This document shows positions 1 to 64,000 of a stretch of DNA of 64,000 nt, one piece after another. The position numbers were made by a program, and so were the translations under genes. Origin of the DNA: an uncultured Altererythrobacter sp. (GTDB lineage Bacteria; Pseudomonadota; Alphaproteobacteria; Sphingomonadales; Sphingomonadaceae); NCBI GenBank assembly GCA_913056125.1, contig CAJXNC010000008.1:1-64000 (forward strand). The letters run 5' to 3'. The notes below the pieces were generated by a model that did no database searches, was not told the DNA's origin, and saw only the letters and a list, made by a program, of their open reading frames with translations. Numbering within the stretch: position 1 is the first letter of the stretch; each line of letters begins with the position of its first letter.

Positions 1-871
1 ACAGGTATTCCACCAGGGCCCGATCGAAACGCATGCTGGTATCGAGTGGAACGTAGTCGGCACCGGCATTCATGCAGTCACGACGGTACTGTTCCCTCAG
101 CTGATTGACCGCATCCAGATAGTCGCTGCGGATCCCCTGTGCATCGAGCACCATCCGCTGGTCACTCTCGGGATCGCGGAGATCGACCATCCCGTCGAAC
201 GGAAAGCTGACTTCCGCCTCGTCGAGGATGTGAAAGACGATCACGTCGTGTCCGGCAAACCGCAGCATCCGGATCGCTTCGACCACCGGTTCCGGATCGG
301 TCAGCAGGTCCGAGAAGAGCATCACCAGGCTCTTGTGCTTGACCATGGCCGCGAACTGCCGGAGGTTGCGGGCAATCTCGGTCGGCCCGGTCGGCTTTGC
401 CTTGGCCAGCAACGCCAGGATCTGCCCCAGCTGCGAGCGTTTGCTCCTGGCCGGCAGACTGGCCCGCATCTTCTCGTCGAAGGTCATCAGGCCGATCGGA
501 TCCTGCTGGTGGATCATCATGTAGGCGAGTGCCGCTGCCAGACAGATGCCGTACTCGAACTTCGTCAGCTCCTGCCGGTAGGTGTACGCCATGCTCTCCG
601 AGAGATCCATCAGCAGGTAGCCGGTGATGTTCGTCTCGGCCTGATACTTCTTGATGTAGTAGCGGTCGGTCTTGGCGTAGACGAGCCAGTCGATGTCCTT
701 GGGATCATCCCCCTGGGAGTACCGCCGGTGTTCGGAGAACTCGACGCTGAAGCCGTGATACGGCGAGGCGTGCAGTCCGGAAAGAAACCCCTCCACGATG
801 AACCGCGCGCGCAGGTCCAGCCGCGAGACAGTGCGGATCACTTCGGGCTTGAGGTATTCTTCGGCAGACAT
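1..871 (-). CDS. DUF58 domain protein, 3' end cut by window edge
   Basis: Reading from an ATG at 871 (protein begins MSAEEYLKPEV) the frame stays open to the window edge, giving about 290 residues without a stop. The DUF58 signature is visible: an HRRYSQGDDPKDIDW segment near residues 45-60, followed by a von Willebrand A-like fold with a DLSESM metal-site motif and a later LFSDLL strand. DUF58 proteins accompany MoxR AAA+ ATPases and are thought to act as assembly or chaperone partners at the membrane. It lies 90 bp downstream of moxR on the same strand. The protein resembles planctomycete DUF58 proteins more than sphingomonad ones, which bears on the chimera question discussed in findings. 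Family assignment is firm; taxonomic origin is my judgement from sequence style. Confidence 0.85.
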   Translation of the reverse strand, partial: MSAEEYLKPEVIRTVSRLDLRARFIVEGFLSGLHASPYHGFSVEFSEHRRYSQGDDPKDIDWLVYAKTDRYYIKKYQAETNITGYLLMDLSESMAYTYRQELTKFEYGICLAAALAYMMIHQQDPIGLMTFDEKMRASLPARSKRSQLGQILALLAKAKPTGPTEIARNLRQFAAMVKHKSLVMLFSDLLTDPEPVVEAIRMLRFAGHDVIVFHILDEAEVSFPFDGMVDLRDPESDQRMVLDAQGIRSDYLDAVNQLREQYRRDCMNAGADYVPLDTSMRFDRALVEYL

Positions 872-879
872 GGCTCTCC

Positions 880-966
880 AGTGGGTAGTGGATAGTTGGT
901 AGTGGGCAGGGCCTCAAATGCAGTGTCTGTCAGCTATCTGCTACCCACTATCCACTACCCACTACT
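880..966. repeat. Hairpin built from GTGGGTAGTGGATAG-type units
   Basis: Two imperfectly complementary arms (880-909 and 938-966) consist of tandem-like variants of the unit GTGGGTAGTGGATAG and its reverse complement, separated by about 28 bp. The right arm covers the moxR stop codon (962-964). The whole element lies between moxR and the DUF58 start. It could fold into a long RNA hairpin that attenuates or protects the message, or it may be a dispersed intergenic repeat. Confidence 0.7.
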
Positions 967-1948
967 CGTACTTGGGTACATTCGGTTCCGGAGTCTCTTC
1001 CAGCAGACGCATGATGATGTCATCGGTCGAGAGTCCTTCCGCCTGCGCCTGGAAGTTCGGCGAAATGCGGTGACGCAATACCGGGATCGCCACCCGGCGA
1101 ACGTCGTCGAACGAGACTGCCGGACGACCATCCATCGCGGCAATCGCGCGGGCCCCGTGAATCAGGTACTGCCCCGCTCGCGGACCGGCCCCCCAGTCGA
1201 CCAGCTCCCGGATGAATTTCGGAGCCGAACCGTCGACCGGACGGGTCGCCCGCACCAGCCGGGCCACATAGCTGACGGTCAGCGGTCCGACTTCGATCTG
1301 GTTGATCTGCTTCTGCAGGTACAGAATCGCCTTCGCCGAGAGCACCTTGCGGACTTCCGGCCGTTCGCCGGACGTCGTTGCGGTGAGGATCTGCTCCTCT
1401 TCTTCGAGCTTGGGGTAGTCGACCTTGATGTTGAACATGAAACGGTCGAGCTGCGCTTCGGGCAGCGGATAGACACCCTGGTTCTCAATCGGGTTCTGCG
1501 TCGCCACGACCATGAAGCTGTCGCTCAGCGGGTGCGTTTCGCCGTCCAGCGTGACGCGCCGTTCCTGCATCGCCTCAAGCAGGGCAGCCTGCGTCTTGGG
1601 GGGCGTGCGGTTGATTTCGTCGGCCAGCAGCAATTCGCGGAATATCGGCCCGCGCGTCAGGGTGAACTGGCTGGTCTGGAAATTGAACAGGTTGGAGCCG
1701 AGGATATCGCCCGGCAAAAGGTCGGGCGTAAACTGGATGCGCCCGAATTCCAGACCGCTGGCAGCGGCAAGGCACTGCGCGAGGAAGGTCTTGGCCGTTC
1801 CGGGCGGCCCTTCGAGCAGGACATGCCCGCGCGCCACCAGCGCAATCAGCAAGTGCTCGATTGTCTCGTCCTGACCGACAATGGCCTTGCCCACTTCGGC
1901 GCGGATCGCCTGCGCCATGGCGCGGGTTTCTTCCAGTGTCATGCTCAT
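962..1948 (-). CDS. moxR: MoxR-family AAA+ ATPase (possibly chimeric)
   Basis: This is a 328-residue MoxR ATPase: Walker A GPPGTAKT near residue 45, Walker B LLADEINR near 110, sensor ATQNPIE near 150, and the AAA lid domain at the C terminus. MoxR proteins act as chaperone-like ATPases with DUF58/VWA partners. The ATG at 1948 overlaps the stop of the upstream DUF4350 gene (ATGA), so the two are translationally coupled. The first ~165 residues match sphingomonad MoxR style. From about LDRFMF onward (KVDYPKLEEEEQ, VDWGAGPRAGQYL, VLRHRI) the sequence matches planctomycete MoxR style. The change of character lies near 1440-1480, inside the near-invariant PLPEAQLDRF segment, so the gene may be an assembly chimera. 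Confidence 0.85.
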   Translation of the reverse strand: MSMTLEETRAMAQAIRAEVGKAIVGQDETIEHLLIALVARGHVLLEGPPGTAKTFLAQCLAAASGLEFGRIQFTPDLLPGDILGSNLFNFQTSQFTLTRGPIFRELLLADEINRTPPKTQAALLEAMQERRVTLDGETHPLSDSFMVVATQNPIENQGVYPLPEAQLDRFMFNIKVDYPKLEEEEQILTATTSGERPEVRKVLSAKAILYLQKQINQIEVGPLTVSYVARLVRATRPVDGSAPKFIRELVDWGAGPRAGQYLIHGARAIAAMDGRPAVSFDDVRRVAIPVLRHRISPNFQAQAEGLSTDDIIMRLLEETPEPNVPKYE

Positions 1949-3246
1949 TTGCCCAGCATCCTTTCGATTGTCCTGAGTGCGCTTGCCGCGCGTAGCATTT
2001 CCGCCGGGTGGCGCGCATTGCGCAGCGCCTCGGCACTTTGCGAGAAGGGTTGGAGGTCGAGATCGTGCGTCACCATCCAGAGGTCTATGGCGGCCTCGCG
2101 CGCATCCCTCTCCGTTTCGCGAATATTGAGGGTCCTGGCGATCCGCGCAGCGACCTGCGCCGCATAGGGCGCGCCCAGCAGGTGCCAGCGCCGCGCACGT
2201 TCGATCAGCGCCGCGCCATTGCGTGCCAGTTGCGTCTTGCCGCGCGCCATCGCCGGGACCTCGGCAACGGGCGGGCCGAAACGGCGGAAGCCGCGCCACG
2301 CGATGACCAGCGCCGCCAGGATGAGGCACAGTGTGGCCGCCAGGAATGGCGGCTCGAAAGCAAGGGTGAGCAGGTTCTCGCTGCTGCCAAGGCCGGGAAC
2401 CGTCATGTCGAAGACGATATCCAGATCGTAGCCATCCATCGCCGCTTCGATCAGCGAGACTGCCAGAAGGGCACGCTGCTCGTCGGCCATGCCGTAATTG
2501 TTGAGAAGGTCCGGCTCGCTTACCACCACGAGCGGCCATACGCCATCTTCCTGCAGCTTTTCCTCTTCGGTCGAGAAGGTGATCCCGGCTGCACCTGCAA
2601 GCTGCGGATTGTATCCTCCGAGGTCGATATAGCCGGCGAGGATATCGTTCTCGCCATCGGTCACGAGCGGGATGAGGGCGGTATTGCCCTCGCGGTAGAA
2701 GCCCTGCTCCTGCTCGGGCGCTGGCAGGTCTCCGGACATGCCGAAGCCGCTCCAGCCGGTGGTCTGGCCCGTGCCAAGCTGGATGCCTTCCAGAATATCG
2801 ACATCCTCGACCCAATTGGGCGACCAGACGTCCATCAGCACGACCCAGCCATCCTCCGCCTCGATGCGCGGGTCTTCCGGCACCCGTGCCGCTGCCCATT
2901 TAGGCAGGATCAGCACCGTCGGGCCGATATAGAGTCGCTCCTCGAGGATGCGGTCAAGCTCTGCGGCGTCGGTGCTATGGCCAGGAGTCAGGACCAGCAG
3001 GCCATAATCGGTAAGACTCCCCTGATTGCGCGAAAGCGAGACATCGTGCCCGCGTCGTTCGAGCAAGTCGTACAGGCCGGTAAATCCATTAAGCCCGTTG
3101 GATGCGCCGTGTGCGCCGCCATTGTCGTCGGTTTGTCCGGTCCAGCCCTGTCCGAGCGCATAGAGCAGCAGCAGGAAGGCGAGCGACCCGACCAGCAGCA
3201 GTCCGGCAATGGCCGCCGGGCGGAAGGGCGAGCTTCGGCGGCTCAT
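1945..3246 (-). CDS. DUF4350 domain membrane protein
   Basis: A 433-residue protein starting MSRRSSPF at 3246, overlapping the upstream DUF4129 stop by ATGA. It has an N-terminal membrane helix (about residues 12-32), a DUF4350 domain (GLNGFTGLYDLLERRGHDVSL, then LLVLTPGH near residue 90) and a second helix near residue 320 (FLAATLCLILAALVIAW), followed by a cytoplasmic tail rich in Arg. DUF4350 proteins resemble GATase-like or ABC-accessory folds and sit in MoxR operons; their biochemical role is not established. Order here is DUF4129-DUF4350-moxR-DUF58, all on the minus strand with overlapping starts and stops, so they are probably one transcript. Confidence 0.85.
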   Translation of the reverse strand: MSRRSSPFRPAAIAGLLLVGSLAFLLLLYALGQGWTGQTDDNGGAHGASNGLNGFTGLYDLLERRGHDVSLSRNQGSLTDYGLLVLTPGHSTDAAELDRILEERLYIGPTVLILPKWAAARVPEDPRIEAEDGWVVLMDVWSPNWVEDVDILEGIQLGTGQTTGWSGFGMSGDLPAPEQEQGFYREGNTALIPLVTDGENDILAGYIDLGGYNPQLAGAAGITFSTEEEKLQEDGVWPLVVVSEPDLLNNYGMADEQRALLAVSLIEAAMDGYDLDIVFDMTVPGLGSSENLLTLAFEPPFLAATLCLILAALVIAWRGFRRFGPPVAEVPAMARGKTQLARNGAALIERARRWHLLGAPYAAQVAARIARTLNIRETERDAREAAIDLWMVTHDLDLQPFSQSAEALRNARHPAEMLRAASALRTIERMLGK

Positions 3247-3899
3247 GCGCTCGCCTCGCGGTAGCCGAGCGCGAATTCGGCATAGGCGGCGCGAGCGACC
3301 TGCCAATCCTCGCTGCCGAGCCCGTGAAGCGCGAACAGGCTGCGCTCGACGCGCTCGGCAATGGTAGAGAAGGCGTTACGCGCCCTGTCTGGCAGGGCAG
3401 GCAGGTTGGCAATCTCGCGCGCCGTGCTGGATGGATCGATCAGGTCGGGGCGTATCTCGGCGATCTGTCCAACCGATCTTTGCAGCAGCAGGTGCGTTGC
3501 CTCGTCGAACAATCCTTTCTCGGCCAACCTGTCCGCTTCGTCGAGCAAGGCAAGGGCAGCCTGCTCGCCCGGTGTCCATTCTTCCTCTTCGTCTCCCCGC
3601 TTGCGCCGGCGCAAGGTCTTGGGATCGACCAGGCGGTATATTGCATAGAGCAGCAGCAGGACGCCGATGCCGACCAGCACCCAGAACAGCACCGGCCACG
3701 ACCAGGCGAGCGCATCGCCTGCTGGCGTCAGCAATTCCGATAGCCATTGCAGGAACCGCGTCAGCCAGTCCGGCGCGGGAGGGTTTTCGGGCATTTCGAC
3801 GGGCGCGAACTGGATATCGCCATTGGCGTGCATCGCGTCCCAATCGCGCGAAAAGTCCGTATCCCCCCGAGGCTTCGTCACAATGGTAGTGGGTGGCAC
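3243..3899 (-). CDS. DUF4129 domain membrane protein
   Basis: A 218-residue protein if translation begins at the GTG at 3899. A second in-frame GTG lies at about 3881 and an internal ATG (MHANGDIQFAP) is also possible. The IQFAP segment is typical of this family in sphingomonads. One strong membrane helix (about residues 68-92, VLFWVLVGIGVLLLLYAIYRL) is followed by the DUF4129 helical domain (ALLDEADRLAEKGLFDEATHLLL). DUF4129 domains are found in protein-glutaminase and transglutaminase neighbourhoods and in MoxR operons. First gene of the minus-strand operon; only 54 bp separate it from the divergent halogenase gene. Confidence 0.8.
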   Translation of the reverse strand: MPPTTIVTKPRGDTDFSRDWDAMHANGDIQFAPVEMPENPPAPDWLTRFLQWLSELLTPAGDALAWSWPVLFWVLVGIGVLLLLYAIYRLVDPKTLRRRKRGDEEEEWTPGEQAALALLDEADRLAEKGLFDEATHLLLQRSVGQIAEIRPDLIDPSSTAREIANLPALPDRARNAFSTIAERVERSLFALHGLGSEDWQVARAAYAEFALGYREASA

Positions 3900-3953
3900 T
3901 AATGGCGGGGCGAAGCAACGGTTGCATTGCGCCTTGGTAAACGAAGGCCCAAT

Positions 3954-5534
3954 ATGTCGAGCATGACCATACTATCGCCCGAAGAGTACTTACCCGCCGC
4001 CCCGGATTCCGAACGCATCCGCAAGGTACTTGTCGTGGGTGGCGGTTCTTCTGGCTGGATGGCTGCGACCATGCTGACGCGCGCGCTGTCGCGCCATGTT
4101 GAGGTGCAGCTGGTGGAAAGCGACGCCATCGGTATCGTTGGCGTGGGCGAAGCGACCATCCCGCCCATGCAGCAATTCAACCGTTTCGTTCAGATCGACG
4201 AACGCAAGTTCATGTCGGATACCCAGGGTACCTTCAAGCTGGGCATCGAGTTCCACAATTGGGGCCGTGTCGGGGACAAGTACCTGCACCAGTTCGGCGC
4301 CGTGGGCCGGGAAATCGATACCTTGGTGAACCTGCATCACTGGTGGTTGCTCGGCCGGCTTGCAGGCGGTGAGGACTACCCCGAATGGCAGGAGCTGTTC
4401 GTCTCGCGCGCGGCGGCGGCGGACAACCGCTTCGCCAGGTTCGATGAACGGCACCAGCTCGGCAATCGCTATGCCTATGCCTATCACTTCGATGCCCATC
4501 TCTATGCGAAGCACCTGCGCGGCCTTGCCGAATCGCGCGGGGCAAAGCGTTTCGAAGGGAAGGTCACAGGCGTCGAGCGCGATGCGGAAAGCGGCTTCGT
4601 CACCGCAGTGGTGATGGAGGATGGCCGCCGGATCGAGGCCGACCTGTTCATCGACTGCTCGGGCTTCCGCAGCCTTATCATGGGAGGCGAGCTGGAGGAA
4701 CCCTTCGAGGACTGGAGCAAGTTCATCCCCAGCGATCGCGCGCTGGCCGTGCCGACAAAGCGGGCCGGAGGCGAAATCCGTCCCTACACGCAGGGAATCG
4801 CCCATTCGGTCGGCTGGCAATGGCGCATCCCACTGCAGCACCGCACCGGCAACGGCCATGTCTTTGCCAGCGCCTTCTCAAGCGAATCCGAAGCCGAGCA
4901 GCGGCTCATGGCGACGCTTGAGACCGAGGCGCTCGATACTCCGCGCCTGATCAAGTTTACCACCGGCAGGCGCAAGCGTGCATGGGTGAAGAACGTGGTC
5001 GCACTGGGCCTGTCATCGGGTTTCCTCGAGCCGCTCGAATCGACTTCGATCCATTTCGTGCAATCCGCGCTCGAACGGCTGGTGGCGCATTTCCCGACCA
5101 GGACGATCGACCCCGTACTGCGTGATGCTTTCAACCGTCATACCGAGACCGAATGGACCAATGTGCGCGACTTTATCGTCGCCCACTACCATTTGACCGA
5201 GCGCGACGATTCGGAGTTCTGGCGCTACACGCGCAATATGGAGATCCCCGACAGCCTGGCGCAGACGCTGGAGCTGTGGCGTGCGCGCGGCATCCTCGAC
5301 ATCTATGGCGGTCACCTCTTCCAGATGGGTAGCTGGACCTCGGTAATGATCGGGCAGCGTTGCATCCCGCAAGGCGTTCACGCGCTGGCCGACCGCGGAA
5401 ATCCGCAATTTGCCGCGGGAGAAATCCGGAAGATCGCGGAGGAATGCCGCAAGCTGGCGATGCAGCTTCCCAAGCATGACGAGTTCCTCGCCCGCTATTG
5501 CCCTGCTACTTCGCTCGAACCAGCGGAGGGCTAG
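3954..5534 (+). CDS. Flavin-dependent tryptophan-halogenase family protein
   Basis: A 526-residue member of the tryptophan halogenase family. Visible motifs are an FAD-binding GGGSSGW near residue 28, GVGEATIPP near 65, the conserved Lys in GTFKLGIEF near 95 (position of the catalytic lysine), the halogenase signature WQWRIP near 285, and the SGFLEPLESTSIH segment carrying the conserved Glu. Family members use FADH2, O2 and chloride or bromide to halogenate aromatic substrates. The partner flavin reductase is not nearby. ATG 3954 was chosen because GAAGG lies 6 bp upstream; ATG 3963 is an alternative. The gene stands alone with no TonB receptor or other usual partner beside it, so the substrate is unknown. 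It converges on pheA with a 3-bp gap. Confidence 0.9.
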   Translation: MSSMTILSPEEYLPAAPDSERIRKVLVVGGGSSGWMAATMLTRALSRHVEVQLVESDAIGIVGVGEATIPPMQQFNRFVQIDERKFMSDTQGTFKLGIEFHNWGRVGDKYLHQFGAVGREIDTLVNLHHWWLLGRLAGGEDYPEWQELFVSRAAAADNRFARFDERHQLGNRYAYAYHFDAHLYAKHLRGLAESRGAKRFEGKVTGVERDAESGFVTAVVMEDGRRIEADLFIDCSGFRSLIMGGELEEPFEDWSKFIPSDRALAVPTKRAGGEIRPYTQGIAHSVGWQWRIPLQHRTGNGHVFASAFSSESEAEQRLMATLETEALDTPRLIKFTTGRRKRAWVKNVVALGLSSGFLEPLESTSIHFVQSALERLVAHFPTRTIDPVLRDAFNRHTETEWTNVRDFIVAHYHLTERDDSEFWRYTRNMEIPDSLAQTLELWRARGILDIYGGHLFQMGSWTSVMIGQRCIPQGVHALADRGNPQFAAGEIRKIAEECRKLAMQLPKHDEFLARYCPATSLEPAEG

Positions 5535-5537
5535 GCC

Positions 5538-6446
5538 TCAAGGGCGTTCGCGCGCCTGCGGGTAGGAACCGAGAATGCGCAGCTCCTTGCAATGGAAGGC
5601 AAGTTCTTCCAGCGCGCGGTCGACCGCGGGATCGCCCGGCGCACCGACGATGTCGGCGAAGAACTCGGTCGCTGCGAAGCTGGCACCCTTCTGGTAGCTT
5701 TCCAGCTTGGTCATGTTGACGCCATTGGTCGCGAATCCGCCCATCGCCTTGTAAAGCGCGGCGGGAATGTTCTTCACCTCGAACATGAAGGTTGTCATGG
5801 CAGGTGCCCCCTCCAGGCTCGCTGGATCGAGTGCTTCGGGCGCCAGCACCACGAATCGTGTCGTGTTGTCGGCTGAATCCTCGACATTTTCTTCGACGAT
5901 GGAGAGGCCATAAAGGTCCGCTGCCAGCCTGGGCGCGATCGCCGCGATCGTGGGGTCCTTTTCCGCTGCTACGAAAGCGGCGGAGCCGGCCGTGTCTGCA
6001 TGGCTGAGCGGGACGATTCCCCGTTCGCGGAGGTAATGGCGCGACTGACCCAGCGCATGCGGATGGCTGTAGGCCGCCTTGAATGGACCGAAGGACCCGT
6101 CTGCATTGGGAATGGCCATAAGGTCATGGTGGATCGGCAGAAAGTATTCGCCGACGATCGACAAGCCGCTCTCAGGCAGCAGGAAATGGATATCGGCCAC
6201 GCGCCCCGCTTGCGAATTCTCGATCGGGATCATGGCGCAGCCGGCCATGCCGGTCTTCACCGCCTCGATGGCATCGACGAAGCTGAAGCAGGGAAGCGGC
6301 AGGCAGTCGGGTTCCCATTCAAGCGCGGCGCGATGCGAATTTGCACCCGGAGCGCCCTGGAAGGAGATGGCACGCGCGGGTTCGAGCGCTGCGGCAGCAC
6401 GCATTTGTTCGACCAATGCAAGTGCGGGTTCGGGGAAAGAGTCCAT
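5538..6446 (-). CDS. pheA: Prephenate dehydratase
   Basis: A 302-residue monofunctional prephenate dehydratase, converting prephenate to phenylpyruvate in phenylalanine synthesis. The catalytic domain begins at ISFQGAPGANSH (residue ~26) and contains the IPIENSQAGRV motif and the substrate-binding NTTRFVVL (TTR motif, residue ~195). A C-terminal ACT regulatory domain follows (TTFMFEVKNIPAALYKAMGGFATNGVNMTKLES), so feedback inhibition by phenylalanine is expected. There is no fused chorismate mutase. The ATG at 6446 (MDSFPEP) is preferred over an upstream extension that lacks conservation. The gene is divergent from the cytochrome c gene across 119 bp. Confidence 0.93.
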   Translation of the reverse strand: MDSFPEPALALVEQMRAAAALEPARAISFQGAPGANSHRAALEWEPDCLPLPCFSFVDAIEAVKTGMAGCAMIPIENSQAGRVADIHFLLPESGLSIVGEYFLPIHHDLMAIPNADGSFGPFKAAYSHPHALGQSRHYLRERGIVPLSHADTAGSAAFVAAEKDPTIAAIAPRLAADLYGLSIVEENVEDSADNTTRFVVLAPEALDPASLEGAPAMTTFMFEVKNIPAALYKAMGGFATNGVNMTKLESYQKGASFAATEFFADIVGAPGDPAVDRALEELAFHCKELRILGSYPQARERP

Positions 6447-6565
6447 GGTGCAAATGCGCCTAATCACAGCTTTGCGGGCTAACAAGCCCAGATCGGCACT
6501 TGCACCCCGGCGAATGCGCCACTAGAGCGCACCGCAAACACGCTGAATCTGGCAGATGAAACACT

Positions 6566-7204
6566 ATGAGTGACCGTCTCAACACGATCTTCGGCTGGCT
6601 TCTTTTTGCCGGCGTCGTCGCCCTTCTCCTGCGCTTCTTCACCGGGCTGGTCATGCCCGATGCAGAACGGCCGGAACAACTCGGCTATGTGATCGAGGGT
6701 GTCGAGCTCGCTGGCGGGGAAGATACCGGCCCGAGCCTTGCCGAGTTGCTGGCCACCGGTTCTGCCGCAGCGGGTGAGGGCGTTTTCGCCAAGTGCAGCG
6801 CCTGCCACACGATCGAACAGGGCGGGGAAGCCGGTATCGGTCCCAATCTCTATGGCGTGATCGGTACTGCCATCGCATCGCACGATCCCAGCTTCGCATA
6901 TTCGAGTGCGCTGGCCGACCATGGCGGCGAATGGACCTATGAGAATCTCGATGCCTGGCTCGACAGCCCGCGTGCATTCGCCAATGGCACGAAGATGAGC
7001 TTCGCCGGCCTCGGCAATGAAGAGGAGCGGGCGAACCTGATTCTCTACCTGCGGGAGTTCGGCGGCGGCCCGGAACTGCCCGAAGTTCCCATCGTAGAAG
7101 AAGTCGTGGCCGAGGAAGGCGCTGCCGAAGAAGGTATCGAGGCCGAAGCCGAGGCGGAGCAGAATGCCGCTGCCGAGGTCGAGGAAGCGACCGAGGAAGT
7201 CTGA
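6566..7204 (+). CDS. Membrane-anchored c-type cytochrome with acidic tail
   Basis: A 212-residue protein with an uncleaved N-terminal helix (residues ~8-28) that anchors a single-haem cytochrome c domain. The haem-binding CSACH lies near residue 76 and the axial Met is in TKMSFAGL near residue 150. This layout matches the CycM/cytochrome c552 type that carries electrons between the bc1 complex and terminal oxidases in alphaproteobacteria. The last ~40 residues are almost entirely Glu, Ala and Val, a low-complexity acidic tail that extends past the usual domain end. It converges on rlmE with a 4-bp gap. Confidence 0.9.
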   Translation: MSDRLNTIFGWLLFAGVVALLLRFFTGLVMPDAERPEQLGYVIEGVELAGGEDTGPSLAELLATGSAAAGEGVFAKCSACHTIEQGGEAGIGPNLYGVIGTAIASHDPSFAYSSALADHGGEWTYENLDAWLDSPRAFANGTKMSFAGLGNEEERANLILYLREFGGGPELPEVPIVEEVVAEEGAAEEGIEAEAEAEQNAAAEVEEATEEV

Positions 7205-7208
7205 GGCT

Positions 7209-7886
7209 TCAGGGCGCGCTTTGGTTGCGCCCCTTGAACCCCTGAGCAATCACATACCATTCGGACGAGCCCTTGCGGCTCGCCGGTGGTTTTGCGTGTT
7301 TCACCGATCGGAAGTGCTTCTTCAGCAGGGCCAGCAGGTCCGTATCCGTGCCGCCCGCCAACACCTTGGCGATGAAGGTTCCGCCTTCTTCCAGCGTATC
7401 CACGGCGAACCATGCCGCCGCTTCCACCAGGCCCATGGTGCGCAAGTGGTCGGTCTGCTTGTGGCCGACCGTATTGGCCGCCATGTCCGACATGACAAGG
7501 TCGGGCGGTCCGTCGAGCGCGGCTTCCAGCTTACCCGGGGCGGCATCGTCCATGAAATCCATCTGCAGGATGGCGACGCCCTCGATCGGCTCGGTTTCAA
7601 GCAGGTCGATGCCGACGATCCCGGCATTGGGGATGCGCTTGCGCACCACCTGCGCCCAGCCGCCCGGCGCAATGCCGAGGTCGACCACTCGCTTGACGCC
7701 CTTTAGCAGCCCAAAGCGCTCATCCAGTTCGATCAGCTTGTAGGCCGCGCGGCTGCGGAAGCCGTCCGCCTTGGCTTGCTTGACATAGGGGTCGTTGAGC
7801 TGCCGTTCGAGCCAACGTTGCGAGCTGGCCTTGCGTTTCTTCGCGGTCTTGAGCCGCCTGTCAGCATCCTTGCCGGCGCGGGCCAT
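7209..7886 (-). CDS. rlmE: 23S rRNA (uridine-2'-O-)-methyltransferase
   Basis: A 225-residue FtsJ/RlmE methyltransferase. Visible are the RSRAAYKLIELDERF substrate-binding start, the SAM-binding VVDLGIAPGGWAQV near residue 62, the catalytic D in VMSDMAANTVGH near residue 125 and the K in FIAKVLAGG near 165. These make up the K-D-K-E catalytic set of RlmE, which methylates U2552 of 23S rRNA. The start ATG at 7886 shares one base with the stop of the upstream ppx gene (TGATG), so translation is coupled. A basic N-terminal stretch precedes the domain, as is common in sphingomonads. Confidence 0.93.
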   Translation of the reverse strand: MARAGKDADRRLKTAKKRKASSQRWLERQLNDPYVKQAKADGFRSRAAYKLIELDERFGLLKGVKRVVDLGIAPGGWAQVVRKRIPNAGIVGIDLLETEPIEGVAILQMDFMDDAAPGKLEAALDGPPDLVMSDMAANTVGHKQTDHLRTMGLVEAAAWFAVDTLEEGGTFIAKVLAGGTDTDLLALLKKHFRSVKHAKPPASRKGSSEWYVIAQGFKGRNQSAP

Positions 7887-9079
7887 CAGCTGGGCACTCC
7901 CTGACGTTCGCGGCGCAGTGCCGCCTGCGCCTGCGATCCCTCTGCATCGGCGGCCATGAGCGAGCGCAAGATACCTTCGCGAATGCCCCGATCGGCGACG
8001 CCGAGACGCGGAGCCGGCCAGATGTCGAGGATCGCCTCGAGAATGGCGCATCCGGCAACCACGAGGTCGGCGCGCTCGTTGCCGATGCAGTTGAGCTCGC
8101 GCCGCTCGGTCGGCGACATCGCCGAAAGCATGCTGGAAATTTCGCGCATGGAGTTTGCCGGGACGATCAGCCCGTCCACCGCCTTGCGATCATATTGAGG
8201 CAATTGGAGATGCAGGCTGGCCAGCGTGGTCACCGTCCCGCTGGTGCCGAGCAGGCGCAAATCGGGCGAGCGGTGGGCGTCGATCCGCTTGGCGAAATCG
8301 GCAAAGCTCTCGCTCACGAGGCGTTTCATCTCGGCATAACGCGCCAGGCGGTCCTGGCGCTCGCCCTGTTCGGGGCCCACCGTCTCGGACAGCGAAACCA
8401 CGCCCCAGGGTACACTCTGCCAGTCGAGAATGCGCGGTACGGGTGCGCCCGGCTCGATCAGGACAAGCTCGGTCGAACCGCCGCCAATATCGAAGATTAC
8501 GGCGGGGCCGATGCCGTCTTCCAGCAGGATGTGGCAGCCGAGCACGGCCAGCCGTGCCTCTTCCTCGGCGCTGATGATGTCGAGCACGATGCCCGTTTCG
8601 CGCTTTACGCGTTCGATGAATTCCGCGCCGTTATCCGCCCGACGGCACGCCTCGGTGGCGACGCTGCGGGCGAGGTGGACATTGCGCTTCCTGAGCTTGT
8701 CGGCGCATATCTTGAGCGCCCCGACCGCGCGATCCATTGCCCGCTGGGATAGGGCATTGGTCTGCGCCAGCCCTTCGCCGAGGCGCACCACACGGCTGAA
8801 AGCGTCGATGACGACGAAGTTCTCGTCCGCCGGGCGCGCGATCAGCAAGCGGCAGTTGTTCGTGCCGAGGTCGATCGCGGCATAGGCTTGCCGGAAATTC
8901 TGGTGAGGGGGGCGGCGCCAGGCAGCCTGATCGCTTTGCGCGGGCTTGCCATTGGCCCTCTTGTTCTTGCCGGTATTCGGGCGCGCGCGGGCCGGTTTCC
9001 TGTTGGAGGGGCTGTTCTTCCCGCTCCTTCTCTCACCGGCCTCCTGGTTGCGGCCGTCCGGCGGAAGTGTTTCCGCCAT
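7886..9079 (-). CDS. ppx: Exopolyphosphatase / guanosine pentaphosphatase family
   Basis: A 397-residue Ppx/GppA phosphatase. After a ~60-residue basic, low-complexity N-terminal extension come the ASKHA nucleotide-binding motifs AAIDLGTNNCRL (residue ~66), SVATEACRRADN, VIFDIGGGSTEL (residue ~190) and LLGTSGTVTT. The family hydrolyses polyphosphate or pppGpp and so links phosphate storage with the stringent response; which substrate is used here cannot be told from sequence. The protein lacks the C-terminal HD domain of the long E. coli form. It is translationally coupled to rlmE downstream. Confidence 0.9.
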   Translation of the reverse strand: MAETLPPDGRNQEAGERRSGKNSPSNRKPARARPNTGKNKRANGKPAQSDQAAWRRPPHQNFRQAYAAIDLGTNNCRLLIARPADENFVVIDAFSRVVRLGEGLAQTNALSQRAMDRAVGALKICADKLRKRNVHLARSVATEACRRADNGAEFIERVKRETGIVLDIISAEEEARLAVLGCHILLEDGIGPAVIFDIGGGSTELVLIEPGAPVPRILDWQSVPWGVVSLSETVGPEQGERQDRLARYAEMKRLVSESFADFAKRIDAHRSPDLRLLGTSGTVTTLASLHLQLPQYDRKAVDGLIVPANSMREISSMLSAMSPTERRELNCIGNERADLVVAGCAILEAILDIWPAPRLGVADRGIREGILRSLMAADAEGSQAQAALRRERQGVPS

Positions 9080-9176
9080 GAACTTGGTACTCGCTTATCT
9101 TTATTCACCCGCCACATGAGCGGAACCTGACGGTGAAGCTATCGCAGTTGCGAAGCAGGGGCAAGCAAAGCCATGT

Positions 9177-9980
9177 TCAGCCTTCGGAACGACTGCCCTC
9201 GACCGTGAAGGGCGCTGCGAGCGCCGGGGCGAGTTCGACATCGCGTTCGGCCAGCGGATCGTCCACGCCGATGGTGATGTCCTCCTGAACCACATCGTCG
9301 CGGAACGTCCCGTGGACATGGTCCCACAGGCTGATGCCGCTCGACCAGTTGCTGTCCATTTCGGACAGGTCCTGGCTGTGATGGATGCCGTGCATTTTCG
9401 GCGTGGTGATGAGCAGCGAGAGCCGCTCGTCCCAATTGCCGGGCAGGCGCCAGTTCGCGTGGTGGAACAGCACGGACAGGGTGAAAAAGCCCTGCCACGC
9501 CTTGAGCGCGTCCGGCCCGATCCCGCTCACGCGCACCTGCACCAGTCGCCAAGGTAGCGAGACGAGCATGTCGAGGAAGTGGAAGCGCAAGGCAGTAGAG
9601 GAATCCATGTCCGGATCGATGTGGTGCACCCGGTGAAAGCGCCACAGTAAGGGCACTTTGTGCGTGGCCACGTGCCAGAGGTAGAAACCGTAATCCATGG
9701 CTAGGAAGGCGGCGACCCTGCCGAGAATTCCTCCGCCGAGCGTACCGCGAAGTCCGCGCCCCCTTGCCACATTGCGCCGGGCGACCGCCTGCGTCAGAGG
9801 GGCCTCGCTCGCCATGATCACCGCCTGGCAGGAGGCACCCATGGCCAGGTTGCGGGCAATGCGCGGTGCGGCCTCGCGCGTCTGCTTGCGCAGCGGCTTG
9901 GCGCGTTCGGAAACAAGGATTACCCCCACTGCGGCCACGCCGACGGCCAAACCGGCCAGTTTGAGGAATCGCGATGCCAT
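9177..9980 (-). CDS. Sterol desaturase / fatty acid hydroxylase family protein
   Basis: A 267-residue membrane protein of the fatty acid hydroxylase superfamily. The di-iron histidine clusters are visible: HVATH (residue ~104), HRVHH (~117), HHANW (~175) and HGIHHSQ (~198). An N-terminal hydrophobic helix (residues ~6-24) is present. Family members hydroxylate or desaturate lipids, carotenoids or sterols using O2 and electrons from a reductase. The ATG at 9980 gives a conventional start. It is divergent from the TIGR04282 gene (54 bp between starts) and downstream of no obvious partner. The lipid substrate is not inferable from the neighbourhood. Confidence 0.87.
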   Translation of the reverse strand: MASRFLKLAGLAVGVAAVGVILVSERAKPLRKQTREAAPRIARNLAMGASCQAVIMASEAPLTQAVARRNVARGRGLRGTLGGGILGRVAAFLAMDYGFYLWHVATHKVPLLWRFHRVHHIDPDMDSSTALRFHFLDMLVSLPWRLVQVRVSGIGPDALKAWQGFFTLSVLFHHANWRLPGNWDERLSLLITTPKMHGIHHSQDLSEMDSNWSSGISLWDHVHGTFRDDVVQEDITIGVDDPLAERDVELAPALAAPFTVEGSRSEG

Positions 9981-10034
9981 GGCGTCTAGTCATGAAGGTT
10001 CGCCAAGCACGCGTCCACAGGATAGAAGGCGCAC

Positions 10035-10622
10035 ATGGCCGCGATTCCGCCCCCGACCATCGTTCTCTTCGCCAAATTTCCCGTGCCCGGACAGGCCAAG
10101 ACGCGGCTGATCCCCGCGGTGGGGGCGGAGGGTGCAGCGCGCGTGCATCGCCTGCTGGTCGAGCGGACCATGGAGACGATACGGGCCAGCGGCCTGCCAT
10201 TTGCCGTCCATTTCACCGGGGCCGGTGCGGAGGAATTCCGCAACTGGCTTGGCGATGATGTTGCTCTTGTCGAGCAGGGAGAGGGTGATCTTGGCGCGCG
10301 CCTGAACCGGGTAGGCGGGCCTGCGATCCTGCTCGGTGGGGACATCCCCGGACTGGCGGTGCGACACTTGCAGGAGGCGAGCGAGGCGCTGCTGCGCAAG
10401 GACGCTGTGATCGGCCCGGCGCAGGATGGCGGTTATTACCTGCTTGGCTTCAATCGCCGCCTGCCATTCCTCTTCACCGATATGCCTTGGGGAACAGAAA
10501 CGGTACTGAACGACACCCTGGAGCGCCTCAAGGCTGCCGAAGTGGAGCCTGCGCTCCTCGAAATGCTCGACGATTGCGACCGACCGGCTGACCTCACGCG
10601 CTATCCCGAACTGCTCGCCTGA
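10035..10622 (+). CDS. TIGR04282-type arsenosugar-associated glycosyltransferase (DUF2064)
   Basis: A 195-residue DUF2064/TIGR04282 protein. The N terminus IVLFAKFPVPGQAKTRL and the later GPAQDGGYYLLGF and DMPWGTETVL segments are the hallmark motifs of this nucleotidyltransferase-like GT-A family. TIGR04282 proteins are found with TIGR04283 glycosyltransferases, ArsM and radical SAM proteins in loci predicted to make arsenosugars. The stop overlaps the start of the next gene by one base (TGATG), so the pair is co-translated. The biochemical reaction of the family has not been settled to my knowledge. Confidence 0.88.
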   Translation: MAAIPPPTIVLFAKFPVPGQAKTRLIPAVGAEGAARVHRLLVERTMETIRASGLPFAVHFTGAGAEEFRNWLGDDVALVEQGEGDLGARLNRVGGPAILLGGDIPGLAVRHLQEASEALLRKDAVIGPAQDGGYYLLGFNRRLPFLFTDMPWGTETVLNDTLERLKAAEVEPALLEMLDDCDRPADLTRYPELLA

Positions 10623-11344
10623 TGCGCATCTCGGTGGTCATCCCCGCGCTCAATGAGGAGAAGGCGCTTCCCAAGCTTGCCGAAGTGCTGGCGCGGCTCG
10701 ATCCGGCGCTGTTCGAAGTGCTGCTGGTCGATGGCGGGAGCGAGGATCGCACCAAGCAACTGGCCGAAAGTTTCGGCTGGCGCGTGATCGCCTCCCCGCG
10801 CGGGCGCGGGGTGCAGATCAATACCGGGGTTGAGGTTGCCGAGGGCGAGTCGGTCCTCATCCTCCATGCCGATACCTATCCGCCAGCCGATGCGATGGCG
10901 GTGATCGCGGAGACGCTGAGCGATCCTGCAATCGCGCTGGCCAGTTTCACGCCCGTAATTCGCGGACCGGACAAGACGCGCTGGATCACCACCGCGCACA
11001 ACTGGGCCAAGACCTGGTACGCGCCATTGCTCTTCCGGCCTCATTTGTTCTTCCGGGGCGTGCGCCTGCTGTTCGGCGATCACGGCATGTTCTTCCGCCG
11101 CGAGACCTTCCTCAAATATGGCGGCTGCGACCCGGCTGCTAAGGTGATGGAGGAGGCGGATTTGTGCATCCGCATGGCGCGTGCGGGGAAGGTCAGGCTG
11201 GTGCCGCGTGCCATCGAAACCTCGGACCGCCGTATTGCCGAATGGGGCGGACTCAAGGCGAACTGGATCTATCTCAAGGTAGGGGTGCTGTGGGCGTTGG
11301 GCGCGCGTGAGCGGCTGGAACGCCACTATCCGGATGTACGCTGA
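10622..11344 (+). CDS. TIGR04283-type arsenosugar-associated glycosyltransferase
   Basis: A 240-residue family 2 glycosyltransferase of the TIGR04283 group. It starts ISVVIPALNEE, has the metal-binding LILHADTYPP (DxD-like HAD) near residue 78 and a VMEEADLCIRM acceptor-domain motif near 178. It is expected to transfer a sugar onto a cytosolic acceptor, in the arsenosugar context possibly onto a methylated arsenical intermediate (inference). It is coupled to the TIGR04282 gene upstream. Its last 71 bp overlap antiparallel with the 3' end of the SDR gene on the minus strand. Confidence 0.88.
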   Translation: MRISVVIPALNEEKALPKLAEVLARLDPALFEVLLVDGGSEDRTKQLAESFGWRVIASPRGRGVQINTGVEVAEGESVLILHADTYPPADAMAVIAETLSDPAIALASFTPVIRGPDKTRWITTAHNWAKTWYAPLLFRPHLFFRGVRLLFGDHGMFFRRETFLKYGGCDPAAKVMEEADLCIRMARAGKVRLVPRAIETSDRRIAEWGGLKANWIYLKVGVLWALGARERLERHYPDVR

Positions 11345-12347
11345 CGGCCTGCGGCAGATAGCCCGCTGCAATGCCGTAGGCGATCAGCCGGTCTAGCCAT
11401 TCAGCATCGGTCGAGGCGGGGCAAAGTCCTGTCAATGCACGAAATTTTGAATCATCGAATTTCGGGTTGCGCTGGAAATAGCTGCCGAATGTTCCCAGCA
11501 TCCGTTCTGCTACCCGGCGCTCCGCAGGTGAGAGGATGGCAGCATCGTAATACTCAGGATCGACCACAAGCGGGTCGGGGAAGTGCGCCACACGCGCAAC
11601 GCCACGCGCCAGTTCGGTGGATGGAAGCGGGCTGTCTGTCACGAGGTGGAAATACCCGCCCTGCGCCTCCTCCATAGGCTCGGCGATGCGCACTAGGCCT
11701 TCGGCCACGTGATCGATCGGCACGAGGTTGAGCGTCGAGCCCGCGCTGGCTGGGAACTGTGTAACCTTGCCGCGCGCCATCAGCCGGAAGACATTGCACA
11801 GGGAGGGGAAGTGCCGGATCGCGCCGGTCGCACTGTCACCCAATGTGATCGAGGGGCGGGCAATCGCGAAAGGCACGCCGCTTCCCGCCACGACGCGTTC
11901 GGCGGCTGCCTTGCTCGCCTCATAGCCATTGGCGAATTGCGTCCCATCGGGCACCGGTGCCTCGAAGATCGGTCCGTCGCGCAGCCCGCAGACATAGGCG
12001 GTGCTGACATGGAGCAGGTTCGCGTCGCAGGCGCGGGCGAACTCCACCGCGTTCCGCGTGCCCAGCACATTGGCTCGATAAAGCTGTTCCTCTGGCGCAT
12101 CGAATTCCAGCGACGCGGCACAATGCACCACCAGGTCGATCTCGTGATCTGTCGGATCGAGTCCGAGCAGGTCTTGCTCAATATCGCCGCTGACAATCCC
12201 TTCCACCGGCACGAGCGCGCCGTCATTGCCGCGAATTTCGCGCTTGCGCCGCACCAGTGCCGTCACCGTGTGCCCTCGCGCGACAAGGCGCGCGCAAACC
12301 TCGCCGCCGATCAGCCCGGCGGCCCCGGTGACGAGGACCCTCAGCAA
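11274..12347 (-). CDS. SDR / NAD-dependent epimerase family protein
   Basis: A 357-residue extended short-chain dehydrogenase. The NAD(P)-binding VTGAAGLIGGEV is at residue ~6, the active-site Tyr-x3-Lys is in NGYEASKAAAER near residue 140, and the catalytic Ser is in LHVSTAY. The best fit is the thioester-reductase/epimerase-like extended SDR group. Translation appears to begin at a TTG at 12347, because the Rossmann motif starts within six residues and the frame overlaps the ArsM-like stop by 7 bp. Upstream ATG is absent. The gene runs with the ArsM-like gene as a minus-strand pair inside the arsenosugar-type cluster and collides tail-to-tail with the TIGR04283 gene (overlap 11274-11344). 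Confidence 0.85.
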   Translation of the reverse strand: MLRVLVTGAAGLIGGEVCARLVARGHTVTALVRRKREIRGNDGALVPVEGIVSGDIEQDLLGLDPTDHEIDLVVHCAASLEFDAPEEQLYRANVLGTRNAVEFARACDANLLHVSTAYVCGLRDGPIFEAPVPDGTQFANGYEASKAAAERVVAGSGVPFAIARPSITLGDSATGAIRHFPSLCNVFRLMARGKVTQFPASAGSTLNLVPIDHVAEGLVRIAEPMEEAQGGYFHLVTDSPLPSTELARGVARVAHFPDPLVVDPEYYDAAILSPAERRVAERMLGTFGSYFQRNPKFDDSKFRALTGLCPASTDAEWLDRLIAYGIAAGYLPQAVSVHPDSGVPAAHARPTPTAPLP

Positions 12348-13393
12348 CAGGAGTTGGCTTCGGGCTTTTGCGGGTTGGCGTCGCTTTGGCCGAAGGGCAC
12401 GGCAGTGCCGCAGCCGGGGAAGACCCCGTAATGGGTCTCAAAATCGCCGGTGAACTCGAAATGGTCGGCAAAGCGCGTCTCTGCCAGCATCAGCCAGCTA
12501 TTGCCGCAGACAGGGAAGATGCGTCCCTTCTCGATCGCATGGTGTGCATCGAGGTGGAACATCGCCTCGTGCCCTGGAACCGTGCCCTTGTAGCGCACGG
12601 CCTGCCCGTAATCCTCGCATTGCGGCTCCAGCCCTGCGAGCTTGAAGAGGCGATAGGTGGCCGAAACGAAGGAAATGCCCTCCAGCTTTTTCGCCACTTC
12701 GGCATCGTTGATGCCGAGCGGCCGGTCGGTGACGAGGCGCGGATCGGCAAATCCCGCGCGCTTGGCGAGCATATCGAAATCGCCCCAATAGAGCGCGCCC
12801 GAGAGGCACTCGCCATGCAGCACCGGATCGTCGAGCAAATGCGCGGGCACGCGGCGGTCGGCATAGACGTCGGAGAAATAGAGCTCGCCGCCCGGCTTGA
12901 GCAGGCGATGGGCGGCGCGGAACACAGCCTCCTTGTCGGCGACGAGGTTGATCACGCAATTGGAGACGATGACGTCGAAACTTTCTGGTTCGAGGCCAAG
13001 AGTGTCGAGCTTCTCGATATCGCCCTCAACGAAGCGGACATTGTCGAAACCGAAGCGTTCGGCGTGCCAGGCGCGGTGCTTCTCGGCGACTGCAAGCTGT
13101 TCGGGCGTGGCGTCGACGCCGGTGACCGAGCCCTTGGCGCCGACCAGCTGCGCGAGCAGATAGGCGTCCTGTCCGCTGCCCGAACCAAGGTCGAGCACGT
13201 GGCATCCCTCGATCGCCTGCGGCACGACCAGTCCGCAACCATAATAGCGCGCTTTCACCTCCTCATGGACATTGGCGAGCGCGGACAGGATATCGGGCGC
13301 GGGTGCTTCCGTGGTGCAACAGGCATCTGTCCGAAGGTCCATGCTGCCTTCGAGCACCTTGCCGTAATAGTCCTGCGAGTTCTGGAGATTCAT
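12341..13393 (-). CDS. arsM: Arsenite S-adenosylmethionine methyltransferase-like protein
   Basis: A 350-residue ArsM-type methyltransferase. SAM-binding LDLGSGSGQDAYLLA lies near residue 80, followed by the ArsM hallmark VSNCVINL near residue 148. Cysteines at DACCT (residue ~30), GEC (~190) and QCEDYG (~245) correspond to the As(III)-binding Cys of ArsM enzymes, and the protein ends in an additional Cys-Cys. Such enzymes methylate arsenite using SAM and thiols. Members of arsenosugar loci make the dimethylated precursor. Start ATG 13393 (MNLQNSQDYYGKVL) fits the family start. It is divergent from the flavoprotein gene across 89 bp and coupled to the SDR gene downstream. Confidence 0.88.
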   Translation of the reverse strand: MNLQNSQDYYGKVLEGSMDLRTDACCTTEAPAPDILSALANVHEEVKARYYGCGLVVPQAIEGCHVLDLGSGSGQDAYLLAQLVGAKGSVTGVDATPEQLAVAEKHRAWHAERFGFDNVRFVEGDIEKLDTLGLEPESFDVIVSNCVINLVADKEAVFRAAHRLLKPGGELYFSDVYADRRVPAHLLDDPVLHGECLSGALYWGDFDMLAKRAGFADPRLVTDRPLGINDAEVAKKLEGISFVSATYRLFKLAGLEPQCEDYGQAVRYKGTVPGHEAMFHLDAHHAIEKGRIFPVCGNSWLMLAETRFADHFEFTGDFETHYGVFPGCGTAVPFGQSDANPQKPEANSCC

Positions 13394-13482
13394 GAAACCG
13401 TTTTTCCCTCTGGGGCGAAGCATTGCAGCATAGTCAGAAACAACCTCGCTTCACACCGGGTTTCGGTTACCTTGGGAGCCGC

Positions 13483-14898
13483 ATGAAATATTCGCATGAC
13501 GTCATCGTGATCGGTGCGGGCGCGGCTGGGCTGACCGCTGCGGGCGGCTGCGCGCTGTTCGGGCTCAAGGTCGCGCTGATCGAAAAGGGTGCGATGGGCG
13601 GCGAATGCCTCAATAATGGCTGCGTCCCGTCCAAGGCGCTGATCTCTGCAGCAAAGCGCGCGGCAGAGGCGCGCGAGGAAAAACGCTTCGGCGTGCAGCT
13701 GGCGGCTCCACAGGTCGAATGGGCGGGTGTGCACAAACATATCCATGATGCCATTGCCACGATTGCTCCGCATGATTCGCAGGAGCGCTTCGAGGAGATG
13801 GGCTGCGAGGTGCTACGCGGTTTTGCAAAGCTGACGGCCAAGCATTCGGTCGAAATCAATGGCCGGACTTTGACCGCGCCTCGTATCGTGATCGCGACCG
13901 GCTCCGAACCCTTCGTGCCGCAGATCGAGGGGCTGGGCGATGTGCCCTATCTGACCAATGAGAACCTGTTCGAACTGACCGAACAGCCCGAGCACCTCGT
14001 AATCATCGGTGGCGGGGTGATCGGCATGGAAATGGGGCAGAGCTTCCGCAGGTTGGGAAGCGCAGTGACCATCGTCAATCCCGGTCCGCTCATGTCGCGC
14101 GATGATCCGGAATCGGTTGCCGTGGTGGCCGAGGCGATGAGCCACGAAGGCGTGCGCTTTGTCGACGGCAAGGCGACAAAGGTAGAGAAGATCACCAACG
14201 GCCTTACCGTCACGACAGATGGCGGTGAGGCGATTTCGGGCAGCCATATGCTCGTCGCGGTCGGACGCAAGGCGCGAATTTCTGGCTATGGGCTGGAAGA
14301 ATTGGGCGTCGAGCTTGGCCGCAATGGCATCGCGGTCGATGCGCGGCGGCGCACGTCCATCAAGTCGATCTACGCCATTGGCGACTGCCGCGAAGGTCCG
14401 CGCCTGACGCATGTCTCGGGCTATGAAGGCTCCAATGTCGCGCTCGAGATCGCTACGGGCCTGCCGACCAAGGTCGATTGGCGTGCGCTGCCCTGGTGCA
14501 CCTATACCGAACCCGAAGTGGCGCAGATCGGGATGACCGAAGCAGAAGCACGCTCGACGCATGGCGATGCCGTTACCGTGGTGAAGGAAGGCTTCGACCA
14601 TAATGACCGCGCCGTGGCCGAAGGTGAGACTGCCGGTCACCTCAAGCTGGTGCTCAAAGGCAAGAAGGTTCTAGGCGCCAGCATTGTCGGCAAGAATGCC
14701 GGGGAATTGCTGCTGCCCCTGACGCAGGCGATCACGGGCAAGAGCAGCACATTCGCGCTCGGCTCGGCGGTGATCTCTTATCCGACACGCAGCGAGGTGG
14801 CCAAGGCCGCCGCCTTCAAGGCGTGGGAGCCGACCGTGTTCGGATCGATCCCGAAGAAATATGCCCGTTTCGTCGCGCGCATGCGTAGGATGTTCTGA
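13483..14898 (+). CDS. Mercuric reductase-like pyridine nucleotide-disulfide oxidoreductase
   Basis: A 471-residue class I disulfide oxidoreductase. FAD-binding VIGAGAAGLTAA opens the protein; the redox-active pair is in GGECLNNGCVPSKAL (residue ~45); the NAD-binding domain has IIGGGVIGMEMG; and the second FAD motif is YAIGDCREGPRLTH. The C-terminal dimerisation domain carries SYPTRSE where lipoamide dehydrogenases have HxHPT, so the catalytic histidine is not there. This places it among MerA-like/low-activity soluble reductases rather than true Lpd. ATG 13483 was chosen because GGGAG lies just upstream and the Rossmann motif follows at once. It overlaps the radical SAM gene by one base, and by context may supply electrons or reduce arsenic-thiol intermediates (inference). 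Confidence 0.85.
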   Translation: MKYSHDVIVIGAGAAGLTAAGGCALFGLKVALIEKGAMGGECLNNGCVPSKALISAAKRAAEAREEKRFGVQLAAPQVEWAGVHKHIHDAIATIAPHDSQERFEEMGCEVLRGFAKLTAKHSVEINGRTLTAPRIVIATGSEPFVPQIEGLGDVPYLTNENLFELTEQPEHLVIIGGGVIGMEMGQSFRRLGSAVTIVNPGPLMSRDDPESVAVVAEAMSHEGVRFVDGKATKVEKITNGLTVTTDGGEAISGSHMLVAVGRKARISGYGLEELGVELGRNGIAVDARRRTSIKSIYAIGDCREGPRLTHVSGYEGSNVALEIATGLPTKVDWRALPWCTYTEPEVAQIGMTEAEARSTHGDAVTVVKEGFDHNDRAVAEGETAGHLKLVLKGKKVLGASIVGKNAGELLLPLTQAITGKSSTFALGSAVISYPTRSEVAKAAAFKAWEPTVFGSIPKKYARFVARMRRMF

Positions 14899-15893
14899 TG
14901 GCAACACGCGCCAAGAGCCGGAACGCGCCGACCGGGCCTTCGCCTTTCGCATTGGCGGAGAAGCAACCGCTTGCGCCGGAGAAGTTTGCCGATCCTGCGG
15001 TCACGGTGGATGGCAGTGCGCGCGCCAGCGTGCCGCTCGACCGGCTGGAGACGCTGTGGCTCAACACAGGCACGCTGTGCAATCTGTCCTGCGTCAGCTG
15101 CTATATCGCAAGCTCTCCGACCAATGATGCGCTGGTCTATCTGACTGCCGAAGAGGCGGCGCGCTTCTATGACGAGATCGAAGCGGATGGTTTCGATACG
15201 CGCGAGATCGGCTTTACCGGCGGCGAGCCCTTCATGAACCCACATTTCATGGCGATGCTGGAGGATGCGCTCGCGCGCGGCTTCGAGGCGCTGGTGCTGA
15301 CCAATGCGATGAAGCCGATGCGGCGGCATGAGGGCGCGCTGCTGGCGCTGAAGGAGCGTTTCGGCAGCAAGTTCACCCTGCGAGTCTCGATCGATCACCA
15401 CACGCAGGCGGTGCACGAGGGCGAGCGTGGGCCGAACAGTTGGGCGCCGATGATCGAGGGCCTGCAATGGCTTTCCGCATACGGCTTTTCGATCGCTGCT
15501 GCAGGGCGCGGCCTGGCAGGCGAGAGCATGGCGGAAGCGCGCACCGGCTATGCCGCACTGTTCGATCGAGAGGGCATTGCCATCGACGCCACAGATCCGG
15601 CGCGGCTGGTGCTCTTTCCGGAGATGGACGATACCGCCGACGTGCCCGAAATTACCGAGGCCTGCTGGGGAATTCTCGGCAAATCGCCATCCGATGTGAT
15701 GTGCTCCAACAGCCGCATGGTTGTGCACCGCAAGGGCGAGGATGAAGCGCGGGTGGTCGCCTGCACATTGCTGCCCTACGATCCGCAGTTCGACCTCGGC
15801 GCAACTTTGGCCGAGGCGGATCAGCCAGTCCCCCTCAACCATCCGCATTGCGCCCGTTTCTGCGTTCTCGGCGGAGCAAGCTGCTCGGCCTGA
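14898..15893 (+). CDS. Radical SAM protein of the arsenosugar-type cluster
   Basis: A 331-residue radical SAM enzyme. The [4Fe-4S]/SAM motif CNLSCVSC (CxxxCxxC) is near residue 61, followed by the GGEP-type GFTGGEPFMNP near residue 105. A C-terminal Cys cluster (HCARFCVLGGASC, last ~15 residues) together with MCSNS and VACTLL Cys may bind an auxiliary cluster. It is not the canonical TIGR04167 ArsS sequence, which has a different opening (CNQTCAHC type). Location suggests it does the 5'-deoxyadenosyl or related radical step in place of ArsS (inference). The start ATG at 14898 overlaps the last base of the flavoprotein stop, so these two are a coupled pair. Confidence 0.85.
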   Translation: MATRAKSRNAPTGPSPFALAEKQPLAPEKFADPAVTVDGSARASVPLDRLETLWLNTGTLCNLSCVSCYIASSPTNDALVYLTAEEAARFYDEIEADGFDTREIGFTGGEPFMNPHFMAMLEDALARGFEALVLTNAMKPMRRHEGALLALKERFGSKFTLRVSIDHHTQAVHEGERGPNSWAPMIEGLQWLSAYGFSIAAAGRGLAGESMAEARTGYAALFDREGIAIDATDPARLVLFPEMDDTADVPEITEACWGILGKSPSDVMCSNSRMVVHRKGEDEARVVACTLLPYDPQFDLGATLAEADQPVPLNHPHCARFCVLGGASCSA

Positions 15894-15930
15894 TCTGGAC
15901 CTGAGTTGCATTCCCGTGCGTTATGCGCGC

Positions 15931-16350
15931 ATGGGACGAATGATTCTTGGAATGGCTACAGCGTGCACAATGGCGCTGGCACCTGCTGCAACGGCGCAGC
16001 AGGCGATCGACGGTACCTATGTCGATTCGGGAGGTTTCGTCGAAATCACCGTCGAGCCTTGCGGCGCCGCGCGATGTGGCAAGATCACCCGGATTATCCG
16101 CCGCAAGCCGGGCGAGTCGGAGCTCGACGCGCATAATGACGATCCAGCCTTGCGTGACCGCCCGATCCTCGGCCTGACCCTGCTACAGGATTTGCGTTGG
16201 GACGACGGCGCTTGGCGGGGAGAGGTTTACAACCCCGAAGATGGCGGGACCTATCGCACCGAAGTGCGTCCGGCGGCCAATGGCGCGCTGGAGGTGAAAG
16301 GCTGCCTGCTGTTCATCTGCCGCACGCGGATTTGGACGGCAGCCAGCTGA
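15931..16350 (+). CDS. DUF2147-like secreted protein
   Basis: A 139-residue small exported protein. A signal peptide (MGRMILGMATACTMALAPAATAQ, cleavage after about residue 23) precedes a DUF2147-like domain: GTYVDSGGFVEITVEPCG, then GKITRI, then the closing LEVKGCLLFICRTRIW. Four cysteines could form two disulfides. DUF2147 proteins are periplasmic and have no established function. An ATG at 15931 was preferred; a GTG at 15916 and an ATG at 15940 are possible. No clear ribosome binding site is visible. It follows the radical SAM gene by 37 bp but is probably not part of that pathway. Confidence 0.75.
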   Translation: MGRMILGMATACTMALAPAATAQQAIDGTYVDSGGFVEITVEPCGAARCGKITRIIRRKPGESELDAHNDDPALRDRPILGLTLLQDLRWDDGAWRGEVYNPEDGGTYRTEVRPAANGALEVKGCLLFICRTRIWTAAS

Positions 16351-16414
16351 TCAAGGATTGAGGACTTGATAGGGCTTGATTCACCGGCGGGCGCGTTATA
16401 GAGGCGCGCCTCCA

Positions 16415-16489
16415 TTGCCCCGTCGTCTAATGGTAAGACTACGGACTCTGACTCCGTCAATTGAGGTTCGAATCCTCACGGGGCATCCA
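16415..16489 (+). tRNA. tRNA-Gln(CTG)
   Basis: A complete cloverleaf: 7-bp acceptor stem TGCCCCG/CGGGGCA, D arm GTCT/AGAC, anticodon arm ACGGA/TCCGT with loop CTCTGAC (anticodon CTG), T arm GAGGTTCGAATCCTC, and an encoded CCA at 16487-16489. The body resembles tRNA-Glu, which fits organisms that make Gln-tRNA by GatCAB transamidation. Confidence 0.95.
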
Positions 16490-16532
16490 GCTTTCCATAT
16501 CTCGCACACTTCTCTCGCCCGGCACTTTGCTT

Positions 16533-17498
16533 ATGCCGCGCAAAGCCGTAACGCCTGCAAAGAAGTCAGGGAGAGATGCATTGAGCAAAGTTAAGGGCGA
16601 GGGCGAGCAGGACAGCGATCTGTCTGCCTACAAGTTCTATCATGCAGAAACAGAGGCGGAATTTGCCGATGCCGAGGTAGCCCGGACACCGCAGACCCGG
16701 CATCCCGCTTACAAGCTCGCCTTCCGCGACACCGATTTCCTGCTGCGCGAAGAATTGCGCCCGGTCCGCTTCCAGCTTGAGTTGCTCAAGCCGGAAATGC
16801 TGCTGGAAGAGGCGCGCGTCGGCTCGACCTTCGTCATGTACGGCTCGGCACGCATTCCCTCGCCGGAAAAGGCCGCCGAGATGGAGAAGGGCCTTGGCTA
16901 CCTCTCCGATCGCCAGCGCACGGTGGAGGAAAACCTCATCGCCAAGGCGAAATATTACGACGAAGCCTACAAGCTCGCGCGCAAGGTCAGCGAGAAGGCG
17001 ATCATCGAGGAAGGCTTGCGGCAGTTCGTGGTCTGCTCGGGCGGCGGACCTTCGATCATGGAAGCGGCGAACAAAGGCGCAAGCGATGCCGGGGCGGAGA
17101 GCATCGGCCTCAATATCGTCCTGCCGCATGAGCAAGCGCCGAACGAATATGTGACGCCCTATCTTTCGCTCAATTTCCACTATTTCGCGCTGAGGAAGAT
17201 GCACTTCCTGATCCGCGCACGGGCAGTGGCGGTGTTCCCCGGCGGCTTCGGAACCTGCGACGAATTGTTCGAACTGCTCACCCTGATCCAGACGGGCAAG
17301 ATGAAGCCGATCCCGATCCTGCTATTCGGCGAGAAGTTCTGGAATCGCATCGTCGATTTCGAAGGACTGGCGGAAGAGGGCACGATCAGCCGCAGCGATC
17401 TCGACCTTATCCATTGGTGTGAGACTGCCGAGGAGGGGTGGAAGCACGTCTGCAAATTCTACGAGCTGAGCGACGATCCCATCGCCGGTTGCGACTGA
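16533..17498 (+). CDS. LOG family protein (nucleoside 5'-monophosphate phosphoribohydrolase type)
   Basis: A protein of up to 321 residues. The LOG/lysine-decarboxylase-like Rossmann domain begins at TFVMYGSARIPSPEKA (residue ~94), has CSGGGPSIMEAANKGA (residue ~170), and ends in the family signature PGGFGTCDELFE (residue ~235). Characterised LOG proteins cleave cytokinin ribotides; bacterial homologues of the longer type are often misnamed lysine decarboxylases or act on other nucleotides. The start is uncertain: ATG 16533 has no good ribosome binding site, whereas a TTG at 16581 follows GGGAGA. It lies directly after tRNA-Gln and converges on thiD with an 8-bp gap. Confidence 0.87.
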   Translation: MPRKAVTPAKKSGRDALSKVKGEGEQDSDLSAYKFYHAETEAEFADAEVARTPQTRHPAYKLAFRDTDFLLREELRPVRFQLELLKPEMLLEEARVGSTFVMYGSARIPSPEKAAEMEKGLGYLSDRQRTVEENLIAKAKYYDEAYKLARKVSEKAIIEEGLRQFVVCSGGGPSIMEAANKGASDAGAESIGLNIVLPHEQAPNEYVTPYLSLNFHYFALRKMHFLIRARAVAVFPGGFGTCDELFELLTLIQTGKMKPIPILLFGEKFWNRIVDFEGLAEEGTISRSDLDLIHWCETAEEGWKHVCKFYELSDDPIAGCD

Positions 17499-17506
17499 CG
17501 CGCACT

Positions 17507-18259
17507 CTATTTGACAGCTTGATGTCCCATAGGACCGTGCCCGCGGCCGAAACCGGGGGCTGCGGCGAGTGCGCGGCGCACGAATTGCCGCGCCTCGGCA
17601 ATGGCATCGGGCAACGGTTTTCCCTGAGCAAGAAGCGTGGCGATGGCGCTTGATAGCGTGCAGCCCGTCCCGTGCGTATGCCGGCTCTCGATACGCGGAT
17701 CGCTCCAGCTCAACGGGACCTGGCCCGGCCGGTAAAGCGTATCGATCACTTCTGCCCCGTCAGCATCGCCGCCCTTGGCCAGGTAGGCCACGCCGCGCTC
17801 CTCCATGGCCGCGACGCCGCCTAGCGCTTGCAGCTCCGGCACGTTGGGGGTGGTGAGCGTCGCCAGCTCCATCAACCAGCCGAACACCTCTACCGTAGCC
17901 TCGTCCGCTAGCACCGCGCCGCTGGTGGCGACCATGACCGGGTCGAAGACGATCGGGCAGGGCAAGTCCTCCAGCCGGTCCGCTACCACCTCGGCGATAT
18001 CGGCGCTGCCGAGCATGCCGATCTTCACCGCGTCGACCCCGATATCCTCCATGCAGGCATCCATCTGCGCCGCCACGAAATCGGGCGAGAGCGCCTCCAC
18101 CCCGGTCACGCCTTTGCTGTTTTGAGCAGTGACGGCCGTGATGGCCGTCATGGCATAGCCGCCGAGCATGGTGATCGTCTTGATATCGGCCTGGATGCCC
18201 GCGCCGCCGGAAGAATCCGATCCGGCGATGGAGAGAATTCGTTTTGGGCGCTCGCTCAA
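17507..18259 (-). CDS. thiD: Hydroxymethylpyrimidine / phosphomethylpyrimidine kinase
   Basis: A 250-residue ThiD kinase of thiamine synthesis, phosphorylating HMP and HMP-P. It opens [23 protein letters not shown], contains VKIGMLGS and DPVMVATSG, and ends with the [14 protein letters not shown] anion-hole motif containing the catalytic Cys/Gly segment. Translation seems to begin at a TTG (18259) whose bases overlap the glmM stop (TTGA), giving coupled translation. It is unusual that a thiamine gene is tied to glmM, but the start overlap is clear. Confidence 0.93.
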
Positions 18260-19593
18260 GCGGCGTCCTCGACAGCCTGGCAGATCTGGTCCACCAGCCT
18301 TTCGACCTGGGCCTCGTCATCGCCTTCGGCCATGACGCGGATCAGCGGTTCGGTGCCGGACTTGCGGATCACCAGCCTGCCGGAACCGTTAAGCTCGCTC
18401 TCCGCCGCGGCGATCGAATCCTTCACCGATGCCGCCTCCAGCGGATTGCCGTCCTCGTAGCTGACATTCTTGAGCAGTTGCGGCACCGGATCGAACAGGT
18501 GCAGCAATTCCGAAGCAGGTTTGCCCGTGCGCACCAGTGCGGCCAGCACCTGCAGCGCGGCAATTGTTCCGTCGCCCGTGGTGGCATGGTCGAGCAGGAT
18601 CATATGGCCCGATTGCTCGCCGCCGACATTATACCCGCCCGCCTTCATCTTCTCGAGCACGTAGCGGTCGCCCACCTTGGCACGCACGAGGTCGAGGCCA
18701 AGGCCGGCAAGGTAGCGCTCGAGTCCGAGGTTGGACATGACGGTGGCGACGAGCCCGCCGCCCTTGAGCAGGCCGAGCTTGGCATAGCGGCCGCCGATCA
18801 GCGCCATGATCTGGTCGCCATCCACCGCCTGGCCCTTCTCGTCGATCACAATCAGCCGGTCTGCATCGCCATCGAGGGCAATGCCGACATCGGCGCCTTC
18901 CTCGATCACGCGGGCCTTGATCGCATCGAGCTTGGTCGAACCGACGCCGTCATTGATGTTGAGGCCATTGGGCGCAACGCCCATGGCGATCACTTCCGCG
19001 CCCAGTTCCCAGATCGCGGTGGGGGCGACGGAGTAGGCCGCGCCATGCGCGCAATCGACCACGATCTTGAGACCGTCGAGGCGGTATTCGTCGGGCAGTG
19101 ACTGCTTGACCGCATGGATATAGCGGCCGCGCGCATCGTCGATACGACGTGCCCTGCCGATGGCATCACCCTGCGCCAGCTCCTGCTCGCGCTGCATTTC
19201 GGCTTCGATGGCTTCCTCGTCCTCGTCCGACAGCTTGAAGCCGTCTGGTCCGAACAACTTGATGCCATTGTCGGGAAAGGCGTTGTGGCTGGCGGAAATC
19301 ATCACGCCGATATCGGCGCGCATCTCTCGCGTCAGCAGGGCCACGGCTGGAGTAGGCAGCGGCCCAGTCAGGATCACGTCCATGCCTACGCTGGTGAAGC
19401 CCGCGGTGAGGGCGTTTTCCATCATGTAGCCTGACAGGCGCGTGTCCTTGCCGATCACCACGCGGTGCTTGTGTGTGCCGCGCAGGAAATGCTTGCCGGC
19501 GGCCTGGCCCACCTTCATCGCGGTCGCGGCGGTCAGCTTGTCGGCATTGGCACGCCCGCGAATGCCGTCAGTGCCGAAAAATTCTCGTGCCAT
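18256..19593 (-). CDS. glmM: Phosphoglucosamine mutase
   Basis: A 445-residue GlmM, which interconverts glucosamine-6-phosphate and glucosamine-1-phosphate for UDP-GlcNAc and so for peptidoglycan and lipid A. Start [14 protein letters not shown]; phosphoserine loop [17 protein letters not shown] (residue ~100); metal-binding ALDGDADRL (residue ~240); sugar-binding GGEQSGH; phosphate-binding [17 protein letters not shown] 19593 was chosen over the adjacent GTG because AGAGGA lies 7 bp upstream. Length and motifs are complete. It is followed by overlapping thiD. Confidence 0.95.
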
Positions 19594-19753
19594 CACTATC
19601 CTCTGGGCCGAAATTCCCGATCAGCCCTTGCAATGGCGCGGTGCGAGGTCAATGTCACGCCCAAGCCTTGCACTGCCCGCAGGGAATTTCTTGCAACCGG
19701 CGCACGTCTCGTGCGTTGGACAGGTACGAATACGATAACAGGAAGGGATCAAC

Positions 19754-20365
19754 ATGGCTTTCGAACTTCTGCCGCTGCCTTATGACAGTGAAGCGCTGGC
19801 ACCCGCGATCAGCGCGGAAACGCTGAGCTTCCATCACGGCAAGCACCACAATACCTACATCACCAAGATGAACGACGCGATTGCCGGTACCGACCTTGAC
19901 GGCAAGAGCCTCGAGGACGTGATCGTGGCGGCACGCGGCTCGAACCAGGGCCTGTTCAACAATGCTGCGCAGAGCTGGAACCACGGCTTCTACTGGCATT
20001 CGCTGGCTCCCTCTTCGAACGGTCCTTCGGGCGACCTTGCCGACATGATCGATGCCGCCTTCGGTTCGCTCGACGAACTCAAGGCGCAACTCGAAGCTCG
20101 CGGCGCCGGCCACTTCGCCAGCGGCTGGGTCTGGCTCGCCGAAAAGGACGGCAAGCTCTCGATCGAGGAAACCCATGATGGCGACACGATCGCCGATAGC
20201 GGCTTCAATCCGCTGCTGGTCATCGATGTGTGGGAACATGCCTATTACATCGACCATCGCAATGCTCGCCCGGCTTACCTGAAAGCGGTCGTCAACGACC
20301 TGCTGAACTGGGACTTCGCAGCAGACAACCTCGCGCGCGGATCGGCCTGGACCTACCCGGCCTGA
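19754..20365 (+). CDS. sodB: Fe/Mn superoxide dismutase
   Basis: A 203-residue cytosolic superoxide dismutase. Metal ligands are visible: His in LSFHHGKHHNTYI (residue ~27), His in AQSWNHGFYWHS (~79), and Asp/His in VIDVWEHAYYIDH (~160). The NHGFYWHSLAP pattern and the Gln placement AAQSWNH favour the iron form. A strong ribosome binding site (AGGAAGGG) precedes the ATG. A perfect hairpin terminator follows 18 bp after the stop. It is divergent from glmM over 160 bp and monocistronic. Confidence 0.95.
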   Translation: MAFELLPLPYDSEALAPAISAETLSFHHGKHHNTYITKMNDAIAGTDLDGKSLEDVIVAARGSNQGLFNNAAQSWNHGFYWHSLAPSSNGPSGDLADMIDAAFGSLDELKAQLEARGAGHFASGWVWLAEKDGKLSIEETHDGDTIADSGFNPLLVIDVWEHAYYIDHRNARPAYLKAVVNDLLNWDFAADNLARGSAWTYPA

Positions 20366-20382
20366 TCGCATCGCGATATGTT

Positions 20383-20420
20383 GAAAAGGCCCGCCGCACT
20401 TCGGTGCGGCGGGCCTTTTC
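20383..20420. terminator. Perfect 17-bp hairpin terminator between sodB and the AI-2E gene
   Basis: Arms 20383-20399 and 20404-20420 are perfectly complementary (GAAAAGGCCCGCCGCAC) with a TTCG tetraloop; A and T runs flank each side, so it can end transcripts in both directions. It serves sodB on the plus strand and the converging AI-2E permease gene on the minus strand. Confidence 0.92.
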
Positions 20421-20428
20421 GTTGCCGC

Positions 20429-21592
20429 CTAGTCTTCGGACGAGAGGTCGAGAATATTATTGGCGAATAGCGGCTCGCCGAACAGGAAGCCGACCAGGTT
20501 CGGCTTGCCCAGATGATCGACCAGCGCGGTGAGTGTCAGCAGGAGCGGCACCGAAAGCAGAGCACCCGCCACGCCCCAGATCCAGCTGAAATAGGACAAA
20601 GCGAGCAAGATCATCACCGGGTTCATGGTGAAGCGGGCACCGAGCACCGACGGCGTGACGACATTGGCCTCCACCGTATGCAGGCCCAGATAGGCCGCTG
20701 CCGGAATCATGCCCACGATCATGTTATCGGCGGTGCCGAGCCCGAACAGGGCGAGCAGGGCAATCATCACGATCGGGCCGACATAGGGCAGGAAGTTGAG
20801 TAGGGCGGCGAGGCCGCCCCACATGACCGGGGCGTCCATGCCCATAAGCCATGCGCCCAGCGCCACGACCACGCCGACGCCGACATTTATCATGCCCACG
20901 GTAAGGATGTAGGCAGCGACACGATCCTGCACCTCGCGCAGCACACGGGCGGCCTTGAGGCTGGAATCGACTGCCTTGCGGTCGAGCAGCAGGCGTCGGC
21001 GCAGGCGCGTGCGCGATTCGATCATGAAGAAGGCGAGCAGCAGCGTCAGCAGTACTTCGAGCAAGACCGTCGGTGTCGCGAATGCCAGCTGTTCGAGGAT
21101 CGAGGGGCCGGCAAGCACGACCTGCTGGCCGCTTTCGGTGCCGACGATGGCAGTGATCTGCTCGTTAAGCTGGCTCAGCCAGGCAATGCTCATCTTGATG
21201 TCGCTGAAGTGCTGCCCGACCTGCGCGATCATCTGCGGCACTTCGTCATAGAGCGAGATCGCGGGGGCGAGCACGACGGACAAGGCAAGGGCCAACACGG
21301 CCATCAGCACGACGATCGAAAGCAGCGATGCAAGGAAATTTGGCAGGCCCCAGCCCGCCAGCTTGTCTGCCAGCGGTGACAGCAGGATCGTCAGTACGAT
21401 TGCGGCGACCAGCGGCAGGAAAACCACGGCACCGATGGACAGCACGAAGGGGAGGGCGAGGAACAGGCCAATGGCCAGCAGGACCACGAGCGCCGAAATC
21501 AGGCGCAATTCCTGATCGGCAAAGGTCATGGTCCGCAGACGACGTGGCCTGTCCTGCGCCCTGCTTTCCTTTGCAGAATCGGATGAACTCAT
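20429..21592 (-). CDS. AI-2E family transporter (PerM/YdiK type)
   Basis: A 387-residue inner-membrane protein with about eight predicted helices, in the pattern of the AI-2E exporter/PerM family: paired N-terminal helices (ISALVVLLAIGLFLALPFVL, VVFLPLVAAIVLTILL), a long soluble loop (residues ~120-190), then the conserved FLPYVGPIVMIALLALFGLG segment near residue 265. Family substrates are varied and mostly unproven; some members are Na+/H+ antiporters. ATG 21592 follows GGAAG. The minus-strand gene shares the terminator with sodB and lies downstream of ecfG (72-bp gap), so it might be part of the stress operon. Confidence 0.85.
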   Translation of the reverse strand: MSSSDSAKESRAQDRPRRLRTMTFADQELRLISALVVLLAIGLFLALPFVLSIGAVVFLPLVAAIVLTILLSPLADKLAGWGLPNFLASLLSIVVLMAVLALALSVVLAPAISLYDEVPQMIAQVGQHFSDIKMSIAWLSQLNEQITAIVGTESGQQVVLAGPSILEQLAFATPTVLLEVLLTLLLAFFMIESRTRLRRRLLLDRKAVDSSLKAARVLREVQDRVAAYILTVGMINVGVGVVVALGAWLMGMDAPVMWGGLAALLNFLPYVGPIVMIALLALFGLGTADNMIVGMIPAAAYLGLHTVEANVVTPSVLGARFTMNPVMILLALSYFSWIWGVAGALLSVPLLLTLTALVDHLGKPNLVGFLFGEPLFANNILDLSSED

Positions 21593-21664
21593 TGCGCTTC
21601 CACCTGGACCCCCAAGGTCCCGCTCCATTGAATGGCGCGCGGAAGCGGCAGGATCAAGCTCTGC

Positions 21665-22294
21665 TCACTTGGTAGGCACGGTTTCGCCGCGCCCGGCAGC
21701 GACCTCGTCAAGCTCTTCAAGGATGGCGCGATGGGCGGCAGGATCGTCGATCGCGCGGTCGGGAATGTTGCCTTCCTCGATCATGGAATTGAGCGTGGCA
21801 CGTGCGCGGCCTACGCGGCTCTTGATGGTGCCCACGGCGCAGCCGCAAATGTCTGCTGCTTCCTCATAGGAAAAGCCGCCAGCTCCCACCAGCAGCAGAG
21901 CCTCGCGCCGTTCGGGCGGAAGGGTGAGCAGGGCGCGATGCATGTCGGACAGGTGGATCGGTTCCTCCTGTCCTGCCGGGGCGGTCAGGATGCGCTCGGC
22001 CACGCCCTCGTCATATTCGCCGCGAAAGCGATTGCGGCGCATGTCGGTGAGATAGGCGTTGCGCAGGATGACGAAAGTCCAGGCGCGCATGGAAGTGCCG
22101 GGTTCGAAGCGATCCTGTGCGGCCCAGGCCTTGAGCAGCGTTTCCTGCACAAGGTCGTCGGCCATATCGGGACGGCCGCACAGGCCCCGGGCAAAGGCGC
22201 GCAGGTGCGGGACGACCTCGGTCAGTTCCCGTTTGAAGGCGCGCCTGTCCTCGGCGCTGCGCTTGGGCAGCTCTTTCTTGCCAGGCTCGCTCAT
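21665..22294 (-). CDS. ecfG: General stress response ECF sigma factor EcfG
   Basis: A 209-residue ECF sigma factor. Region 2 reads VPHLRAFARGLCGRPDMADDLVQETLLKAW and region 4 contains LTLPPERREALLLVGAGGFSYEEAADICGCAVGTIKSRVGRAR, both matching the alphaproteobacterial EcfG class. A ~30-residue C-terminal tail follows. EcfG drives the general stress response and is held by the anti-sigma NepR until phosphorylated PhyR removes NepR. ATG 22294 overlaps the nepR stop (ATGA), the standard nepR-ecfG arrangement. PhyR itself is not encoded in this window. Confidence 0.93.
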   Translation of the reverse strand: MSEPGKKELPKRSAEDRRAFKRELTEVVPHLRAFARGLCGRPDMADDLVQETLLKAWAAQDRFEPGTSMRAWTFVILRNAYLTDMRRNRFRGEYDEGVAERILTAPAGQEEPIHLSDMHRALLTLPPERREALLLVGAGGFSYEEAADICGCAVGTIKSRVGRARATLNSMIEEGNIPDRAIDDPAAHRAILEELDEVAAGRGETVPTK

Positions 22295-22485
22295 TCGCCC
22301 TCGCCGTCGTCGAGTTTGGAGAGCAGGTCCTTGAAGGAATCGGGTAGCGGTTCCTCGAGGACGGAATCGTAGATTTGCTTGAGGCCATTGGCCCATTGCG
22401 GCGATTCAGAAGCGAAGCCCTTGGTCCGTGGACCGGTTGCGGCAACACTGTCTAACGCTGGTGACTTGGTCGATTTGTCGTTCAT
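22291..22485 (-). CDS. nepR: Anti-sigma factor NepR
   Basis: A 64-residue NepR-type anti-sigma factor. The conserved helices are recognisable in the C-terminal half: WANGLKQIYDSVLEEPLPDSFKDLLSKLDD. The N terminus is polar and variable, as in the family. NepR binds EcfG in the absence of stress and PhyR-P during stress. ATG 22485 (MNDKST) is favoured because upstream in-frame sequence is not conserved. It overlaps ecfG by 4 bp and has an EcfG-type promoter about 110 bp upstream, implying autoregulation. Confidence 0.9.
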   Translation of the reverse strand: MNDKSTKSPALDSVAATGPRTKGFASESPQWANGLKQIYDSVLEEPLPDSFKDLLSKLDDGEGE

Positions 22486-22595
22486 TGCTTTTCGCAGGCC
22501 TGTCCCGATCTGTACTTGGCGCGGTTCCGATTGCCCGAGATGTTGCAACAAAGCATCGCGCGCCGCCCATTTATGCGGTCATACTATCTTGCTCC

Positions 22596-22622
22596 GGAAC
22601 GAAAAGGGAGCCTTCCGGTTCC
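22596..22622. promoter_or_regulatory. Overlapping divergent EcfG-type promoters
   Basis: On the minus strand GGAAC (22622-22618) is followed after 16 bases by CGTT (22601-22598), an exact match to the EcfG consensus GGAAC-N16-CGTT, pointing at nepR-ecfG. On the plus strand GGAAC (22596-22600) is followed after 16 bases by GGTT (22617-22620), a near match pointing at the HWE kinase gene. The two elements interlock because the -35 of one overlaps the -10 of the other. Confidence 0.75.
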
Positions 22623-22710
22623 CCGTCAAGGGCGAGAAGCTGAAAATTGGTACCTGACACGGCGCCGAGGCAAATCTGCAAGGCGCAAAGACTATGAACG
22701 AGGGGAGGCT

Positions 22711-24423
22711 ATGAAAGCCTCCATAATGGAGTTTCCGGTGAGCAAGGCGAGTGCCAAACGAAGCAGGACGAAAAGGTGGCTCGTCCACTATCCGCGGGCC
22801 CTGCCTGCGGGTATCTTCGTGCTCGTCGCCGCTATCACAATACTCAGCATCTTTGCCATCGAACGCAGCGAGGCGCAGCGTGCGACTGCGCAACTGCACA
22901 GCCGGACCACCGCAATCGCTTCCGCGCTCGAGCGCAGGGCCAATGCCAGCAGCGCCTATCTTCGGGCCGGTGCCGCCCTGCTTGCCTCGCTGGAAGTGGT
23001 GGAAGCAGGCCGCTTCCGCCGTTTCGTCAGCGAGTTGCGGCTCGATGCCGACTATCGCGGTGCTGAAGGAATCGGCTGGGCCCAGGTGGTGCGCCCTTCC
23101 CAAATAGGCGCGTTCAACGAATTGCTGGCGGCAACTGCGCCGCTTCCCGCGCAGCTTTATCCTGTACCGTCGGGTCAGCAGCCCTATTCCGTTCCGGTCA
23201 CCTACCTCCAACCGGATACCGAGCGGAACCGCCGTGCCCTGGGCTTCGATATGTATTCTGAAAGCGTCCGTCGCGCTGCAATGGACGAGGCCGAACGCTC
23301 GGCGCGTCCTACGGCGAGTGGCAAGGTGGTGCTGCGGCAGGAAGGTTCGGGGGAAGAGCCCGGCTTCCTGATCTATATGCCGGTTTTCGAGGCCGTTGGC
23401 GGCGGGCGGCAATTGCGCGGCTTCATTTACAGCCCCTTCAATGCCAATGACTTCCTCTCCTCTGCGCTCGAACTCGAGGATGCCGGCAGCTACGGCGTCA
23501 GCCTCTATTCCGGATCAGCCGACGAGGCCAACCTGCTGGCAAGGACTTACAGCCAGGTTGAACAAGAACGTCAGCGCCATACGGAAACGGTCAATATCGC
23601 CAATGCGCCGTTCGTGCTCCAAGTAAGCCAGGCCAACCCTGATGTTCTTTCCGGACTGTCGATGGCGACAATCATCTTCGGCCTGCTCGTAGCCAGCCTG
23701 CTGATGCTCGTCGTGCGCATGCTGACACAGCAGGCGATCGAGGACGAGGCTTCGATCCACTGGTTCGCCGAGCAGGCGTCCATCCGCAATTCGCTGACCC
23801 GAGAGCTCAACCACCGGGTCAAGAACACGCTCGCCAACGTGCTGTCGATCATTGCATTGACCCGCCGTCGCGCCGATGACGTGACGAGCTTCGCCGATGG
23901 TCTTGATGGCCGGATCCGGGCCCTTTCGGCGACGCATGACCTGCTGACCAAGTCCGACTGGGGGACCACGCCGATCCGTTCCGTCGTTAGTGCCGAACTG
24001 CTACCCTACGAGCAGGGTACCGAGCATGTCGTGGAGATCGAAGGTCCCGATATCGCCCTTGCGCCCAATGATGCGCTTTCCCTCGGCCTTGCCATGCACG
24101 AACTGGCGACCAATGCCGCCAAATATGGTGCACTTAGCCAAACGGGCGGCAAGGTGGAGATCAGCTGGACGCTGCTAGATGACGATCTCGTCAAGGTGAC
24201 CTGGAAGGAGAGTGGCGGGCCGCCTGTGGCGCCCGATCGCGGGCGCGGCTTCGGTACCGACCTGATCGAACGGATCGTCGCCAATGAGCTGCGCAACCCC
24301 GTCAAACTGGACTTCGATCCCGCAGGCGTGCGCTGCGAGCTGACCATTCCGGTGCGCCAGCCAAGCGAGTTCGCCATGCGCGCCAACAAGGCAGAAATGC
24401 GTAGCGCCAAGCCGGAAGATTGA
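22711..24423 (+). CDS. CHASE-domain HWE/HisKA_2 sensor histidine kinase
   Basis: A 570-residue membrane sensor kinase. A first helix (residues ~32-52) is followed by a periplasmic CHASE domain (~60-300, with AEGIGWAQVV near 125 and GFIYSPFNANDF near 240), a second helix (~312-335), then the kinase core. The phospho-acceptor is His368 in ELNHRVKNTLANVLSII. The ATP domain has HELATNAAKYGALS and WKESGGP, as in HWE/HisKA_2 kinases that feed PhyR in the general stress response. ATG 22711 has an AGGGGAGG site. It is divergent from nepR-ecfG and shares the interlocked EcfG promoter region, so it is the likely PhyR kinase of this module. Confidence 0.9.
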   Translation: MKASIMEFPVSKASAKRSRTKRWLVHYPRALPAGIFVLVAAITILSIFAIERSEAQRATAQLHSRTTAIASALERRANASSAYLRAGAALLASLEVVEAGRFRRFVSELRLDADYRGAEGIGWAQVVRPSQIGAFNELLAATAPLPAQLYPVPSGQQPYSVPVTYLQPDTERNRRALGFDMYSESVRRAAMDEAERSARPTASGKVVLRQEGSGEEPGFLIYMPVFEAVGGGRQLRGFIYSPFNANDFLSSALELEDAGSYGVSLYSGSADEANLLARTYSQVEQERQRHTETVNIANAPFVLQVSQANPDVLSGLSMATIIFGLLVASLLMLVVRMLTQQAIEDEASIHWFAEQASIRNSLTRELNHRVKNTLANVLSIIALTRRRADDVTSFADGLDGRIRALSATHDLLTKSDWGTTPIRSVVSAELLPYEQGTEHVVEIEGPDIALAPNDALSLGLAMHELATNAAKYGALSQTGGKVEISWTLLDDDLVKVTWKESGGPPVAPDRGRGFGTDLIERIVANELRNPVKLDFDPAGVRCELTIPVRQPSEFAMRANKAEMRSAKPED

Positions 24424-24484
24424 TCTGACCGCCGCGCATAACGCAAGCTGGACCAGCTATATCTGAGTGTATACAGCAGCGGCC

Positions 24485-25261
24485 ATGCCCCGCCTTCGAC
24501 TCCCGTTTCTACGCCCGATCCTGTGCCTGCTGGGCGCATGCCTGCTGGCATCCTGCGGGCAGCAGGAAACGCGAGGCCCGGTTGTGCTTGCGGCGGCCAG
24601 CCTGCAGGAAGCAATGGAATACGTCGCCGATGCATGGGAAGCGCAGGGGCATCCCAGGCCGGTCCTGTCTTTTGCCGGGACCTCCTCGCTCGCTCGCCAG
24701 ATCGAGGCCGGTGCACCCGCCGACATCTTCATATCCGCCGACGAGCAATGGATGGATTTTCTCGAGGACCAAGGGCTGATCGATGCCTACAGCAGGCGCG
24801 ACCTGCTGAGGAATTCGCTGGTGCTCGTTGGCGGGCAAGCCGGTGATGCAAGCTGGCAGGCAGAAGTACCCCTCGCCGATGTCGTCGGAAGCGGTCGGAT
24901 CGCCGTTGCCGATACCCAAGCCGTTCCGGCCGGGCGTTATGCCCGGGCAGCACTGGAAAGCCTGGGCGATTGGGAAACGCTCGAGGGGCAGCTTGTCCCG
25001 ACGGAAAATGTTCGCGCGGCGCTGGCACTGGTGGAGCGCGGCGAGGTGCCCTTCGGCATCGTCTATGCCACTGATGCGCAGGCCTCGACGTCGGTCGCCA
25101 TAGCCGGACAATTTCCCGGCAACAGCCACCCGCCGATTATCTATCCCGTGGCCATGCTGGCAAGCAGCACGCAGACAGAGGCAGATGCTTTCCTCGCCTT
25201 TCTCGGTTCGGAGGAAGCACGACGAATCTTCGCCGGATACGGCTTCGGTATCGCGCGCTGA
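24485..25261 (+). CDS. modA: Molybdate ABC transporter, substrate-binding lipoprotein
   Basis: A 258-residue periplasmic binding protein. The signal peptide ends in a lipobox (LLASC, Cys ~ residue 23), so it is a lipoprotein. ModA motifs follow: VVLAAASLQEAMEYVADAW, SFAGTSSLARQIEAGAPADIFISAD, and VERGEVPFGIVYATDA. It captures molybdate or tungstate outside the inner membrane for ModBC. ATG 24485 gives a conventional signal sequence (a GTG at 24467 is less likely). The stop overlaps the modB start by one base (TGATG). Confidence 0.9.
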   Translation: MPRLRLPFLRPILCLLGACLLASCGQQETRGPVVLAAASLQEAMEYVADAWEAQGHPRPVLSFAGTSSLARQIEAGAPADIFISADEQWMDFLEDQGLIDAYSRRDLLRNSLVLVGGQAGDASWQAEVPLADVVGSGRIAVADTQAVPAGRYARAALESLGDWETLEGQLVPTENVRAALALVERGEVPFGIVYATDAQASTSVAIAGQFPGNSHPPIIYPVAMLASSTQTEADAFLAFLGSEEARRIFAGYGFGIAR

Positions 25262-25959
25262 TGCTGGGCCTGAGCGACATGGAATGGGCCATTGTCGGCC
25301 TCTCGCTGAAGGTGAGCCTGGTCGCGGTGCTGGCGACCTTGCCGATTGCCTATGCGCTCGCCTGGCTGCTTGCCCGCCGCAATTTCCCGGGCAGGCTCGT
25401 GCTCGATGCGCTGGTACACCTTCCGCTGGTGGTCCCGCCGGTCGTGACGGGCTGGCTTCTGCTGATCCTGTTCGGCCGCAGCGGACCCATTGGCGGCTGG
25501 CTGGAAAACAGTTTCGGCCTAACCCTGGTTTTCAACTGGACCGGTGCCGCGCTGGCAGCCGCGGTCATGGCGCTGCCTCTCATGGTACGGGCCATGCGCC
25601 TGTCTATCGAGGCGGTGGACCGCAGGCTGGTGGGCGCGGCGCGTACGCTCGGGGCCAGTCCGTGGCGCGCCTTTGTCACCATTACGCTGCCGCTCAGCAT
25701 GCCGGGCATCGCTGCCGGGGCCATGCTCGGATTTGCCCGTTCGCTGGGTGAGTTCGGCGCGACGATCACCTTCGCTTCCAACATTGTCGGCGAAACGCGG
25801 ACCCTGCCTCTCGCTATCTATAGCGGGCTGCAACTGCCGGGGGCGGAAGAACAGGTGGCGCGCCTGGCGATCATCTCGATCCTGCTTTCGCTAGCTGCGC
25901 TGCTGGCTTCGGAAGTGCTCGTGCGGCGTTCTGCCGGGGGGCGTGCCCATGTCCTTTGA
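25261..25959 (+). CDS. modB: Molybdate ABC transporter, permease
   Basis: A 232-residue integral membrane permease with five to six helices. The EAA loop (AARTLGASPWRAFVTITLPLSMPGIAAGAMLGFARSLGEFGA, residues ~125-165) is the ABC-importer interface with ModC, and its SLGEFGATITFASN part is typical of ModB. It forms the molybdate channel. It starts within the modA stop and its last 11 codons overlap the upstream part of the modC frame (17 bp from 25943, 11 bp from ATG 25949), so modABC is a tightly coupled operon. Confidence 0.92.
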   Translation: MLGLSDMEWAIVGLSLKVSLVAVLATLPIAYALAWLLARRNFPGRLVLDALVHLPLVVPPVVTGWLLLILFGRSGPIGGWLENSFGLTLVFNWTGAALAAAVMALPLMVRAMRLSIEAVDRRLVGAARTLGASPWRAFVTITLPLSMPGIAAGAMLGFARSLGEFGATITFASNIVGETRTLPLAIYSGLQLPGAEEQVARLAIISILLSLAALLASEVLVRRSAGGRAHVL

Positions 25960-26572
25960 GATCGACCTGCGTCACCAGATCGGCGAGCGCGAAATAGCGC
26001 TCACCTTGCAGAGCGAAGCACGCCTTACCGCGCTGGTCGGGGTCTCGGGCGCGGGCAAGACCACAGTACTCAATTGCATCGCTGGGCTGATCAGGCCCGA
26101 TGCGGGACGGATCGCAATTGCCGGGGAAGTACTCTTTGACGGTGATGAGGGAGTAGACCTTCCGCCCGAGAAGCGCCGCGCCGGCTATGTCTTCCAGGAT
26201 GCCCGGCTTTTCCCGCATATGAAGGTGTCCGCCAACCTTGCCTATGGCGAGAGGCTGGCGCGTGCTCGAAAGGCCATGATCGATCGCGCCGAGCTAATCG
26301 AATTGCTGGGTATCGAGGCGCTGCTCGAGCGTATGCCCTCAACCCTCTCGGGCGGTGAAACGCGCCGGGTTGCAATCGGCCGCGCCCTGCTTGCCGCACC
26401 GCGTTTCCTGCTGCTGGACGAGCCCTTCGCCTCGCTCGATGCGGATCGGGCGGAGACTATCCGTGCGATGATCGAACAGGTCCGGGACCGGCTGGATGTG
26501 CCGATCCTGCTGGTCAGCCATGACAGTGATGAAGTGGGCAGGCTGGCAGGCCGGGTCGTCGAACTGGACTGA
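25949..26572 (+). CDS. modC: Molybdate ABC transporter, ATPase lacking the MOP domain
   Basis: A 207-residue ABC ATPase. Walker A GVSGAGKTT (residue ~32), Q-loop GYVFQDARLFPH (~75), signature LSGGETRR (~128), Walker B FLLLDEPFASLD (~150) and H-loop SHDSDE (~188) are all present. Typical ModC proteins have about 350 residues with a C-terminal TOBE/MOP molybdate-binding domain; this one stops right after the ATPase domain, so substrate trans-inhibition through MOP is not expected. ATG 25949 was preferred to the GTG at 25943. It converges on the molybdenum hydroxylase gene with 16 bp between stops. Confidence 0.9.
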   Translation: MSFEIDLRHQIGEREIALTLQSEARLTALVGVSGAGKTTVLNCIAGLIRPDAGRIAIAGEVLFDGDEGVDLPPEKRRAGYVFQDARLFPHMKVSANLAYGERLARARKAMIDRAELIELLGIEALLERMPSTLSGGETRRVAIGRALLAAPRFLLLDEPFASLDADRAETIRAMIEQVRDRLDVPILLVSHDSDEVGRLAGRVVELD

Positions 26573-26588
26573 CCCGGCCCCGAGGAAA

Positions 26589-28814
26589 TTACACCAGGAG
26601 CGAGGTGTCGATCGGCAGGCTGCGGATCCGCTTGCCGGTCAACGTGTGCAGTGCATTGGTCAGCGCCGGAATCACCGGCGGCAGGGCCGGTTCGCCAAGC
26701 CCCGTCGGCGCATAGTCCGACTTCACGAACTCGACATGGATCTGCGGTACCATCGGCATGCGCGGAACCTGGTAGTTGTGGAAGTTGGACTGCTTGGTCG
26801 CGCCACCTTCAATTTCTACCGCAAGCTGCAATGCCTGCCCGATACCGTCGATGACGGAGCCTTCGACTTGGTTCATCGCTCCGAACGGGTTGATGATATG
26901 GCTGCCGACATCGCCGGCCACCCAGACATTGTGCACTACCACCTGGTTGCGCGCGTTCAGGCTCACCTCGACCACTTCGGCGAAATAGCCCATGTGACTG
27001 AAGTAGAAACCGAAGCCGTAAGCGTGGCCATTGGCTGCAGGCTCGCCCCAGGGCGACATGTCGAGCACCTTGTTCGTGACATTGCGTACACGCTCCGGAG
27101 CGAAGCCCGGTGCGGGGCCACCAAAGCCGAAAGTGCCTGGCTCCTGCTCGAAACCGTCGACGATATCCAATAGCAGCGTCGGCAGGTCGCGGCCCTGTTC
27201 ATGCGCTACCTCGTCGAGGAAGCTCTGCATGACATAGGCCATGGCATTGGATGTCGGCGCACGCAGTGCACCCATCGGTACCGAGGTGCGCATCTTGGTC
27301 TGCGCGAATTCGAGATTCTCGACATAATTGGCCGGGAACTCGGTTGCCGACATGGTTGCCGGGTTGAAGCTGCTCGCGGAGAGGGCGAAGGTGATGAAGT
27401 GATCGCCCCAGCCGGTGAGCTTGCCGTTCTCGTCCCAGGCTGCACGCAGCTTGTGCCAGCCGGCAGGCCGGTAGAAGTCGGTCTTCACGTCGTCTTCGCG
27501 GCTCCAGATCAGCTGCACCGGGGTGCCGGGCATCTGCTTGGCGATGGCCGCGACCTGGACCATGTAGTCGATATTCAGGCGACGCCCGAAACCGCCACCC
27601 ATGCGGGTGATATGGACGGTCACGTTTTCCGGCGGGATGCCGAGATAGGTGGCGACCGCCGCCTGCCCGTTGCCCGGCAGCTGGACCGGCGCCCACATTT
27701 CCATCGACGAACCGTCCTCGCTCAGCTGCGCGGTGCAGTTCATCGGCTCCATCGGCACGTGGGCGAGGAATGGATAGTGATACTCGGCTTCCAGCGTACC
27801 CGCAGCCGAGGCGAATGCGGCATCCACATCGCCCTTGGAAGCGAAGACTTCCTCAGGCGTGCCTTCGGCCATGTGACGACGCGCATCGGCGTCATACTTG
27901 GCAGTCGAATGGTCGCCCCACTCGCCATTATCCCATTGCGGGTTGAGCTTGGCGCGCGCCTTGTTGGCGAGCCACCAATTGTTGGAGATCACGGCAACGC
28001 CATCGACCAGCTGTTCGATATTGCCATTGCCTTCGACCATGAAGGCATCGATCACGCCGGGCTCTGCCTTGGCGGCATCGAGATCGGCGGAAACCAGCCG
28101 CGCGCCGAAGACGGGCGAGCGCTCATAGGCGGCATAGACCATGCCCGGAAGCTGCGTATCGACGCCGAAAATCGGCTCGCCGCGAACGATCTTGGGGCTG
28201 TCGATCCCGCCAATCGGGCGGCCGATGATACGGAAATCGGCATCGTCCTTGAGCTGCAGGCTTTGCGCATTGGGGACAGGCTGCGTTGCCGCGTCGGAGG
28301 CGAGTTCGCCATAGGTTGCGCGGCGGCCTGAAGCTGCATGCACGACTGCGCTCGGCTCGGTCGTCAGGCTCGCTGCATCGACGCCCCAGCGCTGCGCAGC
28401 AGCGGCAATCAGCATGGCGCGCACGGTAGCACCAGCCTGGCGCATGGGCATCCAGTTCATCGGCGTGGCAGTGCTGCCGCCGGCGAGCTGCGGACCGTAA
28501 GCGGCTGCGTTGAGATCACCCTGTTCGATGCTCACCAGGTCCCAGTCGGCGTCGAGTTCCTCGGCGATCAGCATGGGCAGCATGGTCTTGATGCCCTGAC
28601 CGATTTCCGGGTTCTTGCCGATAATGGTGATTGAGTTGTCCGGGGCGATTGAGACGAAGGCGCTGATTTCCGATGCACCGGCCCCGGTTGCGGCCTTACC
28701 CGCCATCGGGAAGGTGGCAGCCAATGCCAGCCCGCCACCGGCGAGGGCGGAGACCTTGAGGAAAGAGCGGCGGCCAAGTTCGGGACCGCGATTCAGGGTA
28801 GCGGTGTCACGCAT
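26589..28814 (-). CDS. Molybdopterin-binding large subunit, isoquinoline 1-oxidoreductase-like (xanthine dehydrogenase family)
   Basis: A 741-residue molybdenum hydroxylase large subunit. A twin-arginine signal (GRRSFLKVSALAGG) at residues ~15-40 directs folded export. Domains run through ALDH-XDH motifs such as EIGQGIKTMLPMLIAEELD (~65), the GGGFGRRLN cofactor loop (~390) and a C-terminal GLGEPALPPVIPALTNAL segment with the conserved Glu near the molybdenum. IorB-like enzymes hydroxylate N-heterocycles or oxidise aldehydes in the periplasm. It overlaps the [2Fe-2S] subunit gene by 8 bp, forming a two-subunit enzyme without an FAD subunit. Substrate is not known. Confidence 0.88.
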   Translation of the reverse strand: MRDTATLNRGPELGRRSFLKVSALAGGGLALAATFPMAGKAATGAGASEISAFVSIAPDNSITIIGKNPEIGQGIKTMLPMLIAEELDADWDLVSIEQGDLNAAAYGPQLAGGSTATPMNWMPMRQAGATVRAMLIAAAAQRWGVDAASLTTEPSAVVHAASGRRATYGELASDAATQPVPNAQSLQLKDDADFRIIGRPIGGIDSPKIVRGEPIFGVDTQLPGMVYAAYERSPVFGARLVSADLDAAKAEPGVIDAFMVEGNGNIEQLVDGVAVISNNWWLANKARAKLNPQWDNGEWGDHSTAKYDADARRHMAEGTPEEVFASKGDVDAAFASAAGTLEAEYHYPFLAHVPMEPMNCTAQLSEDGSSMEMWAPVQLPGNGQAAVATYLGIPPENVTVHITRMGGGFGRRLNIDYMVQVAAIAKQMPGTPVQLIWSREDDVKTDFYRPAGWHKLRAAWDENGKLTGWGDHFITFALSASSFNPATMSATEFPANYVENLEFAQTKMRTSVPMGALRAPTSNAMAYVMQSFLDEVAHEQGRDLPTLLLDIVDGFEQEPGTFGFGGPAPGFAPERVRNVTNKVLDMSPWGEPAANGHAYGFGFYFSHMGYFAEVVEVSLNARNQVVVHNVWVAGDVGSHIINPFGAMNQVEGSVIDGIGQALQLAVEIEGGATKQSNFHNYQVPRMPMVPQIHVEFVKSDYAPTGLGEPALPPVIPALTNALHTLTGKRIRSLPIDTSLLV

Positions 28815-29277
28815 TTTCGGTGCCCTCCTCGGCGACCATGGCGATCGCCTTGTGGATCCTGTTGTAGCAGGCGCAGCGGCAAATATTGCCTTGCATGCCG
28901 TTCTCGATTTCCTGCGCGGTCGGGTTGGGATTGTTGTTGAGCAGCGCGGTCGCGTTCATCAACTGGCCCGCCTGGCAATAGCCGCATTGCATCACATCGT
29001 CGTCGAGCCATGCCTTCTGCAGCGCGCGGCCGACAGGCGTCGTCTCGAGCTGTTCGATGGTGGAGACTTCGCGATCCCCGATCGAGCCGATGGGCAGCGA
29101 GCAGCTGCGCGTGGCGATGCCATCGAGATGCACGGTGCAGGCACCGCACATGCCGATGCCGCAGCCGAATTTGGTGCCGGTCATGCCCAGCTCGTTGCGA
29201 AGCACCCAGAGGAGCGGCATGTCCTCAGGTGCATCGATTTCGCGTGTTTCGCCATTGATGGTGACCCGGTAGGCCAT
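28807..29277 (-). CDS. [2Fe-2S] small subunit of the molybdenum hydroxylase
   Basis: A 156-residue two-cluster iron-sulfur protein. The plant-type ferredoxin cluster Cys are in KFGCGIGMCGACTVH (residues ~40-55), with the fourth in SCSLPIG, and the helical domain cluster uses CGYCQAGQ (~100) and ICRCACYNRI (~137). This matches the IorA/CoxS small subunits that pass electrons from the molybdenum centre to an external cytochrome. ATG 29277 (MAYRVTING) was chosen because the ferredoxin fold begins there. It is the first gene of the IorAB-like operon and is exported with the Tat-carrying large subunit (inference). Confidence 0.92.
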   Translation of the reverse strand: MAYRVTINGETREIDAPEDMPLLWVLRNELGMTGTKFGCGIGMCGACTVHLDGIATRSCSLPIGSIGDREVSTIEQLETTPVGRALQKAWLDDDVMQCGYCQAGQLMNATALLNNNPNPTAQEIENGMQGNICRCACYNRIHKAIAMVAEEGTENA

Positions 29278-29431
29278 GCGTTGCTCCCATTGCAATTTGC
29301 CGGACGTCCAAGGGCGCACGGCTTTTCCGTGGTAGGAGACTACCCGTTGCAAGGCCCAGTGCCAAGTGGACGAAGGGGCATGGATTGCATCAATTTGTCG
29401 CGCCTGCAGGGATGAGGCATAGGGCTGCGCG

Positions 29432-32400
29432 ATGAGCGAGGGAAAATGGCATTTCTGGATCGACCGTGGCGGCACCTTCACCGATGTTGTCGCGCGCCGA
29501 CCCGACGGGCGAGTCGAGACCGCCAAGCTGCTCTCCGAAAACCCTGCACATTATGACGATGCCGCCGTCGCCGCGATCCGTCGCCTGACCGGCATTGCCG
29601 AGGGGAAGCTGCCCCCTTCCGACATCCGTATCGGCACCACGGTGGCGACCAATGCTCTGCTCGAGCGTAAAGGGGAGCCGGTGCTGCTGGCGATCACCGA
29701 GGGCTTCGGCGATGCGCTGGCGATCGGTACGCAGGAGCGCCCCGATATTTTCGCGCGCGAGATCGTGAAACCCGAGCCGCTGCCAGCCGAAGTGCTTGAA
29801 ATTGCGGAACGTATCGGTGCGGATGGCAAGGTCCACCTGGCGCTTGACGAAGATGCTGGGCGCGCAGGAATGCAGGCGGCCTTCGAACGAGGCTTTCGTG
29901 CCATTGCGGTGGTGTTGATGCATGGCTGGCAATATCCGGAGCATGAGGCAAGGCTGGCCGAAATCGCGAAGGAAGTGGGCTTTTCCGAGATCGCCGTGAG
30001 CCACCGCGTGAGCCCGCTTGCGCGGCTGATCGGGCGCGCCGACACGACCTGTGTCGATGCCTTTCTCTCGCCTGTCCTGGCCCGCTATGTCGAGGGGCTC
30101 TTGGCGGCATTGGGGGAAGGGCAGGCGCCGCTCTTCATGCAGAGCAATGGCGGGCTGGTCGGTGCCGAACATTTGCGCGGCAAGGATGCGATCCTCTCCG
30201 GACCGGCGGGCGGGATTGTCGGCATGGCTGAGACATCGAGGCGCGCCGGTTTCGATCGCGCGATCGGCTTCGATATGGGCGGGACATCGACAGATGTATC
30301 CCTGTTTGCAGGTACTTACGAGCACAGTAGCGATAATCGCGTGGCCGGCGTGCGGGTGCGTGCGCCGATGATGCAGATCCACACCGTGGCCGCCGGCGGA
30401 GGCTCGATTTGCCGTTTCGACGGGGCGCGCTTCATGGTCGGGCCGGAAAGCGCGGGCGCGCAGCCAGGCCCTGCCTGCTACCGCCAGGGCGGGCCTTTGA
30501 CGGTGACCGATTGCAACCTCATCCTCGGCAAGTTGCAGCCCGACCATTTCCCCGCTGTCTTCGGTCCGAATGCGGATCAACCGCTCGATGCAGAAGCGGC
30601 ACTGAAACGCATGGAAGAGGTGCTGAGCGGCGTTGAACGCGCCACAGCCGAGGCCATGAGCCCGCACACGGCCGCCGAAGGCTTCATCGCCATTGCGGTC
30701 GCCAATATGGCCAATGCGATCCGCGCGGTTTCGGTCGCCAAGGGTCACGACGTGGCCCGTTTCGCGCTCAACTGCTTTGGCGGGGCGGGCGGGCAACATG
30801 CCTGCCTCGTCGCCGATGCGCTTGGCATCGAAACCGTGCTGGTCCATCCGTTGTCCGGCGTGCTTTCGGCCTATGGCATGGGTCTCGCCGACATCCGCGA
30901 AATGCGCGAGGCAAGCTGCGGCCTGCCGATAGCTGCGAGCGAGGATCTGGCTGCCGTCGAGACCGGGCTGGTGGAGGAAGCGCGGGTCGCTTTGCTTGAG
31001 CAGGGCATTGCCGGCGATCGGATCGAAATCGGCGCAGAGGCGCATATCCGACCCGCCAATGGCGACAGCACGATTGCCGTGAAGCTGGCATCGCCCGAGG
31101 ACATGTCGCGTGACTTCGCGGAAGGATTCCGCACCCGTTTCGGCTATGCGCCCGAAGGCGAGCTGGTGGTGGACAGCATCCGCGTCGAGGCTGTTGCACC
31201 GACCGAGCATGGCGGCGATCCCGATTTTGCCGCGACTTCATCAGTCGCTCCGGAAGCCGAAGCCGAATGCTTCATGGATGGCGAATTGCGGACTTGCCGC
31301 GTGATCGAGCGTGCCGCTCTGGTCGAAGGCGATAGGATTGCCGGACCCGCCCTGATCATCGACCCGGTGGCGACCCTCGTCGTAGAACCTGGCTGGAGCG
31401 CGAGCATGGGCGAGGGCAGCATGCTGGTCCTGACCCGCTCCGAACAGCGCGCCACGGAAAGCGTCTCGACCGAGGTCGACCCGGTGCGCCTCGAAATCTT
31501 TGGCGGTCTGTTCATGGCCATTGCCGAGGAGATGGGCGGCGCGCTCCAGCATTCGGCGCGCTCGGTGAACATAAGAGAACGCCTCGATTTCTCCTGCGCG
31601 ATCTTCGACGCAAACGGCAACCTCGTCGCCAATGCGCCGCATATGCCCGTCCATCTCGGTTCCATGGGAGACAGTGTGCGTGCGGTGATCGAGCGGCATG
31701 GCAAGACCATGCGTGAAGGCGATGCTTTTGCGCTCAACGCGCCCTATCGCGGCGGTACGCATTTGCCCGATATTACCGTTGTTCGCCCGGTATTTACTGC
31801 AGGCAGCGAAGCTCCGGCATTCTACACCGCAGCGCGCGGACACCATGCCGATATCGGCGGCATTGCGCCTGGCTCCATGCCGTCCTCCAGCCGCTCGATC
31901 GAGGAAGAGGGCGTGGTGCTCGACTGCGTGCCTTTGGTCGCTGGCGGCAAGTTTCTTGCCGACGATTTGCGCACCCTGCTTTCATCGGGCCCTTGCCCTG
32001 CGCGCAATGTGGAGCAGAACCTGGCCGACCTTGCCGCGCAGGTGGCGGCCTGCCAGCGCGGCGCCACGCGGCTGTTGGAAATGACGGCAACCTATGGCGA
32101 GGATGTTGTCTCCGCCTATATGCGGCACCTGCTCGATTATGCAGAAGGCGCGGCGCGCAAGCTGCTGGGCGAATTGTCAGACGGATCACAGACGGTGCTG
32201 TTCGATGACGGGACGCAGATCGCCGTTGCCGTTTCCATAGAACGCGCAAAGGGCGAGGCGCTGGTCGACTTCACCGGCACCAGTCCGCAGAGGAGCGATA
32301 ATTTCAACGCGCCGTCGAGTGTGGTGCGCGCCTCCGTGCTCTATGCCATTCGCCTGCTCGCCGACCTGCCCGTGCCGCTTAATGACGGCTTCCTGCGCCC

Positions 32401-33007
32401 GGTGACGATCCGCATCCCCGAAGGCTCCATGCTCAGCCCCGAATATCCTGCCGCCGTGGTCGCGGGCAATGTCGAGACCAGCCAGATGGTCACCGATGCG
32501 CTGATGGGAGCCTTCGGCGCGATGGCTGCCAGCCAGGGCACGATGAACAATTTCACCTTCGGCGACGAGGCCCGGCAGTATTATGAGACTATCGCGGGCG
32601 GTGCCGGGGCAGGGCCGGGCTTCGATGGCGCTTCTGCAGTGCAGACCCACATGACCAATTCGCGCCTGAGCGACCCCGAAATCCTCGAACAGCGTTTCCC
32701 CGTCTTGCTCGAGAAATTCGCTATCCGCCGGAATTCAGGCGGCGAGGGCAAATGGCGCGGAGGCGACGGTACGGTGCGGAGTTTCCGCTTCCTCGAAGCG
32801 ATGCAGGTCAACATCCTCTCCGGCAGGCGCAAGGTTTCGCCATTCGGCCTTGCCGGCGGCGAGGACGGCATGTGCGGGGCGAATCTTGTCATCCATCCGG
32901 GCAAGAGCGGCGAATTGCTGCCGGGCACCTGTTCGATCGATGTGGAGGCAGGCGATGTGTTCGAAATCCACACCCCCGGTGGTGGCGGGTATGGCCGCTC
33001 CTCCTAG
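29432..33007 (+). CDS. Fused hydantoinase/5-oxoprolinase (HyuA-HyuB) family protein
   Basis: A 1191-residue fusion. The N-terminal HyuA half (residues 1-690) has WIDRGGTFTDVVARR, GTTVATNALLERKG and GFDMGGTSTDVSL (ASKHA-type ATPase). The C-terminal HyuB half (~690-1191) has HSARSVNIRERLDFSCAIFD, PVHLGSMGDSVRAV and RGHHADIGGIAPGSMP, and ends GGGGYGRSS. Family members are ATP-dependent 5-oxoprolinase, N-methylhydantoinase and related ring-opening enzymes, or acetone carboxylase-like proteins. Length and domain order match OplaH. Substrate is uncertain; an amidohydrolase downstream would fit hydantoin chemistry. It is divergent from the iron-sulfur subunit gene and overlaps the following convergent gene by 4 bp. 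Confidence 0.9.
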   Translation: MSEGKWHFWIDRGGTFTDVVARRPDGRVETAKLLSENPAHYDDAAVAAIRRLTGIAEGKLPPSDIRIGTTVATNALLERKGEPVLLAITEGFGDALAIGTQERPDIFAREIVKPEPLPAEVLEIAERIGADGKVHLALDEDAGRAGMQAAFERGFRAIAVVLMHGWQYPEHEARLAEIAKEVGFSEIAVSHRVSPLARLIGRADTTCVDAFLSPVLARYVEGLLAALGEGQAPLFMQSNGGLVGAEHLRGKDAILSGPAGGIVGMAETSRRAGFDRAIGFDMGGTSTDVSLFAGTYEHSSDNRVAGVRVRAPMMQIHTVAAGGGSICRFDGARFMVGPESAGAQPGPACYRQGGPLTVTDCNLILGKLQPDHFPAVFGPNADQPLDAEAALKRMEEVLSGVERATAEAMSPHTAAEGFIAIAVANMANAIRAVSVAKGHDVARFALNCFGGAGGQHACLVADALGIETVLVHPLSGVLSAYGMGLADIREMREASCGLPIAASEDLAAVETGLVEEARVALLEQGIAGDRIEIGAEAHIRPANGDSTIAVKLASPEDMSRDFAEGFRTRFGYAPEGELVVDSIRVEAVAPTEHGGDPDFAATSSVAPEAEAECFMDGELRTCRVIERAALVEGDRIAGPALIIDPVATLVVEPGWSASMGEGSMLVLTRSEQRATESVSTEVDPVRLEIFGGLFMAIAEEMGGALQHSARSVNIRERLDFSCAIFDANGNLVANAPHMPVHLGSMGDSVRAVIERHGKTMREGDAFALNAPYRGGTHLPDITVVRPVFTAGSEAPAFYTAARGHHADIGGIAPGSMPSSSRSIEEEGVVLDCVPLVAGGKFLADDLRTLLSSGPCPARNVEQNLADLAAQVAACQRGATRLLEMTATYGEDVVSAYMRHLLDYAEGAARKLLGELSDGSQTVLFDDGTQIAVAVSIERAKGEALVDFTGTSPQRSDNFNAPSSVVRASVLYAIRLLADLPVPLNDGFLRPVTIRIPEGSMLSPEYPAAVVAGNVETSQMVTDALMGAFGAMAASQGTMNNFTFGDEARQYYETIAGGAGAGPGFDGASAVQTHMTNSRLSDPEILEQRFPVLLEKFAIRRNSGGEGKWRGGDGTVRSFRFLEAMQVNILSGRRKVSPFGLAGGEDGMCGANLVIHPGKSGELLPGTCSIDVEAGDVFEIHTPGGGGYGRSS

Positions 33008-33969
33008 CCTCCCAATGGCACGTTCAGTCCAATGTTTGGCACGAAATAGCCACGCGAATGTTCCTGTGCCGGATCATTCGACCAACGACGCTGGAACTGG
33101 CCGCCAATCGTCAGGCGCAAGCCGCTTGCCTTGCTGTCCACGAGCTCGGTCAGATCAAGCCCCGCGGTAAGGCGCAGCCTTTGATCTTCCCGCTTGTCGC
33201 CGTTTGGCGCCAGCGCGCTGTCGTAAAAGGTGAGGTCGCCTTGCGCGACGCCGAAAAGCCTTACACCGCCGAGGAAAGGGCTGCTGTAGACATCTGCACG
33301 CAGGGTCAGTCCCAGTTTTTCGGCTGTGGCGTCAGTCGACCAGGTGTTTGATCCTTCTGCCCGGGCTTCCCAATACCAGCCGCGCGTGGCGGCTGCATTT
33401 GCAGAGACTTGCGTGAAATCCTGCAGCTTGATGGCGCGCTCTTCGACTATGGTCCGCACGTCGCGATAACGGATCCCGGCTGTGACTGTGTGCAAGTCGC
33501 GCACATGGCTGTCGAAGAAGTTGGTGTAGCTACTGCCAAAGCGATAGCGAGCATAAGGGCGCCAGGCATCCGCCAAGGACGGATCGATTTCCCTGTCGGA
33601 TCCGATCAGTTGGTCGAAGGGAATATAGGCATCGCCTACTGTAGCCTCCGCGAAGAAACCGCTTTCGGGATCTCCACCGCCTATCAATTGCGGGGCTGTC
33701 GATGCACCGACCTTGAACTGCAGCCGCTTGAGCCTTTCGCCGCGGGAGAATGCGAGGGAAACACTGCCTTCGCTTTCATCTATGAGCTCGCTGTCATCGG
33801 AGCTGGGCAAGGCTTCGCCAATACGAGGGGACAGGTCGAAATCGATGTTGGCAGTCCAGCCGGAAAAGATCCCGCCCGCGCTACTGTCAGCTTCGTCCTG
33901 CGCATGCGCAGGGTTGGTCAAGAGAAGCGCGCCCGATGAAAGAAGAAGAATCGATAGGTTTCGTTTCAT
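33004..33969 (-). CDS. Predicted outer-membrane beta-barrel protein, function unknown
   Basis: A 321-residue exported protein with a signal peptide (residues 1-22, ending HAQ) and many alternating hydrophobic strands such as LRLTIGGQFQRRW and WYWEARAEG, typical of an outer-membrane barrel. It has no cysteine-rich or repeat region that I recognise and no known family motif. The C-terminal residues (NVPLGG) lack the terminal aromatic expected of many barrels, so the barrel call is an inference. Start ATG 33969 fits the signal peptide. It ends in a 4-bp tail-to-tail overlap with the oxoprolinase gene. Confidence 0.6.
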   Translation of the reverse strand: MKRNLSILLLSSGALLLTNPAHAQDEADSSAGGIFSGWTANIDFDLSPRIGEALPSSDDSELIDESEGSVSLAFSRGERLKRLQFKVGASTAPQLIGGGDPESGFFAEATVGDAYIPFDQLIGSDREIDPSLADAWRPYARYRFGSSYTNFFDSHVRDLHTVTAGIRYRDVRTIVEERAIKLQDFTQVSANAAATRGWYWEARAEGSNTWSTDATAEKLGLTLRADVYSSPFLGGVRLFGVAQGDLTFYDSALAPNGDKREDQRLRLTAGLDLTELVDSKASGLRLTIGGQFQRRWSNDPAQEHSRGYFVPNIGLNVPLGG

Positions 33970-34291
33970 AGTATTGTCCCCCCAAGACATAGAATCGGTC
34001 AATGAAACCCGATTCGTACACATTATAGCATCATGATCGACTTTATTAGATGTCGCATAGTCATGGAATCATCTTGGTTCGGCCGGAAGTCCATCTTCAG
34101 AAATAGTGTCGAGTTGCATACCGATGCCGGTTTTCCGTCATGCCGGAGCCAATATCCTGTCCATCATTGCCTTGGACTTGTCCTCTGCGAGCACCCTTCG
34201 ATCACGTAAGGCGGCGCTGTCTAGTAGTCTGTGCTGTAGCGGAAGTTTCGCAGTCGCCTTGCCCATCCGCATGGGGATTGGTTAGGTTCTC
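33970..34291. other. 322-bp intergenic region, no convincing gene
   Basis: This stretch separates the outer-membrane gene (minus) from the amidohydrolase gene (plus) and is more AT-rich than its flanks, especially 33970-34100. It must carry both promoters. A 44-codon minus-strand frame (34138-34272, starting MRMGKATAK) is present but has no support. Confidence 0.5.
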
Positions 34292-35572
34292 GTGAAAACA
34301 ATAGCGGGAGTGAACGTGGCCAAAGTCAATATCGGCAGGATCGAAGAGGAAATTCTCGCTTTGGCGCGTTTCGGGCTGCAGGAAGGTGGTCGCGGCGTCT
34401 ATCGCCAGGGCTTCAGCAAGGCCGACATGGCTGCCCGGAAATGGCTGGAAGACAGGTTCGCCGATCTCGGCATGTCGCATCGCATGGATGGCGCGGGCAA
34501 TGTCATCGGGCGCTACGGGCCGGACGACAAGCCGGCGATTCTTATCGGCTCGCATGTCGATTCCGTCCCGGCCGGCGGGATTTTCGACGGTGTGCTGGGC
34601 GTAATTGCGGGCCTGGAAGTGGTCCGTAGCCTGCAGGATGCAGGGATCGAACCGGACTATCCGATCGAGGTCATCGGCACGTCGGAGGAAGAGGGGCGTT
34701 TTGGCGGCATGCTGGGGGCGCAGGCCATGACCGGGCACCTGACGCGCGACTGGCTGGAAACCGCGGCCGACGAACATGGCTATGCCTTGAAGGATGCAAT
34801 GGCGGAAGCAGGGCTCAATGCGCTCGACGCCCTGCATGCGTTCAGGCGTCCCGAAGAGATCAGGGCCTTCCTCGAACTGCATGTCGAGCAGGGGCCGGTA
34901 CTTGATACCGAAAAGACCACGATCGGTATCGTGGAAGGCATATCGGGTGTGTTCAAATGGAATTGCCGCCTGATCGGCAAGGCTGACCATGCCGGAACTG
35001 CGCCGATGGACATGCGCAGCGATGCCTTCATGGGGATCGCCGACTTCGCGCACGAGATCCAGCGGATCATCGACGAGGAAGGGACCGACAAGAGTCGCAT
35101 CACCATCGGCCATGTCGCGCTCAAGCCGGGTTTTCCGCACACCGTGCCGGGAGAGGCGGATTTCACCATCGTCGGTCGCGATCTCGACGAGGGGGTCATG
35201 CACGGCCTCGCCAATGCCTGCCGCCGCGTGCTTTCCTCCATCGCTCGCAAGCACAAGCTCAAATTCGAATATGAGGAGATGAGCTGGCTCAAGCCCGCCT
35301 ATTGCGATGAAGGCATCGTCTCGCTGATCGAGAAGAAGACCAAGGAGCTGGGCTATAGCTACAAGGTCATGCCTTCGGGCGCCGGCCATGACGTGCAGTT
35401 CTTCTGCGGCCATACGCGCGCCGGCCTGATCTTCGTGCCCAGCGTCAACGGTGTGAGCCATGCGCCCGACGAATGGACGCATTGGTCCGATATCGAGCGG
35501 GGCGCGCAGCTGCTGCTCGAAACGGTACTTGAACTGGCCGTCGAAAAGGTGCCGAGCGAGGCGGCCGAATAG
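34292..35572 (+). CDS. Zn-dependent N-carbamoyl-amino acid / allantoate amidohydrolase (M20)
   Basis: A 426-residue M20-family amidase of the HyuC/AllC/beta-ureidopropionase group. Metal ligands are visible in GSHVDSVPAGGIFDG (residues ~89-103), GTSEEEGRFGG (~130) and ELHVEQGPVL (~194); a later His is in PSGAGHDVQFF (~360). These enzymes hydrolyse N-carbamoyl amino acids or allantoate, releasing CO2 and ammonia or a ureido product. The start GTG 34292 is assumed; a GTG at 34310 is also possible. A hydantoinase-type gene 1.3 kb upstream makes hydantoin or N-carbamoyl substrates reasonable (inference). Confidence 0.85.
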   Translation: MKTIAGVNVAKVNIGRIEEEILALARFGLQEGGRGVYRQGFSKADMAARKWLEDRFADLGMSHRMDGAGNVIGRYGPDDKPAILIGSHVDSVPAGGIFDGVLGVIAGLEVVRSLQDAGIEPDYPIEVIGTSEEEGRFGGMLGAQAMTGHLTRDWLETAADEHGYALKDAMAEAGLNALDALHAFRRPEEIRAFLELHVEQGPVLDTEKTTIGIVEGISGVFKWNCRLIGKADHAGTAPMDMRSDAFMGIADFAHEIQRIIDEEGTDKSRITIGHVALKPGFPHTVPGEADFTIVGRDLDEGVMHGLANACRRVLSSIARKHKLKFEYEEMSWLKPAYCDEGIVSLIEKKTKELGYSYKVMPSGAGHDVQFFCGHTRAGLIFVPSVNGVSHAPDEWTHWSDIERGAQLLLETVLELAVEKVPSEAAE

Positions 35573-35585
35573 ACAGGAGAGCGGC

Positions 35586-36359
35586 CTAGGCGCCGCGCGA
35601 GGCAATCCATTCTGGCAGCGCGGCAAGCGAATCCAACACGGCCGTCGGCGGCGGATCGATGCGCGTCTCGTCTCCTGCGGCGAACTTGCCCGTCCGCACC
35701 AGGATTCCATCGAGTCCTGCTGCCATGGCGCCACCGACATCGTTCTCGACATCGTCGCCCACCATCACCGCTTCAGCTGCCGGGCATCCGGCACTTTCGA
35801 GCGCCGCCTGGAAAAAGGCGAAGGAGGGCTTGCCCAGCACTACCGGCTCGCAGCCGCTGGCAAAGGACAGGGCGGTTACGAAAGGCCCGGCATCAAGGCT
35901 CAATTCGCCATCCCCGTCGCGGAAGGACTTGTTGTTGGCGAGGGCGAGGAAGCGCGCGCCCTTTTCGAGCGTGCGAAAAGCGGCGTTCATCGCTTCGTAG
36001 GTGAAGCCTTCACCCGCATCGCCGACCACCAGCGCTGGGGCTCCATCCTCGGGCAATCCGGCAAAGTCCTCGGCAAGGTCCGGGTGGATCAGCAAATGGG
36101 CGCCGAGGCCTTCTTCCTGCAGGATCCGCCTAGCGCCCGAGGCCGGAGTGAACAGCTCCTCTGCTTCGACCGGCACGCCCATCGCCTGCAGTTTTTCGAG
36201 CAGGACACGCCGCGGCGTGCGGGTGGTATTGGTGAGGAAACGGATCGCGATGCCTGCGTCGCGCAATGCCTCGATCGCGGCGATGGCGCCGGGAAGCGCC
36301 TCGTCGCCGACATAGACGACGCCGCCAAGGTCAAGAAGGACTGCGCGATACCTGGTCAT
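35586..36359 (-). CDS. HAD-IIA phosphatase (LHPP/TIGR01458-like)
   Basis: A 257-residue HAD-superfamily phosphatase. Motif I reads LLDLGGVVYVGDEALPG (residue ~8), which keeps the nucleophile Asp but has Gly in place of the usual acid/base Asp, as in LHPP-type proteins. Motif II is FLTNTTRTPR (~40) and motif III/IV is VMVGDDVENDVGGAMAAGL (~195). Such enzymes act on small phosphates (phosphoglycolate, nucleotide or pyrophosphate types). It lies 71 bp downstream of the asparagine synthase on the same strand, so it may be the last member of the transporter/carbamoyltransferase operon. Confidence 0.8.
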   Translation of the reverse strand: MTRYRAVLLDLGGVVYVGDEALPGAIAAIEALRDAGIAIRFLTNTTRTPRRVLLEKLQAMGVPVEAEELFTPASGARRILQEEGLGAHLLIHPDLAEDFAGLPEDGAPALVVGDAGEGFTYEAMNAAFRTLEKGARFLALANNKSFRDGDGELSLDAGPFVTALSFASGCEPVVLGKPSFAFFQAALESAGCPAAEAVMVGDDVENDVGGAMAAGLDGILVRTGKFAAGDETRIDPPPTAVLDSLAALPEWIASRGA

Positions 36360-36430
36360 CCGCTCTCACTGCTGGAATGGATGCGAGCGCCGAGTCTATC
36401 CTATTTTTGTGCACTGCGCCATCGGGCGCT

Positions 36431-38374
36431 TCAGGCAATCAGTTCGTCGATCGCATGCAGCGCGATGGCATGGTTGAGGATGATGTCCTTGCGCGTGTTC
36501 TGCGCATGGTCGTCGCTCTTGCGATAATCCTCGATCGATTGGCGCAGCTTCGCCTCGTCGAAAATGCCGTGTTCGGCGATTTCTTCGGATGACAGCCACT
36601 TGTCGATCAGCTTGTTGATCTCGGCTGTCTTCGCCGCGTCCGTATGCGCAGGCGGGGCCATGAAGGCGAACTTCTCGCGCTTGTAGAGCACTTCCGGCAA
36701 GACATGCTTCATCGCCTCGCGCACGACCCATTTCTCGATCCCGTCACGGATGCGCACATGCGGCGGGATACGCATGGCCAGCTCTGCCACATGGTGATCG
36801 AGGAATGCCGGGCGGCTCTCCAGGCTGTTGGCCATGTCTACCCGGTCCCCGCCCCAATTGAGGATCTGGCCTTCGAGCATGGTCTTGATCCAGCTGTACT
36901 GGACCTTGTCGAGCACGTGGCGTCCGTCGAGCATCGACCGGTCGAGCGAATAGGCGATAGCCGCAATCGGGTCGTAGTCGCCGAGCCTTTCCTTGAATTC
37001 GTCGCTGAGCAGCGGTTTCACGCGTTCGAGCACCAGCATCCAGGGCTGGATCCAGCTGGGCGTGAAGCCCATCACTTCCTCGAAGGCGGGGTGGCTGATC
37101 TGCTGTTCGGCCAAAACCGAACCGGCAAAGATCTTGTTACGCTCCTTCATCTCGTCGCCGGCAGACGTCTCGGAGTATGCTGGGTCGTGCAGGAAATAGT
37201 CGGCCTTGAACTGGGCATAGCCGCCGAACAGCTCGTCCGATCCTTCGCCGGTAATGACCACCTTATAGCCGACATCGCGCACATGCTTGCTCATCAGCAT
37301 CTTGGCGACCCCGAGCGTGTTGTAGAATGTGCGTTCGGAATAGAAGACCGCGTCCTCGAAATTCTTGCCGTAGAGATCGACGGCCTTGAGCTTGAGGATG
37401 TCCTGGTCGGCACCCGCCTTCTCCGCCATTTCGGTGGCGATATGCGCCTCGTCATAGCGATCGTCGTCGAAGCTGATGGTGAAGGCCTTGACCGGCGATT
37501 GCTGGATCGCGGCAGCCATGCCGATGATCGAACAGCTGTCGATCCCGCCTGAAAGATAGCAAGCGACGGGCACGTCCGCCTCGAGACGCAGCGCCACGCT
37601 TTCGACCAGCGCCTGGCGGACATTCTCGATATGCTCCTCGTCCGGCAAATCGTCATGTTCGCCATCGAGCGGGAATTCCGCATCCCAATAGCGCTGCTCT
37701 TCCAGTTCGAAGCCGTCAGCCGTCTTCTGCACCACCAGCATATGGCCGGGTTTCAGCGCATGGATACCTTCGAACAAGGTCATGCCCGGCACCATTACCT
37801 GCATCATCTGGTGCAGCTGGGCTTTGGGGCAGACGTCGCGCGGCACGTCCGGGTGGGCGAGCATGGCCTTCATCTCGCTGCCCCAGAAGAAGCCTTTGTC
37901 GCTGACATGGTAGAAGAGCGGGCGGATGCCGAAGCGGTCGCGCACCAGGATCATGCGCTGCTTCTTCTCGTCGAAGATGACGAAGGCGAATTCGCCGCGC
38001 AAATGCTCCATGAAATCGAAGCCGTGCTTGTGGAACAGCTTGAGCGCGATCTCGCTGTCGGACTTGGTATTGAAGGAATATCCGTCCGTCCGCAGAATCC
38101 CGCGCAGCTGCTTGTAGCCGTAGAACTCGCCATTGACGGTCATCACGAAACCGTCCGTGCCGTCATCCTCGCGCCCGAAGATCGGCTGGTCGCCGGCATT
38201 CAGGCCGATGATCGAAAGGCGTGTGTGGACCATGCACAGCCCATTGTCCGGATCGACATGGCTTCCCCAGCCATCGGGGCCGCGGTGATACATCCGGTCC
38301 GCCATCGCCTCCACGATCCGGTCCGCATCCTCGCGATGGTTGTTGGGGCTCCAGACCCCGGCAATTCCGCACAT
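36431..38374 (-). CDS. asnB: Glutamine-hydrolysing asparagine synthase
   Basis: A 647-residue class B asparagine synthase. Cys2 begins the N-terminal glutaminase domain (MCGIAGVW), with HRGPDGWG and RLSIIGLNAGDQP (residues ~28-60). The synthase domain has the ATP-pyrophosphatase PP-loop CYLSGGIDSCS (~270) and TGEGSDELFGGY (~372). It amidates aspartate or a related carboxylate using glutamine and ATP. Normal AsnB is around 550-650 residues, so the length is usual. In this operon it follows an altered carbamoyltransferase by 41 bp, so its acceptor may not be free aspartate (inference). Confidence 0.88.
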   Translation of the reverse strand: MCGIAGVWSPNNHREDADRIVEAMADRMYHRGPDGWGSHVDPDNGLCMVHTRLSIIGLNAGDQPIFGREDDGTDGFVMTVNGEFYGYKQLRGILRTDGYSFNTKSDSEIALKLFHKHGFDFMEHLRGEFAFVIFDEKKQRMILVRDRFGIRPLFYHVSDKGFFWGSEMKAMLAHPDVPRDVCPKAQLHQMMQVMVPGMTLFEGIHALKPGHMLVVQKTADGFELEEQRYWDAEFPLDGEHDDLPDEEHIENVRQALVESVALRLEADVPVACYLSGGIDSCSIIGMAAAIQQSPVKAFTISFDDDRYDEAHIATEMAEKAGADQDILKLKAVDLYGKNFEDAVFYSERTFYNTLGVAKMLMSKHVRDVGYKVVITGEGSDELFGGYAQFKADYFLHDPAYSETSAGDEMKERNKIFAGSVLAEQQISHPAFEEVMGFTPSWIQPWMLVLERVKPLLSDEFKERLGDYDPIAAIAYSLDRSMLDGRHVLDKVQYSWIKTMLEGQILNWGGDRVDMANSLESRPAFLDHHVAELAMRIPPHVRIRDGIEKWVVREAMKHVLPEVLYKREKFAFMAPPAHTDAAKTAEINKLIDKWLSSEEIAEHGIFDEAKLRQSIEDYRKSDDHAQNTRKDIILNHAIALHAIDELIA

Positions 38375-38415
38375 GTGTTTTCGTATTCCTGTGACATGCC
38401 CCGGTGGGGCGCAGT

Positions 38416-39507
38416 TCAGATCAGAAGATTGTCGGGCACCGAGTTGCGCACCCTGTCGAAGATCGCCAGCAGCAGCGCCTGACGTAGCCAGACGGCACCG
38501 TCTGCCTGGTTGAAATAGAGATTGTGCTGCGTGTTATCGAGATCGGTGGAAAGCTCCTCGCCGCGCGCCAGGGGGTGCAAGATCACCGTATCGTGCTTCA
38601 GCTTGCTTTCGGCGTTGAGCTGAAAGTCCTCGGAATAGAATCGATAGCCGTCGCCCAGGAATGCGATCGCATTCATGTAGATCACGTCGAGATATTCGAG
38701 GCTGCCCTGCAAATCGCGGCTGAAGTTGATACCGATCGGGCTGGCATCGCAGATATCGCGCAAATCGTCTCCCAGCGGGTCCGCCATCTCGGAGAAGATG
38801 GTGATGTGGTTGATGTTCTCATGGAACAACAGGGCGAGCTTGAGGAAGCTCTTGACCGTCCTCATGTTCCCCGGCGTGCCGATGATGCCGATATTGAGGC
38901 GGAACTTGTCGGGGATTGAACCGAAAGCAATTTCCGGGCGCCACTTCAGCAGGGCATACCAGTCTGCCAGGGCCTGGGTCGGATGTTCGTCCGACCCGTT
39001 GCCGCCATTGATCAGCGGAATGCGCAGATATTCCGATAGCTCGGCGATGGCGCGCTGCTCGGTATGGCGGACCACCACGACATCGGCATAGGAATTGAAC
39101 ATCTGCCCGATGTCGCGCAGGGATTCGCCCTTGGCCACGCCGGTGGTCTTGGCATCGGCCACGCTGATCGTGTTGCCACCGACGCTCAGCATGGCGCTTT
39201 CGAAACTGAGCCGCGTACGCGTGCTCGGCTCAAAGAAGGCCGCCGCCATGATCTTGTCTTCCAGCGCACGGCGCACCGGGTATTTGCGCAGCTGGAGATA
39301 GGCCGAGAGCTTGATCAGCTCGCACAACAAGTCCTTGTCGAACTGAGCGGCGGATACGACCGAGGAATTGCGCAAGCGGTCGAGCACATCCATTCGCAGG
39401 CGCGGCTCATATTGCAGCACGCCTTCGGGGTTAGGGCAGTTGCCGATCTGGCCACGACGGCGCTTTTCCGGGATTTCGTCCGCGACTTTCGCGGCGGGAA
39501 TGGTCAC
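38416..39507 (-). CDS. Non-canonical aspartate/ornithine carbamoyltransferase family protein
   Basis: A 363-residue carbamoyltransferase-fold protein. The carbamoyl-phosphate site is intact: STRTRLSFE (residue ~95) and EHPTQALADWY (~178) with the loop Lys in AKGESLRD (~127). In true aspartate carbamoyltransferases the aspartate is held by a R-x-Q-x-E-R motif in the 240s loop. Here the corresponding stretch is VIYMNAIAFLGDGYR, which lacks the R and Q. The C-terminal HPLARGEELS region is ATCase-like. I infer a carbamoyltransferase for another amine. The GTG start at 39507 overlaps the micro-protein stop by 4 bp (GTGA). N-terminal ~40 residues are an extension. Confidence 0.83.
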   Translation of the reverse strand: MTIPAAKVADEIPEKRRRGQIGNCPNPEGVLQYEPRLRMDVLDRLRNSSVVSAAQFDKDLLCELIKLSAYLQLRKYPVRRALEDKIMAAAFFEPSTRTRLSFESAMLSVGGNTISVADAKTTGVAKGESLRDIGQMFNSYADVVVVRHTEQRAIAELSEYLRIPLINGGNGSDEHPTQALADWYALLKWRPEIAFGSIPDKFRLNIGIIGTPGNMRTVKSFLKLALLFHENINHITIFSEMADPLGDDLRDICDASPIGINFSRDLQGSLEYLDVIYMNAIAFLGDGYRFYSEDFQLNAESKLKHDTVILHPLARGEELSTDLDNTQHNLYFNQADGAVWLRQALLLAIFDRVRNSVPDNLLI

Positions 39508-39626
39508 CAGCTCTCTCCGCGGAGCAGGTCACGGACCAGCATGAAAGCCAGCCCGGCAGCGGAAATCGCGCACCATACCAGCGAGACATAGACGAGGATT
39601 GTCAGAAATCCGGACGAGAAATTCAT
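39504..39626 (-). CDS. 40-residue micro-membrane protein of the symporter operon
   Basis: A 40-residue frame from ATG 39626 to TGA 39504. It contains one membrane helix (TILVYVSLVWCAISAAGLAF, residues ~9-28) with a short basic/acidic tail ending RGESW. Its start overlaps the symporter stop (ATGA), and its stop overlaps the carbamoyltransferase start (GTGA), which is strong evidence that it is translated. Small helical partners occur with other SSS transporters (for example YhdT with PanF, YjcH with ActP), so it may be an accessory subunit of the symporter (inference). I do not recognise a named family. Confidence 0.7.
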   Translation of the reverse strand: MNFSSGFLTILVYVSLVWCAISAAGLAFMLVRDLLRGESW

Positions 39627-41047
39627 GCGTCCTCCTTCAGGAGGTTCCAGTCATAGCGGTCCTTGGAGAGCCAGGCAGCGCCCAGCACCCAGACCATCGA
39701 GACGGCAGTTCCGATCGTGCTCGCGACGAACCAGCCAATGGTGAAATAGCTGATCAGCCCAATGCCGCCGCCAAGCAGCATCCCCCCAATCGCACCCACG
39801 CTGTTTGCGCGTCTCCAGTAGAGACCGGTGACGATCGGCCAGATCATAGCACCAACCAGCGGTCCTGCAAAAAACAGCACCGAAGCGAGCGTTCCGATGC
39901 GCGGGACGCAGACCGCCCAGGTGCCGATTCCGAGCGCCAGCGTGATATATTGCGCCACACTCTTGAGCCGTTCGGGCGTGGCCGCGGGTTTGAGGAAGCG
40001 GCGGTAGACATCTTCGACCAGCAGGTCGCTCGTGGCGGCCAGCAGGCTGTCGATGGAGGATGCCAGCGAACAGAAGACGATGATGAAGATCGCCACCGCA
40101 CCGACTTCGCCCAGCACGCTGGCGATCACCAGCGGACCAACCATGTCGGGGCTCGGCACGGCGACATTGAGCGCACCCGATGCCAGCGCGATGAAGCCCG
40201 CAGCGATGGGAATGGGGAACCAGACAAGTCCGCCGATCAGAAAGGCCTTGCTGCCCACGCCCTCGCGGAAAGCGAAAGCGCGGCTCCACCAGACATTGTT
40301 GTGGAACACCTCGCCGAGGCCGAAGAGGAGATTGTTGAAGATCGCCATCAGCGCCGCCGGGAACAGCACATGCACCAGTTCCGGCTTGCTGGCGGTCAGG
40401 TTTGCGTGGATCTCGTCGACCGAAACATTCTGCAACACGGCAAAGCCGACCACCACGATGCCGACAATGATGATCAGCGTCTGGATGAAGTCGGTCCCGA
40501 TGACCGCCGTCAAACCGCCGCGCATGGTGTAGATCACGCAGACGGCGAGGATCACCGTCATGCCCCAGACATAGTCGATGCCTGCCAAGGCCTCGAGCAA
40601 AATGCCGCCCGCCATGGCCATGCTGACCAGCCATGTCAGCGAGTAGAAGAGGGTGAAGAGCATGAAGATGCCCCAGGCCACGCGGCCATAGCGCAGGCGG
40701 AAGAAATCGCCGCTGGTATAGCCGTGCGGCATGAGCGTGCGGATGCGCTTGGCCAGGGGCGCGAAGAGGATCAGCCCGAAGGCTGCCATCGAATAGGCGA
40801 GCATGCCCCAGATACCGAGCTCAAGCGCGAATTGCGGCGCCAGCATGGTGGTGTTGGACGTGATCCACGTTGCCGCGGCCGTGGCCGAACCGAGCGCCAG
40901 GCCGACATTGCGCCCGGCCAGCGCATGGTCCTCGAAACTCTTGTTCTTCTTGCCCCAGTAGATACCGAGGCCGATCCAAAGTGCGCTGAACAGCGCCAGC
41001 AGGAGGTATCCGGTCGAGGGAGCGAGCAGGACGTTGCTATCAGTCAT
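39623..41047 (-). CDS. Sodium:solute symporter (SSS family)
   Basis: A 474-residue transporter with about thirteen predicted helices. SSS-family features include YLLLALFSALWIGLGIYWGKK at the start, DHALAGRNVGLALGSATAAATWITSNTT near residues 40-70, RLRYGRVAWGIFML (~118) and SSIDSLLAATSDLLVEDVYRR near residue 330 (the conserved Na2-site region). Substrate assignment is not possible from motifs; the sequence has a DUR3/urea-like look. ATG 41047 overlaps the FnIII-like gene stop by 8 bp. The stop overlaps the micro-protein start, so transporter, peptide and carbamoyltransferase are chained. Confidence 0.87.
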   Translation of the reverse strand: MTDSNVLLAPSTGYLLLALFSALWIGLGIYWGKKNKSFEDHALAGRNVGLALGSATAAATWITSNTTMLAPQFALELGIWGMLAYSMAAFGLILFAPLAKRIRTLMPHGYTSGDFFRLRYGRVAWGIFMLFTLFYSLTWLVSMAMAGGILLEALAGIDYVWGMTVILAVCVIYTMRGGLTAVIGTDFIQTLIIIVGIVVVGFAVLQNVSVDEIHANLTASKPELVHVLFPAALMAIFNNLLFGLGEVFHNNVWWSRAFAFREGVGSKAFLIGGLVWFPIPIAAGFIALASGALNVAVPSPDMVGPLVIASVLGEVGAVAIFIIVFCSLASSIDSLLAATSDLLVEDVYRRFLKPAATPERLKSVAQYITLALGIGTWAVCVPRIGTLASVLFFAGPLVGAMIWPIVTGLYWRRANSVGAIGGMLLGGGIGLISYFTIGWFVASTIGTAVSMVWVLGAAWLSKDRYDWNLLKEDA

Positions 41048-41414
41048 CGCGTGCTCCCCTCACAATCGTCGCGATAATCCCCGCAGTGATGATGAGACCG
41101 ATCAGCGTCAGCCACAGCGCCTGCGCCAAGGACTGGTGCGCCACTGTCAGTATGGCCGGTTCCGAGACCTCGCCATTCTCGCCTTCGAGGTGCAGGCGAT
41201 ACTCGCCATCGGAAAGGCCCGAGAGGAAATAGGATGTCTGCGTGCCGCTATAGAGCGTCCTCGCATCGGACATGTCCGGGTCTTGCGCGATGGACAGCGT
41301 GACCCGCTGGTCTGCTTCCCAACTCAGCAGGACATGGCCCGTATCGCTGGAATATTCCCCGCCATTGGTAAATGACGGGGCCTCCGCATGCGCTGCACCG
41401 GGCAGAATCGACAA
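41040..41414 (-). CDS. FnIII-like domain single-pass membrane protein, start uncertain
   Basis: The visible protein runs SILPGAAHAEAPSF..., then a ~75-residue fibronectin-type-III-like beta domain (VLLSWEADQRVTLSIAQDPDMS, SYFLSGLSDGEYRLHLEGENG), and a C-terminal helix (LAQALWLTLIGLIITAGIIATIV) with a short basic end. It looks like a periplasmic domain anchored by the C-terminal helix. The annotated TTG at 41414 cuts into what reads as a signal peptide (IHHFIHAGLAALFLSILPGAAHA). The frame stays open upstream to a stop near 41538 but offers no ATG or GTG, so the start may be CTG, TTG or a sequence error. First gene of the symporter operon; role unknown. Confidence 0.65.
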   Translation of the reverse strand: MSILPGAAHAEAPSFTNGGEYSSDTGHVLLSWEADQRVTLSIAQDPDMSDARTLYSGTQTSYFLSGLSDGEYRLHLEGENGEVSEPAILTVAHQSLAQALWLTLIGLIITAGIIATIVRGARDD

Positions 41415-41742
41415 GAACAGGGCTGCCAGCCCTGCATGGATGAAGTGGTGGATGCGGCCCGGTCGTGGGCCGAAGTTACCGCTGAAATAGGAGATTGGTC
41501 CTTGCCCGTCCTGCCGGCCGACCTGCCGGTGCTCTTGCTAATCCTGTCTGAGTTGAGAAGCCCTATCAAAGCTGGCAATCATTGTGAACCGAGGAGAGCC
41601 GGACGCCTGTGGCTTTGTTCGGGCATCGACTTGGCCGGGCCCTCATTACCTACGAACGGTCCGGATCTGGCAGCCCCTCGGTTTGGGCATCCTTTCGATC
41701 CAAGGCACTTTGCCGTGATGAAGAGTGGCCAAGTGCCATCGG
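41415..41742. promoter_or_regulatory. Region upstream of the symporter operon with a candidate promoter
   Basis: This 328-bp stretch between the G8-protein stop and the FnIII-like gene has no gene of its own; its 3' part codes in frame for the signal-like sequence noted there. On the minus strand TTGATA (41569-41564) is followed after 17 bases by CAGGAT (41546-41541), a fair match to a -35/-10 pair, giving a start near 41534. Confidence 0.35.
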
Positions 41743-44409
41743 TCAGCCGCCGAGGCCCTCCCTGCTGACCGTAATACTGGCCTGCAGGTCGGTTGGCCGG
41801 ATGACCTCCATGACCGGAGCATCGGCCACCAGCTTGACCCAGACGCTATCGCCATCCCTGAACCAGGAGGTCTCGTTCGCAGCGCGCAGCGCGTCCATGC
41901 TGTCCGCTTGCGTTCCGGACTCTGCGTTGGTGAAGCCGGGCAGTTCGAACATCACCCATGAGCCTTCGTCCAATTCGCTCACACTCAAGGTGACTTCCGG
42001 CCTTTCGGTTTTCACCTCGATTTCGGTTCCGGCCCGTACGGTGCTCTGGTCGCCATTGACCTTGAATTCGCGGCCATTGCGAATGAGCGCGATGGGCGCC
42101 TGCGGAGGACGGCGGGAGAACAGCGCGGCACGCTGGGACTGCACGAGGGGCGTGTCCGGTGCGCTAGGGCTGAGCGAGGAGAGCAGGGCAAACCGGGCGG
42201 TGCGCGATTCCAGATCGACAGCGGCGGGAAGTTCGCCCCTGGCATCCGAGAGGTTCAGGCGTCCGATATCGCCGGTACACACGGCAGCGTTCCAGCTGGG
42301 ATGAACCTCGCAGCTGTCGTCACTGGCGACGCTGTCATTCTCGCCATCGTGGAGCAGGATCTGGGAATTGGGGATCCCGGTCACCGATCCGTCAATGTCG
42401 TGGATCGACAGGGTTCGATAGGCATTGCCGCCACGGTTATCATTGTCGAACCTTGCATCGTATGGCGGGAAATAGACCGGCTTGGCGTTGACGAATTCGG
42501 CCCCGCTGATCGTGCTGTTGGTGCTAAGTCCAGCGCTGGTGAAAAGCAGGAAGGACAACGCCCCTGTCTTGCGCTGGTCATTGTCCTGGAAATTCACGAA
42601 AGTCGTGTTCACCACATCGTCGCGGTAATCGTAATACTCGTAGCCGCGGATCGGGAAGTCGGGGATCAGCACCTTGGGCAGGCTGCGGCCATAGGCGATC
42701 TCTTCCCGCGTCGTGGGATTGCCGATATTGTCGGTTTCACCCACGACCAGCGAGTCCACCAGGCGTGAACTGAAGGGCAGGCTGCCAATATCGCCCGCGG
42801 CCTGCGTCATGCCGATGGCGTTGTCGGCGAATTTCGCATTGCTGTAGACATACATGTCCCCCCGGCCCCACAGACCGCCATTGCGGTTCTTGTAGGCGGT
42901 CAGGTCCTCGAAATGTATTTCGCGGACTTCGCTCTCCAGGTCGGTGGGGTCGGCCAGTGCCAGCAACGGGATGGAGGCCAGCCCGAATGTGTTGTCCTCC
43001 TCTATGTGACGGTCGATCAGGAAGCCGTCGTAATTGGAGTGCGCCGTGTTGCCGCGGAATTCGCGCACAGGCGTGCGGCGCGGCCAGGTGTTGGCGCTGA
43101 TCTCCGTTCCCAGGAAAGCGCCATTGGGGTGCTGCGGAATGGAGAACCAGAATCCGGTCGAGTCCGATCCTGCCGCCACATTGTCTATGTAGCTATTGTC
43201 CGGATTTGTGATCCAGTAGGACGCCACCGTATTGTCCGAAGGCAGCAGCGTATTGCCCCCGTGGAAGCTCGCTTCGCGGTAGGCCGCAGCATCCTCTTGC
43301 CTGGCTACCCTCTCCGCGTTCGCGCCAAGATCGGTCGGCACGCAATCCAGCGTCGGGTGGCACTTGGTCTGGATCGCCAGGTTGCGGATGAACTCGTTAC
43401 CCGTCTCGATCCCGTCTTCCATGAAGAAGCAGTGACCCACCGTGTTGTAGGTCACATTGTTCTCGATACGCAGGTCATTCGTGCCGTGCACCGTCACGCA
43501 GCGATTGAACGCGTCGTGGATAGAGGCGTTCTTGACGTACATGCCCGCGCCATCGCCGAGCAGGTGAAAATGCATCGGGTAGCGGGCAAGCACGAGGTGC
43601 TGGCCCATGCGGTTGAACTCGACTCCGTCGACATAGGCCTCGGAGCCACCCATCGCCATGATGTGGCCGCCGAAATAGCTGGTCGCCGCATCCTCGGAAG
43701 CCTGGATCAGGATGTTGCGCGTGAGGTTCGCAACCTCGCCGCGCTCATCCACGCCGAAAGTGATCTCGCCGAAATGCATATATTGCAGCGGTTCAGTGAA
43801 AGAGACGGTGTTGCCGCTGATCGATGTGATCTTGCGGCGCTCTGCCTGGCGCGGGTTGAAGTCGGTGGAGGCAAGGACGATCTCGTCACCCACATTCCAG
43901 CCCGTGGCATCGAGCAGTTGGATGCTGGTGGCGCCGCGCTCTGCGGTGGCGGCGAGTTTGCTCCATGCGTGTTCACGCGTGCCATGCAGGTTGAGCGTGC
44001 CCTGCATCAGCATGATGCCGCGATCGCCCATCGTATTGATGTCTTCGCCGGTTATATTGTCCGTAAGGGTAATGGTGGCCCTGTGCGTGTGCGGATTATC
44101 CGCCGTGCCAATGGTCAGCGAACCTCCCGGCACGTAGATCCACTCGGTAGAGAGGTTGAGGTCACGCTCGTCGGAGAATGTCAGACTGCCCTGGATAGTC
44201 AGGCTGCGCAGGCCCGGTGCGTCGACATCGAGCACCACATCCATGTCGCGCGTGATCTCCACTGCATCGCCCGCGGCAGGCACCTGACCGCTCGGCCATG
44301 TGGATGCATCGGACCAGAGCGACTGGGCGTTTGCGGCAGAACCAATACCCGCCAACGAAACGACAGGCATAAATAATGCGGCTTTGATCAAGCGAGACTG
44401 CAAGTTCAC
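41743..44409 (-). CDS. Secreted G8-domain / parallel beta-helix protein (CEMIP/TMEM2-like)
   Basis: An 888-residue secreted protein. A signal peptide (residues 1-29, ending ANAQ) is followed by a G8 domain (LWSDASTWPSGQVPAAGDAVEITRD, GLRSLTIQGSLTF), then a long right-handed parallel beta-helix with repeats such as FHLLGDGAGMYVKNASIHDAFNRCVTVHGT. A C-terminal beta-rich domain completes it. G8 proteins in animals (CEMIP, TMEM2, fibrocystin-L) bind and cleave hyaluronan; bacterial relatives are mostly uncharacterised. The start is a GTG at 44409 with an AGGGG site upstream. It lies upstream of the symporter operon on the same strand but is separated by 328 bp. Cargo may be an acidic polysaccharide (inference). 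Confidence 0.82.
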   Translation of the reverse strand: MNLQSRLIKAALFMPVVSLAGIGSAANAQSLWSDASTWPSGQVPAAGDAVEITRDMDVVLDVDAPGLRSLTIQGSLTFSDERDLNLSTEWIYVPGGSLTIGTADNPHTHRATITLTDNITGEDINTMGDRGIMLMQGTLNLHGTREHAWSKLAATAERGATSIQLLDATGWNVGDEIVLASTDFNPRQAERRKITSISGNTVSFTEPLQYMHFGEITFGVDERGEVANLTRNILIQASEDAATSYFGGHIMAMGGSEAYVDGVEFNRMGQHLVLARYPMHFHLLGDGAGMYVKNASIHDAFNRCVTVHGTNDLRIENNVTYNTVGHCFFMEDGIETGNEFIRNLAIQTKCHPTLDCVPTDLGANAERVARQEDAAAYREASFHGGNTLLPSDNTVASYWITNPDNSYIDNVAAGSDSTGFWFSIPQHPNGAFLGTEISANTWPRRTPVREFRGNTAHSNYDGFLIDRHIEEDNTFGLASIPLLALADPTDLESEVREIHFEDLTAYKNRNGGLWGRGDMYVYSNAKFADNAIGMTQAAGDIGSLPFSSRLVDSLVVGETDNIGNPTTREEIAYGRSLPKVLIPDFPIRGYEYYDYRDDVVNTTFVNFQDNDQRKTGALSFLLFTSAGLSTNSTISGAEFVNAKPVYFPPYDARFDNDNRGGNAYRTLSIHDIDGSVTGIPNSQILLHDGENDSVASDDSCEVHPSWNAAVCTGDIGRLNLSDARGELPAAVDLESRTARFALLSSLSPSAPDTPLVQSQRAALFSRRPPQAPIALIRNGREFKVNGDQSTVRAGTEIEVKTERPEVTLSVSELDEGSWVMFELPGFTNAESGTQADSMDALRAANETSWFRDGDSVWVKLVADAPVMEVIRPTDLQASITVSREGLGG

Positions 44410-44544
44410 GGCGTATCCCCTCCGGCAGGTTCACTGTCCTGCGCTGGCAATTTTTACTGGAGTTTGCCGCGAGGAAGCCGGCTTGCCAAGGGCATAGGTC
44501 ACACGCCAGGCCTCGGCCTCGCCGAGATTTCCTGCTGAAGGAGG

Positions 44545-44620
44545 TGGTGCCGCTTACTGGACTCGAACCAGTGGCCCCATCATTACGAATGATGTGCTCT
44601 ACCAACTGAGCTAAAGCGGC
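44545..44620 (-). tRNA. tRNA-Thr(CGT)
   Basis: Minus-strand cloverleaf with acceptor GCCGCTT/AAGCGGC, D arm AGCTCAGTTGGTAGAGC, anticodon loop TTCGTAA (CGT, decoding ACG) and T arm TGGTTCGAGTCCA; CCA is encoded. Confidence 0.95.
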
Positions 44621-44671
44621 ACACGCCCCGCGCCATTATCGCCGGGTTGGCCCCAGCGCAATGCCGGAAAA

Positions 44672-44745
44672 TGGAGGCCCGAGCCGGAATCGAACCGGCG
44701 TGCAAGGATTTGCAGTCCTCTGCGTAACCACTCCGCCATCGGGCC
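44672..44745 (-). tRNA. tRNA-Cys(GCA)
   Basis: Minus-strand cloverleaf: acceptor GGCCCGA/TCGGGCC, anticodon loop CTGCAAA (GCA), T arm CCGGTTCGATTCCGG, encoded CCA. It lies 51 bp upstream of tRNA-Thr and may be co-transcribed with it. Confidence 0.95.
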
Positions 44746-44878
44746 TCAACTCCCGAGCGGGAGGCGGGCAACTAGCGAATGCGGGGGGCTGGTGCAATGG
44801 CTTTGATTGCAGTGCTCGCCTTGCAGCAAGAGCTGCTAATCGTTAGCAGGCGAAGCTTCTCCAGCTTAAGGACGGATC

Positions 44879-46354
44879 ATGGCCGGTAAAGACGTCAAAA
44901 TGCAGACGATGACGGGCATGAACGAGGAGCGTATCCTCGCCTCGGATGTCTTCGAAAGCGAAGGTCGCAACCTGCCGCCCGCCAATGGCACTGGCACGGT
45001 TCGCGAGGAAGCGCGCGATATCGACGTCTATCACCAGTGCGACGTGGTGGTGGTCGGCGGCGGCCCGGCGGGCTGCGCGGCGGCATGGGCGGCGGCCAAG
45101 GCCGGCGCGGATGTCACGCTGATCGAGCGCTATAATTGCCTTGGCGGGCTTTCCACCGGCGGGCTCGTCATGTGGATCGATCGCATGACCGGCTGGGACG
45201 GCCAGCTGGTGATCCAGGGCTTCGCCCGCGAGTTTATCGAGCGCATGCCGGCAGAAGGCGTGGCCGGTCCGCCGCAGGAGGACTGGGGCAGCCGCGAGGA
45301 GGCCAAGGCCAAATACTGGCGCAACCGGACCACCGCCATGCACGGCGTGGTGCAATGGGCGCCCACGCTCGATCCCGAGCGGATGAAACTCAACAACCAG
45401 GAAATGCTGCTTGCCGCAGGTGTGCGCATCGTCTTCCATGCCTGGGCTGCGCGCCCCCTGGTCGAGGACAACACCGCCAAGGGCGTGATCTTCGAAAGCA
45501 AGGCCGGGCGGCAGGCGCTGCTGGCCAAGGTGGTTGTCGATACGACGGGCGATGGTGACATCTTCGCGCGCTCGGGCGCGGACTATCACACCGATATCGA
45601 GGGCAAGGACCCGCACCATTCGATGAACACCAGCTGGGTGCTGGGCGGGGTCAACATGGATCGCTGGATCGACTGGAAGGACAACCATCCCGAGCAGCTG
45701 GCGGAGATGATGAAGCAGGGCCGCGAGGCGCTCGGCTTCTTCCAGACGCCCTATGTCAGCTGGCGGCCCGATATCGCGCTGTTCCTTGGGCCGCGCCAGT
45801 CGGGCCTCTCCGCGCTCGATGTCGATGACATGACCGAGGTGGAGATCCGCAGCCACCGGCTGATGCAGGGTCATTGCGAGTTCTTCCGCAAGCACGCTCC
45901 GGGCTTCGAACAGGCCTATATGCTGCAGAGCGCGCAGCAGCTCGGCGTGCGACACACTCGGCGGCTGGCTGGCGTGGGTAAGATCGTGCGCGGCGATTGG
46001 GAGAAGGACGCGCCCGAGGCGGATGAGGTTGGCCTCAGCCCCTCGATCAATCCGAAATACCCGCTCGTTTCCGTTCCCTATGGTGCGCTGCTGCCGCAAC
46101 AGCTGGACGGGGTCTTGGCGGCCGGGCGGCACATTTCCTGCGATGCCAATTCGCACGGCTTCATGCGCGAGATCCCGCAATGCTGGCTGACCGGCCATGC
46201 GGCGGGCGTGGGCGCGGCGCTGGCGGCCAATGGCGGGGTGCAGCCGCGCCATGTGAACGTGGACGAGATCCGTAAGGTCCTGCGCGCGCAGGGCGCCTAT
46301 CTGACCGACGATGCGGCGGTGGATTCGGTGCGCAGGCAGGCGGTGACAGCCTGA
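44879..46354 (+). CDS. FAD-dependent oxidoreductase
   Basis: A 491-residue flavoprotein of the FAD_oxidored (PF12831-like) group. A ~55-residue N-terminal extension precedes the dinucleotide-binding VVVVGGGPAGCAAAWAAAKAGADVTLIER (residue ~57), followed by YNCLGGLSTGGLV and, near the C terminus, GVLAAGRHISCDANSHGFMREIPQCWLTGHAAGVGAAL. These features mark soluble FAD enzymes that oxidise small substrates; some are fumarate-reductase-like. Start ATG 44879 has AAGGA upstream. It stands alone, downstream of the divergent tRNAs. Substrate unknown. Confidence 0.82.
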   Translation: MAGKDVKMQTMTGMNEERILASDVFESEGRNLPPANGTGTVREEARDIDVYHQCDVVVVGGGPAGCAAAWAAAKAGADVTLIERYNCLGGLSTGGLVMWIDRMTGWDGQLVIQGFAREFIERMPAEGVAGPPQEDWGSREEAKAKYWRNRTTAMHGVVQWAPTLDPERMKLNNQEMLLAAGVRIVFHAWAARPLVEDNTAKGVIFESKAGRQALLAKVVVDTTGDGDIFARSGADYHTDIEGKDPHHSMNTSWVLGGVNMDRWIDWKDNHPEQLAEMMKQGREALGFFQTPYVSWRPDIALFLGPRQSGLSALDVDDMTEVEIRSHRLMQGHCEFFRKHAPGFEQAYMLQSAQQLGVRHTRRLAGVGKIVRGDWEKDAPEADEVGLSPSINPKYPLVSVPYGALLPQQLDGVLAAGRHISCDANSHGFMREIPQCWLTGHAAGVGAALAANGGVQPRHVNVDEIRKVLRAQGAYLTDDAAVDSVRRQAVTA

Positions 46355-46407
46355 CAGCATCCGTTCTGTAAACCGCTCGTGCTGAGGGTTGGTTGCCAGC
46401 CTGTTTG

Positions 46408-46692
46408 CTAAAGCCTGGCGATGGCCTTCTGGTCGAGCCCCACGAGAACGGTGATCGTGCCATCGTCGGAGACCTGTACTGCGCAGGGGCCGACCCTTGC
46501 GCGTTTGACCACACCCAAAACGCGTTGCAGGTCGCGCTCCCGCCAATAGCCGCGGCGCTTCTGCTTTGATCTGGTGCGATTATGTTCGTCTTCGCGCGGT
46601 CTTCCAGCCTCCACGAAACTGGGTACATCCACGTCGTTCAGGATATCCGACCGGACCTGCACCCCGCTGTCATTTTCGATTGGCCGTCCCAT
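46408..46692 (-). CDS. 94-residue conserved-looking hypothetical protein
   Basis: A 94-residue basic protein (MGRPIENDSGVQVRSD...). The C-terminal part ALVKR-like VVKRARVGPCAVQVSDDGTITVLVG resembles the short beta-strand proteins that often accompany integrase genes in alphaproteobacteria, but there is no integrase here. A strong ribosome binding site (GAGGAG, 9 bp before ATG 46692) supports translation. It is divergent from the TPR-sulfotransferase gene and downstream of the FAD oxidoreductase in tail-to-tail order. No function is proposed. Confidence 0.55.
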   Translation of the reverse strand: MGRPIENDSGVQVRSDILNDVDVPSFVEAGRPREDEHNRTRSKQKRRGYWRERDLQRVLGVVKRARVGPCAVQVSDDGTITVLVGLDQKAIARL

Positions 46693-46869
46693 AGCCAAAT
46701 CTCCTCTCCCCCCGAGCGCTTCGGGCGACTTGGTCGCCTCTGGCTCTTGCCGAACAGTTATTGCGCACTCGCGCAGCCGCTTCAATACAATTTGAGACAC
46801 TTTAGGGATTGAACCAAAAGGCTCGCATCGTGTCTTTGCCTGCCGATTCACAAGCCGAAGACCGACTAA

Positions 46870-48351
46870 GTGACGCCCCCGCCCCGCACACGATCCAGTA
46901 GCCCTTCGCCTGCGACTCTGAAGTGGGTTGAAAAGCTCCAGCTGGCGCTGAAGCGGGGCAACCGCTCGGCCGTTGTGCAGGCGATCCGACAGGTAATTGC
47001 ACGTCGCGCGCCTTTTGGCCCGCAATGGCGCAAGATTGCCCATCTGGCAGTCGATTACGGCGAATTGACGCTTGCGCGAGAGGCGATCGATCTGTTCGTC
47101 GAATCCGAGGGAGGATCGGCCGCCGCACGGTTTCAGAAGTTCGACTTGCTCGCCCGGACCGGGATGTTTGCAGAAGCGCAAGACTTGCTGGCTTCCTTGC
47201 CGGAGGACGTCCCCGATCCCGTTTCCAACGCCTTCAATCGTGGTGCCTTGGCGTTCTATCTCGGCGAGGGTGATGAGGCGATGCGCCAGCTGAAGAAGGT
47301 GACCGAGGTACAGCCTTCGATGGGTCAGGCCTGGGGCTTGCTTGCCATGGTGGCCGACTTCTCGAGTGATGCGGAGCTTTACAAGCGACTGCTTGCCGCC
47401 CAGCGGCATCTTGGGCGTTGCACGCCCGACCAGCTGGCGGCCTATTCCTATGCGCTGGGCAAGGCGCGTGCCGATCTTGGCGATCACGCTGAAGCTATCG
47501 AGGCCTTTCAATACGGTGCGCGCTACAAGAAGCAGCAGGCACGCTATGATCGAGAGGGCGTGGCTGCCACTGCTGCGGCCGCGATGCATGGCTACTCGGC
47601 TGAGCGTATTGCCGATATTGCGGGCCGACAGACAAAGCCGACGGATCGCACGATCTTTGTTGCCGGCCTGCCGCGCTCGGGCACCACTCTGGTCGAACAG
47701 ATCCTTGCCAGTCACAGTGAGGTGCTCGGCGGCGCAGAACTAAGCCTGATGCGGCTGCTCTCGCAGGATATCGGCGGTCTCGATTTTCCGGCGTTGAGCC
47801 GGGATGTGGAACAACGCGGCCCGCAATGGGCAGCACGCTTGTGGGGGCATCTTCTCCGCGAACGCTTTCCAGGGACGGGTCGCGTCGTGGACAAGTCAGT
47901 CGATGGCTTCTTCTATTTCGGCCTGGCCAGTGCGCTCCTGCCGGACGCACCCTTGATCTGGGTGAAGCGCGAGCCACTCGATTGTGCATGGTCCTGCTTT
48001 CGCACTCATTTCGCGGTCGGGCTCGAATGGACCAATGATCTGGAAGATATCGCCTTCCATTTCAGACTGGCCGACCGGTTGCTGGCCCATTGGCAGGCGG
48101 TCCTCGGCGATCGGCTGTTGATCGTGCCCTACGAACAACTCGTTGCCGAACCGGAACAGTGGACAAGCAGGATTCTGGGCCATTGCGGGCTTCCCGCTGA
48201 GGACCAGTGCTTCGCGCCGCATGAAAGCCAGCGCGCGGTCTCTACGGCGAGCGCCATGCAGGTTCGGGAGCCGATTAACAGGAAGTCGGTCGGATCAGCC
48301 GAGCCTTACCGGGCCTGGTTGGAACCCTTTATCGCTGCGTACGACAAATGA
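46870..48351 (+). CDS. TPR-sulfotransferase fusion
   Basis: A 493-residue protein. The N-terminal half (residues ~10-240) is alpha-helical TPR-like (AREAIDLFVESEGG, AEAQDLLASLPED, GEGDEAMRQLKKVTEVQPS). The C-terminal half is a sulfotransferase with the PAPS-binding FVAGLPRSGTTLVEQILASH (residue ~260) and the 3'-phosphate-binding VKREPLDCAWSCFRTHF (~365). Such fusions transfer sulfate from PAPS to protein or carbohydrate acceptors. The GTG start at 46870 is provisional because no clear ribosome binding site is seen. It converges on the LysR gene. Acceptor unknown. Confidence 0.83.
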   Translation: MTPPPRTRSSSPSPATLKWVEKLQLALKRGNRSAVVQAIRQVIARRAPFGPQWRKIAHLAVDYGELTLAREAIDLFVESEGGSAAARFQKFDLLARTGMFAEAQDLLASLPEDVPDPVSNAFNRGALAFYLGEGDEAMRQLKKVTEVQPSMGQAWGLLAMVADFSSDAELYKRLLAAQRHLGRCTPDQLAAYSYALGKARADLGDHAEAIEAFQYGARYKKQQARYDREGVAATAAAAMHGYSAERIADIAGRQTKPTDRTIFVAGLPRSGTTLVEQILASHSEVLGGAELSLMRLLSQDIGGLDFPALSRDVEQRGPQWAARLWGHLLRERFPGTGRVVDKSVDGFFYFGLASALLPDAPLIWVKREPLDCAWSCFRTHFAVGLEWTNDLEDIAFHFRLADRLLAHWQAVLGDRLLIVPYEQLVAEPEQWTSRILGHCGLPAEDQCFAPHESQRAVSTASAMQVREPINRKSVGSAEPYRAWLEPFIAAYDK

Positions 48352-48410
48352 ATGCGTTAGCGACCGGGCTGTCTTGCTTCCTCGGTCGGCCGGACACTCG
48401 GCGTTCCTGA

Positions 48411-49325
48411 TCACACAAGCGCATCCTGTGCATCAGCCGCTTCGATCAGGCGGTCGCGTAGCCAGGTTGCTGCCGGTCCGAAGGAAGTGTCGGACCGGCG
48501 CACTACCGCGAAACGGAAGATGCCGCCCGTTTCGGATGGGATGGCGAGCTTGACCAGCGTGCCTGCATCAAGGTCTGCCTCGATCAGGTGCGTCGGCATA
48601 TTTCCCCAGCCGATCCCCTCTCGCAGCAGCGCATGCTTGGCGCCGATATCGGCGAGGCGCCAAGTGCGGGGCGAACGGACGGAGAAATCCACCCCTTCGG
48701 TCAGCCGGGAACGATCGGTCAGGACCAGCTGGATGTGCCTCTTCTCCTCATCCGGTTCGATCACAGCCATGCGGGCAAGCGGGTGATCCGGCGCGCAGAC
48801 GGGTACCATCATGATCGTGCCAGCCGATTGCGGTGTCAGACCTTCGATATTGGTAGCGACGGGGCCGGTCACGCCGATTTGCGACTTGCCGTCGAGAACG
48901 CAGGCGGCGACAGCACCCAGCGCCTCTGTCTGCAGGCGCAGGCTCACGGACGGAAACTCTCGCTGGAAGCGCCGAAGAATCGGAGCCAGCCTTTCGGCCG
49001 GATACATCACGTCGACTGCGAGCGAGACTTCGGCCTCCAGTCCTTCGAGCAATCCGCGCGCCTTGGCTTCGAGACTGGACATGGAGATACCCACGCCCCG
49101 CGCCTCCGCCAGGATCGCCTTGCCTTCCTCTGTCAGTTGCGGCTTGCGCGTTGCCTCGCGGGTGAAGAGTTGCATGCCGAGCTGCTGCTCGAGCGTGGCA
49201 ATGGCATAACTGATAACCGAGACGGCACGGCCGAGCCTGCGTCCGGCACCCGCAAAGCTGCCTTCCTCCGCCACCGCCACGAATATTCGCAATTGGTCGA
49301 TGCTGGGCGAACCGACAATCGGCAT
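48411..49325 (-). CDS. LysR-family transcriptional regulator
   Basis: A 304-residue LysR regulator. The winged helix-turn-helix occupies residues ~8-68 (IDQLRIFVAVAEEGSFAGAGRRLGRAVSVISYAIATLEQQLG). The substrate-binding effector domain begins near residue 95 (EVSLAVDVMYPAERL). It is divergent from the pirin-azoR pair across 98 bp. That intergenic space holds an inverted repeat suitable for a LysR dimer (49344-49372), so it probably controls pirin-azoR and itself. ATG 49325 gives the standard start. Confidence 0.92.
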   Translation of the reverse strand: MPIVGSPSIDQLRIFVAVAEEGSFAGAGRRLGRAVSVISYAIATLEQQLGMQLFTREATRKPQLTEEGKAILAEARGVGISMSSLEAKARGLLEGLEAEVSLAVDVMYPAERLAPILRRFQREFPSVSLRLQTEALGAVAACVLDGKSQIGVTGPVATNIEGLTPQSAGTIMMVPVCAPDHPLARMAVIEPDEEKRHIQLVLTDRSRLTEGVDFSVRSPRTWRLADIGAKHALLREGIGWGNMPTHLIEADLDAGTLVKLAIPSETGGIFRFAVVRRSDTSFGPAATWLRDRLIEAADAQDALV

Positions 49326-49343
49326 TTCGAAAACCTTGAATAG

Positions 49344-49372
49344 TTCAGACAGATTTATCTCACTTATCTGAA
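49344..49372. promoter_or_regulatory. Inverted repeat, candidate LysR operator
   Basis: TTCAGA (49344-49349) and TCTGAA (49367-49372) form an inverted repeat with 17 bp between, and the spacer itself holds AGATTTATCT. Placement midway between the divergent LysR and pirin starts fits a LysR binding site. Confidence 0.6.
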
Positions 49373-49423
49373 TTCACTGCAAGGTGCATATCGCCTCCAG
49401 ACACAAGATCAGGAGGCAAGGAC

Positions 49424-50128
49424 ATGATTGAACTGCGACCCTTCGACCAGCTTGGCGGTGCCGATCACGGCTGGCTCAACGCCAAACACCACTTCTCCTT
49501 CGCCAGCTATCACGACCCGGCAAGGATGCACTGGGGATCGCTGCGTGTCTGGAATGACGACACGATCCAGCCGCAGACCGGCTTCCCGACCCATCCGCAT
49601 CGCGACATGGAGATCATCACCTATGTCCGGGAAGGCGCGATCACCCATCGCGACAGCCTGGGCAATGAAGGCCGCACCGAAGCGGGCGATGTGCAGGTGA
49701 TGAGCGCGGGCAGCGGCATCCGCCACTCGGAATACAATCTCGAGGACGAGGTGACGCGGATCTTCCAGATCTGGATACTGCCCGATCGCGACCGTGAAGG
49801 TGAAGCTCCGAGTTGGGGTGCCCGGCCGTTCCCAAAAGCGGACCGTTCCGGCGAATGGGCGGTGCTGGCCTCGGGCCGAGACAGCGATCGCAACGCATTG
49901 CCAATCCGCACCGATGCGCGTGTCCTGGGTGCAACGCTGAAGGCGGGCCAGATGCTTACCTATGCGCTTGCCCCGAAGCGCCATGCCTATCTCGTACCCG
50001 CGACCGGATCGGTCCGTGTGGGCGAGGTTGAAGCGCAGGCGCGCGATGGCGTGGCCATTACCGACACTGACATCATCACTATCGTGGCCAATGAGGACAG
50101 CGAACTTGTCCTCGTCGATGCCGCCTGA
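49424..50128 (+). CDS. Pirin family bicupin (YhhW-like)
   Basis: A 234-residue pirin. The N-terminal cupin has the metal-binding FPTHPHRDMEIITYVREGAITHRDS (residues ~53-78) and the VQVMSAGSGIRHSEYN strand (~90-105); a second, degenerate cupin follows. Bacterial YhhW pirins show quercetin 2,3-dioxygenase activity in vitro and may act in redox sensing. A strong AGGAGG site precedes ATG 49424. It precedes the azoR gene by 16 bp, and both are probably regulated by the divergent LysR protein. Confidence 0.93.
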   Translation: MIELRPFDQLGGADHGWLNAKHHFSFASYHDPARMHWGSLRVWNDDTIQPQTGFPTHPHRDMEIITYVREGAITHRDSLGNEGRTEAGDVQVMSAGSGIRHSEYNLEDEVTRIFQIWILPDRDREGEAPSWGARPFPKADRSGEWAVLASGRDSDRNALPIRTDARVLGATLKAGQMLTYALAPKRHAYLVPATGSVRVGEVEAQARDGVAITDTDIITIVANEDSELVLVDAA

Positions 50129-50144
50129 ATCCGGAGGACATGAG

Positions 50145-50738
50145 ATGAAGACGATTTTGCATATCGATGCCAGCATTCGCGGCGAGGATTCGGTCAGCCG
50201 CGGCCTGTCCGCAAAGCTGGTCGAGAGCCTGACCCATTTAAGCGGGGCGAAAGTCATTCGCCGCGACCTGGCCGGAAACGACCTGCCCTTCATCGATGCC
50301 GCGCGTTTCGGGGCCAATCTCGCCCCGGTTGAGGAGCGCAGCGAGGAGCAAGTTCAGCTCGCAGCCATTGGAGACACGCTGATCGAGGAGTTGCAGCAGG
50401 CCGACACCATCGTGATGGGACTGCCCATGTACAACTTCACGGCGACTTCGACCTTTAAAGCCTGGGCTGACCTGGTGGCGCGCGCGGGCACGACCTTCCG
50501 CTATACCGAAAATGGCCCCGAGGGCCTGCTGACGGGCAAAAAGGCCTATGTGCTTGTGGCGACAGGAGGCACGCCGATCGGCAGCGAGATCGATTTCCTC
50601 ACACCCTGGCTGAAGCACTTCCTCGGATTCATCGGCATTACCGATGTCTCGATCGTGGCGGCTGACGGGATCATGTCCGTCGATGGCCCGGCAAAGATCG
50701 AACAGGCCCACCGCAGCGTCGAATTGCTCGCTGCCTGA
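50145..50738 (+). CDS. azoR: FMN-dependent NADH-azoreductase
   Basis: A 197-residue flavodoxin-fold azoreductase/quinone reductase. It begins KTILHIDASIRGEDSVSR, has the FMN-binding MGLPMYNFTATSTFKAWADLVARAGTTFRY (residues ~87-117) and the VLVATGGTPIG loop (~138). AzoR uses NADH to reduce azo compounds and quinones in two-electron steps. GGAGG 7 bp before ATG 50145 supports this start. It is the second gene of the LysR-linked pirin-azoR pair, a pairing that suggests response to quinone or electrophile stress. Confidence 0.93.
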   Translation: MKTILHIDASIRGEDSVSRGLSAKLVESLTHLSGAKVIRRDLAGNDLPFIDAARFGANLAPVEERSEEQVQLAAIGDTLIEELQQADTIVMGLPMYNFTATSTFKAWADLVARAGTTFRYTENGPEGLLTGKKAYVLVATGGTPIGSEIDFLTPWLKHFLGFIGITDVSIVAADGIMSVDGPAKIEQAHRSVELLAA

Positions 50739-50749
50739 GGGTCCCCGCG

Positions 50750-50787
50750 CCTGGCGGAAGGTTGCTCCCCCTCAGCCTTCCGCCAGG
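50750..50787. terminator. Convergent hairpin after azoR
   Basis: Twelve-base arms CCTGGCGGAAGG (50750-50761) and CCTTCCGCCAGG (50776-50787) pair perfectly around a 14-base loop, between azoR and the end of the alpha/beta hydrolase gene. There is no T run, so intrinsic termination is only probable. Confidence 0.5.
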
Positions 50788-51617
50788 AATGCGCGCAGCA
50801 ATTCTTCCGTGCGCTCTGGCGCATCGCGGTAGGAGCCATGGCCGACACCCTCGAATATTTCGAGTTGCGCCTTGCCGCCGAAAGCCTCGGCCAGCTCTTC
50901 GGCGCAAATCTTCGGCGTGATCGGGTCTTCCGTACCTGCAAGGATCAAGGTCGGGCAGGTGATGGCCGACAGTTCAGGGCGCAGGTCCATGTCGCGCAGT
51001 TCGTTCCTGAAGAAATGGACCGTGACTTCGGTCTTGCGGATCGCACGGGCCATGGCCGCTGCCGCGTCCGGAGACGGATTGGGATTGTAGAGTGGCAGGC
51101 AGACCTTGCCGTAGAGGTCGAAGCTCTCTTCGCTCGGATCGTCCCAATTGGCCTTTGCCACTCTCACGGCTTCCGCACCGCAGAGCCGTTCGAAGATTTC
51201 GAGCGTTACATCGTAGCGCAGGCGAGCGGCGGTCGATGACAGCACTATTCGCGATGGGCCGTCGGGATGGCGCGCGGCATAGTGCATCGCCACCATGCCT
51301 CCGAAGCTCTGACCGAGGATGGCCGGTTTCACGATCCCAAGTGCCGCGCAGAAATCGGCGATGTCGTCGGCCCAGCGGTCGAGATGCATGTCGACGAACT
51401 CGCCAGTCGAGCGGCCATTACCCCGGTGGTCGAGATAGATGACTTGGTGCGTATCGGCGAAGCGATCGAAATAGGGCCGTAAGGTCGTATGGTCGAAACC
51501 CGGCCCACCATGCAGCACTATGAAAGTGGGGCGCTGCTCCATTCCTTTATCGCCCGGCATAAGCTGCGATCCGACCACGTCGAAGAAGATACGGGCTCGG
51601 TCGAGATCGATGAGCAT
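50772..51617 (-). CDS. Alpha/beta hydrolase (proline iminopeptidase-like)
   Basis: A 281-residue alpha/beta hydrolase. The oxyanion HGGPGFDHTTL (residue ~35) and nucleophile elbow GQSFGGMVA (~100) resemble proline iminopeptidase; the acid is in LAGTEDPITPK (~225) and the His in GVGHGSYRDAPE (~257). It lies 6 bp downstream of the IlvD-type dehydratase and shares the operon with an AAHS-type transporter, which points to breakdown of an imported carboxylic acid or lactone rather than a peptide (inference). Confidence 0.82.
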   Translation of the reverse strand: MLIDLDRARIFFDVVGSQLMPGDKGMEQRPTFIVLHGGPGFDHTTLRPYFDRFADTHQVIYLDHRGNGRSTGEFVDMHLDRWADDIADFCAALGIVKPAILGQSFGGMVAMHYAARHPDGPSRIVLSSTAARLRYDVTLEIFERLCGAEAVRVAKANWDDPSEESFDLYGKVCLPLYNPNPSPDAAAAMARAIRKTEVTVHFFRNELRDMDLRPELSAITCPTLILAGTEDPITPKICAEELAEAFGGKAQLEIFEGVGHGSYRDAPERTEELLRAFLAEG

Positions 51618-51623
51618 CGTTGA

Positions 51624-53282
51624 CTAGTCCTTCTCGGGCAGCAGTACTCCGCCTGTTTCCATGCCGCGAACGTCCTGCCTGAAATTGGCGAGGTAGCCGG
51701 TCGCCGGGATGCGGAAGCCGGGATCGCCGCGTGCAGCCAGTTCCTCGGCCGGGATGCCAATGTCGATGCTGCGATTGGCCACCGAAATGGTGATGATGTC
51801 GCCATCCTTCACCTTGCCGATGGGGCCGCCCGTGGCTGCTTCGGGGGCGACTTCGGCCACGGTCAGGCCTTTCAGGCACAGGCCGGACAGCTGGCCATCC
51901 GTGACGAAGGCGGTGGTCTTGGCGAGGCCCGCCGCATCGAGCGCGAACAGCACGAGCGAAGCGCCGCCGCCCATGGCCGGGCCTCCCTTGAGGCCCTGGT
52001 TGCGGGCGACCACGACATCGCCTTCCACGACCTTGCCGTCCTCGATCGCCTGCAGGCATTCCATCGAGCTTTCGAAGACCTTGGCCGGGCCGGAAAATTC
52101 TTCCGGTCGCGAACCGTCGCGAATGCCGAGACGGACAACGGCGGTTTCGGCGAAGCTGCCCTTCAGGATGGCGATCGCCGGACCGGGTCCGACCGGGTTG
52201 TCGAGCGGCTGGATCACGTCGGGGCCGGGAATCTCCCAGCCTTCGAGGTTTTCGGCCAACGTCTTGCCGGTGCAGGTTAGCGCGTCCCCGTCGATGCGCG
52301 GCAGCAGGCGCTTGAGGATGCCGCGCGCTGCGCCCGCATCCTCGAACTGTTCGATCCGGACATTGCCGGTCGGGCGGACCGGGCAGAGCACGGGCACGTC
52401 GCTCATTTCCTCCCACAAAGCGAAGATATCGATGTCGCTCTCTGCTTCGATTGCGGTGGCCTGCAAATGCTTGATGGCGTTGATCGAACCGGACACGCCC
52501 AGCACGGTGGCCACGGCGTTGCGGAAGGCGCTCTCGGTCAGGATCTGGCGCGGTTTGAGGTCTTCATTCACCATCTCGACGATCCGGCGCGCAGCGGCAC
52601 GCGCATTGTCGCGCATCTTCGGACTGTCGGCGCGGACGGGCGCATGGCCGGGCAGGGCCATACCCAATGCTTCGACCACGGAATGCATGGTGTTGGCCGT
52701 CGCCATGCCGGCGCAGACGCCCGGACTGGTAATGGCATTTTCCGCCATGTCGGCCACGGGGAATTTGGGCTTGGCGCCGAAGCGTTCGCCCACCGAGCCC
52801 GACCAGACGTCTTCCACGTCTACCGGCTCTCCATCGATCTCGCCCGCAGCCTGGTAGCCGCCAATGACAAGGATGGTCGGAATATTGAGGCGCGCTGCGG
52901 CCATGAGGTGGCCCGGCGGCGTCTTGTCGCAGCTGGTCAGGCAGATCATGCCGTCGAGCAGGGCGGCTTCCACCTGCACTTCGATATCGTTGGCGATGAT
53001 GTCCCGCCCGGCAAGGATGTAGGAGCCTGATTTGCCCGCACCCGTGATGAAGTCGGAGGGGGCGGCGGTGCGCACCTCGAAGGGAACGCCTCCGGCCTTG
53101 CGGATCTCCTCCTTCACGATCTCCGCGATGGAATCGAGATGGGCATAGCAGATCGCCAGTTCGCTCGAGGAATTGACCACAGCGATCTTGGGCTTCTCCA
53201 TATCCTCCTTGGACAGGCCGAGAGCCTTCCAGTTGGCGCGGCGGCCGGGTGAATTGGCGGAGAGCGAACGCAGTTTTGGCAT
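51624..53282 (-). CDS. IlvD/Edd family dehydratase
   Basis: A 552-residue member of the IlvD/Edd family. Iron-sulfur ligands are in LTSCDKTPPGHL (residue ~120) and SPGVCAGMATANTMHS (~190); substrate-binding GQLSGLCLKG is near residue 470. The family includes dihydroxy-acid dehydratase (branched-chain amino acids) and sugar-acid dehydratases. Context (transporter, hydrolase, regulator) points to sugar-acid or similar catabolism rather than amino acid synthesis. ATG 53282 (MPKLRSLS) was chosen because the upstream extension is unconserved. The MFS gene is 31 bp upstream. Confidence 0.85.
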   Translation of the reverse strand: MPKLRSLSANSPGRRANWKALGLSKEDMEKPKIAVVNSSSELAICYAHLDSIAEIVKEEIRKAGGVPFEVRTAAPSDFITGAGKSGSYILAGRDIIANDIEVQVEAALLDGMICLTSCDKTPPGHLMAAARLNIPTILVIGGYQAAGEIDGEPVDVEDVWSGSVGERFGAKPKFPVADMAENAITSPGVCAGMATANTMHSVVEALGMALPGHAPVRADSPKMRDNARAAARRIVEMVNEDLKPRQILTESAFRNAVATVLGVSGSINAIKHLQATAIEAESDIDIFALWEEMSDVPVLCPVRPTGNVRIEQFEDAGAARGILKRLLPRIDGDALTCTGKTLAENLEGWEIPGPDVIQPLDNPVGPGPAIAILKGSFAETAVVRLGIRDGSRPEEFSGPAKVFESSMECLQAIEDGKVVEGDVVVARNQGLKGGPAMGGGASLVLFALDAAGLAKTTAFVTDGQLSGLCLKGLTVAEVAPEAATGGPIGKVKDGDIITISVANRSIDIGIPAEELAARGDPGFRIPATGYLANFRQDVRGMETGGVLLPEKD

Positions 53283-53313
53283 CGTTTGTCGAAGTCCTCG
53301 ATCTGGCTTGGTC

Positions 53314-54702
53314 TTATTCGGCGGGCTGGGCGACAGCCGTGTTTCGCTCTCGCAACCCGCGGGCGAAGAACGCAAGTCCGAGGATGAAGATCACGATGCC
53401 TGCCAGGCAGGCGACGGTGAACATATATCCGTCCATTGCGCCCGATTGCCCTTGCAGGAAGCCCGCAGCTGCACCGACATTGGGCGCCGCAACGGCGGCA
53501 AACTTGGCCATGAAACTGGCCCATCCGCCGCCCGTCGCGCGCACGGCGCTGGGATAGTAGACGCTGGTGATTGAGATCACGGCTGCATGGCCTGCGCCGA
53601 CCATGATCGCGCCGATCAGCAGGACGGGGATGAAGGCTGGCCCGCCCAGCACCGCACCGGTACCGACCAGCGCAACGAACGGGATACCGATAAGCGGTGC
53701 GAGGGTGATCCAGCCGGGGCCGCGCTTTTCGGTAAAGGCGAGCAAGGCAACCCCGCCCAACGCGCCGAGAATGGCGCTGATCGAGCCGAGCCATGCGGCG
53801 TTCTGCCGGGCAATGCCGAGGGCCTCCATGAACAGGACGCCGTAGCTCGACTTAAGGTAGATCGCGAAGCTCGAGCAGAAATAGGCTGCCCAGATCATGA
53901 GCGTGACCGGTGCCAGTCCGCTTACGAAGAGCTCGCGCAGCTTGAGCAGGGGATTCTCGCTCTTGGTCACGACGCGCTCGTCGGAGAGGACGAAGCGATC
54001 ATAGGCCTGCGCTTCGAAGCCGGGACTGAAGCGCGCCAGCATGGGGGCAATCTTTCGCGGCGAACGTTCCTTGGCCACCATCCAGCGCGCGCTTTCGGGC
54101 AAGGTGAAAAGCAGGATCAGGGCGAAGACCCCGGTCATCGCGCCGCAGACCCAGAAGATGCCGTGCCAACCGAATATCGGCGCTGCCCAATTGGCGATCG
54201 GTGCGGCGGACGCTCCGCCGAAGGAGAAGCCCATCATGATGATGGTGACGCTGGTTGCGCGCATGCTCTTGGGCATGCTCTCGATGCTCAGGGCCCAGAC
54301 GGGTGCAAGCAGGCCGCCAATCGCCAGACCGCTGACGAAGCGCATGCCGATAACCTGTTCGGGCGTGGCGGCAAAGCCGACAGCCGTGGTCAGGATGGCA
54401 CTGCCAATCGTGCTCCAGATGATAACCGGACGTCGACCGAAGACGTCGCCGAGATAGGAGCCGAAGAGAGAACCGATCATCTGGCCGAGGAAGGCCGCCG
54501 AACTGACATAGCCGGTCATCGTATCGTCGATGCCCATCTCGTCGCGGATGTAGGGCAGGGCATAGGTCATCGCCGAGAAGTCCTGCCCGTCGAAGAAGGT
54601 CACAAGCGAACACAGGATCAGCAATTGCAGGTGATAGCGCGAAAACTTCAATCCCTGCAGGTATTCGGCTACGTCGAGCGTCTTGCCCGGTGCACTGGCC
54701 AT
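53314..54702 (-). CDS. MFS transporter, aromatic acid:H+ symporter type
   Basis: A 462-residue major facilitator with twelve predicted helices. The first-helix DGQDFSAMTYALPYIRDEMG (~residues 40-58) and the loop GSYLGDVFGRRPVIIWS (~82) are typical of the AAHS/PcaK group of organic acid importers. ATG 54702 gives the standard start. It is the first gene of the transporter-dehydratase-hydrolase operon. The imported acid is not known; a sugar acid or aromatic acid is plausible. Confidence 0.87.
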   Translation of the reverse strand: MASAPGKTLDVAEYLQGLKFSRYHLQLLILCSLVTFFDGQDFSAMTYALPYIRDEMGIDDTMTGYVSSAAFLGQMIGSLFGSYLGDVFGRRPVIIWSTIGSAILTTAVGFAATPEQVIGMRFVSGLAIGGLLAPVWALSIESMPKSMRATSVTIIMMGFSFGGASAAPIANWAAPIFGWHGIFWVCGAMTGVFALILLFTLPESARWMVAKERSPRKIAPMLARFSPGFEAQAYDRFVLSDERVVTKSENPLLKLRELFVSGLAPVTLMIWAAYFCSSFAIYLKSSYGVLFMEALGIARQNAAWLGSISAILGALGGVALLAFTEKRGPGWITLAPLIGIPFVALVGTGAVLGGPAFIPVLLIGAIMVGAGHAAVISITSVYYPSAVRATGGGWASFMAKFAAVAAPNVGAAAGFLQGQSGAMDGYMFTVACLAGIVIFILGLAFFARGLRERNTAVAQPAE

Positions 54703-54780
54703 AGTTGATCCTCTGTCCCTCGATCCCTTGTTGGCGCGAACCTTAGAACCCTAAGCAATTTTTCGCTAGGCTCGATTTTT

Positions 54781-55524
54781 CTAGAATTGTCGCGCGCTTT
54801 CGCTGTCTTCTCTCGCCCAGTGCAGTTTGCGCAGGCACAGGTCCAGTGCATCGGCTTCGGTTGCGGCGGGCATGCACAGGTTCGGGAACGCGGTTTGCAG
54901 GCGGTAGCCGCCCTCGGGTGCGGTCAGGACCAGATTCTCGCATCCTGCATCGGCCAGCTTGGCACGCAGGCGCGAAACATGCACTTCAACGCTGTTGGTT
55001 TCAGGGTCGTGATCGATCCGCCAGACATCCTTCAGCAACCCGCTGCGCGAAACGCGCTTTCCCGGCTCGTCCGCCAGCCGCCACAAGACTCCGAATTCGC
55101 GCGGATGGAGATGAAGCCACCTTGCCCCCTTGCGGGCGTCGCGGTGAAACAGGTCGAGTGTCAGCGGACCCTGTGTGCGCCAGCGCGGCAGCAGCCCGAA
55201 CATGTCCGAAACCCGCTTGGCCCTCGCTGTCAGTTCGCTGCTCTTCACGCTTGCGGGCAATGCTTCGGCGCAGCCGCCGGAGAGCAGGTTGGCGCGTTCG
55301 GCAGCTTCTTCAACGCCGATCATGATCAGTCGCCATGCCGGGTGATCGGCCACCACCAATTTCTCGCGGTCGACCGGTTTGAGCCCGCGCGCGTCGACGA
55401 GGAGCACATGCTTGCAATCGGTCCGGCATCCTTGCCGGCCGTGGCACAATTCCCAGCCGCGAAAGCGCAAATCCCATTGCGCCGGCGGCTCCGGATTTGC
55501 GGCAAGCCATCCAAAGAAGGTCAC
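54781..55524 (-). CDS. OmpR-type DNA-binding protein with degenerate N-terminal domain
   Basis: A 247-residue protein. The C-terminal winged helix (residues ~135-215, HPREFGVLWRLADEPGKRVSRSGLLKDVW... NSVEVHVSRLRAKL... LVLTAPEGGYRL) is the OmpR/PhoB DNA-binding fold. The N-terminal ~120 residues have no recognisable phospho-acceptor Asp set and carry several cysteines (CHGRQGCRTDC), so this is not a standard response regulator. A GTG at 55524 is the only good start. It lies 78 bp upstream of the MFS gene on the same strand and is the likely operon regulator (inference). Confidence 0.75.
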   Translation of the reverse strand: MTFFGWLAANPEPPAQWDLRFRGWELCHGRQGCRTDCKHVLLVDARGLKPVDREKLVVADHPAWRLIMIGVEEAAERANLLSGGCAEALPASVKSSELTARAKRVSDMFGLLPRWRTQGPLTLDLFHRDARKGARWLHLHPREFGVLWRLADEPGKRVSRSGLLKDVWRIDHDPETNSVEVHVSRLRAKLADAGCENLVLTAPEGGYRLQTAFPNLCMPAATEADALDLCLRKLHWAREDSESARQF

Positions 55525-55643
55525 GTCGCGACTCCGACTATGAGCTGTCTGCCCATCGCACAGCCTATCGCGCCGAATGACAAGTCGGTAAAAACCGCAG
55601 CTGTCGGCCTGTGGGTAAGTTGCTGTCGGTGCGGCGCCCTACC

Positions 55644-56843
55644 TCAGGCGGCGGAAGAGTTTACACCCATGCTTTGCAGGTAGCGCTTCACATTGCGCGC
55701 AGCCTGGCGCAGCCGCTGCTCGTTCTCGACCATGCCGATGCGCACGTAGCCTTCGCCTTCCTCGCCATAGCCAACGCCCGGTGCGACCGCGAGATCGGCA
55801 TGGGTGAGCAATTGTTTGGCGAATTCCATGCTGCCCATTTCCTTGAGCGCAGGCGGCAGCGGAGCCCAGGCGAACATACTGGCGGGCGGCGGAGGAATGT
55901 CCCAACCGGCGCGGCCGAAAGCCTCGACCATGACGTCCCGCCGCTTGTGGTACATCTGGCGGGTCTTCTCGACATAGTCCTGCGGGCCGTTGAGTGCGGC
56001 GCAGGCAGCAGCCTGGATCGGCGTGAAGGCGCCATAGTCGATATAGGACTTCACCCGCGTCATGGCTGCGATCAGCACCTTGTTGCCGACCGCAAAGCCC
56101 ATGCGCCAGCCCGCCATGCCATAGGTCTTGGACAGGCTGGTGAATTCCACCGCCACGTCCTTCGCCCCCGGTACTTGCAGGATCGAGGGGGTGGGCTTGC
56201 CGTCGTAATAGAGCTCCGAATAGGCGAGGTCGGACAGGATCCAGACCTTGTGGAACTTCGCCCAGTCGACCAGCTTCTTGTAGAATTCCAGGTCGACGAC
56301 TTCCGCCGTCGGGTTGGAGGGAAAGTTGACCACCAGGATGGTCGGCCGGGGGACGGTGAAATTCATCGCCGATTCCAGCTCGTCCCAGTAATGTTGGTCC
56401 GGCGTGGTTGGTACCGCGCGGATCGAAGCGCCTGCGATGATAAAGCCGAAAGTATGGATCGGATAGCTCGGATTGGGCGCCATGATCGTATCGCCCGGCG
56501 CGGTGATCGCGGTTGCCAGGCTGGCGAGCCCTTCCTTCGATCCGAGCGTGACGACAACTTCATTTTCCGGATCGAGTTCGACCCCGAATCGGCGCTGGTA
56601 ATAGTTGGCCTGGGCCTTGCGCAGGCCGGGAATACCCTTGGACTGCGAATAGCCGTGCGCATCCGGCTTCTGCGCCACTTCGCACAGCTTGTCGATCACG
56701 TGCTGCGGCGGCGGCTGGTCCGGATTGCCCATGCCCAGATCGATGATGTCGCGGCCTTCCGCACGCGCGGCCGCACGCATCGCATTCACTTCGGCGATGA
56801 CATAGGGCGGCAGGCGTTTGATGCGGTAGAACTCGGTTTCCAT
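55644..56843 (-). CDS. alaC: Class I/II aminotransferase, AlaC-like
   Basis: A 399-residue PLP-dependent aminotransferase. IIDLGMGNPDQPPP (residue ~33), NFPSNPTAEV (~175), DLAYSELYYDG (~205) and the PLP-lysine motif SLSKTYGMAGWRMGF (~240) are present. The sequence is closest to the glutamate-pyruvate AlaC group, which supplies alanine; LL-diaminopimelate aminotransferases are near relatives. ATG 56843 (METEFYRIKR) matches the family start. It is divergent from phaC over 131 bp. Confidence 0.87.
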   Translation of the reverse strand: METEFYRIKRLPPYVIAEVNAMRAAARAEGRDIIDLGMGNPDQPPPQHVIDKLCEVAQKPDAHGYSQSKGIPGLRKAQANYYQRRFGVELDPENEVVVTLGSKEGLASLATAITAPGDTIMAPNPSYPIHTFGFIIAGASIRAVPTTPDQHYWDELESAMNFTVPRPTILVVNFPSNPTAEVVDLEFYKKLVDWAKFHKVWILSDLAYSELYYDGKPTPSILQVPGAKDVAVEFTSLSKTYGMAGWRMGFAVGNKVLIAAMTRVKSYIDYGAFTPIQAAACAALNGPQDYVEKTRQMYHKRRDVMVEAFGRAGWDIPPPPASMFAWAPLPPALKEMGSMEFAKQLLTHADLAVAPGVGYGEEGEGYVRIGMVENEQRLRQAARNVKRYLQSMGVNSSAA

Positions 56844-56974
56844 GGGCTCGCTTTTCAAGGCATTGGTGTTGCCGCGCAATTGTGGCCGAAACGCTGGGTT
56901 TGCGCAACGCGAGACATTGGAATATCGCGTCAATGTCTCCCAAATTGCACAAATGCCTCTATAGCGGCAGCGAC

Positions 56975-58867
56975 ATGACCAAGAAATCCGGGAACGGCAA
57001 GGAAGCCGCCGACATCTTCACCGAATTGCTGCGCATCCAGGGCGAAGCCGCGCGGCAGGTGATGCAGACCTTCGCTCCCGATGCCGTGTCGTCTCTCCCG
57101 GACGAAAAGGACATCGATGCGCTGGGGGCCTCGATCATGGCCTTCCAGGAGAACTGGTTCCGGCTCAACACCAGGCCCGATGGCGAGGGCGGGACGATGG
57201 TCGCACCCTTCATGGCGGATCCCGCGCAATGGATGGAAATCCTCAAGGCCTGGTACGCGCAGGTGCCGGCACTCGATCCTGATCGCCAGCAGGAGATGTG
57301 GGACGAATGCGCCGCCTTGTGGGAACAGATTCTCAAGCATTACGATCCCGACGGGAAGGCTGCGGATGCTGCCGCGGAAGGGGAGCTTCATTTTCCGCGA
57401 ACCGATCGCCGCTTTGCCGACCCGGCCTGGCGCGAACAGCCGGTCTTTGCCTTGATCCACCAGACCTACCTGCTGTTCGCGGAGCGGTTGGCGCAAGCGG
57501 TAGACGAAGTTTCCGGCCTTGACGATGACGAGCGCGAGGAGCTGCGCTTCGCCACCCGCAGCGTGCTTGATGCGATGAGCCCGTCCAATTTCCCGATGAT
57601 GAATCCTGTCGTCCTGGAGCGGACCATCGAAAGGCAGGGCGAGAACCTGGTAAAGGGAATGGAGCGGCTCGTCGCCGATCTCGAGAAGGGCCAGCTGACG
57701 CATACCGATAGCAGCGTCTTCAAGCTCGGCGAGAATGTCGCATGCACGCCCGGCAAGGTCATTTACGAGACAGAGCTGTTCCAACTGATCCAGTATTCCC
57801 CGCAGACCGAGCAGGTGCTCAAGGTGCCGCTGCTGGTCTTTCCTCCCTGGATCAACCGCTTCTACATACTCGACCTCAATCCCAAGAAGAGCTTCGTGAG
57901 ATGGGCCGTGGACCAGGGGTTGACCGTCATCATGGTGAGCTGGCGATCGGCGGACGAAAGCCTCGCCCATATCGGCTGGGACGATTACATTCGCGCGCAG
58001 ATCGAGGCGATCGACGTTGTGCGCGAGCGCCTGAAAGTGCCAAGCGTACACACGATCGGCTATTGCGTGGCAGGTACAACCCTCGCCGCCACGCTGGCCG
58101 TACTGGCGGCGCGGGACGAGGCTGAAAAGGTCGCCAGCGCCACCTTCTTCACTGCGCAGGTGGATTTCAGCCGTGCCGGCGAACTCAAGCTGTTCGTCGA
58201 GGACAACATGTTGGAAATGGTCAAGCAGGCCAGCAAGGGCGGCTATCTCGACGGGCGCTACATGGCGGCGACCTTCAACATGCTGCGCGGTTCGGACCTG
58301 ATCTGGAACTACGTAGTCAACCACTACCTGCTAGGGGAGGACTATCCCGCCTTCGACCTGCTGTTCTGGAACGGGGATGTCACCAACCTACCGGCCAAGT
58401 GGCACGAGGCCTATCTGCGCGATCTCTATCGCGACAACCTGCTGGTCAAACCCTGCGCGCTTTCAGGAGACGGCACACCGATCGACCTCACGAGGATCAA
58501 GACCCCCGCCTATATCCAGGCCGGGCGCGAGGATCATATCGCTCCGCCCGAGAGCGTCTTCGAGGGACTGAAACATCTTGCTGGCCCGGTCCGCTTCGTA
58601 CTGGCCGGAAGCGGGCATATCGCCGGCGTGGTCAACCCTCCAGCGGCTCACAAATACCAGTACTGGACCGGACCAAAGAACGCTGCGTCGCTCGAAGATT
58701 TCGTGGCAGCTGCAAAGGAACATCCCGGCAGCTGGTGGACCGACTGGATCGCCTGGATCGAGGATCTCGATGCAACGAAAGTAAAGGCAATCGGGGTTCG
58801 GAAGCCGGGGGGCAAGGCCAATCCTGCGATCGAGGATGCGCCGGGTCGCTACGTAAAAATGCGTTGA
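56975..58867 (+). CDS. phaC: Class I polyhydroxyalkanoate synthase
   Basis: A 630-residue class I PHA synthase, polymerising (R)-3-hydroxyacyl-CoA into storage polyester. The lipase-like box GYCVAGT near residue 362 carries the catalytic Cys; the Asp is in the FWNGDVTNLP segment (~470) or the later GREDHIAPPES (~518), and the His in GSGHIAGVVNPP (~548). The N-terminal ~180 residues are the PhaC_N domain. ATG 56975 gives a standard start; a TTGCACAA element lies 31 bp upstream. A phasin follows in the same direction after a 157-bp regulatory gap. Confidence 0.93.
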   Translation: MTKKSGNGKEAADIFTELLRIQGEAARQVMQTFAPDAVSSLPDEKDIDALGASIMAFQENWFRLNTRPDGEGGTMVAPFMADPAQWMEILKAWYAQVPALDPDRQQEMWDECAALWEQILKHYDPDGKAADAAAEGELHFPRTDRRFADPAWREQPVFALIHQTYLLFAERLAQAVDEVSGLDDDEREELRFATRSVLDAMSPSNFPMMNPVVLERTIERQGENLVKGMERLVADLEKGQLTHTDSSVFKLGENVACTPGKVIYETELFQLIQYSPQTEQVLKVPLLVFPPWINRFYILDLNPKKSFVRWAVDQGLTVIMVSWRSADESLAHIGWDDYIRAQIEAIDVVRERLKVPSVHTIGYCVAGTTLAATLAVLAARDEAEKVASATFFTAQVDFSRAGELKLFVEDNMLEMVKQASKGGYLDGRYMAATFNMLRGSDLIWNYVVNHYLLGEDYPAFDLLFWNGDVTNLPAKWHEAYLRDLYRDNLLVKPCALSGDGTPIDLTRIKTPAYIQAGREDHIAPPESVFEGLKHLAGPVRFVLAGSGHIAGVVNPPAAHKYQYWTGPKNAASLEDFVAAAKEHPGSWWTDWIAWIEDLDATKVKAIGVRKPGGKANPAIEDAPGRYVKMR

Positions 58868-58921
58868 TTTGTCTTGCGCCTAACTGCGCGGTGTTATTGT
58901 AAAATTGCGCCAAATTGAAAA

Positions 58922-58936
58922 TTGTGCACTGCACAA
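58922..58936. promoter_or_regulatory. Perfect TTGTGCA-C-TGCACAA palindrome upstream of the phasin
   Basis: A 15-bp perfect palindrome (58922-58936) lies about 90 bp before the phasin start. A half-site TTGCACAA appears upstream of phaC (56944-56951). TGC/GCA-rich palindromes are the recognised type for the PHA repressor PhaR, whose gene is not in this window, so PhaR control is an inference. Confidence 0.55.
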
Positions 58937-59024
58937 AAACTCCTTGACTTCGCACCTGCAATCTCTATCTTGTGCATCGCAGCATAAGAGGCTGTGCAGA
59001 TACCAACGCAGGAAGCGAGGAAAA

Positions 59025-59765
59025 ATGGCCGAGACGAAGCAGACAGAAGGCAATGCCGAAAAGGCCTATGCCGAAGCTGCCTCCGAACTGAAGCCCGCAA
59101 CGTCAGCGCCCAAGGCACAGCCCGCCAAACGAGCTCCAGCCAAGGCAAAGGCGAAACCGGTGACAGCGGCATCCAAGGCTCCGGCAAAGCGGTCGAAGCC
59201 AGCCCCAGCGAAGAAGACTCCAGTCAAGAAACCCGTCGCCGCGAAAAAGGCTCCTGCCAAACGCGCGGCCACACCCCCCAAGACACCCACAGTTACCGAA
59301 TTGAAGGAAAAGATCATGGCCACCAAGACCAGCGACATGACCGAAATGATGAGCAAGACGATGACCGATGCGGTTGCCGAAATGCAGACCAAGGCACAGG
59401 AAGCCTACGACAAGACCACGGGCATGGTCACCGAGATGACTGACGTTGCCAAGGCCAATGTCGAAGCCGTCGTCGAAAGCGGCAAGATCATGGCTGCCGG
59501 CATGCAGGACTTCGGCAAGAGCTGCGCCGAAGAAGCGAAGTCGGCTTACGAAACCATGACTGCCGACCTCAAGGAAATGGCTGCCGTCAAGAGCCCGACC
59601 GAGCTGTTCCAGCTGCAGGGCAAGATCGTGCGCCGCAATTTCGATGCCATGGTCGCGACTTCCTCGAAGAACTCGGAAGCTGCGATGAAGCTGGCTAATG
59701 ACGTTATCGCGCCGATCTCGACCCGCGTGAACGTCACTGTCGAGAAGCTCTCGAAGGTCGCCTAA
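59025..59765 (+). CDS. Phasin with histone H1-like N terminus
   Basis: A 246-residue PHA-granule protein. Residues ~25-90 are Ala/Lys/Pro rich ([13 protein letters not shown]..., [20 protein letters not shown]), like histone H1 and the PhaF family, and could bind DNA. The C-terminal ~140 residues form the phasin helical domain ([48 protein letters not shown]). The arrangement is reversed from PhaF, where the basic tail is C-terminal. An AGGAAGCGAGG site precedes ATG 59025. A hairpin terminator follows the stop. Confidence 0.88.
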
Positions 59766-59810
59766 GCGACCGGTTCTCCTGCCGGAACTCCTCTCCCTCC
59801 GGCACACGAG

Positions 59811-59845
59811 CGACCCGGGCAGCCCGCTGCCCGGGTCGTTTGCTT
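59811..59845 (+). terminator. GC-rich hairpin terminator after the phasin gene
   Basis: Twelve-base arms CGACCCGGGCAG (59811-59822) and CTGCCCGGGTCG (59827-59838) around a 4-base loop are followed by TTTGCTTT, 45 bp after the phasin stop. Confidence 0.85.
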
Positions 59846-59919
59846 TCGGCGGCGTCAGTTATCAATTTTTCACCGCACATCTTGCGCCTCGCGCGCCCGA
59901 TACGATATTTGCGCAGCAC

Positions 59920-60312
59920 ATGAGCCGCATTGTCGAAGAATTGCTGCCCCCTGGCGCCTGCATCATGGCGGGCGATGACGGAGAAGGCGAAAACGGTACT
60001 GGCGTGTCCGACGGGGAAGGGCAGGTCGGCCTTGCCACCAAGACGCGTGCCAAGTCCAAGAAGCCTAGCCAGTACAAGGTACTCATGCTCAATGACGATT
60101 ACACGCCGATGGAATTCGTCGTCATGGTGCTCAAGCGTTTCTTCCGCATGGACCTGGAGCAGGCGACGCGGGTGATGCTGCATGTCCACCAGCGCGGCGT
60201 GGGCGTATGCGGTATCTTCCCTTACGAAGTGGCCGAGACCAAGGTGAACCAGGTGATGGATTGCGCACGGGAAAACCAGCACCCGCTGCAATGCACTTTG
60301 GAGAAGGCGTAA
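59920..60312 (+). CDS. clpS: ATP-dependent Clp protease adaptor ClpS
   Basis: A protein of up to 130 residues. The ClpS core (residues ~52-130) reads [58 protein letters not shown], with the N-degron pocket residues N-D-D and H-V-H. ClpS delivers N-end-rule substrates to ClpAP. The start is uncertain: ATG 59920 gives a longer tail and ATG 59965 (MAGDDG) a more usual one. clpA is not adjacent in this window; lptF follows 82 bp downstream. Confidence 0.9.
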
Positions 60313-60394
60313 GTCCAAACGCTGCGCGGCCTTTGGCACTTCTGGGCATGACCGCAGCGTCATTCTTCGCTAAGGGCCATCCAAGCCCATCGAA

Positions 60395-61657
60395 TTGAGC
60401 CTTTCGGACCGCGCGTTGTCGAGATTCATAACCGCTACTGACCGCTACATCCTCCGGCTGGTGCTGGTGCCGATGATCGGTGTCTTCGTGCTCGCGGCAA
60501 GCTTGCTGCTGCTCGAGAAGATGTTGCGCCTGTTCGAATTCGTCTCAACCGAAGGCGGCCCGGTGGGCGTCGTGTTCGAGATGTTGCTCAACCTCATTCC
60601 CGAATATGCCGGCCTCGCGATCCCGCTCGGCCTCATGCTCGGCATCCTCCTGGCCTTCCGCAAACTGGCCGTTTCCAGCGAGCTGGACGTGATGCGCGCG
60701 GTGGGCCAATCCTACACCCGCCTGCTGCGCGTCCCATACATGATCACCTTCGTGCTGATGGCGCTCAACTTCGCCATTGTCGGCTATCTCCAGCCGCTGG
60801 CGCGCTATGCCTATGAGGAGTTGCAGTTCGAACTGCGCTCGGGCGCGCTGGGAGCTTCGATCAAGGTGGGTGAGTTCAATGCGATCGAGGACCGGATGGC
60901 GCTGCGGATCGAGGAAAGCCGCAATGACGGGCGCGAGCTTGTCGGCATATTTGCCCGCCTCGCCGACGATGAGGGGCAGGTCCTGTCGATCTCCGCGCGC
61001 GAAGGCCAGTTCCTTGCCAATCGCGAGGATCGCAACACCATCATCTTGCGCCTTACCGACGGGACGATCGTCCACAGCGTGCCCAACGGGACGCCGCGTG
61101 TGCTCAGTTTCAGCCAGCATGACCTGCCCATCGACCTGCCGGCGATCGAGCGTTTCCGCCAGCGCGGCGATGCGGAGCGCGAATACGTCCTGCCGGAATT
61201 GCTGGAAATCGGCTGGAGCGAGGAAAGCTCTTCCGAGGAGAGAGCGGGCAGTCTTGCCAACTTCAACTATCGCATGGTCGAAGTGGTGATGATGATCATG
61301 CTGCCACTGCTGGCGGTGGCGCTTGCGATTCCACCCAAGAGATCGACATCGGCGCTGGGCATCTTCCTCTCGGTGGTGATCGTGGTCGCCTATCACAAGG
61401 TCAACCAATATGGGGAAAGCGTGGCCGAGCTTGGCCTCGTCGATCCCTTCATCGCCCTGTGGGGACCCTTTGCGGTGCTCTTCTGCCTGATCGTCTGGAT
61501 GTATTACCATATCGCCTTTGTGCCCGGCGGGCAGCCGATCGGCGCGCTGGAAAACATCTATGCCAAGCTTGCCAAGCTGGTGAAGAAGCTGTTCCGCCGC
61601 AAACCGCGCAACGGACTGGCTTTCGAAAGCGGGAAGGGGGCAGGCCATGCTGCTTGA
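60395..61657 (+). CDS. lptF: LPS export permease LptF
   Basis: A 420-residue YjgP/YjgQ permease. It has an N-terminal pair of helices (YILRLVLVPMIGVFVLAASLLLLEKML), a periplasmic beta-jellyroll region (~residues 130-280), and C-terminal helices (VEVVMMIMLPLLAVALAIPP). With LptG and LptB it forms the inner-membrane complex that extracts LPS for the Lpt bridge. The frame suggests a TTG at 60395 (MSLSDRALSR); an upstream ATG is not in frame. Its end overlaps lptG by 11 bp. Confidence 0.92.
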   Translation: MSLSDRALSRFITATDRYILRLVLVPMIGVFVLAASLLLLEKMLRLFEFVSTEGGPVGVVFEMLLNLIPEYAGLAIPLGLMLGILLAFRKLAVSSELDVMRAVGQSYTRLLRVPYMITFVLMALNFAIVGYLQPLARYAYEELQFELRSGALGASIKVGEFNAIEDRMALRIEESRNDGRELVGIFARLADDEGQVLSISAREGQFLANREDRNTIILRLTDGTIVHSVPNGTPRVLSFSQHDLPIDLPAIERFRQRGDAEREYVLPELLEIGWSEESSSEERAGSLANFNYRMVEVVMMIMLPLLAVALAIPPKRSTSALGIFLSVVIVVAYHKVNQYGESVAELGLVDPFIALWGPFAVLFCLIVWMYYHIAFVPGGQPIGALENIYAKLAKLVKKLFRRKPRNGLAFESGKGAGHAA

Positions 61658-62759
61658 CTTCTTCCCCTCGAAGACGCTGACCATCTACCTCGCCAAGATG
61701 TTCGTGGTCCGCATCGTAGCGGTTCTCGGCATGCTGGTGCTGGTGCTGATGATGCTCGACCTGCTGAGCCGCACGGGGGATATCCTCGCTTATCCCGGCA
61801 ATGGGGAGGGCGAATTGCTGACCTATGTCAGCCTGCGCGTGCCGCAGCTTGTGCAGCGTTTCCTGCCCTATTCGGTGCTGCTGGCAACGATCATCACGTT
61901 GGCCGGCCTCAACCAGAACAGCGAAATCGTGGCGATCAAGGCGACCGGGCTTTCGGCCCACCAGATCCTGGCCCCGCTTCTGCTTGCCGCGGCCGTTGTT
62001 GCGCTGCTGACCTTTGCCTTCAACGAGCGCGTGGTGACCCGCGCCACGGCAACGCTCAAGGCGTGGGAGGATGTCGAATACGGCCCGCTGCCTGACGATC
62101 CGGGCACGCGGACCAATGCCTATTTCAACGACGGCAATGACGTGCTGATGGCGCGGCAGGTCACCGGCGCTGGTGCGGAAACCGAGCTCTCCGGCGTGAC
62201 CTTCTACGAGCGTGACGATGCGGGGATGATTTCACGACAGGTCACCGGCAGCCGTGCAACCTATGTCAACGGCGAGGAAGGAACCGGTTGGCTGCTCGAA
62301 CAGCCCGAAGTCTTCGATGTGCGGACCGCGCAGGGCTATTCGCTCGATGAGCCTATGCTGGTCGCGCAGGGAACCTCGCTCGATCAGGTGGCGCTGCGCA
62401 ATGTCGATCCGGATGCGGAGACGCTGGCGGAATTGTCGAGCTCGATCGAGGCGCTGAAGGCCGCCGGGCGTCCGACCTCGGAACTCGAGGGGCGCTGGTG
62501 GCACAAGATATCCGGCCCGCTCGCCGCCATTCTCATGCCGCTGCTGGGCGCTGTTGCCGGTTTCGGGCTGGCCCGCTCCGGGCATCTTTTTGCCCGCGCC
62601 GTGCTCGGTATGGCGCTGGGTTTTGCCTATTTCGTGGTCGAGAATGCCGCTCTCGCCATGGGCAGCTTCGGCGGCTACCCGCCGCTGCTCGCCGCTTGGG
62701 CGCCCTTCTTTCTGTTCTTCCTTCTGGGAGAGACGGTGCTGATCCGTACCGAGGAGTAG
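61647..62759 (+). CDS. lptG: LPS export permease LptG
   Basis: A 370-residue partner permease: N-terminal helices (LAKMFVVRIVAVLGMLVLVLMMLDLLSRTGDIL), LPYSVLLATIITLAGLNQNSEIVAIKATGLS (~residues 75-105, the LptB-facing coupling helix), a periplasmic jellyroll and C-terminal helices (GPLAAILMPLLGAVAGFGLARSG). It begins inside lptF, so the two are co-translated in the usual order. It converges on the desaturase gene (14-bp gap). Confidence 0.93.
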   Translation: MLLDFFPSKTLTIYLAKMFVVRIVAVLGMLVLVLMMLDLLSRTGDILAYPGNGEGELLTYVSLRVPQLVQRFLPYSVLLATIITLAGLNQNSEIVAIKATGLSAHQILAPLLLAAAVVALLTFAFNERVVTRATATLKAWEDVEYGPLPDDPGTRTNAYFNDGNDVLMARQVTGAGAETELSGVTFYERDDAGMISRQVTGSRATYVNGEEGTGWLLEQPEVFDVRTAQGYSLDEPMLVAQGTSLDQVALRNVDPDAETLAELSSSIEALKAAGRPTSELEGRWWHKISGPLAAILMPLLGAVAGFGLARSGHLFARAVLGMALGFAYFVVENAALAMGSFGGYPPLLAAWAPFFLFFLLGETVLIRTEE

Positions 62760-62773
62760 CGCGAAGGCGTTGC

Positions 62774-63862
62774 TCAGTTGCCCCGGATCATGGTTGAGCG
62801 GGCAATCTTCATCACCAGCGGAACCATGCCAGAATAATTGGCGCCCTCGAAGGTCGAGTCCGCGCCCAGCTTGGCCGAAATCCGGCGATGCGCTTCGTGC
62901 AGCGAGTGATAAGGCAGCGAAGGCAGCAGGTGATGGGTGGCGTGGTAACGCAGCCCCACCGGGGCCCAGAAACCGGCAATCCAGTGCGGCACATTGACCG
63001 AGTCCAGATATTGCGCGGTCACCGTCATGCGCTCGCCATCGTTCTCCCACAGATGCGCCACCATGGTGCGCAGCTGGTTGAAGAACGCGACGGCGGAGGT
63101 CACGGCCATGGCCACGAGCAGCGGCTTCCAGCCAAGCCAGAAGGGTGTGGTGAGCACGAACATGGCCCAGATACTGGCACCGACCTGCTGCCAGCGGAAC
63201 CAGCGGCGCTGCTCCTCGGTCTCCGGCTCGCGGCGACGGAAATCGGGATTGATCGAGAGCGAGGAGGCCCGCTCCCACGCCCATTTGCGCACCGGCGGGA
63301 TGAGAAGCCCGAGCGGGGCGAGCACGCCCCAGCGCAGCAGCAGCGCAACGGGCGCAAGGATCGCGACGAGCAGGAAGAGCGGCAGGCTCCACGGCTTCAT
63401 CAGCGCGAGCGGCAGATATTCGGGATCGTCCGGCGTGCCGTAGCGCATGCGCGAATGATGGATGGTGTGTACCTGCTCGTACATCAGGCTGGGCGTGAGC
63501 AGCGGGATACCGACCAACAAGTTCCACGCGGTGCGGAAGCCGGGCAGCGCATCGCGGTGAAGGTGGGTAATTTCGTGAATGAATAGTAGCGCGCGATAAA
63601 GCGCAACGAAGCTCACGAAGCCGCTCAGCACCGCAAGCCAGATCGGCTCGAACAGGATGGCGCCTGCCAGCGCTGCATAGCCGACTGCGGTCGAGATCAG
63701 CATGTCGGGCCAGTAAATGTCCGGGCGAGCCTTGCTGATATCGCGCGTCAGTTCGGCTGCTGCACGCAGCATATCCTTGTCATCGGGAATTTGCGATTTG
63801 GGCACGACCGCACCGGGCGCATCGGCGCCGCTTGCTGGATCGAGGGTCTGATATGCTGTCAT
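62774..63862 (-). CDS. Membrane fatty acid desaturase
   Basis: A 362-residue desaturase with four to six helices and the three histidine boxes: HEITH (~residue 95), HTIHH (~130) and HHLLPSLPYH (~303). Such enzymes place a double bond in acyl chains using a di-iron site and electrons from a reductase. ATG 63862 is used. Upstream 138 bp to the window edge hold no clear gene, apart from a possible ATG at 63987. Confidence 0.88.
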   Translation of the reverse strand: MTAYQTLDPASGADAPGAVVPKSQIPDDKDMLRAAAELTRDISKARPDIYWPDMLISTAVGYAALAGAILFEPIWLAVLSGFVSFVALYRALLFIHEITHLHRDALPGFRTAWNLLVGIPLLTPSLMYEQVHTIHHSRMRYGTPDDPEYLPLALMKPWSLPLFLLVAILAPVALLLRWGVLAPLGLLIPPVRKWAWERASSLSINPDFRRREPETEEQRRWFRWQQVGASIWAMFVLTTPFWLGWKPLLVAMAVTSAVAFFNQLRTMVAHLWENDGERMTVTAQYLDSVNVPHWIAGFWAPVGLRYHATHHLLPSLPYHSLHEAHRRISAKLGADSTFEGANYSGMVPLVMKIARSTMIRGN

Positions 63863-64000
63863 GGGGAATGTTCTGTATATCTTCTCGCGCGGCGACCATT
63901 GTTGCAGATCAATTGCTGCGGGCGACGCCCAATGGCAAGTGCCCCGCTTGACATAACCCCCAAACCATCATCTGTGCGAACCGCAAATGAACAAGGGCGT

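What the first reader, a model, noticed from the sequence alone, without database searches (positions are those of the whole stretch)
35586..41450. Candidate undescribed system: symporter-micropeptide-carbamoyltransferase-AsnB operon
Five to six genes on one strand are chained by 4-8 bp overlaps (FnIII-like/symporter, symporter/40-residue peptide, peptide/carbamoyltransferase) and short gaps to AsnB and a HAD phosphatase. The carbamoyltransferase keeps STRTR and HPTQ (carbamoyl-phosphate site) but has YMNAIAFLGDGYR in place of the R-x-Q aspartate-binding loop. Coupled import, carbamoylation and amidation of an imported amine or amino acid is a possible pathway.
Basis: partly seen in the sequence, partly recalled or inferred. 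Interest (0 to 1): 0.72.

Follow-up and report, generated by a model that had tools for sequence, protein, structure and literature searches.

The report
Gene set for a salt-protecting solute
This operon pairs an altered carbamoyltransferase with an amide-forming enzyme and probably makes a nitrogen-rich salt-protecting molecule, carbamoyl-glutamine amide, for which I found no published genes; if so, a molecule reported from one bacterium may be made by many others.

Summary
The operon is real and conserved. The order Fn3-like / SSS symporter / 40-aa peptide / carbamoyltransferase (CT) / AsnB is kept in 34 of 37 loci, including Nitrosomonas marina and a Scalindua MAG; the HAD gene is not part of it (2 of 37). 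The CT is not the pyrimidine enzyme: 84 of 84 relatives keep the carbamoyl-phosphate residues and the K84 and R167 equivalents but lose R229 and Q231, and the genome has two further family members. A sister branch (44-50% identity) sits in MarR - M20 carbamoylase - isochorismatase-like amidase - CT - AsnB operons; its CT is in 41 of 47 genomes of one family. That family contains Ectothiorhodospira sp. BSL-9 and Thioalkalivibrio HL-EbGr7 (exact genome lengths) and a genome matching E. [quoted passage not shown] I propose that CT carbamoylates glutamine and AsnB amidates its alpha-carboxylate, giving CGA, with amidase and carbamoylase as the breakdown arm. This is inferred; no product was measured.

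The parts
41040..41414 (-). Fn3-like small protein (124 aa), first gene of the operon
   Evidence: ORF; hit upstream of the symporter in 35 of 37 loci; also upstream of M20 in many sister-branch loci
39623..41047 (-). SSS-family sodium/solute symporter, 474 aa (PF00474)
   Evidence: on the same strand upstream of CT in 36 of 37 loci
39504..39626 (-). 40-residue peptide with one hydrophobic stretch, probable small partner of the symporter (inference)
   Evidence: exactly 40 codons in 30 of 30 sequences read, purifying selection; no family hit
38416..39507 (-). ATCase-fold carbamoyltransferase (CT), 363 aa, with rebuilt acceptor loop; proposed glutamine N-alpha-carbamoyltransferase
38641..38679 (-). 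CT residues 277-289 YMNAIAFLGDGYR, replacing the R229-x-Q231 aspartate loop
36431..38374 (-). AsnB-family glutamine-dependent amidotransferase, 647 aa; proposed to amidate the alpha-carboxylate of N-carbamoyl-glutamine
   Evidence: TIGR01536 410 bits over cut-off 267; follows CT in 36 of 37 loci; in the sister family both occur in 40 of 47 genomes
34292..35572 (+). M20 N-carbamoyl-L-amino-acid amidohydrolase kind, proposed degradation step; convergent neighbour here, inside the operon in the sister branch
35586..36359 (-). HAD-IIA hydrolase; adjacent but not a conserved member
   Evidence: 2 of 37 loci

Best explanation
[quoted passage not shown] Step 1 (inferred): CT transfers the carbamoyl group of carbamoyl phosphate to the alpha-amino group of L-glutamine. 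Step 2 (inferred): AsnB, with ATP and a second glutamine, turns the alpha-carboxylate into an amide; the product has no net charge. Uptake (inferred): the SSS symporter with its 40-residue partner brings back lost or external solute using the sodium gradient. Breakdown (inferred): in the sister branch an isochorismatase-like amidase removes the 1-amide and the M20 carbamoylase then releases glutamine, CO2 and ammonia; in the window's branch only the M20 enzyme is nearby. A MarR-type regulator precedes the sister-branch operon. Shown here: gene order, residue changes, co-occurrence, genomic settings. Not shown: substrate, product, salt induction.
For: (1) A carbamoyltransferase and an AsnB always side by side predict a molecule that is N-carbamoylated and C-amidated; CGA is such a solute, known from E. 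marismortui (passages). (2) A genome matching E. marismortui carries the CT-AsnB operon: G387 has 2.6 Mb against 2,624,954 bp; 68.5, 67.8 and 66.6% GC in three stretches against 68.2%; its sister G438 (2.8 Mb) is 93.8 and 92.9% identical over two regions against a published ANI of 92.6 for E. mobilis; the same genus holds a contig of exactly 3,550,080 bp = Ectothiorhodospira sp. BSL-9. (3) G387 has three OTCace_N genes; if the other two are pyrB and argF, as expected but not tested, this CT is the one left to make CGA. (4) CT in all 10 genus genomes and 41 of 47 family genomes. In the class sample 26 of 369 match; 3 of these are family members (G171, G288, G387), 3 only distant copies and 1 a fragment. 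(5) CT keeps the carbamoyl-phosphate site, K84 and R167 and loses R229 and Q231 in 84 of 84: alpha-carboxylate anchor kept, side-chain carboxylate anchor lost (roles recalled), as an amino acid with an uncharged side chain would need. (6) The breakdown arm mirrors the synthesis arm: M20, whose nearest solved structure is an N-carbamoyl-L-amino acid hydrolase, with N-carbamyl-L-glutamate amidohydrolase ErtE its second-best NCBIfam model, below cut-off (369 against 520; 391 in the sister branch), plus an isochorismatase-fold amidase. (7) Osmotic setting: sucrose synthase in 6 of 22 and MscS-type channel genes in 4 of 22 sister-branch loci, by cluster with one representative annotated, among them T. 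sulfidiphilus HL-EbGr7, identified by its exact length of 3,464,554 bp.
Against: No substrate or product was tested. The window is in branch A and the E. marismortui operon in branch B (44-50% CT identity, separate clades), so the step to the window is by homology. The loop next to the NxIA core differs between branches (FLGDGYR against mostly WVGD). Branch-A loci lack the isochorismatase amidase (no hit in 36 loci and the window). The only NCBIfam model of its own level that the M20 enzyme passes besides TIGR01879 is a subfamily named allantoate amidohydrolase (504 against 399), a name that would point to purine breakdown. CGA is described as found in one organism only and as a minor solute, whereas all 10 genomes of the genus have the CT. 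In G477 the CT stands about 0.7 Mb from the AsnB. The T. versutus D301 salt transcriptome paper has no occurrence of 'asparagine' or 'carbamoyl' in its main text. G387 is identified by size, GC and identity to a sister, not by name. Only 8 of 37 branch-A record titles name a marine or saline source; salt habitat of the rest was not checked, and the gene is rare in the window's family (11 of 298).
Confidence: 0.62

Rival explanations
1. Same logic, different amino acid: CT and AsnB make another N-carbamoyl amino-acid amide (for example from asparagine), with glutamine used only in E. marismortui or not at all, and the two branches may differ in acceptor.
For: The acceptor pocket cannot be read from sequence; residues next to the NxIA core differ between branch A and branch B, and the 281-290 block of the model has low confidence (mean pLDDT 56).
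Against: The key loop columns (N, A or S, I, A, and HPLAR) are the same in both branches (84 of 84); CGA is the only solute of this build that my searches turned up.
Confidence: 0.2
2. A catabolic or nitrogen-salvage operon: the symporter imports N-carbamoyl compounds (or allantoate-like ureides), CT works in reverse to yield carbamoyl phosphate, and AsnB re-assimilates nitrogen.
For: A symporter and an M20 carbamoylase are linked; the M20 enzyme passes a subfamily model named allantoate amidohydrolase; catabolic carbamoyltransferases exist (recalled).
Against: AsnB costs ATP and makes amides; the M20 enzyme would already remove the carbamoyl group without CT; the symporter is absent from the operon in all 10 genomes of the Ectothiorhodospira genus; no carbamate kinase was among the ten recurrent-neighbour representatives that I annotated.
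Confidence: 0.1
3. An ordinary second aspartate carbamoyltransferase for pyrimidines with chance neighbours.
For: ATCase fold; the solved structures listed are ATCases or ATCase domains.
Against: Below the ATCase cut-offs (171.4 against 236.95; 172.3 against 263); R229 and Q231 lost in 84 of 84; two further family members in the same genome; linkage to AsnB kept across phyla.
Confidence: 0.03

Closest known systems
N-acetylglutaminylglutamine amide (NAGGN) pathway, AsnB-type amidotransferase TIGR03104
   Same: An N-capped, C-amidated glutamine solute; an AsnB-family enzyme puts the amide on (role recalled)
   Different: Cap is carbamoyl from a carbamoyltransferase instead of acetyl; no dipeptide step; AsnB scores 288 against the TIGR03104 cut-off of 570
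Aspartate carbamoyltransferase (PyrB)
   Different: Aspartate loop R229/Q231 replaced by NxIA, HPLPR is HPLAR, own operon
Ectoine and glycine-betaine synthesis and transport operons
   Same: Synthesis genes with an uptake system and, in the sister branch, a MarR-type regulator (comparison recalled)
   Different: Different chemistry; breakdown enzymes in the same operon in the sister branch
N-carbamoyl-amino-acid degradation (M20 carbamoylases, ErtE)
   Same: M20 enzyme over the TIGR01879 cut-off (343 against 204)
   Different: Linked to a carbamoyltransferase and an AsnB; a HyuAB-like gene was hit in 1 of 37 loci

Membership tests
Aspartate carbamoyltransferase (PyrB) | Carbamoyl-phosphate site S52-T53-R54-T55, R105, H134, Q137 | tested here: met
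   84 of 84 distinct sequences
Aspartate carbamoyltransferase (PyrB) | Aspartate side-chain loop R229 and Q231 (role recalled) | tested here: not met
   A or S, and A, in 84 of 84
Aspartate carbamoyltransferase (PyrB) | NCBIfam equivalog cut-offs TIGR00670 / NF002032 | tested here: not met
   171.4 against 236.95 and 172.3 against 263 bits
AsnB glutamine-dependent amidotransferase | TIGR01536 cut-off, Cys2 nucleophile, SGGxDS ATP motif | tested here: met
   410.2 against 267.1 bits; MCGIAG and SGGIDS in the translation
NAGGN amidotransferase | TIGR03104 cut-off | tested here: not met
   287.6 against 570.1 bits
N-carbamoyl-L-amino-acid amidohydrolase (M20) | TIGR01879 cut-off | tested here: met
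   343.2 against 204 bits; nearest solved structure 3n5f
N-carbamyl-L-glutamate amidohydrolase ErtE | NF058540 cut-off | tested here: not met
   369.1 against 520 bits
SSS sodium/solute symporter | PF00474 gathering score | tested here: met
   101.4 against 22.8 bits; the TIGR00813 cut-off is not reached, 137.7 against 184
CGA biosynthesis operon (proposed) | Presence in the known producer E. marismortui | tested here: inconclusive
   Operon present in G387, which matches E. marismortui by size, GC and identity to its sister; genus fixed by the exact BSL-9 length. No name is attached
CGA biosynthesis operon (proposed) | CT carbamoylates glutamine; AsnB amidates N-carbamoyl-glutamine | not testable with these tools
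   Needs enzyme assays
CGA biosynthesis operon (proposed) | Product accumulates and genes are induced with salt | not testable with these tools
   Needs NMR/MS and RNA-seq

The most novel reading that the evidence does not exclude
[quoted passage not shown] A solute reported from a single purple sulfur bacterium is in truth a widespread compatible solute of some sphingomonads and nitrifiers, an anammox MAG from Suakin Deep, a few cyanobacterial genomes and nearly the whole Ectothiorhodospira-Thioalkalivibrio family, made by a repurposed ATCase (glutamine carbamoyltransferase) and a new AsnB activity, with a symporter, its 40-residue partner and a built-in recycling arm.
Probability: 0.5. Interest if true: 0.85.

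Novelty: new variant of a known kind. Interest (0 to 1): 0.72.

Why it matters
If right, it gives genes and enzymes to a compatible solute whose structure was reported in 1991 (Galinski and Oren, as cited in PMC1224877), adds an acceptor to the ATCase superfamily, and predicts the solute in many bacteria from which it has not been reported. The solute is nitrogen-rich (four N) and could also act as a nitrogen store, which would suit ammonia oxidisers (inference). Each step of the prediction can be tested directly.

Tried and rejected
Pyrimidine ATCase: rejected. HAD phosphatase as part of the system: rejected, 2 of 37 loci. The HyuAB/caprolactamase-like gene (29432-33007 +): one weak hit (26%) in 37 loci, set aside. 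NAGGN operon: AsnB far below the TIGR03104 cut-off. Isochorismatase amidase in the window or in 36 branch-A loci: searched, none. A 40-aa peptide between symporter and CT in 26 further loci (25 sister-branch and L034), sought by its WC motif: 7 loci gave only strings that do not resemble the peptide, 19 none; weak tblastn hits in L082 and L094. Plasmid search with the sister-branch CT of L084: 34 records, all under 60% identity, most annotated as pyrB, some without annotation. Salt transcriptome of T. versutus: operon not mentioned in the passages and the one results section read. Paper searches for CGA genes or this operon; none found. Papers: passages only of PMC7824335, PMC1224877, PMC3857566, PMC10224512, PMC5818414, PMC5231179, PMC3072093, PMC3368412; PMC9062515 passages and one section; PMC8877833 abstract, section 3.1 and tables; Galinski and Oren 1991 not read.

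Left out of the residue count: two fragments (L156, L074) and seven sequences under 330 bits (L075-L078 distant copies, L048, L050, L165). One search printed 85, but it held the window's CT twice (as WIN and L001), so I give 84.
Full report
WHAT IS THERE. On the - strand of the window six genes follow one another: Fn3-like (41414-41040), SSS symporter (41047-39623), a 40-residue peptide (39626-39504), a carbamoyltransferase (CT, 39507-38416), an AsnB-family amidotransferase (38374-36431) and a HAD hydrolase (36359-35586). The first three junctions overlap by 8, 4 and 4 bases. Convergent to the HAD gene lies an M20 enzyme (34292-35572 +) over the TIGR01879 hydantoinase/carbamoylase cut-off (343 against 204 bits) and over that of a subfamily named allantoate amidohydrolase (504 against 399), and below that of ErtE (369 against 520); its nearest solved structure is 3n5f, an N-carbamoyl-L-amino acid hydrolase.

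CONSERVATION OF THE ORDER. A scan of the genome collection with the CT gave 37 loci. The order Fn3 - SSS - peptide - CT - AsnB on one strand is kept in 34 of 37; the exceptions are L007 (contig begins inside the symporter), L034 (no peptide hit) and L042 (a 25% match, CT only). SSS - CT - AsnB is kept in 36 of 37, M20 is in the locus in 29 of 37, HAD in 2 of 37. Hosts are Novosphingobium, Croceicoccus, Alteraurantiacibacter and relatives, Hirschia, Nitrosomonas aestuarii and N. marina, a Scalindua arabica MAG and an Oscillatoriales MAG; 8 of 37 record titles name a marine or saline source (mangrovi, marinum, pelagius, aquimarinum, aestuarii, marina twice, SuakinDeep). Frequency at E <= 1e-60, in samples drawn by the tool: 11 of 298 genomes of the window's family, 3 of 81 of the Nitrosomonas genus, 1 of 62 of the Scalindua MAG's order, 2 of 194 of the cyanobacterial MAG's phylum. 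So it is sparse, patchy and spread over several phyla; in the tree the Scalindua, cyanobacterial and Nitrosomonas copies of branch A group together, which fits horizontal transfer.

THE PEPTIDE. In 30 of 30 sequences read (of 36 with a hit, window included) it has exactly 40 codons, with FS at positions 3-4, WC at 18-19 and a last W; dN/dS was 0.04-0.33 in the 11 of 12 pairs where dS could be computed. It is a real gene, probably a small membrane partner of the symporter (inference). In 26 other loci no convincing peptide was found by motif.

THE SISTER BRANCH. A profile of the family (A1, 18 sequences) matched 26 of 369 Gammaproteobacteria at E <= 1e-60: G061 (branch A, 645 bits), 21 at 410-462 bits, one fragment (278) and three with only distant copies (207-230). 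Of 26 loci read, 22 hold a close CT (44-50% identity to the window's) and 4 (L099-L102) only a distant copy. Of the 22, AsnB follows CT in 21 (L098 ends at the CT), M20 is present in 21 (L059 is a 3.4-kb contig) and SSS in 18. Between M20 and SSS or CT sits an isochorismatase-fold amidase (PF00857; biuret and ureidoacrylate amidohydrolase models far below cut-off; N-carbamoylsarcosine amidohydrolase among its solved relatives), clustered in 20 of the 22 sister-branch loci chosen. In 18 loci (two of them repeats) the order is MarR - (Fn3) - M20 - amidase - (SSS) - CT - AsnB, with M20, amidase, CT and AsnB in 18 of 18, MarR in 17 and SSS in 5. Sucrose synthase lies by the operon in 6 of 22 loci, a PfkB kinase in 6 and an MscS-type channel gene in 4, by cluster with one representative annotated. 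In the tree branch A and branch B are each a clade (0.97 and 0.96); two distant copies also fall within the clade of both.

WHO CARRIES IT. Reaction-centre genes were found in 2 of 26 CT-bearing genomes. The family of one of them (G387) has the CT in 41 of 47 genomes and the AsnB in 41 of 47: both in 40, CT alone in G463, AsnB alone in G459, neither in 5. Its genus as grouped by the tool has 10 genomes, all with reaction-centre genes and CT. One, G441, has a contig of 3,550,080 bp, the exact length published for Ectothiorhodospira sp. BSL-9; there the CT is split between two frames, a sequencing error or a broken gene. G387 (2.6 Mb; 68.5, 67.8, 66.6% GC in three stretches) and G438 (2.8 Mb), 93.8 and 92.9% identical over two regions, match E. 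marismortui (2,624,954 bp, 68.2%) and E. mobilis (2,796,053 bp, ANI 92.6). G171 resembles Ectothiorhodosinus mongolicus (contig 1,995,095 bp against 1,990,961 bp; 55.2 and 57.2% GC against 55.6), though the paper keeps that species in its own genus. G474 is T. sulfidiphilus HL-EbGr7 by exact length, 3,464,554 bp.

WHY CGA. [quoted passage not shown] A carbamoyltransferase for an uncharged amino acid plus an AsnB amide-former predicts such a molecule. The genome that fits the producer has this operon and only two other OTCace_N genes. The breakdown genes mirror the synthesis genes, and the genomic setting is osmotic in part of the loci. PMC7824335 (passages) reports that Ets. mongolicus lacks genes for betaine and ectoine synthesis and names sucrose, CGA or NAGGN as candidates; G171 has this operon next to a sucrose synthase. 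PMC9062515 reports that high salt raises GlnA and nitrogen-uptake genes in T. versutus D301 but not the betaine genes; a glutamine-based solute would be one sink, but the operon is not mentioned there and I did not confirm that this strain carries it.

WHAT IS WEAK. No enzyme was tested. The window is in branch A and the producer in branch B. Branch-A loci lack the amidase. The M20 enzyme also fits an allantoate-named subfamily. One genome (G477) has CT and AsnB far apart. Salt habitat was not checked beyond names. Galinski and Oren 1991 was not read.

VERDICT. My searches of the open-access library found no genes assigned to CGA; subscription papers are not covered.

Noticed in passing
L156 (G441, Ectothiorhodospira sp. 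BSL-9), about 8669-9594: The CT is split between two reading frames while the neighbouring operon genes are hit in full; sequencing error or a broken gene.
   Followed up: no
L099 8239-9177 (second copy in G312), L100 3869-4906: Distant CT relatives in which the STRTR carbamoyl-phosphate motif itself is altered; no AsnB of this type beside them. Function unknown.
   Followed up: partly
window 29432-33007 +: Fused HyuA-HyuB protein (1191 aa), closest named NCBIfam models caprolactamase subunits, below cut-off; hit in one other locus only (L021, 26%).
   Followed up: partly
L172 8408-9493 (G477): A CT without AsnB, M20 or amidase beside it; the AsnB lies about 0.7 Mb away on the same contig.
   Followed up: partly
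L079 3513-12105 (G171): M20-amidase-CT-AsnB sits between a divergent sucrose synthase and an MscS channel gene with a PfkB kinase: looks like an osmolyte island.
   Followed up: yes
window 41743-44409 -: Large protein (888 aa) upstream of the operon on the same strand; among the 37 loci a relative was hit in L008 only. Its look of a G8/parallel-beta-helix surface protein is my reading, no call.
   Followed up: no
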